Positions 1-64,000 of a DNA stretch of 64,000 nucleotides are shown one piece after another. Numbering within the stretch: position 1 is the first letter of the stretch; each line of letters opens with the position of its first letter. Under the pieces are notes generated by a model. That model was not told the origin of the DNA and searched no databases. It saw only the letters and a program-made list of their open reading frames with translations. The stretch lies in contig NC_088790.1 of the NCBI RefSeq assembly GCF_949628265.1, positions 22,138,545 to 22,202,544 on the forward strand. Direction: 5' to 3'. The DNA is from Cloeon dipterum (taxonomy: Eukaryota > Arthropoda > Insecta > Ephemeroptera > Baetidae). A program made the translations under genes and the position numbers.

Positions 1-3000
1 ATTCTCAGATTTATCAAGTTTTTACATATCCCGTGATTGAAAGTTTTATTGCTTAATCGTCCATTACGTACTGTTTTCATTAAGAGGCTTTTATTTGAAT
101 CGAAAGATGTCTGATTTTCACTAGTCAGATAAAGCACTGAACTTATTTATTTATGCTACACTGCTAAAATATTTGGCTCTTATATCGTTTATTCTGTTAA
201 GGTAATTAAAATTATTTTTTAAATACAGCATTGATCCTACCAATCAACTAAGTTTAGTGTTGTATAAAGTGACCAAGACTTGGCTGAAAATTCAGTCGTA
301 AATTCGAAAATTTGGCAAAATTGTGTTTCAAGAACGTGTTTTATGTGACATATGTATTAATTGATAGGTAATATTTGACATTCGAAAGAAATCCTGTGCC
401 TCTGTGATATTTTAACACTTAATCGTAAAGGAAAATATTTTTCAAAATATTCAAGGTTGACTAAGATTCACGTGTTGTTGTGCTGTTCTAAACGTTTGAT
501 TTTAAGATGTCCAAAATACGTTATTAAATTGTTTTTCATTATTTAATTGTTTGAAATTTTAGAAATGGAATTGAGTAATTTTTCCGGTCATAGTCTTAAC
601 ATTTGGGGACCAATTCTGGAAAGTTATAAAACATTTCTGACTTCAACCCAATGCCACAAGGAGTGTTTTCTTTGGACCTCCATTACTCAAATAGAAAAGT
701 TTCCCTGATGATTTTAGATAACAACAACGAGAAATGCACAAATGCAATCAATAATTCACCACAAATAAAAGCGTAACATCGTAACATCAATAAGTCATTA
801 ATTTGAAACAAACTCTCAGCATTGATTAAATTCTGTTCAATTCGATCACACCTGATCAATCAAAGTTTCCCAGCAAGAAGAGAATTGAGCCTCATTTTCC
901 AGTCTAATAAGCCGCGCACTCGGCAGACCGGAAAAGTATAACGCCTCATTCAAAGGCAGTTGGGCAACGTGCACGCAGGCAAATTCGATTTACGCCTAAT
1001 TGATTCTTGCAGCAACCGTTCTCGCGCAAATGCACGAGAGGGACGTATCAAAGGCGACACCCGATTGCATTTCTCTCCTCTGGCGAGATCCAATTCGGTT
1101 TCTCCACTCTCGCGAAAATCGAGTTGCGGTGGACGCCTTTGATTCCCGGTGCAAAAGGTCGGCGGCGCTCAGCGGTGGTGGTGGCGGCGGCGGGCGCGAA
1201 CGAATACTCGTTTTGCCAGGCGAAGAATCCCCCGGGGTGCTCATCTGGCGCGCCAACCGCCCGGCTCGATAGGCGCTTTTATGCCGAAAGGTGCAACATC
1301 AAAAAGCATAAGTGCCGCTCGCGAGCGAGAGAGCGAGCAAGAGCACTCTCTCTGGTTTCAGCAGGTGCCGCACAGCCCAAGCTCTCGTTATTTTGTATTA
1401 TCATTCGAGTGCTTCTGCAGAGTAGCGCAACGCCGGAAGTATCAAGTTTGACTCGGCTCAGGCCCGTCTGACACGGCGAATGTGCTCCATCTAGCAAACG
1501 GGAACGGCGAAATTAGCATATTCTGATTTGGAACCAAATGAGGAACGACTCGCTTTGCAATCGATCTGCCCCACAGCTCTTTTAAAATAATATTTTTCAT
1601 ATAAAGATGAAAAAGCATTTATTTTCAAATTTTTGGCTCAATATAGTTCAAAATATTTGCTTTTTAAAACAATTTTAAAAAAAGATGTCATGAAATATAA
1701 TTTTTGAGATAGCTTTTCTGCAAAAAAAAAAAAAATTATATGTTAATAAGCAGATAAAATCCAAATAAAAATATTTCAATGGATATGTTTTGCAAATTTA
1801 GTCTATTTCTGGGAAATTTTGTTGTTTTGGAGTCAAATAGCAAATTTGAGGTGGGCTTAATTTGCTTCAAGTTCATGCTTATTTAATGTGCATTACTAGT
1901 GCCCACCAGAAAAATAATTGTGTAAACTAATCAGCCAAAAGACTTTAATTAGAGGACAAAATCCTCGATTTCAAAATTTCACTGTTAAGTTTTCAGGTAT
2001 TTACTATCACAATAATAACAAATCAATCTTCTATCAAGTTAATTTCAGTCAAAACATATTCTTCGTTGCGGGGGCAGTATCTTTTCTGGACTGTGCTTCC
2101 TCCAACGAGGCCCATGACCCCTTGACCCCATGTTATTCGTCAGCGATGTTAGGACACGGAGTTTTCGCTATCAGGGTGTCGCCCATCTCAAAAGAGGCAA
2201 ACCGGAAAAAGGTTGAAATTTTGAACCGAAAAAAGTAATGGGAAAGCCATTAAACAGAGAGATACGTCTTGTTAATGCAGCTAGCAAACTTTGGGTCAAG
2301 CAAAACCGCTTGGATCCTATTTTTTTATTTTTGCTTGAAATGAAAGTATATTTATGAGACGTGGCCAGTCCTTTTAGGGTCTGCCACTTTTGAGGCCTCT
2401 GAGACGTATATTTTTCAGCCTCTCGTTTGCCCAGGAGGCAAGAGGCGAACGTGCACTCAAACTAGCGAACCCCAGGTGGGGCCTCTTTTTCGGAAAGCCC
2501 TTTCTGAGCCGAATACCCGCCCCTGGAGGACGCTTGCGCGTATCTTTCCCTGCTGCACCTGCCAAAATGAAGAAGGGCCCGCAGCAAGGCCAAAGATCAC
2601 AATGCGCCGGGCGAAATGGAGTCGAGATTGCCAGCCTCTATATAGGCAATCCCGATTTTGCCCTTCTCAAAGGAGCGATTTTGTAATGCATTACTACTTT
2701 TTAGGGTCGTGAGAAATAGTGATATAATATCTATAAAATTTTACACTCTTGTGGATGAAATTCACTTAATTCTTTGTGAAATGTTCTTTAAAAAAATACC
2801 TTGTAATATTCAAGGAGCCAAGAATCACAATGTTACTTTTGCATTTCAATGTCACAGTTTTAGAACCATCAGCACCTCACTATAATAAAAAATATGTTAG
2901 CTTCTCTTAACCACATAGATGACGTTTGTTTACACTAAAAAAGCTACCATTTTCAACGATCTATTGTTAATGACCTTTGACCCGTTAAGGAGATATGGCC

Positions 3001-6000
3001 CGTGAAATTCAAAATGTTTTTCTTCCTTCACTCCCCCTTAAGTATTTCCCTTGATACAGCGTTCTTATCGGCGGTGAGGCGCTCGGTAGCAAGGATCGGC
3101 GTATAAACCGCATAAATCACGGTCTTAGCGTCCAATTTGCGACGGCAGCGCAACTTTGAATTACGACATCGTCGATGGCAGGGTCGAGTCGTAAAGCTTT
3201 TCGCCCGGTGATGATCGCCTCGGTATAGCTCGTGTCGCCAAACATAAACAACGCTGGACGGTTGGAAAGCGGCGAATCTAAAAGCGAGTGAAGAGAAGAG
3301 TGCCAATTTTAATTTGAAACTCGTAATCATTTTGATGTTTGGAACCAGATTCAATTTACGCTTAATTATACTAATCTCGGGCCCAGAGCCGCTGTAGAGG
3401 GGCTGTTTTATTACCCTTTAGCGGATCAAGTTGTATGCAACATCTTGACAAGTGCCCAACTTTGTTGCTCTCCACAGTCTTCTCAGCTGGTTAAAATTTA
3501 GAACAAACTTCTGTATAAGACGCTTTTGTTTGGCTTTTTGGGAAGTCGCACGGTCCGTAAAATAATCTTGCTGAAAGTCCGAGGTGAAAATAAGACGCAA
3601 GCATACTACACTCAGAAAGCTATATTTCTATGCTTCATCCTACAAAAAAGTGGGACTTTTCCTTTCATTATCATATTTTTAGTTCAACGATTTTGAGAAA
3701 GCTTCTTATAATTGATTTGGGCTTCAAGGGGGCACAAAATGTCATTGGAGAATAAACCCGACTTGCTAAAATACGATTGCATATAATGAAACGAAATAAA
3801 AACATTTCTAAACGCGCAAGTTTAAATTTTGAAATTTGAAGTTCTAGAAAGTGAACCATATAAATTGAATTTCGATTCAGGCTCACGTCCGTGAGTTTGG
3901 CGAAGACCATGAAACGACGGTCGACGATTTTATTCGCAGTGTGGCGCGCCTACAGCAAACTCGGGGAGGCTGCATTTGGCCTGTTTCACAGAAGGTTTTG
4001 AGTTTTTGGTGGTCCTTACAATTAGTTTTAAATGCAAAAGTTAATTACAATCTTCTCGTCGTTCTCTCACGTTATTTACAATATTTTTGGTATTTTTAAT
4101 CGGTAACTTATGGCTAAGTTTTCTTAAACGATAGGTTCATAAACATATAACTTAGTAATTGTGTTGAAGTAGACAGAAGTTTGCTAGACTCACGGGTCTA
4201 ATTTCTTTCAGTTGAGTTCGACCCTTCAAGTCCAATGTAAATTAATTTAAACTTAATGAATATGTGATTTTAGTTGCGAGTAAATCGCTGGGAAACAACA
4301 GTCTTCTAAAAATACATGCAATTTTTTAGGCAGTCAACCAAAAATTGAATTGCTTTCTAAAAATAGTCGTCCCTTGCGTCGAAAACCCCGTATAAAAGAC
4401 TCAACCTTGCTATTTCCCCCTTGTAAAACTAAAATGAGAATTTTCCTCTGGGTCTTTTTAAAGCAATCCGAGTGCCTCGTATCACATCTGGCGCTATCAA
4501 ATTCTCCGTGGCGTTTTTGTGCAGCGGCGCGCAAATGCAAATTGGGGTGAATCAATAAAATTGCTTATCAGCGAGAGAGAGAGAGAGTAAACTCATGCCG
4601 CGGAGCTTTGAATAGAGTTGAGCCCTCTTCTTTGAGCAAGAAAATGCCTCCCCTATCACAACTCGACGCGCAACCCCTGCGCACTCCGGTTTGGCGATTT
4701 TTACCCGTGAACAAAGTTAACTGGCGGCAACAACAACGAGAGAATCAAGCAAACACAGCGGCGGTGAAAAATTTCTCTTGTTTATTTTATAGGTGCGAGC
4801 AGGAAGAGGAGGAGGACGCGTTTTTAAGAAGGGTCTTTACGGCGTTGGTGCGAAAGGCGGCTTCTTGATTCATGGCCGTTTTATAGGCACTCTCGGAAAG
4901 TCGCAAACTGTGGCGAAAAGGAATGACTTTGTTTTGGAAACTGCTGACGTTCGGGCGAATTTGAGACAGAGGAGATGAGTGCTGCTGCAGCACACTTGCC
5001 AAGCAGTGCACTAAATAATGCATGATTTTCCTTTAAGCAGAAAACACAAAGTGGGCTGTTACACGGATTTTTAATTTTACGACTCCATCTTCTACTTATG
5101 ACGGATATTTTAATGCCTTATGATCGTTTTCTTTTCTCTTTTTAATACAGCTCTTAAATATCCTTTACATTTTTTTCTGTATTTTAAAGAGGTGCTTAAT
5201 GCGTATGAAAGGTTTGGAGATTTAGAGCTCCATTTAGACGGGGCTTAAAAGGGTTTGAAAACTTTTAGAGTATATTTCTGACAAATTTCGGTAACATTGA
5301 GATAAAAAAATTTAAATTTGTTCACGTTAATGAAGCTGCTTGGTTATGCATTTTTCCTGTAAAGTGCTGAATAAAACCAGGCATTGAATTGTTAATGCCT
5401 CTCATGAGGTATTATCTCATTTTGAGCGTTCAACTAAATGAGTATAATTTAAGTAATTATTGCCGTTTTACATTAAATTGATTTTTATCTTTTAATCTCT
5501 GTCTCTCTTGTTTTTCTAACGCACGCTTCAACCGCCGGCTCTGCTCGCGGATGTTGTTGAAAAGCACAAAATCTGCTCTAGCCAGGGGCTTTAATGGATA
5601 AATACCGCACACGGCAGGAGAGTAACAGATTTCCAATCTCCAATCTCACATCAGTTTAATTTCCCAGCGGACGTCACGTGCCGTACTTGCACACTTGCGT
5701 TTTCGGGTATTTTTCGCCAGCGGCTTTTATTTTAATTAAAATTCTTTTTACCGCGTTTGTAATGGTATTCAAAATATGCGCGGCGATCATCCGGCGGTGG
5801 GAGAAGTTAGATTGAAAGTTAATATTTGAAGGCGTCAATTCGTTACCCTGCTTACGTATTCATTAATTCAGCGGCAAGGCGAGAAGATGTTCTCTGAACT
5901 GCTCCTGCGGGACGTGCTCTTTTTTTGGCGCTTTCGCAACACCCGCAAAAAATTGAATAACAACGAGAAGGAAAATGAAACGAAAGACGCAGAGATGCTT

Positions 6001-7844
6001 CTTTGTGTTAGCAGTTGAATGCAAAAAGCGAAATTCGACGGGAAGACCCCGCCCGTCCTTTTTCAAATTGCTTTTCGACTGACAATATGCGTAAGGTGCA
6101 ACCTTGTGTTCGGTATAATATCGATTGAAATAAAAAGTCTTATGTGTTTCTCAAACTTGACGTTGTGTTGTGACTTTAAAAAGATAATATGCAGCTCTTT
6201 CAACAATTTATATTTTTTTATTAAACCATAAAAATCAAAAACCCAAACAATCAGATTACATTTATTTCATTTAAAAGTGGAAATAAAACAAGGAGCGTTT
6301 CGCTTTTAGGAGGCAACAAATTTTTTTGCTGTTGGATGGAGGAAAGGAAAATGTAAAAGGGTATGCTTCAACGCTCGTATTTCTTTGCTTTCAAGCAGAG
6401 GGCGAAGGAGAGAAAATAAAAATGATAGTATCCGCCTCGTCATCGTGATACGACGGACAAAGGCGAAAAAATTCGCTCTAGCTCCGTGACAAGTTGTTTC
6501 GTGTCTTGTCTGCGGAGCAACGCTCTTTGTCCGTGCTAATTTTGGAAAAGGAAGCCGCATTAGCAGCGTTGTTTGGTTGGACACGGGAAATTGTAATTTA
6601 TTGCGCAACGCTCTTTCTGCTTCGCGGCGTGGAATGGAGACTAAAAGCATCGAGGCGACCTGCTTTTCCTCGAATTTGAAATTTAAAGGGCGAATTTTAT
6701 CCCGAGAGAAAAGTGTGCGGCTGGAAAGAGCAAATATTGGAGTGTGCTTGAAAATCTAGTGGCTTATCTCCGTTTCCAGTCACAGTGTTTGCACGGCGAA
6801 TTTTCCTTATTTTCGAAAAACTTTCGTCCCATTACTTTGACTAGCTCTACTTCAAATAAAGACTTTGGAACAAGCTGATTTCATCACATCATTTTTTCGT
6901 GGCATTTTTCCTGCGTGAAAAATTCATGATCCAACTCTTCCTTCGTCTCACTCACCGCAGGATGAGTTTCTCAGCAAATTGGAGGTCAGTTGCAGGTGCG
7001 TTCACCGCCCGATTAATTATCCGTTTCTCGGCGGACGTTTGGCGGAATTAATTAAAACGGGCGCTGACCGCGGCTCGGGACACGATTTTCGCCTTTCTGC
7101 CAACACGAGCCGGGCAATTTATTATTCGCTGCTAGGTGCAGGTGGAAAAGGGACTCGGGTCTCGGGTCCCTAATGAAATTTGCTCCTTTCACTGATGCAG
7201 ACGCAGAATTTAATTATACCTCCCGGAGTGAAGTGTTTGTTTTTCCTATTCAACTTCCGTTTCCGTAGCTTGCTCTGTTAGAATTTTAAAGAGCTTCCTT
7301 GCTTTACATTGAAGATGAGAATCTCTTTGGTAAATTTTCTGGCAAAACGCTCTTTCTTCATTGTACGTATAGATATAGATGCATCGAAGCGAAATTGCTG
7401 CCCGAAGCGATTTTATGATCGACTGTTGAAGGAAAAGTGAGCGAGCAGTGTAATCAGATCATCTTTCGATTCAATTACTGGAGCGAGCGATGGAAGTAAT
7501 GACTAGGGCATACGGAGGGAAGTCGCGAAAAAAAAACTGAAGAGAAAATGAGGCCCCGTTGGAAACAATTTTATTTGGTTTAACAGAGAGAATTTGGTTT
7601 CAGAAATATACATTTTGTGCCTGCATTAATTTTTTGCAGACACTCCTTGCGCGTCGAGCAACTACAAATACACAAATCGTTTCCATTGTTGACTTGACGT
7701 TCAATTCCGAGCAAAACGCACATTGTGATTTTTCACCCGATTTACTGAGCAAAAAATCGCTCAGTGTAAGGAGATTTTGCTTGAATTTTCTCCTTGCGTG
7801 CGCCGACATAAGCTCTTTGTAAATGCGAGTTTTCATGTTGGCAG
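1..7844. other. Region without a recognised gene
   Basis: I found no exon here with convincing splice sites, phase and protein similarity. The stretch contains GC-rich patches (for example about 960-1280 and 2380-2690) with open frames on both strands but no recognisable domain, an A-run near 1720, and a short GA repeat near 4571-4588. Because the first Nrk exon seen (7845) starts in the middle of an Ig domain, most of this stretch is probably an intron of Nrk, whose earlier exons would lie to the left of the window. This placement is inference. Confidence 0.5.
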
Positions 7845-10800
7845 GTCGAGGACGACGCAGCGTTCGCTTCGTTCAGCATGTACGTGCGGTCGGTGCTGAG
7901 GTTGAACGCCTCGGAAAGTGCCAACTACACCTGTCAAGCGCAGAACCAGCATGGCGAGAAAATCTCGGTGGACACGCAGACCTTTTTCGTCAACGTCACG
8001 AGACCAATCACAGGTGAGTTGCCTCTGCATTCGTTGCATCGTTACACCCTGCTTCCAACCCGCTTGGCAACAAGTTCGGCGAAAACGACAGCCGGCGGGC
8101 GGCTTCGCGGTCGCTCGACTTTTTTCTGCTGTTATTGTTGCTCGCTCTTTTGCCGCTTGTCTTAGCAGGAAAGTTTGATTAACGACATCTGGCGAGTGTT
8201 GCAAGTTATCGAACTGAACTTCCGCCCGGTGATTTATAGGATTGTGAGGCTCGAGATTGTAGATTGTGGGAAGTTATATTAGGAATTGTGCAAAAATATT
8301 CAATTTTTAGAAATTAATCGGGTGAAGCATAGCTAAACTCAAATCTTTGAAAAATCGAGATTGGAAAGGGGCGTTGTTCCTACAAATAAAAACAGGAGGT
8401 GTATGGGGTGTTATTTATCGCGGGTAAATTAAAAAAAATTGTAAATCTGTTTCTTTAAGATTAGTATTCATTAAAAAGCTAATTAAATTTTGAACTGCTA
8501 CCAATCAGCAATTGAAATTTTGTTTCAGCATAATACGCTTTACTAATTCAATCGAAGTTAATAATTTTGGGATTTACGGACACCCCTTTGCCTGCTTAGG
8601 AAACTCTTACACTTCATTTAACATCTGTTAAAGTAAACCTCATCTTGTGAAGTCCAAACTCCAACCGCTGTCCCTTTAGAAAACCTTAATTCTCTTCCTC
8701 AGTCACTTCTCTGGCCGAGAGATGAGCCCGCCTGTAGAGCCGATTAAAATTTCACCCAGTCTTCTTCGTTCCTTTTTTTGTCCGGCAGTCCACCTTTCCA
8801 GGGGTTTCCTCCTTTGTTCGCGTTTGACAATAGAAAATGAGATTTTGAGGAGACGCCTGCTCTCGCGGGCGCACAATCCACCACCGACGCCGCCGCCGCC
8901 CGATCGATGCTGTGCGCCGACAAACACACACTGGTCCAACTTGTCGCATCACTTGCAGCTGCACCTTCCGCCCTTTGTGCGAGTGTGCACGGCTGCCTAA
9001 TTCGCTTTACTCCGGCCCTTAATTACCCGGGTCCACGGCAGTAATCAAACTAAGAGGCACGCCCGCCTCCCTCAGTAGTACGCCTCGTAGTAATTATTTT
9101 GCCCTTGAACGCATAACATCGTTATCTTATTTAGATTTTAACCCCGATGCCGCAATGAGATACACGGAGAAAGACATTTTGATAAAGTAAATTAATTTAA
9201 AGTTACTACAACCATCTGTGGAATCTTGGATTTTTTTACGTTTACAATTCGAATTTTTTGTATTTTATTTTATGTTGAAAGAACTAAGAAACATTTTCAA
9301 AATTTATTCACAACCCTTTAACTTAAATTGGAGTCGCTGCAAGCAACATTATAAAAGCGCCTCTTTGTCAGCAGTCCAATTTGAATTGGAAATTTCTCGC
9401 TTGACGCCTGCAGCTGGAGCTGTATGCAATGTGCTGTGACATGAGGCAGTGCGGGATGCATACACTGGCAATTGTAAAACGTCCCTTTCAAAGCCGATCT
9501 GGCTGGCAAAGTTTATTTTCTTCTCCCGTCTCCCGTGTTACATGCCAGCACTGTTGCAATACAGAGTACTGCGATGTGTGGCTGGTTTATTTCAATTTCA
9601 AACTATATCTAAATCTGCTGCTCTCATGTTAAGCCATATACTAACGTTTTTTCTTCATTACCTTTAAATGCAATATTTTATATGAAATATATATTTTTTT
9701 TAAATCTGTAATGCACGATTTCAGCACCGCTCAAATAATACAGGAATTAATACAAAAATAATTCTTTCATTGTAAGCTTTGAATGTAAAATTATATCTCA
9801 AAATTGGCTGGTTTTCTCTGTAATTTTCCGCACCGTTTCTGCAGCAGTCTCCACCAGAGCAGTACATTTCTTAATCCAAGAACCTACTTAATGTAGCAAG
9901 CAAAGAGCAGTTCAAAAACGGTCTCGCCACCGCAATCCGACCGGCATTACAGCAGCCACACACAATGAGCTGCCACACACTGTACAGATACGCACGAGAC
10001 TGGGCGTGTAATTGCGATGTCTGCTGCAGGAAGCGGCGGCGGCGGCTGGGTAAGAGTGCATGTTCCGCGGCTTCCAAAAGTCTGGCTCGAGGAGAGAAAA
10101 AGAAAGTCTCATCCAGCGGCAAGGCGAGGATCAAGTGTTTCAATCAAGTGACAAGTTTGCTACCGCTCGCCGCTGGAAAGAAATATACGGCTGTGTGAAC
10201 CCGCTGCTGCCGGCGGGCCTAATGGAGCTCTTTTGCTGATGGCGGCCTTTTTGCCCCGGCCGATAAAAAATGTATGGCGAATCGGAGCGAAAGTCCATGA
10301 AAGGGTTATTTATGTTATTAGTCTTGCTTGAGAAGGAGGAAGAGAAGGAAAGAAAGAAAGAATGTACTCTGGCCGTAAAAAACAGTTTGCGGCTTGTACG
10401 CGCGCATTTATGCACGCCTAATGGTGATTAATGCTGCTCACGCCTAGAACTCTTTGTTGCGCGAAAAAGATGCTGGTCTAATTTGATTTATGGCCCCAAC
10501 AACAAACGTGAAAAATTGCCTTTTTAGGCCAACATAGCTTTTTGTTTCATTTTAGCCTAAAACTACGATGGATAAAGAACATTTTTCTTTTAAAATAAAA
10601 AAAAAATACATGCCTCTCATTCAGTGAAGTACTCCAAAAATTAGTTTTAGGCTTTTCAAAATAAGAAAATAGGGAAATAAAAATTAGGATTGGTTACGAG
10701 AAATAAGTTCTACAGAAAGTTCCTCTCGAGGATGGAGGAAAGAATCAATATTGCCCACATAGCATCCATCCCATTCAATATTGCTTGCAACCCCTAAAGA

Positions 10801-13800
10801 CATGTGTCGGGCGAGAAAAAAAAATCGGCCGAAATGATAAATAGACAGCACACGGTTCTCGCGGACAAATTGGCCGCACTCATTTTCCCTCTACTCTTTA
10901 TTTTTGGTGCCGTTTGCTCGCCGTCGGTTTGCTGCCGCGGGAGGCTGAATTTCGGAGAAAAATTGCCGCACAGCGTGTGGGGGAAGCGCCAGTGGTGCCA
11001 GCAGTGTCTGATGAAAACGAATCGGCGTCAGGAAGACACAACAAATCGGCTCCTCGGGAAACGTGAAAAATTAGCTCCAGCTCGTGTTTGTCAGTTGTGC
11101 CACAAAAGGTTATAGGGTTGGCGCGAAAGCATTTTTTTGTAGCCGGCAGAAGGGAAAATACACAAGAGGAAGAATCATGCGACTATAGAGCAAGGCTTTG
11201 TTTTCAATTTTCCTTTTTTTATTGCAACTTTGTTATTAACAAGAGAAATGACTAAAATAATTTACAATAATCAAGTAAGTCTTGTTTATAAGTCCCCTTG
11301 ACTCATTAATTCTCTAGTTTTCATTTGGTCCTTAATTCTACTCTCAAGCCTCTTTTGCACTTCTTGATCTCGGATTTGAAAAAGGAACAGAAGCGGCGCG
11401 TTACCATTGTTTGAGGGCGTAACGAGGTCCAAATGCTCAAACTGAAGCAAGTAGTCAATGATTCTGCTTGCACAGCAAATGACCGCCCACAGAATTGCAC
11501 TCGTCCCGCTATCATCCCTCACGTTAATGTCGGCTCCAAACTCTTTTACAAGTAACTTCACGATTTCGAGGTTTCCCTTTTGAACCGCAATGGTCAAGGC
11601 TGAGCTCGCCGCTACGGTTTGATCTTCGTGGCTCATCAGACTGAGAAGCAACCTGACCAATTCTTCTCTGTTTCTCTCTATCGCCACCCCGAGTGGGGAA
11701 CGAAAGTACTTGTTGCATTTACTAACCACTGCTCCCCGATCAAATAAGTCCATCACGAGGTTAACGTGCCCTCCATCTACAGCGCCACAAAGTGCTTCGT
11801 CAAGGCCGCGTTGCTGTTGGTCAGGTGGAAATTTCTCAAGGATGATGTCCAAATCCCTCCCGCCGATCTTGGCAGCCTGTTAGAGAAGAAAAAAGTCCGA
11901 TTAAGATATATTTAGCCAAAAAATTCTTAACATTTAAGACAATTTTTAATCCTAAAAAACAATGATCTTAATTATTTTTAAATATTTATAAAAAGTCAAC
12001 TTGCCACAAATGAAAGAGTGGTGCCATTGCTTGAGCAGGAAATGTTTGCGTTATTTTCCAAAAGAAATTTGATGACCTCTGAGTGATTCCCTTCAACTGC
12101 AAGCATCAATGGTGTTCTTTCAGTTGCGTCTTTAACATCGATTTCTACGCCTTCGATCCCGAGCAGAAATTTAACAGCTTTAAGCTGTCCCTTTTTAGCT
12201 GCGTAATGAAGTGGAGTCAATCGAGAATAGTTGTCTAGCAGGCTGGGATTCGCGTTGTTTGTAAAAAGAACGTTCATGAGTATTAAATCATCGTTCTCGG
12301 CAGCTATGTGCATAGCACCTCCGCCTGAAAATGGCACGTGATCGACATTCGCGCCTTTCTGGATCAAGTAGGTAATGCATGCCAGGTAAGGATTTGGCTC
12401 TATTGGTGTAAAAGCAGGAGTTATCCCTACTGGCCGATGGAAGAAAGGGGCTTCCCTGTTGATTTTATCTTTAGGGAAAAAAGGATGTCGCTCCACCTGG
12501 TTCTTATTTTTGTCCCAATATTCTTGGCATCTTTTAGCTAGAACCACGATCGGAGTTTTCCCTTCTACAATGTCAAAATCTGTTGAAAATCCTTTCTCCA
12601 AGAATACCTCTACAACTTTCTGCATTCTGTCTCCACGTGCTCCATGAGCAAGGCCAATCCAAAATGCGTTTCTTTTGACATTTTGTGAATAATCACGATC
12701 TAACAAATGAGCAAGACACTCTGGTTCTGAGTGCAAAGCAGCTCTTTCCAAAGCAGTCATCCGCCCGAGAAACGTTCGGTTCGGAAGGTGCATGGGTACG
12801 CTTTTTGCATGAATATCTGCTTTATGCTTCTCCAACAGCTTCAGCACTTTCAAACGCCCACTTGATGCAGCGTGAATGAAAGGAGTTTCGTTGATTTTAT
12901 CTTTTGGATTAATTTCAACATTTTGGTCCAGCAAATATTCGCAGCATTCTAGGCTATTGTGTATTGCCGCAGTGTGCAATGGAGCATGCCTAAGAAATTT
13001 GTCCTGTCGCTGCAGGTTTGCCCCCTTTTTATGAAGCAGAATTAAAACATCAAGCTGGTTAGTAGAGCAAGCTGCGTGTACTGCAGTTCTTCCATCCTCA
13101 TCAACCTCGACATCGACCTGTCCAGTTGCATCAATTAGTTCTTCCACTAGAACAACATGACCCTTTTGTGCCGCAAGATATATTGGTGGGTAACCAAATT
13201 TGTCCTTAAGCACGTCCAAGTTATCGCCCATCAAAAAACGGACTATGTCTCGGTGACCTTCTGTTGCTGCAAATTCCAATGCTCTTTTTCGTAGATGGAT
13301 TTTCTCGTTTTCGCTGTTGCTTGCTTCTATAAAAACTTTAACGCAATCCAGGTGGCCTATCTTGGCGGCAATGTCGAGTGGAATGTTCCGAGCATCATTT
13401 TCTCCGTCGGTCAACTCGGGAAGCGCGGCAATAATCCTTTTTGTTACGTTTGATAGGCCTTTTTTGGCTGTCAAATGCAAAATATTGCCTCCACCTTCAA
13501 TCTTACATTCAGGGGGTTTGAGAAGATCTAATTTTGCGCCTTTGTCCAACAAATGCAGTGCCAAATCTTCGCTTGAAAAGCACGCAGCATACAGCGGGTA
13601 GTAACTGTATGTCTTGTCTTGATAATCATATTGGAACGGAGTATTCACCAGCTTGGTAATGTCTTCGAAATTGGATTTAAAACTGGCCTCAAACAAAAGT
13701 TTGAACAGTCTGGAATGCCCTTCTTTGCAGATAAACGCCATGAGGTCAGTTTCTTGTGACTTCAGTGTGGGCGGATCGCAGGCATTGTGTAAATGTGTAA

Positions 13801-16800
13801 CCCTAACCTTCTCGTCTCTTGAATTCCCCTCAAAATAATTATCGATGAAAGCTCTCACTTGGTCAAACTGGTTCTTCAATAGAAACTCGCTCAGGTTTAT
13901 ACTTTCAATGTCCTCCAGGAAATCTTCGCGCTTTGGTATCCTCATGACGTTGTGACCGGCCTTTGAAAGAAATAGCAAGCTCACCAAGAACTCGGCGAAT
14001 GTTTGGTGAACGAATATAATCGACTTGAGCTTCTTTTTATCAAAAGTCACAACTGCTATTCCAAGTTCATTAATGCGATCCTTATTTGTTATCCGGAGAT
14101 CATCTGCAGAGGGCAAGTTATCTGGGAAGAAGTAGTTCATGGCCACTTTGGTCAAAAGCTCTAACTTTTCTTGTAAGACTTCTGCAAAATTTGGTGCGTT
14201 CTCGTCTGTGCCGCTGAACTTGAGCATAGCAGACCGCACCTTGTTGACCACGAAGTGATAGTACAGCGAGTGTAGGCCACCTTCCATGCTGCTGAGACGA
14301 TCAGCAGTTTCTGCCATCATTTTCAGATGAAGAGGGGTTGCTGCGAACTCTTTGTTGATCCTTTTCAGTAGATCTTCACATTCCTCCCGGTTTTTGTACA
14401 GGAGGGTTCTGAGGAGATGTATTTGCTCTTCCTTGTTCATCGGCACCAAATCAAAAACGTTGAGCTTATTAATGCTTTCTCTTATACTTTTTTCTCTGTA
14501 AACTCTAGTTGTGATCCACAACGGAATGTCGGCAGTGCTCATGTCACGCAGGTATTTTAATACCAAGTTCTCATAGGAAGGACAAATCTCGTCAAATCCA
14601 TCAACGAGGATGATTATTTTCTTTTGTTGAATTTTTTTTGTAATATTTTCATCATTTCCCTCAAGCACGTAGGTTAATAATTGACGATAGTCAGATTTTT
14701 CGTGATCTTCGTTGAGAAAAAATTTGCTTGCCTTGACGAGGTAAATACAGACTATGAGAAACTCTGGCAGCTTCTCACGCAGCTGCCTGGCCATCTCCTT
14801 TGTGGCGGCAGATTTCCCGAGTCCAGCACTTGAACTCAGAAGCCACGCTCGTATCCTCCAGTTATCCTCTTGACCTGAGCATTTTGCCGTTTCTACAATC
14901 TGCTCAGCAATTTCTTCAAAAGAAAAATGCTTTGCGTAGTTTTCCATTTGGAACGATGGTTTGATATACGCGTTCGAGCATGGTGGAAAATCCAGCAGTC
15001 GTGACAAAGTACTCGACACCTGGGGAAACACACGGTTCCCAACAGCGCAGCGGCGGATGATGTTCACGATAGCTTCCTGCAAACTCAGGCCTTTCTTTAA
15101 TTTCGGGTCTCTTAATCCACGTGCTAGAACTTTGACAAGATTTTCCTCCGTGTCATCACCGGGACTCCCCACTCCCAGGAAAACGAAAATCTCGCCGTGA
15201 TTATTTCCATGGACAATAAAATCTTCGGCTGACTGTAAATTATTGCTATTAATATAAATGATCTCTATTCCAATAAAAATATGTTGTATTACCTTTCCTG
15301 TGAAAAGCGTGTCTACATCATTTCCTTGGTCAATAAAAAAGAACAATTTTGGTTTCCCAGCCAGGTCTGTTGACTTGGTGCCAATGAATGAACGAGTGAT
15401 GTTGTTGACTAAAACCTTTTCCTTGTCTGACACTTTCAAATTTAATTCATTGTCCTTATCTTCTCTCAATTTTGCCAAAACGCAGACTGCTAAACTGCCA
15501 TCTTCAATTAAGCCACAGTCCGCAGCCATGGAAACTAATTATTTTTTGTTGAAAATATGCGAAAGAAATATATATTTTGCTCTCACCTTTCTTGACGACC
15601 TGTGCAAGCTGCACAATACTGTAAACCTCAGTTTCAAAGTCCAAATATTGAAAACTCTTTTGGAACTCCGCAGCCTGCACTAAATGTTGTTGGTCATGGA
15701 ATATCAACGCTCGACCTCTCCTGAAAAGTATCATTTTTTCTGACCGCCATGTGTAGAAATCCTTTCTGTCCACTGTGATTAATTGGGAGGAATCTGAAAC
15801 ACATTTTCCGTCTTTTTTCTCAACGACCGGACACCTGTAGAAATAGATTTTTCGATAGAATAATACAAACTATTATCCTTCGTTATTACCCATAAATGGT
15901 GAATTTCTTGTGTTTAAAATATTGAATTTGTGGTGTCTGAGCAAAGATGCTGTCCAATGTAGACTTGGCACAAATCCGTCGTTGCACTCTATTTAGAAAT
16001 ATTATCAGATCCGTGTCGTTGCTCATGGTGGTCAGCTCTTTGCAGAATTCAGTGACCAACCACGTACCCTTTTCATCACTATTGGACACATTGGCTAAAT
16101 AAAAATTTAATTTTTAAATAGACATTGTATGGCATCAATTGAACTCACCCTCTACAGTGGAATAAAAGATTACAAAATTTTCGCTGTTGGGTTTTGCAGT
16201 TATCCACATTGATTTTGAACCATCGACACAGTCATTTAAGATTTTTGTCGTAAGACGGAGTTCGTTATGTGGGCCCCGACACGACTGCAAGAGATACATA
16301 TATAAATGGCTTAACAATATCTTTTTATTTCAAATCTTACGCCAAAAACTAAAATTTTGAGGCAGTTGCTCAGCTTCGGCATGTTCTTCTCGTGGAGGCC
16401 ATTCCACACGTCAGAAGTAAAGTAGTGTTCATATTTCGACTCCTCAACACTCGAGTCTGGCGATAAGTGGTCGGTGTAAATCGTTCCATCGGTCGTGCCA
16501 TGGGATAATACAAACAGGACTAAAACGTCAGGTGCTTGTGCTGTATATCAAAAGTTAAAAAGCGATTCGATAAAAGAGAATAGCTATGCCTTTTTCGTCC
16601 GCTCCGAATATTTCATACAACTTGTTCTCCTGGCTGAGGACACCCAAAATCTCGTCTCTAGATTTCGAGGCCATCTCTCTAAACTCACAATTTCTCCTTG
16701 AGAACTCATCTCTGAGGTTTTTTACGTCTTCTTTGTCACTGATTCGGCTGTCGTCGCCGAAATCGCTAAAATCATTGTGCACCACTAGCGTCCACACCCT

Positions 16801-19800
16801 GCAATCCAATTTGTTAGTTACACACACAAAGTGTTTGTGTTAATGAAATCCCTGTGCATACCTTGCCGGACCAGCGGAGCCGTCAAACACCCCTAATCCG
16901 CACTTCATTTACTCAATTTCCCGGCCTAGTAAGGGACGCACTATTTTGTCTTAGACTAAAAGAATAGTCAGTTAGGCAACTTTTCGTGAGTAATATTCCA
17001 GAAATTTTTACCTTTGTCTTTATATCTGGATGCTAACAGTTGACGTCAAGAAAAATGGGAGTAAAAACTCATTTTAAAAAGCTATTTAGGGTGTTATTCA
17101 GTAAACAAACAACGGAGACAAGAACTCTCTGATCATGCGTTGAGGCTGTGGAGTCACCATCTGGGAGGAGCTTTCGCAAACGCGCAGAGCGCGAGCTTAA
17201 AAAACTGACACCAGCGACTCGATTGTGCGAACGGAGAAATGCAGCGTGTCGCAGCACTATTAGCAGGCGCGATCTCACTCCCATCGCATCATTTTGCTCA
17301 ATTTAAAAAAAGCTTTTAAATTAGCTTGCGATGATTACCTAAATATTTGTTGCCCTATGTTGGAGTATGTTAACATGTTTGAAATAAATATATTTAAATC
17401 AATTCTGAATATTTATGCTTCATTTTTATGTTTCAGTGAAAAGGCCCCTGCCGCCACCTCGTGGCTACTGTGCTCCGTACAATGGCAAAATTTGCAAAAA
17501 CTTCCTTAACGGTACCGGCATGGCTTGGTACAACATCAGCCACGACAATTCTGGCGGATGGCTCAATGAAGAAATCACTACTGGGCTCTGGGGCGAGATG
17601 ATTGATAATCTGAAAGAGCCATGTCGGAGTGCTGCAGAGGTTAACTTACTTGATTTAATATCATATTTATATATCATCACAGTTTATGATTTCTTTTCGA
17701 TAATTTAATAGGGATTTTTGTTCAAAATAAAAAAGCCAATAATAAGCTATTAATTTGTACTGATTTAAATTAAATCGTTAATATCTAAACTAAATAATAC
17801 TTCTTAAAGCTCTCTAAATGCTTCTTTACAAATTGCATATTGCTGATTTAGTTATAACATTACAAAATAAATTTCCCTCTTTTTGGATTCAATTTTTTCA
17901 TTGAAAATTATATCTAATCGGCTGATTGTGAGTGAAAAAATGCATCGTTTTACAGAAACTGCTGTGTACGTACGCGTTCCCGCAGTGCCAGATCCACGAG
18001 GGCTACCCAGTGGGGCTGCCCCTGTGTCGCGAGGACTGCGTGGCCGTCAAGGACCTCTTCTGCTACAACGACTGGGCGCTCATCGAGGACAACAAGCAGC
18101 GTGGCGTCTTTTTCAAGTCCAGGGGCCACTTTATCCTGCCTGAGTGCTCCTCCCTGCCGAGTTTTAAGGACTCAGAGAGATGCTCGCACGCGGGGCTGAC
18201 AGTGGTGCAGCAGGACCAAGTTACAAGTGAGTCACTGTGACTTGTTAATAATTAATTATGAGTGGTAAAAATACAGAAACGGAATAATTTTGTGATTTGA
18301 AAGCAGATTAGCTTTAAAAAATCATACTGGAGTAAAATTTTTAATAATTAAATTTTACTGCCTACAAAAATTTGATAAAATACTTACCATTAAATTTCAT
18401 CGTATTAAAATTTCATAGGATGATTGAGGGAGCTGATGTCAGTTCAAATTTAAAAAGAGCTTAATATTTGTACTATTTTTTTCGGTCTGTGACCTTTTTG
18501 CAACGCAGGCAATGCAGAAACGGCCCTTCCTTTTAGTATTTTTTGCCTTTACTTACTAAAAATCAATGCGTAGAAAAAGTTTATCAAATAATCTGCCTCA
18601 ATCCCTGGAAACCAAGTTGAGGCAAAAGGGTACAATGTTTGCTGAGACGGCGGTCGTAAATCCTTCTCTCACGTTTTTTCCAGCCGAGTGCGTGCGCGGA
18701 CGTGGCCGCTTTTATATGGGAACAATGAACGTGACCAAGGATGGCATCGCGTGCCAGCGGTGGGACTCGCAGGAGCCGCACTCGCACAACCGGCCGCCGG
18801 AGGTGTTTCCCGAGGTGCAGGACGCCGACAACTTCTGCCGCAACGCCGGTGGAGAGGAGCCCAGCCCCTGGTGCTACACCATGGACCCCACCATCCGCTG
18901 GCAGCACTGCGACATCCCTATCTGTGGTACGTTTCTCTTCTTCGTCATTGAAAACTTTTATTTTGATTGTTTTTTCTTAGAAGAGTAACCTAATTAATCA
19001 AAATTTTGGCTCATGTTGAGCCAAATCGATTAAATTAACACCATTTTTATCTGTCTTACTCATAAATAATTTACGAAAAATTTATATTTGGGGACTTTAT
19101 GGGCCGTAAAACTTTTAGAACACAATTGCAATGGTGTGTCATTATTGGTTATTGTGGCTATTTTAAAATAAAGATGTGCCAAGCCATATTGAATGAACAC
19201 CAAAATTAAGGTTACATAGGCCGTGGTCATTTTCTGACATTGCAGTTGATTTTTATTTGTAGCTTATTAAAAGCTCATATTATACTTTTTTATAGGCGAG
19301 GTAATTGAAGTTTTCATTTTGGGCACTCGTAAACTTGTGGAAGTTTCCACAGTGATGTGTCTGTTTTCCGAAAAATCCGAAATATTAAACCTTGAAACTG
19401 ATTATTATTATTATTGGAAAAATTGGGATTGCAAAACTGTCAAAAATGCATAAAACGCACACCGTTTAACTCAAACTGGCTTGATATGCTGCAATGAAGT
19501 GATTTTTGGATACCTACTTAAACCCTGAAAGCTAGAATTAGGACGAGCATGACTTTTTGTTCAGCGTTACATTAAAATGGAAAGTAATCCCGTTAATTGT
19601 GGAGAAACTATTTGCATTTAAAAACTGGATTAATCAGACAATTAAAAAGCCAGTAATTATAAAATATATCCTAATGTTTTTAAAAAATAATGCAAATCAG
19701 CCTCTGACATTTTTCTTCCGCTATAATTTTGAAATTATAATGAAATTGCAGATAACGCAACAGAAATAACCAAAGTGGAGTACGAGGACAAGCGAACGAT

Positions 19801-22052
19801 GAGCCTGGACTCGCTTATGACAACCAAATTCATTTCTGTGGTGGCCGCCCTGTCGCTGACTGGCCTGGTGGTGTTTGTACTGCTGTTGACACTTTGCTTG
19901 CGCATTTACAAGCAGCGCACCGGCTACAATCCAACCAACACGCACGAGGCGCCCAACAACCAGCAGGTGCGCTCTCCTTTTATCTCTTATTGGCAGAACC
20001 GATATTAATACAATCAATTTGCTCTCAGCTGACACAAGAGACCGACATTGATTTGGACAAATTGCCGAGCAACATGGCCTATCATAGAACAGGCGCGCAG
20101 CTCAACCCTAAATTGGAGAAGCTGGAGTTCCCAAGGAACGATATCATTTACATCAGGGACTTGGGCCAGGGTGCTTTTGGCAGAGTGTTTCAGGTATTCC
20201 ATCATTTCTTATTAGTAAAATTTTCATTTTAAATTATGAATTTCATTCTAATTATTGTCTCAAGAGTGGTTTTGAACACAATACAATATCTCAAATATCA
20301 AACTAAATGCCAATTTCTGGACTTTACCTGACATTTGTAACTAATTCAATAAAGAAAAGTTAAATTTTACTTAAACAGAAGAATTAATCTTTTAGTTTAT
20401 AAAAAAGCAATTGAATCAATGACAAAACCAATATACTCTAGATGGTTAAAATTCCACGTTTTGTTGCACTTCTTAATTTCAAAGCGATGCTAAAACCTTG
20501 AAAATTTTCTAGGCAAAAGCTCCTGGATTGGTAAAAGGCGAGGAGTTCACGCTGGTGGCGGTGAAGATGCTGAAGGAAGAGGCCAACGACGACCTGATGG
20601 AAGACTTTGAGCGCGAGGCTTGCTTGCTGTCCGAGTTCGAGCACCCCAACATCGTGAAGCTGCTGGGCGTGTGTGCCGTCGGCCGGCCCATGTGTCTTCT
20701 TTTTGAGTACATGGGCCGCGGCGACCTAAACGAGTTCCTCCGATCGTGTTCACCGAGCAACTACATTGTTCGCAGCTCTGAAGGCGACGGCGACCACTTC
20801 AAAGATGTGCAACTTAACCACTTAGACCTGATCAATACCGCCAGGTAACATATTACTACTGAATGACAATGAGTAGTAATTTTTAAGTATTTGTTTGATG
20901 CCCTGGAAAGCATTTTTTAATAGTAAATTTTGTATTTATATAAAATCTTTACAATAGTCTGAAGTTATAAGTTATCTGTTAGTTCATAGACCCTTATTTC
21001 CTTGTGAAGACAAGTTGTCCAATAAAATGGTTCATTCTTGTAGGCAAATAGCAAGCGGGATGGTGTATCTGTCCGACCGGAAATTCGTGCATCGCGACCT
21101 GGCCACCAGAAACTGTCTGATCGACGACGACATGGTGGTCAAGATTGCTGACTTTGGCCTCTCGCAGAAAATCTACCTTCAGGACTACTACAAAGGAGAC
21201 GAGCACGATGCCATTCCTATCAGGTGGATGCCACTCGAGTCCATCCTTTACAATAAGTACACGGTAAGCCTCCTTCCTTTAACTTGCTTCTCTGTCCTTT
21301 TTCCTGCAGAGTTGGAATTGCATTTTATCTGCTTTTCATTTTCTTTAAAATGTATTGCTATTGGCTGAAAGTTTTCTTGTGTTGAAATTGTTGAAAATTT
21401 AGAGCATATCTGACTTGATTTTAGTGCTACAAACTAAAATTATTTATTTAGCATGGGTTTGTAAGGTGAAAATACAATTACAAACTGATCAATTTTTTCT
21501 AAAATTACCTGACAAAAATTAAAAAAAAAATAATCAAAGCCGTATTAACAGCAAGACGCCTTGAGACTGGTTGAAACAGCTTTTAATTTCATGATTATGA
21601 GCGTTTGATTACTTGATATCGATTAGATGCTCAGGAAAAATTTGCCGATCGTGATTATAGCTTCTGCTTGCAATTGCTCTCTCGCACCCTGCACCTCGCA
21701 CGCTTATTTCCGCCTTTTGTAACAATGATTTCTAAAATGGATGCAATCGTGCGTGCAGGTTGAGTCGGACGTGTGGGCGTTCGGTGTGTGCCTGTGGGAG
21801 ATTTTCTCGTTCGCGCTTCAGCCATACTACGGCATGACCCACGAGGAGGTGGTCAAGTACATCAAAGAGGGCAACGTGCTGCACTGTCCAGACAACACGC
21901 CCAAGCCCGTGTATGAGCTGATGAAAATGTGCTGGCACCGAAAGCCGGCCGGCAGACCGCCCTTCCGCGTCATCTATCGCACCCTGGACGCTCTCCAGAC
22001 AGAACTGGAGCGCGCCTTCAGCTACCGCTACCCACCCAGGGTCAACGTCTGA
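7845..22052 (+). CDS. Nrk: Nrk, MuSK-like receptor tyrosine kinase (3' part, 9 exons)
   Basis: Membrane receptor tyrosine kinase of the Nrk/MuSK/Ror group. Exons read in one frame: 7845-8013, 17437-17639, 17956-18226, 18684-18926, 19752-19966, 20029-20193, 20513-20844, 21044-21263, 21759-22052 (703 residues plus stop; the 5' end lies outside the window). The order is: end of an Ig domain (NYTCQAQN), a Frizzled cysteine-rich domain over two exons (YCAPYNG to PLCREDC), a kringle (18684-18926), a hydrophobic transmembrane segment in 19752-19966, then the kinase. Kinase motifs present: glycine loop GQGAFG, lysine in VAVKML, catalytic [11 protein letters not shown], and activation-loop tyrosines in YLQDYYK. 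The kinase resembles vertebrate MuSK more than Ror (APGL and [12 protein letters not shown] stretches). I see no NPXY motif in the juxtamembrane piece. The large intron 8014-17436 holds an NLR-like gene on the other strand. Confidence 0.94.
8014..10904 (+). other. Nrk intron, left part before the duplicated segment
   Basis: Intronic sequence between the Nrk Ig exon and the start of the triplicated segment. I see no further exon in it. The homology shared with the two other repeat units begins at about 10905, so this part is single copy in the window. Confidence 0.6.
11218..11223 (-). terminator. Poly(A) signal of the first NLR-like gene
   Basis: AATAAA on the minus strand, about 60 bases after the stop codon at 11286. 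The same signal sits at a matching place in the other two copies. Confidence 0.7.
11286..16908 (-). CDS. Caspase / pseudo-caspase / NACHT / ankyrin-repeat protein, copy 1 (intact)
   Basis: NLR-like protein of 1701 residues. Exons on the minus strand: 16862-16908, 16590-16798, 16341-16540, 16149-16284, 15890-16094, 15587-15834, 15293-15534, 12005-15232, 11286-11876; all phases fit. Residues 1-265 form a complete caspase fold: R34 in SRISDKED, catalytic His99 in LSHG, catalytic Cys154 in SCRG, and a small subunit with YST, GTW and a KKFTIY end. Residues about 280-515 form a second caspase-like domain with neither SHG nor a Cys (FFIDQGN instead). NACHT follows: P-loop SSAGLGKS (about 563-570), Walker B LVDGFDE (about 638-644), sensor WITTRVY, and a winged-helix-type [10 protein letters not shown]. 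From about 970 to the end there are about 17 ankyrin repeats. No death-fold domain, signal peptide or membrane segment is visible. The gene lies inside an Nrk intron, antisense. A role as a cytosolic sensor and cell-death or immune protease is inference from the domains. Confidence 0.9.
17041..17048. promoter_or_regulatory. CRE/ATF-like palindrome upstream of NLR copy 1
   Basis: TGACGTCA about 130 bases upstream of the start codon at 16908. Copy 2 has the same eight bases at the matching place and copy 3 has the AP-1-like TGAGTCA. A TATAAAG on the minus strand at 17018-17024 is nearby but is not kept in the other copies. Binding of ATF/CREB or AP-1 factors is known for such sites; use here is inference. 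Confidence 0.35.
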
Positions 22053-23431
22053 GTCGTGTGCAGTTAACCGTGGCCAATTACCTCAACAAGTCTCTTTTTC
22101 GTGCATTTATTTTTCAGATCGACTTCGTTTTTACTTCTTTAAAATTTTCGTGACTGAACGAGTGGGGTATTTTATTACATTTCATTTTCTATGATCTTAC
22201 GACTCTCAGAGGGAGTTCCGGTAAATGAAAGAAACAGCTGGCAATGCTAGTCAATAAGGTTGCCATGAGATATATATTATCCTTCGGATCCTTCGTTCGC
22301 GTTCAATTTTTAACTCTGCTCTCTGTGCTATATTTGTGTTAGGTTGTGCAACGCTAGTTGACAGTTAATTGGCAGCTCTGAACTGAATCTCGAAACATGA
22401 TAATTTTGGAATCTCGCTCCAAAGTGAACACTCATATATTCTTGTATCTCTGTGTTGATTGTGATTTCGCTCTATATATGTGTCAAATTCAAATCGCTGC
22501 ATTTATATTAACGATATTAAACACTTTAGTCAGACACGCAACTACTTACTGCCTTACCTTGCAAAGGGTGTGCCATATTTGCACACGATTCTCTTATTTT
22601 TACTTTGCAATTAATCTACCACGCGCAGTCTATTTAATTTTTACTCTTGTGTATTTTTTGTTACTCAAGTGAATGGGAACACGTTGTGCGTACTGAATGT
22701 GATTTGTAAATATAATCTCATGTGCATTTCTGTAAAATTACGTGTATGGAGTGTGTAAAAGTTAAAATCGCAAATTGTGTCGCTGCACACCTGATTATTA
22801 ATGTGCGCGCGAAGGCGAAAAAGTAACCATATCAAACAATTGTCAGTCGATTTTGATTCCGTGTCCGCGCAGCGTAAATAAAAAGTAGGCAATATATTTG
22901 CATTCTCTTACACGCATCGCCGTTAAAACAAAAAATGTGTAGATCGAATGACTGATTGTCTCTCATTACACAACACGCAGCATCGCACTTTTGTACAACT
23001 CGCAGAAACCCATCTCACAACCTGAAATTAATCGAAACGGAAAGTAATAATGGATTAATAGGTCATTTATTGTAAATTGGAGAGTAAACTGAATAAAATC
23101 TCTGTTGCTCTTTTTGAATAATTTTTCGATTTTAATTAAACTTAAAAAAACTCTGCTCCTAATCAGAATCTGTTGAAAATCAAACAATTTTTTTGGTGCT
23201 GCACAGGTCTGCTCCCTTTTTTTCAGGGAAGTTGGTTTAGTGGTCAAGGTGCGTGAACTCCATTCATACCTCAGCCTGGACGTCATCAACATCTCTTTAA
23301 CAATTTCACGTCTTTGTTGTTCTACGCCTCAGTTAAAAGCGTAAATTGGTGTCAAATTGAAATTAATTGCATTTTTAATAGTATTTACACCAGGCTGGGA
23401 TAAATAACTTTAATTATAATTCAGGCAAGCC
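22053..23431. other. Nrk 3' untranslated region and spacer
   Basis: AT-rich sequence between the Nrk stop and the ZAD pseudogene. A poly(A) signal is at 22877-22882. From about 23330 on, the sequence matches the region just upstream of the intact ZAD gene (about 46120-46220), so the old ZAD promoter copy lies here. No other gene is seen. Confidence 0.6.
22877..22882 (+). terminator. Candidate Nrk poly(A) signal
   Basis: AATAAA on the plus strand about 825 bases after the Nrk stop. It is the first clear canonical signal I noticed downstream of the gene; an earlier weaker signal could be used. Confidence 0.4.
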
Positions 23432-24632
23432 ATGGCGAACGAATGTTGAGAAATATACATTCAAGTGATGGAAGTGTCTCTTCAGCCGCAAGAAGAGGTA
23501 AATAATACAAGGTAAAAATCGCTCTTTGACTTCAAGTGTTGTCCTCAGATAAACGTGGAGCAGGAGGTGGAGCCGCTGTTGTCGGCGGAGCAGTTTGAGC
23601 TGGACTCGTCTAATTGTAAGGAGGAAGTACTGGACGAGAAGGGCTGGACCGACCTGAGCTTCCTGTGTCGCATCTGCGCACAGGAGACGGCCGACGGCGT
23701 GCAAATATTCGACCCCGAGGGCCTGGATCTGCATCTGCCGGAGATTATCGCCTTGTGCCTGCCGATAAAGGTGTACAAGGAGGACGCCCTGCCGCAGGTA
23801 GCGTGCCGGCCGTGCCTCGCCGCTGTTGAGCAGGCCCACACATTGCGCAACACGGCCCAGCAGGCAGACAGCAACCTCAGGCGGATCCTCGGACTGCACG
23901 CCAAGAAAGCCGACGACCCGCTGACTCAAGTAGTACGCACACATTACACTTAGGTCCTTTAGGTGTTGGAGTCGTAATTTTTCTGCTGGAGAAGTTCAAA
24001 TTCTGGGTTTTGGTTGTTTCACACTCAAGCTCCGAGCTGCTAGAAGAAATTAAACGATCAAACAAAGGTGTACCAGGGGCTGGACCAAACCATTGAGAAA
24101 ATTAAACGGGTGCAGGTGGGAAAATCGCCATTTAAATTTGCAGGGTTTGAAATGGAACCTGTTTACTGCAGAAAATCCCTGATTCGGCTTAAAATTTGAT
24201 ATTAAATTTAACAGTTTCTTTATTTCAGATGCGCAGGAGGTCTGTCTGAAATAGGCTTATCACCTCATGTGTGTAATCTAACTCTCATAAATTCTTGAGG
24301 GATACACGCCAATCTCACGCCCAATCAATTTTTGTGGCAGTTCAACAAAATGATAGACTGGACAATAATTCTTCTTGACACAACTAGAAGGGCGAAATTT
24401 GGTTCTTATAAGGGCTAAAAGTGATCAAACTGCTTTGACAGGCGAGCTGAACGACTGCAAGAAATTGGTCTGCGAGCTGTGCCGGCAGAATTTTAACAAG
24501 GCGGTGGTGCCGCACGTTATCACGATAGGTGCCGCCTAGTGAGGTGCCGCCTGACGAGGACGAGTAGCTAATGCATGAGGAGGAAGACTACAAAGACGTG
24601 CTGCCAACAACTAAGTCCCAACAAAAGCCTAA
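23432..24632 (+). pseudogene. ZAD zinc-finger gene, truncated copy in unit A
   Basis: Copy of the first three exons of the intact ZAD gene at 46221. Exon 1 (from 23432) keeps the ATG but the sixth codon is TGA where the intact gene has TGG-like sequence. Exon 2 (about 23551-23931) is open and nearly identical to the intact gene, with the ZAD zinc ligands LCRIC and CRPC. Exon 3 (from about 24442) has stop codons. None of the C2H2 finger exons follow; the copy ends at the exon 3 donor, which is the duplication breakpoint. No functional full-length product is expected, though a start inside exon 2 could give an isolated ZAD domain. Confidence 0.85.
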
Positions 24633-25050
24633 GTGAGCTTCCATTTTTTTCTTGACTCTTTGAGTTTGTCTGGTTATTTCCACAGCCGGTTGAAATATGT
24701 CAGGTTTGCTCCTGATGGTCAAGTCATCACAAATTTAACTAATTTTACACTTGAACTTTTACCCTGACCGGTGCAGCTTGCTCGCCGTCTGTTTGTTCCC
24801 ACAGCAGGAGGCTTAATTTCGAGGATAATTTGCCCTACAGCGTGTGGGGAGAGCGCCAGTGGTGCCAGTAGTTTCTAATGAAAGCGAAAAAGCGTCAGGA
24901 AGACACAACAAATCGGCTCCTGGGAAACGTGAAATATTAGTTCCAGCTCGCTTTTGTCAGTTGTGGCACTTAAGGTTATAGGGTTGGCGTGAAAGCATTT
25001 TTTGTAGCCTGCAGAAGGAAAAATACACAAGACTAAGGCTTTCATTTTTT

Positions 25051-25056
25051 TTTATT
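25051..25056 (-). terminator. Poly(A) signal of NLR copy 2
   Basis: AATAAA on the minus strand about 60 bases after the stop codon at 25117, at the place matching copies 1 and 3. Confidence 0.65.
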
Positions 25057-25116
25057 ATAATTTAAGTTATAAACAAGAGAAAGGACTTAGTATTACAAAA
25101 ATCAAGTAAGTCTTGT

Positions 25117-28100
25117 TTATAAGTACCCTTGACCCATTACTTCCCTACTTTTCATTTGATCCTTAATTCTACTCTCTAGACTCTTTTGCACTTCTTGATC
25201 TTGGATAAGGAAAAGAAATTGAATTGGCGCGCTACCGTCGTTTGACGGCGTAACGAGGTCCAAATGCTCAAACTGTAGCAAGTAGTCAATGATTCTGCTT
25301 TCGCAGTTAATGAACGCCATCAGAATTGCACTAGTCCCACTATCGTCCCTCACATTAATGTCGGCTCCAAACTCTTTTACAAGTAAATTCACGATTTCGA
25401 GGTTTCCCTTTTTAATCGCAATGATCAAGGCTGAGCTCGCCGCTACAGTTTGATCTTCGTGGCTCATCAGACTGAGAAGCAACCTGACCAATTCTTCTCT
25501 GTTTCTCTCTATCGCCACCCCGAGTGGGGAACGAAAGTTCACGTTGCATTTACTGACCACTGCTCCCCGTTCAAATAAGTCCATCACGAGGTCAACGTTT
25601 CCTTCATCTACAGCGTCACAAAGTTCTTCATCAAGGTCGCGTTGCTGTTGGTCAGGCGGATAACTCTCAAGGATGGTGTCCAAATCTCTCTCGCCACCCC
25701 TGGCAGACTGTTAGAGCAGTATATTTAATTGAAAGAACAAATGAAAATTATTTAGACAAAATGTTCATAACATTTTAAACGTTTTGTTAATTCTAAAAAA
25801 ATGATATTTTTTAATGTTTATAAAAAGTCAACTTGCCACATCTGAAGTGGTGCCATTGCGTGAGCAGGAAATGTTTGCGTTGTTTTCCAAAAGAAATTTG
25901 ACGACCTCTGTGTGATCCCCTTCTTCTGCAAGCATCAATGGTGTTCTTTTCCTTGAGTCTTTAACATCGATATCTACGCCTTCGATCCCAAGCAGAAATT
26001 TGACAGCGTTAAGCTTTCCTTTTTTAGCTGCGTAATGAAGTGGAGTCATTTTATTTATCTCGTCCCGCAGGTTGGGATTCGCATTGTTTGTCAAAAGAAC
26101 GTTCATGAGTATTACATCATCGTTCTTGGCAGCTATGTGCATAGCACCTCCGCCTGAAAATTGCATATGGTCGACATCCGCGCCTTTCTCTATCAAGTAG
26201 GTAATGCATGGCAGGTAAGGATTCGGCTTTATTAGTGTAAAAGCCGGAGTTATCCCTACTGGCCGATGGAAGAAAGGGGCTTCCCTGTTGTTTTCATATT
26301 CAGAGAAGGAAGGATGTAGCTGGTTCTTATTTTTCTCCCAAAACTCTTGGCATCTTTTAGCTAGAACCACAATCGGATATCTCGATCCCATATTCATAAC
26401 TTTCATTGAAAGTCCTTTCTCCAAGAAAACCTCTACAACTTTCTGCATTCTTTCTCCATGATCTCCATGAGCGAGGCCGATCCAAAATGCGTGTCTTTTG
26501 ACATCTATTGAATAATCAAGATCTAACAAGTGAGCCAGACACTTGAGAGTCTCAGGAAATGAATGCCTAGCAGCTCTGGTCAAAGCAGTCATTCGACCAA
26601 GACGCTGCCCATCCGGAAGTTGCATGGGTTCACTTTTTGCATGAATATCTGCTCCGTACCTCTCCAATAGCTTCAGCACTTCCAAACACCCCATTGTTGC
26701 AGCTCTAATGTATGGGGTTTCTTTGAATTTATCTTTTGGATTAACTTCAAAATTATGGTCCAGCAAATACTTGCAGCAGTCTTGGCTGTTGCTTGATGCT
26801 GCATCGTGCAACGGAGCACTCTTGAGATATGTGTCCTCTTGCTGCAGGTTTGCCCCCTTTTTATGAAGCAGAATTAAAACATCAAGCTGGTTAGTAGAGC
26901 AAGCTGCGTGTACTGCAGTTTTTCCGTCATTATCTTCCTGGACATCGACCTCTCCAGTGGCATCAATTAGTTCTTCCACTAGAACAACATGACCCTTTTT
27001 TGCCGCATGATATATTGGTGGGTAGCCTTTGCTGTCCTTCAGCACATCCAAGTTATCGCCCATCAAAAAACGGACCATGTCTCGGCGGTGACCTTCTGGT
27101 GCTGCAAATTTCAATGCTCTTTTTCGTAGATGGATTTTCTTGTTTTCGCTGTTGCTTGCTTCTATAAAAACTTTAACGCAGTCCAGGTGACCTCTCTTGG
27201 CGGCAATCTCGAGTGGAATGTTCCTAAAATCATTTTCTCCGTCGGACAACTCGGGAAGCGCGGCAATAATTCTTTTTGTTATTTTTGATAGACCTTTTTT
27301 GGCTGTCAAATGCAAAATATTGCCTCCACCTTCAATCTTACATTCAGGTGGTTTTAGGAGATCTAATTTTGCGCCTTTGTCCAACAAGTGCAGTGCCAAA
27401 TCTTCGCTTGAAAAGCACGCAGCGTACAGCGGGTAGTAGCTGTATGTATTGTTTTGATAATGATATTGGAACGGAGTATTCACCAGCTTGGTAATGTCTT
27501 CGAAATTGGATTTAAAACTGGCCTCAAACAAAAGTTGGAACAGTCTGGAATGCCCTTCTTTGCAGATAAACGCCATGAGGTCAGTTTCTTTTGACTTCAG
27601 TGTGCGTGGATCGCAGGCATTGTGTAAATGTGAAACCCTCACCTTCTCGTCTCTTGAGTTTCCCTCAAAATAATTATCGATGAAAGATCGCACTTGGTAA
27701 AACTGGTTCTTCAATAGAAACTCGCTCAGGTTTATACTTTCAATGTCCTCCAGGAAATCTTCGCGCTTTGGTATCCTCATGACGTTGTGACCGGCCTTTG
27801 AAAGAAAAAGCAAGCTCACCAAGAACTCTGCGAATGTTTGGTGAACGAATATAATCGACTTGAGCTCCTTTTTATCAAAAGACACAACTGCTATTCCAAG
27901 TTCATTAATGCGATCCTTATTTGTTATCCGGAGATCATCTGCAGAGGGCAGGTTATCTGGGAAGAAGTAGTTCATGGCCACTTTGGTCAAAAGCTCTAAC
28001 TTTTCTTGTAAGACTTCTGCAAAATTTGGTGCGTTCTCGTCTGTGCCGCTGAACTTGAGCATAGCAGACCGCACCTTGTTGACCACGAAGTGATAGTACA

Positions 28101-30809
28101 GCGAGTGTAGGCCACCTTCCATGCTACTGAGACGATCAGCAGTTTCTGCCATCATTTTCAGATGAAGAGGAGTTGCTGCGAACTCTTTGTTGATTCTTTT
28201 CAGTAGATCTTCACATTCCTCCCGGTTTTTGTACAGGAGGGTTCTGAGAAGATGTATTTGCTCTTCCTTGTTCATCGGCACCAAATCAAAAACGTTGAGC
28301 TTATTAATGCTTTCTCTTATACTTTTTTCTCTGTAAACTCTAGTTGTGATCCACAACGGAATGTCCGCAGTATTAATGTCACGCAGGTATTTTAATACCA
28401 AATTCTCGTAGGACGGACAAATCTCGTCAAATCCATCAACGAGAACGATTATTTTCTTTTGTTGAATTTTCTCAATAATATTTACATCATTGTCCTTAAG
28501 CACGTAAGTCAAAAATTGACGATACTCAGATTTTTCGCTATCTTCATTGAGTAAAAATTGGCTTGCCTTGACAAGGTAAATGCAGACTACGAGAAACTCT
28601 GGCAGCTTCTCACGCAGCTGCCTGGCCATCTCCTTCGTGGCGGCAGATTTCCCGAGTCCAGCACTTGAACTCAGAAGCCACACTCGTTCCCTCAACTTAT
28701 TAATTGGATCTGAGCATTTTGCCGTTTCTATAATCTGCTCAACAATTTCTTCAAAAGAAAATGGCTTCGCGTAGTTTTCCATTTTGAACGATGGTTTGAT
28801 ATACGCGTTCGAGCATGGTGGAAAATCCAGCAGTCGTGACAAAGTACTCGACACCTGGGGAAACACACGGTTCCCAACAGCGCAGCGGCGGATGATGTTC
28901 ACGATAGCTTCCTGCAAACTCAGGCCTTTCTTTAATTTCGGGTCTCTTAATCCACGTGCTAGAACTTTGACAAGATTTTCCTCCGTGTCATCACCGGGAC
29001 TCCCCACTCGCCCAGGAAAACGAAAATCTCGCCGTGATTATTTCCATGGACAATAAAATCTTCGGCTGACTGTAAATTATTGCTATTAATATAAATGATT
29101 CCAATAAAAATATGTTGTATTACCTTTCCTATGAAAAGCGTGTCCACATCATTGCCTTGGTCAATAAAAAAGAACAATTTTGGTTTTCCAGCTAGGTCTG
29201 TTGACTTGGTGCCAATGAATGAACAAGTTATGTTGTTGACTAAAACCTTTTCCTTGTCTGACACTTTCAAATATAATTCATGGTCCTTATCTTCTCTCAA
29301 TTTGGCCAAAACGCAGACTGCTAAACTGCCATCTTCAATTAAGCCACAATCCGCAGCCATGGAAACTAATTTTTATTTGTTCAAAATAAACGAAAGAAAT
29401 ATATATTTTGCTCTCACCTTTCTTGACGACCTGTGCAAGCTGCACAATACTGTACACCTCAGTTTCAAAGTCCAAATATTGAAAGCTCTTTTGGAACTCC
29501 GTAGCCTGTACTGAATGTAGTTGATCATGGAATATCAACGCTCGGCCCCTCCTGAAAAGTATCCTTTTTTCCGACCGCCATGTGTAGTAGTCCTTTCTGT
29601 CCGCTGTAACTAATTGGGAGGAATCTGAAACACATTTTCCGTCTTTTTTCTCAACAACTGGACACCTATAGAAATAGATTTTTCAATAGAAAAATACTAC
29701 TAGCTATTATTTTTTATTTTTACCCATAAATAGTGAATTTCTTGTGTTTGAAATATTGAATTTGTGGTGTCTGAGCATAGATGCCGTCCTGTGTAGACCT
29801 GTCACAGATTCGTCGTTGCACTCTATTTAGAAATATTATCAGATCCGTATCGTTCCTCATGGAAGTCAGCTCATTGCCGAATTCAGTGACCAACCACGTT
29901 CCCTTTTCATCAGTATTGGCATAGTTGGCTAATATAAAATTGAAAATTAAAATAAACACCTTAGGACACCAATAAAACTCACTTTCTACAGTGGAATAAA
30001 ATATGACAAAATTTTCGCTGTTTGGTTTTGCAGTTATCCAAATTGGTTTTGGACCATCGACACAGTCATCTGTCGGGATTTCCGGTTGGGCCTCCAACTG
30101 ATGCAATCGTGCCCCAACCCTCAAATCATGCAATGTTTTTGTTGTAAGTCGGATTTCATCATTTTGACCCCGACACGGCTGCAAGAAATGCTATGACATA
30201 TTTTTTTCTTTTAATCCAAATCTTACTCCAAAAACTAATATTTTGAGGCAGTTGCTCAGCTTCGGCATGTTCTTCTCGTGGAGGCCATTCCACACGTCAG
30301 AAGTAAAGTAGTGTTCATATTTCGACTCCTCAACACTCGAGTCTGGCGATAAGTGGTCGGTGTAAATCGTTCCATCGCTCGTGCCATGGGATAATACAAA
30401 CAGGACGAAAGCTTCAGGTGCTTGTGCTGTATATCAAAAGTTAAAAAGCGATTCGATAAAATAGAATTTAGCTATGCCTTTTTCGTCCGCTCCGAATATT
30501 TCGTACAACTTGTTCTCCTGGCTGAGGACACCCAATATCTCGTCTCTAGATTGCGAGGCCATCTCTCTAAACTCACAATTTCTCCTTGAGAACTCTTCTC
30601 TGAGGATTTTAACATCTTCTTTGTTGCTGGTTCGGCTGTCGTCGCCGAAATCGCTAAAATCATTGTGCACCACCAGCGTCCACACCCTGCAATCCAATTT
30701 GTTAGTTACACACACAAAGTGTTAGTTTGTGTTAATGAAATCCCTGTGCATACCTTGCCGGACCAGCGGAGCCGTCAAACACCCCTAATGCGCACTTTAT
30801 TTTCTGCAT
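25117..30809 (-). CDS. Caspase / pseudo-caspase / NACHT / ankyrin-repeat protein, copy 2 (one 2-base frameshift)
   Basis: Paralogue of the gene at 11286 with the same nine exons: 30754-30809, 30478-30686, 30227-30426, 29983-30178, 29724-29928, 29418-29665, 29124-29365, 25837-29069, 25117-25707. The start codon is upstream of that in copy 1, giving MQKIKC. Caspase His (LSHG) and Cys (PCRG) are kept. Exon 4 is 60 bases longer than in copies 1 and 3, adding about 20 residues to the linker between large and small caspase subunits. NACHT motifs ([25 protein letters not shown]) and ankyrin repeats are kept. Two extra bases near 29009-29011 (CTCGCCC against CTCCC) shift the frame inside the second caspase-like domain and lead to a stop about 15 codons on. 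With this lesion only the caspase half is encoded. It is either a young pseudogene, a shortened caspase-only gene, or an assembly error. Confidence 0.82.
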
Positions 30810-30932
30810 TTCCCGGCCTATTACGGGATGCAATATTTTGTCTTAGACTACAAGAATAGTCAGTTAGGTAACTTTTTGTGAGTAATATCCCTGAAATTTT
30901 TACCTTTTGCTGTCTATCCGAATGCTTACATT

Positions 30933-30940
30933 TGACGTCA
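30933..30940. promoter_or_regulatory. CRE/ATF-like palindrome upstream of NLR copy 2
   Basis: TGACGTCA about 125 bases upstream of the start codon at 30809, matching the site at 17041 in copy 1. Functional use is inferred only from its retention. Confidence 0.35.
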
Positions 30941-31704
30941 AGGAAAACGGAAGTAAAAACTCTTTAAAAAGCTATTTTTGTGTTATTCAGTAAACCAACA
31001 ACCGAGACAAAAACTCTCCGATGGTGACTTTAGGCCGTTTGTGTCACCATTTGGGAGGAGATTTCGCTAGAGAGAGCTTATATCTGATGAATGAGATAAG
31101 CTCTGGAAATATCAACGCTCGGGCCTCCCCTGAAAAGTATGGAAAAATTACAGTTTCAGCTGGTTTACACATCTCGCCAGTTTTTATGAGAAAAAAGATT
31201 TGTGGCAATAACTGTATTTCGTAGCGAAAGGTGTTATTTTTCCATACCATTATTTCCGACCGCAATCAGTAGAAATCCGAGAAATCCTTTCTGTCCACTG
31301 TAGCTCTAAAGTTGAACGGGGTCTGAAACACACTTTCCGTCTTTTTTCTCGACGACTGCCACGAATATAGAAATAGATTTTTCGATCGAACACTATAAAT
31401 AAACTAGTATTATCTGATAAGCTTTCTATATTTTGCAAACGCGCCGAGCGCGAGAATAAAAAACTGACTCAACAAAGCGACCCGATTGTGCGAGTGGAGG
31501 AACGCAGCGTGTCTCAGCAGTAACAGGCACGAATCACTCTTACTGCATCTGGAACTGTGCTCAATTTAAAAAAAAGCTGTTTAATAAACTTTATTATGAT
31601 TATCTTGATGAATATTGGCCCTGTGCCCCAGTAAGTGAACGTGTTTGAATAAAAATATATTGTATTATTAGGAATATTGTGTGTGTTTCATTTTTGAGTG
31701 TCAG

Positions 31705-31961
31705 TGAAAAGGTCCCTGATTCCTCCGCGTGGCTACTGTGCACCATAAAATGGCAAAATTTTGTGAAGGACGCGGACGACTACTATTGCAACGTCGGTGG
31801 AGAGGAGCCCAGCCCTCTACATGGTGTTATTTCACGGACACCACCAGCACGATGACCTAATGGAAAACTATGTGTGAGGCTTATTGCTTGCTGTCCGAGC
31901 TGGAGCACCCCAACATCGTGAAGCTGCTGGGCGTGTGTACCGTTGGCCGGCCCATGTGCTT
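31705..31961 (+). pseudogene. Collapsed Nrk remnant in unit B
   Basis: Three Nrk pieces lie side by side without the introns that separate them in the intact gene: the start of the first Frizzled exon (31705 to about 31765), part of the kringle exon (to about 31847) and part of the first large kinase exon (to about 31961, matching the [11 protein letters not shown] region). Stops and internal deletions rule out a working product. The breaks fall inside exons, so deletions rather than retroposition explain the joins. Confidence 0.85.
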
Positions 31962-32408
31962 CAATGTATTTGTAATAACCGTAATAACGCAATTTATACG
32001 TATTTTAGTAATGCCTCTCTCTAATACAAAATTGTCCTCTTTTGTAAATTGTAATTACTGAGATGATCTGCATAAAAAAGTAGCACAGGGAATGGAAATA
32101 GAAAAGCCGACAGTTAACTATCTTAACAAGTTAATCATAACCCTACGAGAAAAATCACGTGTCTACCACGTGAAAAACTCGTGGTTTTTGCCACGAGTTC
32201 ACGTGTTTCGAAACACGTGTCTACCACGAGTTAGACACGTGTGAAGTCTCGTGTGAAATCACGTGTTTTTGGAACGAGTCACGTGTTGACACGGGTTTGG
32301 AACGAGTTGAAACTAGGCTTTAATTTTGCATTAAATATATTTATTTTCAGCATATTAAGACCATTATACATATGCAATTACAATTATTATTCGCAAACAT
32401 TTGTTCTA

Positions 32409-32789
32409 CTGCTCGCGGCTAGCTCGTCGAAGGGCTCGGTTCGCACTTGAGAGGGGATTCCGACCTGGCTCTTGCACTCGCACCCTTGCAGGGAGGGTGG
32501 TGGTTGTGATTTTGGTCTTCTAAGGGAGAGTTTGACCTCAATTTTGATTCCCCACTCGCGGAATTAACATTAAAGGGTGAATTTTCACGAGAGTATTAAG
32601 GGTAATTTTCAATTAGGCGGTATTTTGACTTTTACCTAGATCAAAATCCCTCATAAACAACCGAAACCACAACCACCACCATCCCTGCGAGGGTGAGAGC
32701 GCGAGAGCCAGGTCTGAACCCACTCTCGAACACGAACCGAGCTCTTCGACGAGCTAGCCGCGAGCAGCGAGGCAGTCGGCACAATATCC
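32409..32789. mobile_element. Fold-back element E1
   Basis: Two arms of about 115 bases, one starting CTGCTCGCGGCTAGCTCGTC and the other its inverted complement ending at about 32767, enclose an AT-rich centre. The right flank GCAGTCGGCACAATATC is also found at the right end of element E2, so both belong to one family. No coding capacity is seen. Confidence 0.7.
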
Positions 32790-33040
32790 TTTAAGTAATG
32801 AAATAAACATGCAGACCTATGCAAATGAACAATCCTTAAAAAACTATTTAAATACGATGTTATCTTAACCATACTTAAGATTTCTTACTTAAAAAAAAAA
32901 ACGATCAAAAATATATTAATTTGATGACTGAAGATGGAAATAAATTCATAATTAAAACATTAAATTAAAATACAAGTACGAAAATAAATGTTTTCATAAA
33001 CTCAAAATGGTTGGCATGTTAATAAATATAAAATTTAAAC

Positions 33041-33301
33041 AGCTTCTGCTGCTCACGGCTGGCTCTTCGTCGGGCTCAGTTCGTACTCGAGAGGGGTTCC
33101 ATTCTGGCTCTCTCACGCTCTCACCCTCACAGGGAGAATGGTGGTTGTGGTTTAGGTCATCTAATGGAAGGGGAGAGTTTGACCTTACAACCATGACCAC
33201 AACCACCACCCTCCCTGCGAGGGGGAGAGCGCGAGGTTGAACCCCCTTTCGAGTGCGAACCGAGCCTTCCGACGAGCAGCAGAAACAGTCGGCACAATAT
33301 C
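33041..33301. mobile_element. Fold-back element E2
   Basis: A second member of the E1 family. Its left arm (TGCTGCTCACGGCTGGCTC and on) pairs with a right arm ending in the shared AGTCGGCACAATATC. The arms are more diverged from each other than those of E1 and the spacer is much shorter. Confidence 0.65.
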
Positions 33302-34307
33302 GAAGACGATTCAGTAGAATAAAAAAATTGTCTCACGTGGCTCCGTATTCTTCTTCTTCTTCATTTGCTTCTACTTCTTCCTCCTCTTCATCTTGGGCCC
33401 ACTCTAAAACAGACCAAAAATTCAGTTGCCAATTATCTATTATTGAGTTTATACTAAAAAAAATTAATTGGTTTGTAAATTTAAGTCTAATATAACAAAT
33501 TAGACTATTCATTAAAATGTATATTGGTGTTAGGATTTTCATAAATTTGTGCTGTTTGTTAAAGAGTATTTTAATTTAAAGAAATTTAATTTTGTGCACA
33601 AATTTTAATTTTCAAGGTTTAATTGACTGTATTTTGCGTATTAATCATCAAAATAATAGTATCCTTAAATAACCATTAATTACTGTTGAATCTATCAATA
33701 TTAAGATTTAAATTCTTAAGAATTCCAGACATGCTACGTTCATGTAAGAATTAAAAAAACGGGTTTTCAACAATGACAGGACTTATGTATATGTAGTAAT
33801 CTTACATTCCTTTGTTCCTTACACAGGAAATGAAATTATATAAGATATTAAAATTACTAAAGGAAGTTGCGAATATAATTATGTATGCTGTCGCAAATGT
33901 AAATGCAAACAATATTATACATTACTGGATTTACAGGGATGTAAATGTGGCAATGAAAAAAGTTGAAGTTCATAGACACATGATATTATATAACACTGAT
34001 ATGAACACGTTAGACATTATGCAAATATTACCTACCAGAAATATCGAACCATTTTATCCCAGGGTTTCCCTCCAAAAGAGATCCGTCCCTCACGATCAGC
34101 GCAGGAGCCTCAATGGGGTTCCTTTCACATGGAAGATGCTGGGGTGGCGGGGCCATTTCGATGGAAGTTGCCGTTTCACAATTAGCAATCTGAAACACAG
34201 AATTTTAAACATTTTAACTAAGCAAAACAGCAAAAATAGATAGTTGCCAAAGTGCATGTTGTTTTTATCGTTTAAAAAGTATAAAATTCAGGTAATGATA
34301 CACGTCT

Positions 34308-34437
34308 TGGTGCCGTAAAAATTGCGCATAGCTCAACAAATACCTTTATTTTCAGTGTCGAATTAGTTTTTACCCTTTATTCATGCGACAAAGAAAATCG
34401 CGTTTGGTTGTTGAGCTATGCAATTTTTACGGCACCA
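34308..34437. mobile_element. MITE-like inverted repeat
   Basis: Terminal inverted repeats of about 30 bases: 34308-34339 begins TGGTGCCGTAAAAATTG and 34408-34437 is its inverted complement with a single mismatch or so. The 68-base centre is AT-rich with no open frame. The form fits a miniature inverted-repeat transposable element; I cannot assign a superfamily. Confidence 0.7.
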
Positions 34438-36654
34438 TAAGACGCGATGCCATTTACATTTCGTGAATAACAAGCTCATTTTATGTACATGCAGATATAG
34501 AAATAATAAAACTATGATGATTTTAACACATTTACATACCTGCAAAACGATGCATCGTCGAGTTCACACCAAAATGCAGGAGATTGTGGTTGATTGACGG
34601 GTCTAAACACACAGCCGCGAGACGCGTAAATCCAGAAGGGTTTCCGCGGGTCGTGCAGTCACTTACAGCGGTGTTAATTAGCGGATTGCGTACGTAATTA
34701 TGAGTAAAGAACTGGCCGTGAATGCGCGCGTATGTCACACTGTCGTAAGCTATTTAGCTATTCTCTTTCTGCCGTTTGACCGTTGGCTTTGGCTGCTTAC
34801 GCGTTGTTTCCGATCCTGCCTGATCCCGCATGCTTGTGCTTCACCAGCTCCCGCCCCCACTTTCGCTTTTTCTCTCTTGCCGTTGCCGCTTACGCTGCAA
34901 GCAGCAACACCAGCCGCTCCTGCCCCTCCTGTCCCTCCTTGCTCTTCCCAGCTGGGATCTTTGTTGCGCGCGAGGATGAAATTGAAAAGCTGGTGAAAAA
35001 CCAGCCGCGCATAGCGCAAGCAATAGAGTTGCTGCGGTGCCGTGCACTTGAAATTCCGCTTCCGCAAGCGAATTTTTTTATTTCACATCAATGAAATATA
35101 ATTAAATTTAATTAATTAAAATTTAGTTAATAAAAATTTAAATAATGTATCGAAGAAATCTAATAGGAGCTAATTAAAATAAAAAACTTAATAAATATCA
35201 AATTATTAAATTTTAATTTTAATTTGAGTAAAATATTATGAATTATTTCTAGTAAATCATCATTTTACTTAAAATGTTGTAAAATATTATGATTTGTTTG
35301 AAGAAATAAAAAGGAATTGAAATTAAAATTTATTAAATTTAAAAATTAATTCCTAGAAAAATTTTCTATGGTTAAAGTGGGAACATACAGAACTTTATTA
35401 TATCATATATGTAGCGTAATAGCTAATTTAAGTGCAGGTTTTTTCTTTTAAAATTATTTTGAGGGCAAATTATTCAACCGAACTACTCGTGTAACGGTAC
35501 TCGTGTTAAACACGTGTTAATCTCGTGGTCTCCAACACGAGTTAAATTGACCACGTATTTTCTACGAATTTTGAAAATTTGTGCCCATTCTTGAAATAAA
35601 ATGGGCAAATTTTTATAAATTATAAGTAAATATTAAATTTAGCTAGTCGTGTATTTTAACTCGAGTTGAACACGTGATCTCTGACACGTGTTCATCACGT
35701 GATCTCTGACACGTGTTTAAAAACACGTGTTTTCACACGTGTTCAACTCGAGTTAAAATACACGTGTAGCTAAATTTAATTATTTACCCTTAAAATCATT
35801 AAATTAAGGAACAAAACTGCAAATTACACACTTTAAAAGCAATTGAAGCAATAAACAAGTAATTTAATTTTTAACTCGTATCCGGAAACACGTATCTATC
35901 ACGGGATTATCACGTGATCCAGAAATATTAAAATCACGAAATAAATCGAAATTTCCAGTCAATATTGACTAAGGGAGCCTCAAAAAACCCGGGAAAAATA
36001 ACAAAAAAAATATTTGAGGGGGTCACCAAAAACTCGTGTCAACACGTGATTTTTCTCGTAGGGAACTTGAGAGCTGAATATTTTAACACGAATTTTGTTT
36101 TAAATTTTAGAATTATTTTTTAATTTATTTATTTATTCAGATTAATTAATTATTTCATTTTATGTATTAGACAAAACATGCAATAATAAACAAATAACAT
36201 GTAATATATTTGTTTATTTTTTACGGTTTTTTAAAAGTTTAACAGTTACAATTATTATTTATTTCTTTTGCTGCACCTATACCGCAAGGAATTATAATTA
36301 TTTTTTAAGTATGGGTTTTACGGTAAAAATAAATTTACCTGTCTTTTAAAACTGATTGATTTTTATTTTGAAAATGTATTTGTGGCAAAAATTCAAAAAT
36401 ATCTCAAAAACGGATTTACAGCCAGTTTAGATTGTTTTCAGACGTCTTTAGGCTGGTTGATATAGAATTAAATTGAATGATTTTTTATGCGTTTGATTGT
36501 TCTATGATTATTAGACTATTATGGAAAATTTGCCAATCGTGATTAGCTTCTGCTTGCAATTGCACGCTTTTTGCCTTGAACCCCTTGAACCTTTCACGCT
36601 TTTTCCGCCTTTAATAACAAATGATTTCTAAAATCGATGCAATCGTGCATGCAG

Positions 36655-36837
36655 GTCGAGTAGGGACGTGTGGGCGTTCGGCAATGTGCCTGTGGGATAT
36701 CTTTTCGTTCCTGCTGCAGCCGCATACTACGGAATGACCCACGAGGAGTGGTCGAGTACATCAAGGAGAGGGCAAAGTGTACTGCACTGTCCGGACAACA
36801 CGCCCTAGCCCGTGTATGAGCTAATGAAAAATGTGTA
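36655..36837 (+). pseudogene. Remnant of the last Nrk kinase exon in unit B
   Basis: Matches Nrk exon 21759-22052, including the intron just before it (about 36450-36654 resembles 21560-21758). Small insertions, deletions and stops (a TAG right at the start of the exon) destroy the frame. It runs straight into a ZAD fragment at about 36840, so the 3' end of the exon and the spacer have been deleted. Confidence 0.85.
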
Positions 36838-36842
36838 GACCT

Positions 36843-36975
36843 CAATGGAGCTGCTGTGTTTGGCGGAGCAGTTCGAGCTGGACTCGTCTACTAGAGTTGC
36901 AAGAACGAGTACTGGACGAGGAGGAAGACTAGAAAGGTGACGTGCTGCCAACAACTAAGTCCCAACAAAAGCCTA
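36843..36975 (+). pseudogene. ZAD gene remnant in unit B
   Basis: Short piece joining the start of ZAD exon 2 (the EQFELDS region) to the end of ZAD exon 3, with the middle deleted and stops present. It ends at the exon 3 donor, the same breakpoint as in unit A. Confidence 0.8.
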
Positions 36976-37406
36976 GGTGAGCTTCCATTTTTTTCTTGAC
37001 TTTGAGTTTGCCTGGTTTTTTGCACAGCCGGTTGAAAAAGTGTCAGGTTTGCTCCTGATCAAGTCATAACAATAAATTTAACTAATTTTACACTTGAAAG
37101 TTTACCATGACCGGTGCATTTTGCTCGCCGTCAGATTGTTGGAACGGCCGGAGGCTTCATTTCGAGGATAATTTGCCGCACAGCGTGTGGGGAGATCGCC
37201 AGTGGTGCCAGTAGTTTCTAATGAAAGCGAAAAAGCGTCAGGAAGACGCAACAAATCGGCTCCTGAGAAACGTGAAATATTTTATATCCATCTCGCTTTT
37301 GTTAGTTGTGCCACTTATGGCTTTAGGTTTGGCGTGAAAGCAGTTTTATGAAGCCTGCAGAAGGGAAAATGCACAAGACTAGAGCTTTTTGCTTACAAAT
37401 TATTTT

Positions 37407-37412
37407 TTTATT
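37407..37412 (-). terminator. Poly(A) signal of NLR copy 3
   Basis: AATAAA on the minus strand about 70 bases after the stop at 37482, at the place matching copies 1 and 2. Confidence 0.65.
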
Positions 37413-37481
37413 GTAACTTACAATTAGTTATAAACAAGAGATACGACTTATTAACTAGAACAAAAATCATGTGGGTCTTGT

Positions 37482-40400
37482 TTATAAATCCCCTGCTTGA
37501 CCCATTAATTCTCTAGTTTTCATTTGATCCTTAATTCTCCTCTCTAGCCTCTTTTGCACTTGTTGATCTTGGATATGGAAAAGAAAATGAATTGGCGCGC
37601 TACCGTTGTTTGACGGCGTGACGAGGTCCAAATGCTCAAACTCTAGCAAGTAGTCAATGATTCTGCTTTCGCAGTAAATGAACGCCAACAGAATCGCACT
37701 AGTCCCGCTATCGTCCCTCACGTTAATGTCGGCTCCAAAATCTTTTACAAGTAAATTCACGATTTCGAGGTTTCCCTTTCGAACTGCAATAATCAAGGCT
37801 GAGCTTGCCGCTACGGTTTGATCCTCGTGGCTCATCAGACTGAGAAGCAACCTGACCAATTTTTTGCTGTTTCTCTCTATCGCCACCCCGAGTGGGGAAC
37901 GAAAGTTCACGTTGCATTTACTGACCACTGCTCCCCGTTCAAATAAGTCAATCACCAGGTCAACGTTTCCTTCGTCTACAGCGTTACAAAGTGCTTCGTC
38001 AAGGCCACGTTGCCGTTGGTCAGGCGGATAACGCTTAAGGATGATGTCCAAATCTCTCTCGCCACTCCTGGCAGCCTGTTAGAGCAGTTAAATTATTTTA
38101 AAAGTCAATTTACAGTTGTTAAGCCTAAATATTATGAAGAATTGCATTTTCCCGATTCTTAACATTTTTAAGACAAATTGTAAATGTTATACTTTCTTAT
38201 TTTTAAATATTTAAAAAAACATCGTCACTTGCCATTAATGAAAGAATGAAGCCATTGTAGGAGCATGAGCAGGAAATGTTTAAGTACTTTACCATTTCTT
38301 TTGAAAGAAATTTGACGACCGCTGAATGATTTCCTTCAACTGCGAGCATCAATGGTGTTCTTTCAGTTGCGTCTTTAACATCGATTTCTACGCCTTCGAT
38401 CCCAAGCAGAAATTTAACAGCTTTAAGATTTCCCTTTTCAGCTGCGTAATGAAGTGGAGTCATTTGATAAATGTTGTCCAGCACGCTGGGATTCGCATTG
38501 TTTTTTTAAAAGAACGTTCATGAGTATTAAATCATCGTTCTCGGCAGCTATGTGCATAGCACCTCCACCTGAAAATGGCACGTGATCGACATTCGCGCCT
38601 TTCTGGATCAAATAGGTGATGCATGCCAGGTAAGGATTTGGCTCTATTGGTGTGCTAGCAGGATTCATTTCTGCTAGTCGATGAAAGAAAGGAGCTTCCA
38701 TGTTGATTTTATCTTCAGGGAAGAAAGGATGTCGCTCCAGTTGGTTCTTATTTTTGTACCAATACTCTTTGCATCTCTTGGCTAGAACCACGATCGGAGT
38801 TTCCCCTTCCATAATGTCAAATTCTGTTGAAAATCCTTTCTCCAAGAAAACCTCTAACACTTTCTGCAAACGTTCTCCATCATAACATTCATATGTGAGG
38901 CCCAACCAAAATGCGTGTCTTCTAACATCTTCAGAATAATCACGATCTAACAAGTGAGCTAGACACTCAGATTGCGAGTGGAAAGCAGCTCTATCCAAAG
39001 CAGTCATAGGACCGAAAAAGTGCCGGTTTGGAAACCTCATGGGTACACTTTTTGCATAAATATCAGCTCCGTACCTCTCCAATAGCTTCAGCACTTTCAA
39101 ATGCCCACTTGATGCAGCATGAATGTAAGGAGTTTCGTCGATTTTATCTTTAGGATCAACTTCAACATTTTGGTCCAGCAAATATTCGCAGCATTCTTGG
39201 CTGTTTCGTATGGTTGCGAAGTGCAACGGAGCACGCAGAACTTTGTCCTGTTGCTGCAGGTTAGCCCCCTTTTTATGAAGCAAAATTAAAACGTCAAGAT
39301 GGTTATTAGAGCAAGCTGCGTGTACTGCAGTTCTTCCATCCTCATCAGCCTGGACATCTACCTGTCCAGTGGCGTCAATTAGTTCTTCCACTAGAGCAAC
39401 ATGACCCTCTCCTGCCGCAAGATATATTGGTGGGTAGCCTTTTCTGTCCTTCAGCACGTCTAAGTTATCGCCCATCAAAAAACGGACCATGTCTCGGTGA
39501 CCTTCTGTTGCTGCAAATTCCAATGCTCTTTTTCGTAAATGGATTTTCTCGTTTTCGCTGTTGCACGCTTCTATGAAAACTTTAACGCAATCCAAGTGGC
39601 CTCTCTTGGCGGCAATGTCGAGTGGAATGTTCCGAGCATCATTTTCTCCGTCGGACAACTCGGGAAGCGCGGCAATAATTCTTTTTGTTATTTTTGATAG
39701 ACCTTTTTTGGCTGTCAAATGCAAAATATTGCCTCCACCTTCAATCATACATTCAGGTGGTTTGAGGAGATCTAATTTTGCGCCTTTGTCCAGCAAATGC
39801 AGTGCCAAATTTTCGCTAGAAAAGCACGCTGCGTATAGCGGGTAGTAGCTGTATGTCTTGTTTTCATAATCATATTGGAACGGAGTATTCACCAGCTTGG
39901 TAATGTCTTCGAAATTGGATTTAAAACTGGCCTCAAATAAAAGTTGGAACAGTCTGGAATGCCCTTCTTTGCAGATAAACGCCATGAGGTCAGTTTTTTG
40001 TGACTTCAGTGTAGGTGGATCGCAGGCATTGTGTAAATGTGTAACCCTCACCTTCTCGTCTCTTGAGCTTCCCACAAAATAATTATCGATGAAAGCTCTC
40101 ACTTGGTCAAACTGGTTCTTCAATAGAAACTCGCTCAGGTTTATACTTTCAATGTCCTCCAGGAAATCTTCGCGCTTTGGTATCCTCATGACGTTGTGAC
40201 CGGCCTTTGAAAGAAATAGCAAGCTCACCAAGAACTCGGCGAATGTTTGGTGAACGAATATAATCGACTTGAGCTTCTTTTTATCAAAAGTCACTATTGC
40301 TATTCCAAGTTCATTAATGCGATCCTTATTTGTTATCCGGAGATCATCTGCAGAGGGCAAGTTATCTGGGAAGAAGTAGTTCATGGCCACTTTGGTCAGA

Positions 40401-43162
40401 AGTTCTAACTTTTCTTGTAAAACCTCTGCAAAATTTGGTGCGTTCTCGTCTGTGCCGCTGAACTTAAGCATAGCAGACCTCACTTTGTTGACCACGAAGT
40501 GATAGTACAGCGAGTGTAGGCCACCTTCCATGCTGCTGAGACGGTCAGCAGATTCTGCCATCATTTTCAGATGAAGAGGGGTTGCTGCGAACTCTTTGTT
40601 GATTCTTGTCAGTAGATCTTCACATTCCTCCCGGTTTTTGTACAGGAGGGTTCTGAGGAGATGTATTTGCTCTTCCTTGTTCATCGGCACCAAATCAAAA
40701 ACGTTGAGCTTATGGACGTTATCTCTTATACTTTTTTCTCTGTAAACTCTAGTTGTGATCCACAACGGAATTTTCGCAGTGTTCATGTCACGCAGGTATT
40801 TTAATACCAAGTCCTCGTAGGAAGGACAAATCTCGTCAAATCCATCAACGAGAACAATTATTTTCTTTTGTTGAATTTGCTCAATAATATTTACATCATT
40901 ATCCTTAAGCACGTAAGTCAATAATCGACGATACTCAGATTTTTCTTGATCTTCGTTGAGCAAAAATTGGCTTGCCTTGACAAGGTAAATGCAGACTATG
41001 AGAAACTCTGGCAGCTTCCCACGCAGCTGCCTGGCCATCTCCTTCGTGGCGGCAGATTTCCCGAGTCCAGCACTTGAACTCAGAAGCCACGCTCGTATCC
41101 TCCAGTTGTCCTTTGGACCTGAACATTTTGCGGTTTCTATAATCTGCTCACCAATTTCTTCAAAAGAAAAAGGATTTGCGTAGTCTTTCATTTTGAACGA
41201 TGGTTTGATATACGCGTTCGAGCATGGTGGAAAATCCAGCAGTCGTGACAAAGTGCTCGACACCTGGGGCAACACACGGTTCCCAACAGCGCAGCGGCGG
41301 ATGATGTTCACGATAGCTTCCTGCAAACTCAGGCCTTTCTTCAATTTCGGGTCTCTTAATCCATGTGCTAGAACTTTGACAAGATTTTCCTCCGTGTCAT
41401 CACCGGGACTCCCCACTCCCATGAAAACGAAAATCTCGCTATGGTTGTTCCCATGAACAACAAAATCTTCAGCAGACTGTAAATTCCGATTAATATTAAT
41501 GAACTTTAATCCAATAAAGCAATTTCACCTTTCCTACGAATAGCGTGTCCATATCATTTCCTTGGTCAATAAAAAAGAACAATTTTGGTTTCCCAGCCAG
41601 ATCTTTTGACTCGGTGCCAATGAATGAACGAGTGATGTTGTTGACTAAAACCTTTTCCTTGTCTGACACTTTCAAGATTAATTCCTGGTCCTTATCTTCT
41701 CTCAATTTGGCCACAACGCAAATGGCTAAACTGCCATCTTCAATTAAGCCACAATCCGCAGCCATGGAAACTAATTTTTATTTGTTCAAAATAAACGAAA
41801 GAAATATATATTTTGCTCTCACCTTTCTTGACAACCTGTGCAAGCTGCACAATACTGTAAATCTCAGTTTCAAAGTCCAAATATTGAAAGCTCATTTGGA
41901 ACTCCGTAGCCTGTATTAAATGTTGTTGGTCATGGAATATCAACGCTCGGCCCCTCCTGAAAAGTATCCTTTTTTCCGAGCGCCAGGTGTAGAAATCCTT
42001 TTTTTCCACAGTTACTAGTTGGGAGGGGTCTGTGATACACTCTCCGTCATTTTTCTCAACGACTGGACACCTATAGAATTAGATTTTTCAAACTATTACA
42101 ATGCAAACCAATATCGTTTGTTATTACCCATAAATGGTGAATTTCTTGTGTTTAAAATATTGAATTTGAGGTGTCTGAGCAAAGCTGCCGTCCAATGTAG
42201 ACCTGCCACAAATCCGTCGTTGCACTCTATTTAGAAATATTATCAAATCCGTGTCGTTGCTCATGTTTATTAGCTCCCTGCAGAATTCAGTGACCAGCCA
42301 CGTACCCTTTTCATCAGTGTTGGCCACATTGGCTTAATAAAAATTAATCAATACTAAATTAATTAATTAAAAATTCCAGGATATTGTTTTACTCACCTTC
42401 TACAGTGGAATAAAAGATAACAAAATTTTCGCTGTTGGGTTTTGCGGTTATCCACATTGATTTTGAACCAACGACGCAGGTAGTTAAGGTTTGTGTCATA
42501 AGACGGAGTTCGCTATTTGGGCCCCGACACGACTGCAAGAGATGAGATGTCATAAAAATCAATTTTTTAATCCAAATCTTACGCCGAAAACTAATATTTT
42601 GAGGCAGTTGCTCAGCTTCGGCATGTTCTTCTCGTGCAGGCCACTCCACACGTCAGAAGTTAAGTAGTGTTCATATTTCGACTTCTTAACATTGGAGTCA
42701 GTCGATAAGTGGTCAGTGAAAATCGTTCCATCGCTCGCGCCATGGGATAATACAAACAGGACGAAAGCCTCCGGTGCTTGCGCTGTATATCAAAAGTTAA
42801 AAAGCGATTCGATAAAAGAGATTTTAGCTATGCCTTTTTCGTCCGCTCCGAATATTTCGTACAACTTGTTCTCCTGGCTGAGGACACCCAATATCTCGTC
42901 TCTCGATTTCGAGGCCATCTCTCTAAACTCACAATTTCTCCTTGAGAACTCTTCTCTGAGGATTTTAACATCTTCTTTGTTGCTGGTTCGGCTGTCGTCG
43001 CCGAAATCGCTAAAATCATTGTGCACCACCAGCGTCCACACCCTGCAATCCAATTTGTTATGTTACACACACAAAGTGTTTGTTTTAATGAAATCCCTCT
43101 GCATACCTTGCCGGACTAGTGGAACCGTCAAACACCCCTAATCCGCACTTTATTTTCTCCAT
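37482..43162 (-). CDS. Caspase / pseudo-caspase / NACHT / ankyrin-repeat protein, copy 3 (one 1-base frameshift)
   Basis: Paralogue with the same nine exons: 43107-43162, 42834-43042, 42583-42782, 42397-42532, 42128-42332, 41823-42070, 41529-41770, 38233-41476, 37482-38075. It starts MEKIKC. The caspase keeps His in LSHG and Cys in SCRG; the second caspase-like domain, NACHT motifs and most ankyrin repeats are intact. The intron 41477-41528 is only 52 bases and contains stops, which proves that this short intron must be removed. A run of seven T at 38501-38507 is one base longer than the matching run in copy 1 and shifts the frame late in the ankyrin region; the correct frame resumes as a separate open frame down to 38233. 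The result would be loss of the last few ankyrin repeats. A homopolymer length error in the assembly is a real alternative. Confidence 0.84.
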
Positions 43163-43286
43163 TTCCCGGCCTAGTAAGGGACGCAATATTTTGTCTTAGA
43201 CTAAAACATAGTCAGTTAGATAACTTTTTGTGAGCAATATATTACTGAAATTTTTACCTTTTTATTTCTATCTGAACGCTTTCAGT

Positions 43287-43293
43287 TGAGTCA
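43287..43293. promoter_or_regulatory. AP-1-like site upstream of NLR copy 3
   Basis: TGAGTCA about 125 bases upstream of the start at 43162, at the place where copies 1 and 2 have TGACGTCA. Loss of one base turns one site type into the other. Confidence 0.3.
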
Positions 43294-43843
43294 AGAAACG
43301 GAAGTAAAATCTCTTTTAAAAAGCTATTTCATAAATGTTATTCACAATTAGTAAACAAACAACCGAGATAAGAAGTCTGTGATCATGAGCTGAGGCCGTT
43401 GAGTCACACCGCGAAATCACCTGGGAGGAGATTTCTCTAGAGAGCTTATCTGATTATGAGATAAGCTCTGAAATATCAACACACGACCTCTCCTGAAAAG
43501 TATGGAAAAAAATCAGTTTCCGCCGAGTTACACATTAGCTCACAAGATCTTACGAGAGAAAGTATTGGTGGCAAGAAATTTAATTCGCGGTGAAATGTAA
43601 ATGTGTACTTTTTCCTTATAATATTCCCTTACTGTCCTCTGTAATTATAAGGCTGTAACACACTTCTCTTTTTTCTCAACGACCGGACGCATAAAGAAGT
43701 AAAATTTATTTATATCGAAATCTATAAACTATAAGGTCTTATCTGATTAGCTCTTGATTCCGCCAGCGCTATGAGCGAGAGATTAAAAATCTGATACCAG
43801 AGCGACTCGGTTGTGCGCGTGAGGAAAAATACAGTGTGTCGCA

Positions 43844-44046
43844 GTGAAAAGGCCCCTGCCGCCACCTCGTGGCTACTGTGCTCCGTACAATGGCAATTTT
43901 TGCAAAAACTTCCTTAACGGTACCGGCATGGCTTGGTACAACATCAGCCACGACAACTCTGGCGGATGGCTCAATGAAGAAATCACTACGGGGCTCTGGG
44001 GCGAGATGATTGATAATCTGAAAGAGCCATGTTGGAGTGTGGCAGC
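43844..44046 (+). pseudogene. Nrk first Frizzled exon, copy in unit C
   Basis: Matches Nrk exon 17437-17639 almost base for base and is still open, but the 3' donor is lost (GCAGAG changed to GCAGCA) and most other Nrk exons are absent. It is a relic rather than a working exon. Confidence 0.85.
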
Positions 44047-44504
44047 ACTTACTTACTACCTTACTTCCCTTACTTCATTAAATGTTTGAAATTTTTATAT
44101 TTTATCTCAGTTAATATTTTAGGTTTTTATATTTTTGGTAGTTAATTTTTTATAATAATATATGATTTTAAATAAAAAAGACGCCGATGGCATTTAGTCA
44201 CTAATTTGTACTGAAATAATGGAAATTAATTAAAATATTTGAACAAATAATATTACTTCGCTAGACAAGTAAAAAAACTCTATTCTTCTTTAGAAAATAT
44301 ATTATTTGATGTTTATTCTTACTAATAAAAATACAAATTCAATCACATACCATGACTTGTATAATGTATATAATATATTATTATTTTTTATGCTGATTTC
44401 AATGTAACATTAAATAACATGTATATTTTACAGTTTAATTCGGGCTCGATTATTCCAAGGAAATTTTTTTTCAAATGGCTGATTGTGAGTGCATCGTTTT
44501 ACAG

Positions 44505-44610
44505 AAATTTCTGTGAACGTTCGCGTTCCCGCAGTACCAGCAGATCCTTGAGGGCTGCCCATGCCCAGTGGGGCTGCTTCTTTGTCGCGAGGACTACCGT
44601 GGCTGTCAAG
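44505..44610 (+). pseudogene. Nrk second Frizzled exon, decayed copy in unit C
   Basis: Partial match to Nrk exon 17956-18226 after a kept acceptor (TTTTACAG). Insertions shift the frame and the match ends after about 105 bases. Confidence 0.75.
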
Positions 44611-44988
44611 GCGGGTTTTATTAAAAAATCTTTTGCTCGATCAATGTTACACGCAAGTTTTCTGGCAAGCCTAGCAGAAATTAAGTCTTGATCATTCGGT
44701 CTTGATTACTGTGCATTTACTTAGCGCAAAGGTCTCAATTTCATCTTAGGGTCGCAGCAATAATCTATTCTATCTTTTAAAAGGTGTGGAGGACACCAAA
44801 ATATCAGACATATATTAAGGCACTGAAAGATAGTCAAAAGGGTCAAAAGTGTATGAATATATTTTTAAAATTATTATAACATGTACATTCTTTCTGTGAC
44901 TGCTGGCTAGAAGAAATTTGCGAGCTGACGAAGAAAAATTTTGCGACGCTCGCAGAGAAGAATTGTAAAAGCGCTGATTAGTACCGTG

Positions 44989-45188
44989 TTATGGGGACCG
45001 CCGTGCAGAGTATGCAACCTGCACGGCAGGTTACCTTTGCTCCGCCCTCGTCGCTGCAGCAGGTAACATCATATTATGCAATAATTGCCCTGCAACGGTC
45101 GAGCACGCAATTGCCCTGCAGCGACGAGGGCGGAGGAAAGGTATAGCCCGCCGTGCAGGTTGCATACTCTGCACGGCGGTCTCCATAA
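44989..45188. mobile_element. 200-bp palindromic MITE-like element
   Basis: The left end TTATGGGGACCGCCGTGCAG and the right end are inverted complements (one mismatch at the sixth or seventh base), and the pairing continues inward through GAGTATGCAACCTGCACGG and, after a small gap, through CGCCCTCGTCGCTGCAG. Almost the whole element can fold into one hairpin. It is far richer in GC than its flanks. No open frame is present. Confidence 0.75.
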
Positions 45189-46220
45189 TGTAAATTTAAG
45201 TCGCGACTCGCGAGACTTTTTATATTGTCCCAAAAATAAATGTATGAAGACAAAATAAAGGTGCCATCATATAGGTGAAGTCGAAGCAGAAGAAGTCAGT
45301 TAGGTTTTTTCATAATAAAAATTTACGTCTATACAGAGAGGCTGGTTCAATATATTTTCGTATCAAAAAATATGATTTACTGAATTCAATTAAGTTTTAA
45401 AACGATTGGAATAATTATTTTTCTCTCAATTTTTTGTTGTTTGAATTTGTTGGAAAAATTATATTTATCATAAATCTGCATTATAAAATTTTGAATTTGA
45501 TAAAACTCGCATACTTACTAGAACCTCCAATAATTGTGAATTGTGCCGGCAATTTTTTATAATTATAACGTAAAATAAAAAACCGATGTCATTGAAGCAA
45601 AACACATTATTCCTATATTTTTTAATTAAAAAGCAATAATTTTAATGACCAAAATAATTGTATTTCTCTTATAACTCTTACAAATCATTTTAATTTTTAA
45701 CCGTATCATTAAAATTGACAATTTTTACTCTAAAATAAAATAATTAAATTATTGTATAGTCCTATGAGTCCTACAGTCTTTCGCGCTCAAGCACAGGGCA
45801 ACCATTGCGCATGCGCCCGTCATTCCTTGCAGTGTAGGAGGAGCCATGTTTGTTTACATCTCTACTTCAACTAATCTGGAATTATTCTTTATTTGTGCTG
45901 AACAATTTCTTGACAATTTCGATCAGAGCAGCAGAATTTTTCATTAGGTTGCTCTGGCTAGGAATTTAGCGTTCCCTAATGATTTAGAAGCAAATAATTC
46001 GATTGATGATTTGTGCAGAATTGACTCATTTATGTCGTTCCGTCGAGAAAATTTATCGTCAACAGACGACTCACATAACATACCGTATTTAAAACATCAA
46101 TACATAATCATGTTTTAGAGCGTTAAAAACGTAAGTTGGCGTCAAAATTAAACTAATTGTAGTTCAATAGTATTTACAACGGGCTGTTGTAAATGACTTT
46201 ACTAATAATTCCAGTAAACC

Positions 46221-49200
46221 ATGGCGAACGAAAGTTGGGAGATATCCATTCAAGTAATGGAAGAGTCTCTTCAGCCGCAAGAAGAGGTAAATAATAGATA
46301 CGAGTTAAAAATCGCTCTTTGACTTCAAGTGTTGTCCTCAGATAAACGTGGAGCAGGAGGTGGAGCCGCTGTTGTCGGCGGAGCAGTTCGAGCTGGACTC
46401 GTCTAATTGTAAGGAGGAGGTACTGGACGAGAAGGGCTGGACCGACCTGAGCTTCCTGTGTCGCATCTGCGCACAGGAGACGGCCGACGGCGTGCAAATA
46501 TTCGGCCCCGAGGGCCTGGATCTGCATCTGCCGGAGATTATCGCCTTGTGCCTGCCGATAAAGGTGTACAAGGAGGACGCCCTGCCGCAGATAGCGTGCA
46601 GGCCGTGCCTTGCCGCCGTCGAGCAGGCCCACACATTGCGCAACACGGCCCAGCAGGCAGACAGCAACCTCAGGCGGATCCTCGGACTGCACGCCAAGAA
46701 AGCCGACGACCCGCTGACCCAAGTAGTACGCACACATTACACTTAGGTCCCTCCTCGGGCGTTTTAAATGGGTGCAGATGGGAAAATCGCTATTTAATTT
46801 ATATTTGAAGGATATGAAACGGATCCTATTTCCTGCAGAAAATCCCTGTTTCGGTTTAAACCTCGATAAAATATTATTCAATAGTTTTGTCATATCTGAT
46901 GTGCAGGAGGAACAGAGTGTGTGCCTCACTTGAACAGTTTTAGTTTTTTCGCCACACAATGATGGGTCTGTCTGAAATAGGCTTGTCAGCTCACTCTCAT
47001 AATTCTTGAGGGGACACAAGCCTATCTCAAACCAACCCAATTAATTTTTGTGACAGTTCAACGATGATGGACTCCACAGCTCCTCAGTAATTCTTCTTGA
47101 CACAAATTTTTGGTTCCTAAAAGGGGCGAGAGTTGCTGAAAGTGACTGCTTTGACAGGAGCTGAGCGACTGCAAGAAATCGGTCTGCGAGCTGTGCCGGC
47201 AGAATTTTAACGAGGAGGTGGTGCCGCACGTTATCACGATAGGGGCCATTCCGAGTGAGGTGCCGCCTGACGAGGACGAGGAGCCAATGCACGAGGAGGA
47301 AGACTGTAAAGACGTGCTGCCAACAACGAAGTCCCAACCAAAGCCAAAGTGAGTTGTTTATCAATCTGTCAGTTGTCCACGTCTGGGAAACTTTCTCTAA
47401 ATATTCATCTGCAATTTTCTGCAGGCGGCGGTACAAGACTCGGCAGATGGAAGAGCCGGCGCCGCTGAAGGAAAGCAAGCTGCGACCGCGTAAAGGTCGG
47501 CAGCGGCTTGTGGCGAAGGAGGCCGTCGCGGGGGCGGCCACGGGGGTTGAGGTGGTGTGCGGTGAGTGCGCAGCCTCGTTCCAGCGGCGGGAGCAGCTGT
47601 CGCGGCATGTACTGGCGCAGCACCAACGCCACTTGTGCCCGGCGTGCGACGCCAGTTTTGAGACGCATGAAACGCTGGCCGAGCACTCGCTGGCGGAGCA
47701 CAACAGCCCCCTCGGCCCCCAGCGCTACCACCACCCACCGGGCACCCCCATCGTCTGCCCCCACTGCCGCAAGCAGTTCAAAAGCGTGTCCGGCCTGTGC
47801 CACCACGTCGACTCGCTCCACCTCAACATCCCTGGTAACTTCCTCTGCAACCAGTGCGGAAAACCGTTCTATGGAAAGAAGAAGCTTGAGCTCCACATGA
47901 TGCGTCACACAGGTTACTGTCACAAACAATATCAAAGAAAAGGGTTGATTGAATTTTCGTCTGCTGACTTCAACTTGGCAGAATTAACTATTATTATTTG
48001 TTTGACTGAATGGTAAATCTGTGGAAATTTTTTTCATTCCTCTTGCCAAGCCTATGTAATTTAGGAGTACTGAGGATTTTCTTTTTAATTTGAAAGTTGT
48101 CCCTCATTGTCACACGCACAGAAAAAAGACGAGAGCCCTATAAAAAATGTCTAACTGTATGTATGACCCTAGATTCGCTGTTCTTTGGATCAAGCCCTGT
48201 CAGAGGAACTCTTAGCAAAATAAAATTTTTTAAATTATAATATTGAAAACGTTCCTTAAATTTTTGTTTCTTTCTCAGGGATCAAGACAGTGATGTGCCA
48301 GGACTGCGGCAAAATGTTCTACAACGAGTCAACGCTGAAGATCCACTCGGAGATGCACTCGGTGGCGCGCAAGTATATGTGTGAGCAGGCCGATTGCGGC
48401 AAGACGTTCAAGCACTGGCGCAACCTTTACGCACACGCGCACACAGTGCACGGCCGCAAGTGGAATTACGCGTGCGCAGCGTGTCCGCAGTCTTTCAAGA
48501 CAAGCGAAGAGGCGGTTGCCCACCTGGCCACCCATTCGCCTGAGGAGCGCCAGGCGGCCGAGGCAACCACCGATGGCCAGGGCTTCACGCAGGTCTCGCC
48601 CTACGAGTGCCGCGTCTGCTTCAAACGCTACAACTCGCAGCTCCACTACGCCAACCATGTCCGCACCCACGAGCAACAACAGCAGCAGGTCTGTCCTACA
48701 TTAGACACTAACAAAATCATTTTAAATCCCTTTTTTTGCAAGCTCAAAATGTTCATAAACTGAAAAAACAAATTTTCTTATAAACTTCACAAACAAAACT
48801 TGTTAATTAATAAAATTTAGAGAAATATCCAAATAGATAATTTAAAAGAGGATTGTTACTGCTTTTCCTTGCAAATCATTTACAAATTTGTAGAATAGTC
48901 AAGAGGATCATGTGTAAAAGCTTAATTTGCACAAGTTTAACTGTAAATATTAATAGAAACCTTTGGTTTCGTAATAAGCATTGTCTTAAATGACAAACAT
49001 CTCTAATTTATATTGCATTCTCACTATTTTATGAATTTTTGCATTTTCCCAAGATGACACTGCTTTTGTAATATTTGATAGATCTTGATTTGATGATTTA
49101 AAATACTCACGAAAGAATACACATGACCATGTATGTATTTTAACAGTTAAAATATCAACGCGCGATAAAACACGCTCGCTGACAGGTTAGTTTCATCTCC

Positions 49201-49917
49201 TGATGGCCGATCCAGCATTTATTTAACTTACATCCATTTTAAATCAAATATTGTTGTACTAATAATTTTTCCGCGAAAACCTATCGAAACTCCATGTCTG
49301 GAAAATAATCTTATATTTATTTGTAGAGCAAAATTTGATCCGTCCTAAGAAGACAGATCTCTTTTCCGACATGCTACACACTTTGTGAAAAATTAAGCCT
49401 TTATACAAATTTAATGGTGTTTCAGGCGGGTAGTGCATGCGAGCAGCGCAACTTTGAGTGCCCGACGTGCCTGAAGCGTTTCAAGAGCAAGCACTACCTC
49501 AAGATTCACGAGGGCGTGCACATGAGCATGAAGCCATTCTGCTGCCAGTACTGCGGCAAGTCGTTCATAACCAAGATGCTGCTGCAGACGCACGAACGCA
49601 TTCACACAAACGAGACGCCGTTCCGGTGCGACGTGTGCGGCAAGGGCTTCCGCGCGCAGAAGAAGCTGCAGATCCACAAGCGCGACGTGCACGACAAGAT
49701 CAAGAACTTCCTCTGCCTGACGTGCGGCAAGGCGTTCTCGCGCAAGAATCACTTGGACGCGCACATCCGCACGCACACCAACGAGCGGCCCTTCCAGTGC
49801 GACGTCTGCGGCCAGGGCTTCAAGCAGGTCGGCGACATGCGCAGACACGTCGCCAGGCACCAAAATGCCGCCCTCAAACCCACCTTTGGACAAAATTCAG
49901 TTCCTCAGGTGCTTTGA
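46221..49917 (+). CDS. ZAD C2H2 zinc-finger protein (13 fingers)
   Basis: Probable DNA-binding transcription factor of the insect ZAD family, 675 residues. Exons: 46221-46286, 46342-46722, 47158-47348, 47425-47912, 48279-48688, 49426-49917; phases agree. The ZAD (about residues 60-140) has zinc ligands in LCRIC and CRPC and serves dimerisation in known members. An acidic linker with a third CELC-type pair follows. Thirteen C2H2 fingers then run from VCGEC (about residue 260) to the end: four in exon 4, four in exon 5, five in exon 6, the last five joined by typical TNERPF-like linkers. Exon 6 ends at TGA 49917; the bases before it (CAG GTGCTT) could also act as a donor, so a longer form is possible. 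The gene is the intact member next to two truncated copies at 23432 and 36843. I cannot assign an orthologue. Confidence 0.92.
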
Positions 49918-50105
49918 GAGTCAAATAGAAGTGATGGTGAATTTTTAACAGTTTTGTGAACTATTTTGCACGTGGTGTGCTTTTTGACATCGTCAGTACA
50001 AATTTTTTGGACTAGAAGTTTATCGAAATATTCTACGCTGAGAGACTCGTTCTAGCTTCTTTCAAACTCGCTCATTCAACTGGGTTCGCTGATTCTTGTC
50101 ATCGT

Positions 50106-50111
50106 AATAAA
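50106..50111 (+). terminator. Poly(A) signal of the ZAD gene
   Basis: AATAAA on the plus strand about 190 bases after the stop, overlapping a second copy of the same hexamer. The spacer 49918-50584 holds nothing else that I recognise. Confidence 0.6.
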
Positions 50112-50584
50112 ATAAAATTTTAAAGACGGACGAATATGGCTTGTTAATTTTCAGTAACTACCATCCCCTTAAACGCCTTAAACTGAAATATCAATTCTTA
50201 AAACTTTATAACATTGGATAAACTGCATTAAATTTGCATGTTAACCATGGTGGAACTCTTGCCATATATGAGATGCAGAGAAAGGGTTCTATAAAGGTAC
50301 AATTTTAAGTATACAACGCTTACATATATATTACAAAGCTCTGAATGGGATTCAAAATTGAATTTTGTGACCAGTTTGCGATCAACAAAGTTGAATCCGT
50401 CTCTCAAGATTTTCTTTTTAAGCAAGAATGTTTGCTGCTCCATCTCATTCAATAAAAAATTTAAATTCGACAAATTTGTCTCATATGATTTAATTTTAAT
50501 TACATGTTAGGGGAATTTTCGCATTTAAACAAAATCTGGCTAAAAGTACACGACACACGCACGCACACAGTCTGAGAATCGGAA

Positions 50585-53391
<2,807 letters not shown>

Positions 53392-54171
53392 TTTCTAAGC
53401 CAATCAAGTAGACAATTAAGATGATTTTGCACCCTTTGCTCCACTTTTCGACACCCGTGGATTCAACCAGTTATAATTTTTATCTTTAAAATTCTATTTT
53501 CTGTTTACTTTCGCTGAAAATAGAAAATAAGTCGATCTCGTCAGTGAAGCAGCGTTTGTTTTGGAAATAGATTTAGAGAGCCGGCTCGCCGCTGGCACCG
53601 GGAGCGCTGCAGTCAACACCAACAGGAGAGTAAGAAATGGGGAGGATTAAAACCGTGGAGTACTCGGTGATTCATATAAGAAAATTGCATCCAACCCAAC
53701 CAACCGCTGACTCCGCTGTATGCATTTCATTTTTGTTGGACTTCGACTTAAGCGTAAGACCCGCATTTAAGACAAAATAATCAGGTATCTACGCCAGACA
53801 AGACATTTTATTATTTTAAATAGATACACATCAGTAAAATAATTTTATTTATCCTCCATTCATATACAAAATAACATTGTATGATACACAAATAGTTGTC
53901 CGTGAGTGAGACATAAAGTACTAAAGAAAATAAAAAATATATGTATTTAATAAATTTATTATTAAAAATTATATTCAAATTTGTGATCGAGTTTTTTAAC
54001 TCTCAAAATTCAAAAAAAAATTAACTGTAAAATGTACAATCTTCAGCCACCACATACACTTACCGGTAAAATTTTATTCTTATGGAAAAAACTAGTGAGC
54101 GAGAGAAGTAGTTTTTGATAAAAGTATTATTGTGTAACAAAATATAATTATTACAAAAAATTACTACTTAC

Positions 54172-54260
54172 GGCATTGGCTGACGCACCACCCTGCTCTG
54201 AAGTTTTATTTTTTGAGGGTGCTCTTTGAACAAAATCATTTTCAAACTTAAAATTCTGAA
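54172..54260 (-). other. Exon-like sequence between SMU1 and the protease homologue
   Basis: An 89-base open stretch on the minus strand, bounded by a good acceptor (TGTCTTTTAG) and a perfect donor (GTAAGT). It encodes a polar peptide around NKTSEQGGASANA in one frame. I recognise no family and see no partner exons with matching phase. It may be an alternative exon of a neighbouring minus-strand gene or chance. Confidence 0.2.
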
Positions 54261-54489
54261 CTAAAAGACAAATTTCCATTAGTAAAAGTGACATTTCAGT
54301 GGGGTTTTCAGACAGGAAAAATGTTACAAAACTCTCCACACAAATGATTTTTACGATTATGTTTACATTTTTAATTTGCGTTGAAACTTATATTATCATA
54401 GAAATTACACTCATAATTTCAAATAAATGAAAATAATCGTCATATAATTGAAAAATCCATAACTTCTTATCAACACTATATATTAAATT

Positions 54490-55976
54490 TTAGGATGCCA
54501 TTTTTTGTATCCAATCAATGTAAGGGCCGATTCTGCAACAAAAGTCAGAGTGTCACGAAAGTGAACAAATCAGAAAACCATGTGTGTTATTTGCTGGCAT
54601 ACCTTGTGTACACGATGGGTTGCGACGCGTGACAAAGGTCAAAACCTGGTGCGATTGCAACAAGGGTAGCAAAGCCTTTGTCTGAAATAGTGACAGCGCC
54701 ACCTCCTCCCACCTGAATTAAAAATATGTATTTTCAGTCGGCTCAAAATTTCGCTTTTCTCTTATTCCAACTCACCTGACAAGGAATGCTGGTTTCCACG
54801 CACATCTGTTCTCCCTGCAGCTTAAATTGCACTTTTGACCAAATTTTCTGGCACGACGCTTGGTTCATTATGATCACTTCCGAGTAGCTCAAAGTGGAAT
54901 CTATCGAAAGGGTTTTAATATAGCCTCGATAAAATAAAATATCAATAATACTTTTCAAGTTTGAGGCTGCCAAAAGAGCGGTTTTACCCGCGTAACTTTC
55001 GTATTTCTTTAGAGCGGATGGCAGTTTCACAATATCAGAACTGTAGCCTGTGAAAGAAATTTAAAGCTTATTCGACTAAAATTTCGATTGGTTTAGAATT
55101 AAAGAACAAACCATTTGTCTCGATTTTCTGTTCAGACCTCAAAACTGCCAAATCTGCTGAGGTGACGCCGACAAAGGGGAAAATATTGTACTGCGGGTGC
55201 GTGTAGATTTTCTCTATTAAAACATTCTGCCTGGTCCCGAGTAGCACCACGTCCAAATATTTGGCATCGTCACTTTACAAGCAAATCATATACTTTAAAT
55301 AAATTTTAGACAAAAAAAATGAAAGAAAAGCTCACACTCCATAAACGCAGGATGCTGAAGTTATGATGGCATTTGAGCTGAAGACAGCCCCTGAACAATA
55401 TTTTCCATTAGTCCCGTTAGCAATTCCTACCATAAACGGAAACTGGTTTGGAGTAGCTAACTGAATTGCTTCTGTTGAATATTCATCATTAGCTTTATTA
55501 ATAATTTTTAATTTCAAAATTTTATACCTTTTGATACATCTATTGGAGTGGCAGCCAGTGCAACAGAAAGAGCCTTAAAAACAATAATTAAAATGTTTAA
55601 ATTCACATGTTTTCAAAATAATGTTCCTTTGCTCTTGAATGAAAAATTTCTTGGAAAATGATCCAACGCTATTAATGTCATTACGTGTTGATAATTATTT
55701 AACAAATTAGAAATGGTTATCAGATTCATGAAATTAACTTTAATAAGACTTTAAAACATATGTTTTTATAGCTTCTAGTATATTTTCATGACTTGATTAA
55801 AAAATTTAGTATGAATAAGTCATACAACACTTTTTATTTTAACGTTAACCGTGTATCACTTATTTTCCAGTTCAATTGCTGTTGAATTTCCTTCGTGATT
55901 TATAACAAATTTCAAACAAGATACTTACTGCAAACACTGTGCAAATCAGGGAAATCAGCCGGTTCATTGATACCAT
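54490..55976 (-). CDS. Secreted serine protease homologue (catalytically dead trypsin-like protein)
   Basis: Chymotrypsin-fold (S1A) protein of 271 residues. Exons (minus strand): 55929-55976, 55528-55573, 55336-55471, 55112-55272, 54776-55047, 54603-54712, 54490-54532; all phases fit. The first two exons encode a signal peptide (NRLISLICTVFA then ALSVALA). The catalytic His motif TAAHC is changed to TSASC, so His is lost. The catalytic Asp is kept in SADLAVLR. The GDSGGP motif is replaced by VGGGGAV, so Ser is lost too. The usual IVGG activation site is not seen. The C-terminus (PIVYTR, IGPYIDWIQ) is typical of the family. It cannot be a protease by the normal mechanism; known serine protease homologues act as cofactors or binding proteins in insect immunity and development. 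The intron at 55472-55527 is 56 bases. Length and end match a single-domain member. Confidence 0.87.
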
Positions 55977-56010
55977 GATGCGTGTTGCCTCTTCGTTTAG
56001 TCTAACAGCA

Positions 56011-56047
56011 GACTGTTCCGCTGGTAATCCAGTTTGAGTTATTTATA
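56011..56047 (-). promoter_or_regulatory. TATA box and initiator of the protease homologue gene
   Basis: On the minus strand TATAAATA lies at 56040-56047 and an initiator-like ACAGTC at 56011-56016. The spacing of about 33 bases is right for a core promoter and would give a 5' leader of about 38 bases before the ATG at 55976. Confidence 0.55.
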
Positions 56048-56967
56048 CGTTCCTAATATTGCCGACGAGGTTAAGTTGCTTTGGCGGCTTATCCCGACCT
56101 TCCCGCTGGCATGCTGAATGCGCCAGCATGTCTCTAATTACGGGGAGCAACTTGCAGGTGTGTGCTAGACCCGGCGCGTTTGTATGTGCGTAAGCAAATT
56201 TAATTTCGCGGGTAGCTGACGCTGGCGACCACCCATATGCTGAAATGATTGCTAGACGGATTCAGGAATATCGCCGTGACGTCAAGTACAGGAAATCAAG
56301 GAAAGTTCTGACGTCTGAAATCGAATTATCAACTATCACCAATTAGAAAATGTAATTCAATTCACTATCAACGTTATGGAATTTACTATCCAACATGAAA
56401 AATATACTTTATGATCAGAAAATTCTTCTTAGTGATTAACACCACGGATTAGTACATCCAATGCAGCAAGAAAATTTTTTGAAATTAACTTGATATTCTA
56501 TTTTAAAGATTTTTAAAAATTACTTTCGTTGTCGCTGATTGAAATTAAGTTTCAATCAGCCCCATTTTTATTTTTTGTCAGCTTTTTAACGGTATTATTC
56601 AGTCTTCCTTCTGAAATATCGTGATGTATCATGCTGAAAGGCGAATTTCCCTTACAAAGACGCAAGTTGGATTGTGAGAAGTCAAAATTCAGCGCTGAGA
56701 ACATGGCTTAACTCTGTGCAATGATCTTTCATTAATTTAAATCCGCCTTCTTTTTAATATCACATTTCTGGCTATTGTTTGATCTGTGTCCTTTTGATAA
56801 ATATTTCGATTAAAAATTGCACAGTGAAGTAAAATGATTCATAAAATAATATTTTTTGTATTTAAGAATGACACTCTATTCAAAATTGTAAGAAAAACTG
56901 ATTTTTCCTGTTGTCTTTGTTCAAACATGGAGGGTGAAAATAAGATGGAAATTTTTCCGAGGAAAAA

Positions 56968-57093
56968 ATGCTTTTTCGTCCACAAGGAAATCCAGTGTCG
57001 GATTTCCACGATGAGAAGTGCAGCAGATGCAGGTTGCGTCACAGCGAGCAAGCCAGAAGAGAGCAGGAGAAGGAAGCCGTGATGCTGCGGTAG
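56968..57093 (+). other. Possible short coding sequence
   Basis: A 41-codon open frame on the plus strand starting MLFRPQGN and ending EAVMLR, with a C-x2-C pair (EKCSRCRLR) and a basic-acidic helix-like tail. A poly(A) signal AATAAA follows at 57151-57156. The frame is open only from about 56944. It could be the last exon of an unseen gene or chance; nothing similar is known to me. Confidence 0.2.
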
Positions 57094-57190
57094 GCGTTGG
57101 ACCAGTTCCCTCGCTGACGATCGAATGAATGAGTTATTTGTCCAGGTTTAAATAAAATGAATTGTTATTGCCAACAAGGATTGCACGCAT

Positions 57191-57196
57191 TTTATT
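57191..57196 (-). terminator. Candidate poly(A) signal of the nicotinic receptor gene
   Basis: AATAAA on the minus strand about 150 bases after the stop codon at 57348. Confidence 0.5.
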
Positions 57197-57347
57197 GAAA
57201 ACATCTTAGTCTACGAAATCTAAAATATATTTTATTTGTTCTCAAAGTGTACGGAGCTAACACAAAACACAAACTAACAACAAATAACTAAAGACTCTTC
57301 TTCTTCAGATGATTCTCCTCTGAAAAGTTAGAAAAATAAAGGTTTAA

Positions 57348-60300
57348 TTATCGCTCATTTGCGTCCATAATGAGACAGTTTATTACCACGGTAGTGGTGG
57401 CAAATTCTGAAAACTTCTTGTCGATGGGCACGCGGTCGTCGTAAAGCGTCGGTGCCTGCAGAATGATGCCCGCGGTGCCCACCAGCACTGCCAGCGTGAA
57501 AATCCAAAGGAACAACCGGTCCAGCACCATCGCCACGTATTTCCAATCTTCCTTGACCTATAAAACATTGTTTTTTTCTATATTATACATAAAGTCAAAT
57601 TTATAACAAGCACAAAACATTTAAATTTAACTTTTTTCATTTTAAAAATGATTTTGATTGTTAAAACAATAATTTATTTTTTGTATATATAGCAGTTTTT
57701 ATATATATTATAAAATTTAAATATAAAAATAAATTGGGTTTTTGTGTTTTCTATAATTATATCTTTTTGTTAAGTTTTGATAAAAATATTAAATTTATAA
57801 AATCCGTGTAGCATTGGCACCATTGTTAGATTAATTTAAAAATGATTTCTTTTAGGGTCATTTTTGTTCATTAGGATTGCTGGGATAGTGTAAAACTTTT
57901 ATTAAAAAAAGTAAGGTACCTTAGTGGATTCTTCGAGCATGCGAGTGTGCTCGGCGATGAAGCGGACGCAGAAGCAGGTCTTGTGCACTTCCGGCGGGCA
58001 GTTTGTGTGCGAGAAGGCGGGGTTGTTGAGCACTGGACTCTTGTCTTCGGCGTCGTCGGCGGCCACGCCAGGCCCCATCACGGAGTCCAGGGGCGGCGGG
58101 GTGAGCACGAGGGGCGGGGAACCGGGTGGTGGCCCGGGTGGTGGCCCGTGGATTTGGCAGCTGCCCCGCAGAGACCCCGACGCCGAGAACTCGGGCGGAA
58201 GGGGCGCCGCCATTCTGCACAAATTACAGGTGGTGAAAAAATGGAATTATTATAAAAAAAATACGTGGTGCAAGCAAAAAAGCGGTAAAAAAGCAGCCAA
58301 ATTAGGTTTATCAACTGCACACGTTTTCGACAAATCAAATTTCGACTTTATTGCCGCTGACATCGGCAGAAAAGTTATTCTTTCGGTGCAGCACATGCTG
58401 CTGATCGATCGATTTCATTTTTCAATGGCCAGGCGAGATGGGAATTATTAATTGCGAAAACTTTTCTCTTGTTCACATGTGTTTAAAATTTCATTCCGCT
58501 TCGGGCTATTTAGTTAAAAATTGATTGGTCGAAAAGTACGTGTAAAATTGCTGAAATGGTAATAATATCCTCGTTGGTAGAAGACGAGTGATAAGCTAAA
58601 AAGCACAAGTTTGAAATTTATTGGCCGAGCCTAAATAATGCATTAAGCGAAAAGAAAGTGTCGCCCATTAAAAAATAAAGACAAAGGCGAAAAGTTAACT
58701 GGCGCCAGCCCAAAAGGTTGCTCCATAAATTATTCGGCAGCACGAGTAAGTTCTACGGGAAGTTTGGCTCCTAAAAAGTCTGTTGCACATGCGACGAGCG
58801 CTAGAAACCGACGGGCATGCTAGAGCTTAATTTATTAAATTTAAAAAAAATGTGCTGTGGATAGGAAGGTCCGTAAGAGGCCATGCAGGAGAGAATTTTT
58901 CTACTCGACTTCTCTCTTGACATTTTTTTTTTTATTTCAACTGCAGCAATTCTCGATCATTACACAGTCCGTCTTCGAGAGACGAGTGCTATTTTTTTGT
59001 TTTAATTTGTGACGGTGTGCGTGCGGTGGGTATACCCTGTGGCCTGGTCGTCGTCGTCGTCATCGTCGTCGCTGATCTCCTCGGTGTGCTGCTGGGCGCG
59101 GTGCAGCTGCCGGTGGCGCCGCAGGCGGCGCTGCCTCTGCTGGTGCAGCTCGACGCGCCGCGCGATCGCCGCGATCAACGCCTCTCGGGGGGTCGAGCAG
59201 CACGACAGCGAACTACGGGGACAGCCAGGGGACAAACACACTCAGCATGCCACACCCACTTGTTCCGACACCCCGCATTCTCTCGCGATCAGCCCCGCAA
59301 TAAAACAATTCAATTAGTAATTAGCTTCCGTTCGACGCGGCCCCCCAACGCACGTCTGCCTGCTGCATATTGAGATATGTGCGCCGACACGCGAATCGAT
59401 TTTCGCGCAGTGACTTGCATGATGGATTTTTACGTTACAATAATATGTGGGCACCCCCAAAACCCTTCGGTGCACCAGGGAGGGTTGAGACGAGCCGAAT
59501 AGTGTGCGGTTTTTACGATTCTGACAGTTACAAGCCGACATTTGGTTTTCCAATATATCGCAAAAACAGAAAAAAATCACGTTTAAGTTTAATTTCTTTG
59601 AATAAATTTAAATTAAACAAAATTACATTACATGTTTTTGAGGACTACTTAAACACTGTCCCAAAGTCAAGAAATGCGTACAAAATTTTAATTAAAAACC
59701 TTTTGACCTGAAATGACTTAAAAGAAAATGACTTTAAAATTTATTTTAGTTTGAAAAATAAATATTTAACAGAAACACTAGGTTGAAGTGTCTGGAAAAA
59801 ATCAAAACTTAATGTGATTAACACACAAAATGAATTTTAAATTAAATTAATCAATATGCATATATAATTCAGACTATGTACACATTTTTTAAGATATTTA
59901 AAGGTATATGATAATGCATTTCTCTAAAATATCCAAAGACTAAATTAATTCCGCAAAAATACAAAAATATTTTTTAATTTTAGTGGTGTTGACATGCAGA
60001 TCGCTTATCGTGAATCAACAACCATATATCTTGTGACCCTTTCCTTATTTACTCAGCATTATAACTTATTTTTTAAAAATTTTAAACCATTAAAATTTAT
60101 TGTTTTAAAATTAAAATATTTTAAACATTCAATTTTATAGATTTAGAATATAACTAGCCAAAAAAATCTAATAGAGTCTGAACAATTATAATTATTTATA
60201 ATTGAGACTAGCTATAAATGTGATATTAGAGAATCAAAACTCAATTTATTTACTCATTATGAACAGTACATTATATTATACTTTACAAAATTCAAAATTC

Positions 60301-62552
60301 AGGCTCTTAACACGACAAGTTCGTAATAACTTTCTTAGATTAAGGCAATGCGCTTAGTCTTCAAGATTCTGTGAACAAATATTTAACACAGATTTCCCGG
60401 GAAAGGAACCTCGAAACTTAGTAATTAAGACACCCCAACAACATATACCTAAAAATCAGAAAAATCAATGAACAAAAATTTTAAAATTGCGGACTGTAAT
60501 AATCTTTAATGTCACTTTTGCAGCAAAAAATGCAAACAGACTTCCACGCTCGATGCGTATTAAAATTGCGCCTTGCGGGTGGCGGATTTGTCTGAGAATA
60601 GCGGTCATTTTCAAAGTTTGAATGGAACGATGCCCGTTTGTATGTATTGGCCGTCCTTTCTTTCTCTCTTTTCGATAAAATTGCGCAACCGGCTACCGCC
60701 TTATCTCGGCCGGCGAAAGGCGGAGGGAAACTGTCATTGCTTTTCTGCTTTATCTAAAATAACAAAAGGGGTAAAAACACGTCGGCCCGGCGCAGCACCT
60801 TGCGATAGAGCGAACTAGTATGAAAAGACCTGCTTCGGACAGGAGGAAAGTCGAGACTAGCAGCTAATTTCCAATTACTGCGCCGCCTTCTGGTCCAATA
60901 TCTGGCCTAGTGTGTCGTATATACGAATCTAAATTTAGCAATTTTGCTGAGCTAAAAACTGCGGTGCTCGACTATGTAATGGAGTCTCCAGCGGGGTGTT
61001 TCTATAAAGTGGCGGGGCTATCTATTCAACCACTTCCTTGGAGCGAATTTAAAACGAGCCTGGTACACACATTTCAGGGGATTTTTTTTTTAAGTTTGGC
61101 GCCGACAGAAAAATACGCGGCAAAAATTTGGACCCTGCAGTCAAATCCAGCTCTTAATAAAATCCAGCTCCAAGAAAGCGAGAAACTCTCAGGTAATTTT
61201 TCAGTGGTTTTATTGCGGCTGCGGAGAGAACCAAGGCCGAAACGGTCTCATGAAAGAAATGACGCGGGGTGAGGGGAGGGTGGAAGGTGGCGTGAATACC
61301 TGGGCGAGGAGGACAACTCCTCTTTGAGGGAGTGCGCCCTTGAGGGCGGACGCGGCTGCTCGATGAGGACGGGTGGCTCGGAGGGCGCGGTCGGCTGGTA
61401 GGGGTAGTAGGCCTGCGGCAGCATACAGCGGTTGTAGCGGTGCAGCTCGTACTGGTACTGCGGCCGACGCATCACCAGCAGCCGCGGCAGAATGTGGATG
61501 AACACGCGCTTCACCCACGGCGCCATCCTGTGCGTCTGTGGCGACCGGAAGTGAACGTTGAGCACCACCACCGTAACGCATATGCTGCGAACACGGCCAC
61601 AAATACTCACCACGATTTCAATGCATGGTTATTTTGTGCAAATGGCCGGAAAGGGAATGAAATTTGCTCAATTTTAAAACGGAATTAATATAATTTGTAA
61701 AGCTTTTATGCCTCGTAAAAGTTTGAAATGGAGTATGGCTTTATTACTTCGTGTTTTCAGTGAGGACAATTATGCATCAATGACTAGTGTAATGAGCTGA
61801 GTGAATATGGGCTTTCATTTGACAGGGTTTAAGCGTTCTTATATATTCCATCCATTTCATTTCTCGTTTAAAGCATCGAAAACCTGGGAATATTCCAGTT
61901 TATATTTTTAATATTGCTACCATTGCATTGGCACTGTTCAAATTGTTTTTAAAAAGGCGACTTTTACATTTATTCTTTTAATTTCGCTCTTTACAAGGAA
62001 ACGAACGGCACTTTATGAGCAGTCAATCTATAATTTAAATGAAAATTCGTTTGGAGAGCACTTCTCTCGCCATCGATGAGCAGCATTATGAATTCATTCG
62101 TTCCACTTGCTCTCCTTTTATCAGTCGATCGTAAATTTTTTTGCTTTGAACAGCGCAATAAATTGCCGCAATAAAACTGCTTTCAATTAACACGTAACGA
62201 TAAAAATGCGGCGGGAGCGGGCGCAACACGCGCTGAGGGCATGATTATGTACACGTTTTTCTTCCTTTCTTTCTTTCTTTCTTTCGTTCTTTCTTTCGCC
62301 GGTGCCATTAAGATTAATGACGCCCTCTACGAAGGAAACGACGGGGGAGCAGCGTGATATTAGCATATTCATGGGGTGTTAATGAGAAAAGAAAGAAATC
62401 GAGAGCATGGTTTACCTTATCGAGACGAGTATCATGGCGAATATGAGGTACTTGCCCAGCAGCGGCACCACCAGGCTCGTGGGAGGAATGATCTCCACAA
62501 CCAGCAGGAAGAACACGTGGAGGCTAATGAGGATCGAGATAGACAGTGTCAC
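57348..62552 (-). CDS. Nicotinic acetylcholine receptor alpha-type subunit (3' half, 5 exons)
   Basis: Cys-loop ligand-gated cation channel subunit; the ligand-binding domain and M1 lie to the right of the window. Exons (minus strand): 62416-62552, 61300-61584, 59036-59212, 57920-58214, 57348-57557, all in phase, 367 residues in the window. The first encodes the pore helix M2 ([31 protein letters not shown]) and the start of M3; the second ends M3 ([12 protein letters not shown]) and enters the cytoplasmic loop ([22 protein letters not shown]). The loop of roughly 245 residues includes a run of eight Asp (59036-59212 exon) and Gly-Pro-rich stretches (57920-58214). The last exon holds the amphipathic [14 protein letters not shown] and M4, ending MDANER. 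The sequence fits the insect alpha1-alpha4 group; I cannot pick the exact orthologue without a tree. Confidence 0.93.
59213..61299 (-). other. Intron of the nicotinic receptor gene
   Basis: AT-rich intron between the M3/loop exon and the poly-Asp exon. Splice phase (2) fits directly across it, so no extra exon is needed. I see nothing else convincing. Confidence 0.6.
62259..62296. repeat. CTTT microsatellite
   Basis: About nine imperfect CTTT units inside the intron just downstream of the M2-M3 exon of the receptor gene. Confidence 0.85.
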
Positions 62553-64000
62553 CTGTGCCCAGAAGCAATAGTTAGTTTTCCATTTAGAAAATTTAAATAA
62601 CAAAAAATACGATTTGTCACATTAAAACAGGGAAAATTATTTCTTCAAACCAAATTACTCAGATAAATTTCAAGCAATGATAGGTTTTTTTGTTTTTAGT
62701 GGCTGTAAATTATTTAAAATGGTGATTTTTAATTTTGATTTGAACATACGACTAGATGAAAAGTATTTTTTTCATTTTCAGGATGAGTTCAGTTTTTGTG
62801 TGATGTAAAACTTGAAATTTTTAAACAAACCAAATGAACCTGAAAAGTAAATTTTACTCGCTGAGAGAATCGCAACAAAATACGAATGCCAATATTAAAC
62901 TATTTCATAACGTGGAATAATGATAAAAAATGCTTATGCTATGAAAACATTAAATTTCCGTTTTAACATTTAGACACAAATTTTTTAAACCTTTAAAAAT
63001 TCACCTATGTGAGATAAAAGCCAATACAAAATTAATTTTAAAAGTTAATAAAAACTTAAAATACAAGTTGATAAGCTTAAAATCTAATTAATTTGCTTCG
63101 CATAATTAAAATAGAACAATTTCCTTGCTGTCTAGCGGGAATGCGGAGTGAAGTGTAATTAGTTTTTGAAAATAAATTGCCCGGATGTTTCAAGTTGCGT
63201 CGAGGAGAGTGGTTTTCCTTGCCTAACTGATGGCGTGCAATAAAGCTGGAGGGCGCGCGGAATAGTTCAACTCTCTGAAAATGAATTCTTGAGAATTCCT
63301 CGGGCATCGTTTGGAAGTAAATCAAAGTGAGGAGAGAATTTTTGACGAGATCTGCTCGCCGCGTGCGTTCTGGCGTTGATTTCCTGTCTTTCCCTCTCTT
63401 TCTCACGTCAAAAGAGGCTGTTTACATAGCGCCTGTCATTTGCAAACTATAGGCAACCGGCTCGACGGGCGCGTCTGACAAAAAGCCCACTTTTGCGCCG
63501 GGGCACATTCCAAGACAGCCAACCAGCCAGCCTTGTGATAATAATAGGCAAGCAAAGAAACGGCTCGGCCCTCGGGCGCAGTTTGAATTTTACTTGCAGC
63601 GCCGCAGTTTGCTTTGGTAGGCAAAGTTTTCCGTCTTTTGATGAGCGAAAGGACGGAAGAAAGGTGGATTTTCTTCTCCACGCAGCACGCAGGCGGGCAA
63701 ACACAGTGCCCTGAAATTGAGCGCGCAGCTAAGGAACAAGAAGGCGCATTGTTAAGCGCTTTGTGTGCCCACCCTCCCGCCCACCCCATCTAGTATGCGC
63801 CGCTGCTTTGATCTCGCGGCGGGCAATCGGGAATTCGCAGGAAGCTACAAAGTGCTGCGCTCCATGCCAACATTTAATCGCGTTTCAATTAGATACGTTC
63901 GCCAGACGATGGCTAGACGAGTACATCCTTCACCTCTCTGATCTTTTCTAGGCGCCAAGCCAAGCGGACTAAAATAAATCGTCAGTTTTTTCTGCTCTTG
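62553..64000 (-). other. Upstream intron of the nicotinic receptor gene
   Basis: Sequence upstream of the M2-M3 exon. No exon encoding M1 or the ligand-binding domain is found before the window edge. GC-rich patches (63220-63960) have open frames on both strands without recognisable domains. Confidence 0.5.

What the first reader, a model, noticed from the sequence alone, without database searches (positions are those of the whole stretch)
11286..16908. One-polypeptide caspase + NACHT + ankyrin NLR-like protein in an insect
Seen: a caspase domain with His99 and Cys154, a NACHT module with P-loop and Walker B, and about 17 ankyrin repeats in one spliced frame of 1701 residues. Known: in animal NLR systems the sensor (NACHT plus repeats) normally recruits a separate caspase through death-fold adaptors; peptidase-C14 to NACHT fusions are known from fungi and bacteria, and NLR-type genes are scarce or absent in well-studied insects. 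Inferred: the protein may act as a self-contained death or immune switch in which ligand-driven NACHT oligomerisation brings caspase domains together, with no adaptor.
Basis: partly seen in the sequence, partly recalled or inferred. Interest (0 to 1): 0.95.

Follow-up and report, generated by a model that had tools for sequence, protein, structure and literature searches.

The report
Mayfly NLRs with built-in caspase pair
A mayfly carries about ninety to a hundred genes that join a protein-cutting caspase, a second dead caspase, an immune-receptor switch and usually a sensor arm in one protein, which looks like an immune alarm and its cutter built in one piece, in an insect.

Summary
The nine-exon, 1700-residue frame is real, and a second Cloeon dipterum protein matches it end to end (90.5% identity). 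The window lies in the C. dipterum (mayfly) chromosome assembly. (1) Residues about 300-520 are a second caspase domain, dead in all 27 units aligned, yet under purifying selection at least as strong as the active one (dN/dS 0.17-0.25); the first domain keeps His and Cys in 27 of 27. Structure predictions of relatives give both caspase folds and an NLR-type NACHT module. (3) It is a family: 91 of 101 NACHT matches have active-caspase exons just upstream, and 23 of the 24 NACHT loci read have the order active caspase, dead caspase, NACHT. Full relatives turned up only in Cloeon and Neocloeon, in word-limited searches. Most likely these are adaptor-free, one-piece immune receptors in which NACHT assembly licenses an attached caspase, with the dead caspase as built-in partner; that function is inferred. 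No paper found describes them. New variant of a known kind (NLR), high interest.

The parts
16862..16908 (-). Exon 1, residues 1-15; start codon supported by the same start in P0001
   Evidence: P0001 begins MKRGLGVFDG
16590..16798 (-). Exon 2, active caspase domain N-terminal part, with the conserved Arg34 (S1-pocket position); GC donor
16341..16540 (-). Exon 3, active caspase, catalytic His99 in LSHG
16149..16284 (-). Exon 4, active caspase, catalytic Cys154 in GSCRG
15890..16094 (-). Exon 5, active caspase small-subunit part (to residue 265)
15587..15834 (-). Exon 6, linker and start of the second (dead) caspase domain
15293..15534 (-). Exon 7, dead caspase, large-subunit part; His and Cys positions lost
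12008..15232 (-). Exon 8, one frame of 1075 codons: dead-caspase small-subunit part, NACHT (P-loop, Walker B), winged-helix region, most ankyrin repeats
   Evidence: fold by relatives
11286..11876 (-). Exon 9, last ankyrin repeats and stop; exon 8-9 junction is the least certain
25047..30989 (-). Tandem copy B: same domain and exon order; frame of exon 8 broken relative to copy A; about 90% identical to A
37403..43329 (-). Tandem copy C: same domain and exon order; frame broken in the ankyrin part and exon 8 donor AT; about 89% identical to A

Best explanation
This is one member of a family of some 90-100 NLR-like receptor genes in the mayfly Cloeon dipterum in which the effector is built into the sensor. 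From the N terminus: a caspase with an intact His-Cys dyad, a pseudo-caspase that has lost both, a NACHT plus winged-helix switch, and ankyrin repeats. Proposed working, all inferred beyond the anatomy: the faster-evolving ankyrin arm senses a microbial or danger signal; NACHT exchanges nucleotide and oligomerises as in NLRC4 or NLRP3; crowding brings the caspase into its active dimeric form. The pseudo-caspase next to it serves as the built-in dimer partner, as FLIP(L) does for caspase-8, holding the caspase off at rest or completing its active site on assembly. Cut substrates then start a local defence or cell-death response without CARD, DED, Death or PYRIN adaptors. Shown: gene structure, domain order, retained dyad, dead partner under purifying selection, family size, predicted folds of relatives. 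Inferred: ligand, oligomerisation, cis pairing, protease activity, immune output.
Against: No transcript, activity, ligand or infection data. The second S1-pocket arginine place is Ser203 here (Arg in 23 of 27 units), and the Gln of QACxG is Gly in 26 and Lys in 1 of 27, so cleavage after Asp is doubtful for this copy. No conserved Asp stands out by eye in the inter-subunit linker. P0002 has a Cys two places beyond the lost one in its second caspase (GGCR), though no His. The dead caspase is not significantly more constrained than the active one (lower in 72-93% of bootstraps). The dimer geometry of the two caspases could not be measured. The profiles of the two caspase domains do not match each other. 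Foldseek matches to NLRs are local, with query-normalised TM 0.15-0.30. 10 of 101 NACHT matches showed no caspase exon. P-loop is altered in P0005, P0006 and P0023. Two of three window copies have broken frames.
Confidence: 0.6

Rival explanations
1. The active caspases pair with each other between neighbouring receptors in the NACHT ring, as caspase-1 or caspase-9 do, and the dead domain is only a spacer or substrate-docking hub.
For: Proximity-induced dimerisation between chains is the usual mode in inflammasomes and apoptosomes (established knowledge, recalled). The dead domain lies between caspase and NACHT, where a spacer would lie.
Against: The dead domain has kept a full predicted caspase fold in a relative and is under purifying selection at least as strong as the active domain, more than a spacer needs.
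Confidence: 0.25
2. The first caspase is a protease with altered specificity or little activity, used for non-lethal signalling, self-processing or allorecognition, not for death.
For: GSCRG/GPCRG in place of QACxG, Ser203 at the second S1 arginine place in this copy, no clear conserved Asp in the linker.
Against: His and Cys are retained in 27 of 27 units and 23 of 23 loci, and the first S1 arginine place in 26 of 27.
Confidence: 0.3
3. Annotation artefact: separate caspase and NACHT-ankyrin genes read together.
For: No RNA evidence was examined; two junctions are weak.
Against: Dead-caspase tail and NACHT share one open frame in 23 of 23 caspase-bearing loci, with ankyrins too in the window copies; introns of 49-63 nt join the caspase exons; independent predictions in another C. 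dipterum record and in Neocloeon, several named as isoforms, give the same order.
Confidence: 0.03
4. Contamination, or capture from a symbiont or a mobile element.
For: Patchy distribution: whole relatives found only in two baetid mayflies.
Against: Chromosome-scale contigs, intron-bearing genes, neighbours of ordinary animal type (by eye), and best PDB matches that are animal caspases.
Confidence: 0.02

Closest known systems
Animal NLRs (NLRC4, NLRP3, NOD2)
   Same: NACHT with P-loop and Walker B followed by helical and winged-helix parts; predicted structures of relatives rank these first; repeats at the C terminus; clustered family.
   Different: Ankyrin repeats, not LRRs; a caspase and a pseudo-caspase in place of CARD, PYRIN or Death domain.
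Caspase-8 / FLIP(L) pair
   Same: An active caspase beside a catalytically dead caspase (FLIP(L): PMC7586951, passages).
   Different: Here both sit in one chain with the NACHT sensor, and no DED is found.
Bacterial metacaspase-NACHT-WD40 proteins
   Same: Caspase-type protease fused to NACHT and repeats (PMC3501461, passages).
   Different: Bacterial metacaspase, WD40 repeats; no second dead caspase in the passages seen. The mayfly domains match animal caspases.
Fungal NLRs with protease N-domain (S8 or CHAT)
   Same: Sensor and protease in one NLR chain (PMC12881547, passages).
   Different: Serine protease or separase-like CHAT, controlling fungal gasdermins.
Amphioxus LRR-caspase and TNFR-caspase hybrids
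   Same: Direct sensor-caspase fusions that bypass adaptors, in an animal (PMC2575513, passages).
   Different: No NACHT-caspase fusion in the passages seen; those keep QACxG.
Shrimp LvNLRC
   Same: Arthropod NLR (PMC12370184, start of abstract in listing).
   Different: Assigned to NLRC; no integral caspase is mentioned in what I saw.

Membership tests
Animal NLR | NACHT with P-loop and Walker B | tested here: met
   (P-loop 23 of 23, Walker B 22 of 23 loci)
Animal NLR | NLR-type NACHT plus winged-helix fold | tested here: met
   Foldseek NLRC4/NOD2/NLRP3 best for two family models; local matches, low whole-model TM. This gene's own protein was not folded
Animal NLR | C-terminal LRR (prototypical NLR) | tested here: not met
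   Ankyrin repeats; no LRR family among those shown; so NLR-like, not a prototypical NLR
Animal NLR | N-terminal death-fold domain | tested here: not met
   None among the 25 of 26 Pfam families shown at E 0.01 for 28 members, nor for this protein at E 1
Animal NLR | Ligand-driven oligomerisation and immune output | not testable with these tools
   needs experiment
Caspase (active, residues 1-265) | Caspase fold | tested here: met
Caspase (active, residues 1-265) | His-Cys dyad | tested here: met
   27 of 27 units, 23 of 23 loci
Caspase (active, residues 1-265) | QACxG signature | tested here: not met
   GSCRG or GPCRG; Gln place Gly 26, Lys 1 of 27. Hence called a caspase-fold protease; Asp specificity not claimed
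Caspase (active, residues 1-265) | S1-pocket arginines | tested here: inconclusive
   First place kept in 26 of 27; second in 23 of 27, Ser in this copy; which columns these are is recalled from caspase-1 numbering
Pseudo-caspase (residues about 300-520) | Caspase fold | tested here: met
Pseudo-caspase (residues about 300-520) | Catalytic residues absent | tested here: met
   0 of 27 units, 0 of 23 loci; P0002 has a Cys two places further on
FLIP(L) | Tandem DED | tested here: not met
   none among the families shown; works-like only
Bacterial metacaspase-NACHT | Metacaspase-type protease | tested here: inconclusive
   Best PDB matches shown are animal caspases (60 of 141 and 60 of 171 rows seen); no direct comparison with metacaspases made
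Fungal CHAT-NLR | CHAT domain | tested here: inconclusive
   No CHAT family among the 25 of 26 Pfam families shown; no direct comparison made

The most novel reading that the evidence does not exclude
Baetid mayflies have rebuilt the inflammasome as one molecule: a clustered repertoire of some 90-100 receptors, each carrying its own caspase and its own pseudo-caspase partner in cis, so that sensing, assembly and proteolysis happen in a single chain with no adaptor and no separate caspase. This would be a large NLR system in an insect and a covalent caspase/pseudo-caspase pair.
Probability: 0.42. Interest if true: 0.95.

Novelty: new variant of a known kind. Interest (0 to 1): 0.83.

Why it matters
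NACHT is reported absent from Drosophila and C. elegans (PMC2575513, passage), and insect immunity is usually explained without NLRs (recalled). A mayfly with some 90-100 such genes, in clusters, with a faster-evolving sensor arm and a conserved effector, would be an independent build of the NLR idea. The joined caspase and pseudo-caspase make the question of how a dead caspase tunes a live one testable in one recombinant chain, and a system without adaptors would show what adaptors are for.

Tried and rejected
Rejected: gene-fusion artefact and contamination (see rivals). Direct homology between the two caspase domains by profile comparison: nothing found (E 0.26); each matches known caspases on its own, so a recent internal duplication is not supported. 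Profile search for relatives outside mayflies: besides mayfly proteins only ankyrin or NACHT background, plus a shrimp protein (P0046) with caspase-like repeats and no NACHT; the searches only reach proteins sharing exact five-residue words, so absence elsewhere is not shown. VIA rows for the second model show only its first caspase (50 rows); its second caspase and NACHT were not tested by that aligner. Literature: ten searches of an open-licence library gave no report of NACHT or caspase-NACHT genes in mayflies among the rows listed; the C. dipterum genome paper (PMC7250882, term counts and passages only) has 0 mentions of caspase, NACHT or ankyrin in its main text. Subscription papers and preprints were not searched. 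The 2026 sponge NLR paper (PMC12909245, passages) names CASc in a figure legend; whether a caspase is fused to NACHT there I could not tell. Of the 10 NACHT matches without a caspase hit, one (L039) was read 5.5 kb upstream and has none; nine were not read. One search failed part-way and was redone.
Full report
What is there. Introns are 49-63 nt except the last, 131 nt. Pfam finds Peptidase_C14 (E 4.5e-22), ankyrins (E 8.4e-80) and NACHT (25.3 bits for the spliced protein, cut-off 26.7; 30.6 bits for the exon in the genome scan). The weakest junction is exon 8-9: donor TTT|GTGGCA, AT in copy C, and apparently a different junction in protein P0001; it only affects the last ankyrins.

Where it is. 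G000 contig lengths 43195403, 37456129 and 36396660 equal those listed for the Cloeon dipterum proteins LOC135948392, LOC135937349 and LOC135942105. I take the genome to be that C. dipterum chromosome assembly (Ephemeroptera, Baetidae). The best relative, P0001, comes from another C. dipterum record (a 185,839-base contig) and is 90.5% identical over 1700 alignment columns with 23 gaps.

The family. The genome has 101 NACHT matches, 46 on C4 and 34 on C2, with clusters of up to 18. Searches with two family caspase domains, with some Pfam caspase places and the window copies added, put active-caspase exons within 8 kb upstream on the same strand for 85 and then 91 of 101; the lists were cut, so this is a lower bound. 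As control, 83 first-exon places lie upstream on the same strand for 79 of 101 NACHT, upstream on the other strand for 2, downstream for 7 and 0. Of 21 loci fetched, 20 have caspase 1, caspase 2 and NACHT in order; so do the three window copies. All 23 keep LSHG, CRG and the P-loop, 22 match the Walker B pattern; none keeps the His or Cys of the second domain. The one exception, L039, is a different NACHT gene. The fetched loci end about 800 nt past the NACHT match, so their ankyrins were not read; Pfam finds Ank_2 in 27 of 28 family proteins.

Selection. Among window copies A, B and C the dead caspase has dN/dS 0.17-0.25, the active caspase 0.30-0.35, NACHT-winged helix 0.31-0.38, ankyrins 0.38-0.62. 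By bootstrap the dead caspase is below ankyrins in 94.5-100% of samples, below the active caspase in 72-93%, below NACHT in 70-97%, and its upper limits are 0.35-0.43. A dead domain under such constraint is doing something. B and C each carry a frame break, which may have relaxed them; A alone is open throughout.

Who else has it. Three protein searches of about 5.8 billion sequences returned the caspase-NACHT order only from Cloeon dipterum and Neocloeon triangulifer, 9 of 26 hits are Cloeon, 16 Neocloeon and one an unrelated lipase-NACHT-ankyrin protein. Sensitivity is limited to shared words, so other mayflies and hexapods remain untested.

How it may work. See best explanation. Shown: order, dyad, dead partner, constraint, expansion, and no death-fold domain for 28 members at E 0.01 among the 25 of 26 families shown. 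Inferred: sensing by ankyrins, NACHT assembly, pairing of caspase and pseudo-caspase, immune output. FLIP(L) shows that a dead caspase can license a live one (PMC7586951, passages). Against an ordinary Asp-specific caspase: Gly at the Gln place, and in this copy Ser at the second S1 arginine place.

Known or new. Fusions of caspase-type domains with NACHT exist in bacteria (PMC3501461), fungal NLRs carry S8 or CHAT proteases (PMC12881547), amphioxus has LRR-caspase and TNFR-caspase (PMC2575513); all seen as passages only. I found no report of these mayfly genes in ten searches. Relatives stand in databases as uncharacterized or hypothetical proteins. I rate it a new variant of a known kind.

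Noticed in passing
L039 (C1:9154845-9161621): Best Pfam NACHT match of the genome (VLIEGLPGSGKTSL) has no family caspase exons in 5.5 kb upstream and looks by eye like a vertebrate-type NLR; an insect NACHT gene of another kind.
   Followed up: partly
P0046, Palaemon carinicauda: A 796-residue shrimp protein with three caspase-like repeats and no NACHT; by eye the first keeps SHG and FCRE, the later two have lost His (and the third the Cys): another arthropod chain of live-looking and dead caspases.
   Followed up: no
L009-L010 (C5:27.147-27.157 Mb): Cluster of conventional-looking caspases in Cloeon; one has QACRG, its neighbour QASNG with the Cys lost.
   Followed up: no
window 25047-30989 and 37403-43329: Copies B and C of the gene each carry a broken frame in exon 8; copy B also has a 60-nt in-frame insertion in the caspase linker exon.
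   Followed up: partly
window 17900-20232 (+): Kringle-bearing Ror/Nrk-like receptor kinase pieces next to copy A (by eye).
   Followed up: no
window 47243-49917 (+), 51257-53181 (-): C2H2 zinc-finger gene and an SMU1-like WD40 gene (by eye); similar open frames on the minus strand at 23414-23995 and 46174-47040 suggest that a neighbouring stretch was duplicated with the receptor.
   Followed up: no
P0026 (JGI metagenome): Lipase-like (by eye) NACHT-ankyrin protein of 1757 residues from a metagenome; another effector built onto NACHT-ankyrin.
   Followed up: no
P0007 (Cloeon): Carries two caspase-pseudocaspase-NACHT units in one predicted protein, the first incomplete; it may be two neighbouring genes joined by the predictor.
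   Followed up: no
   Followed up: no
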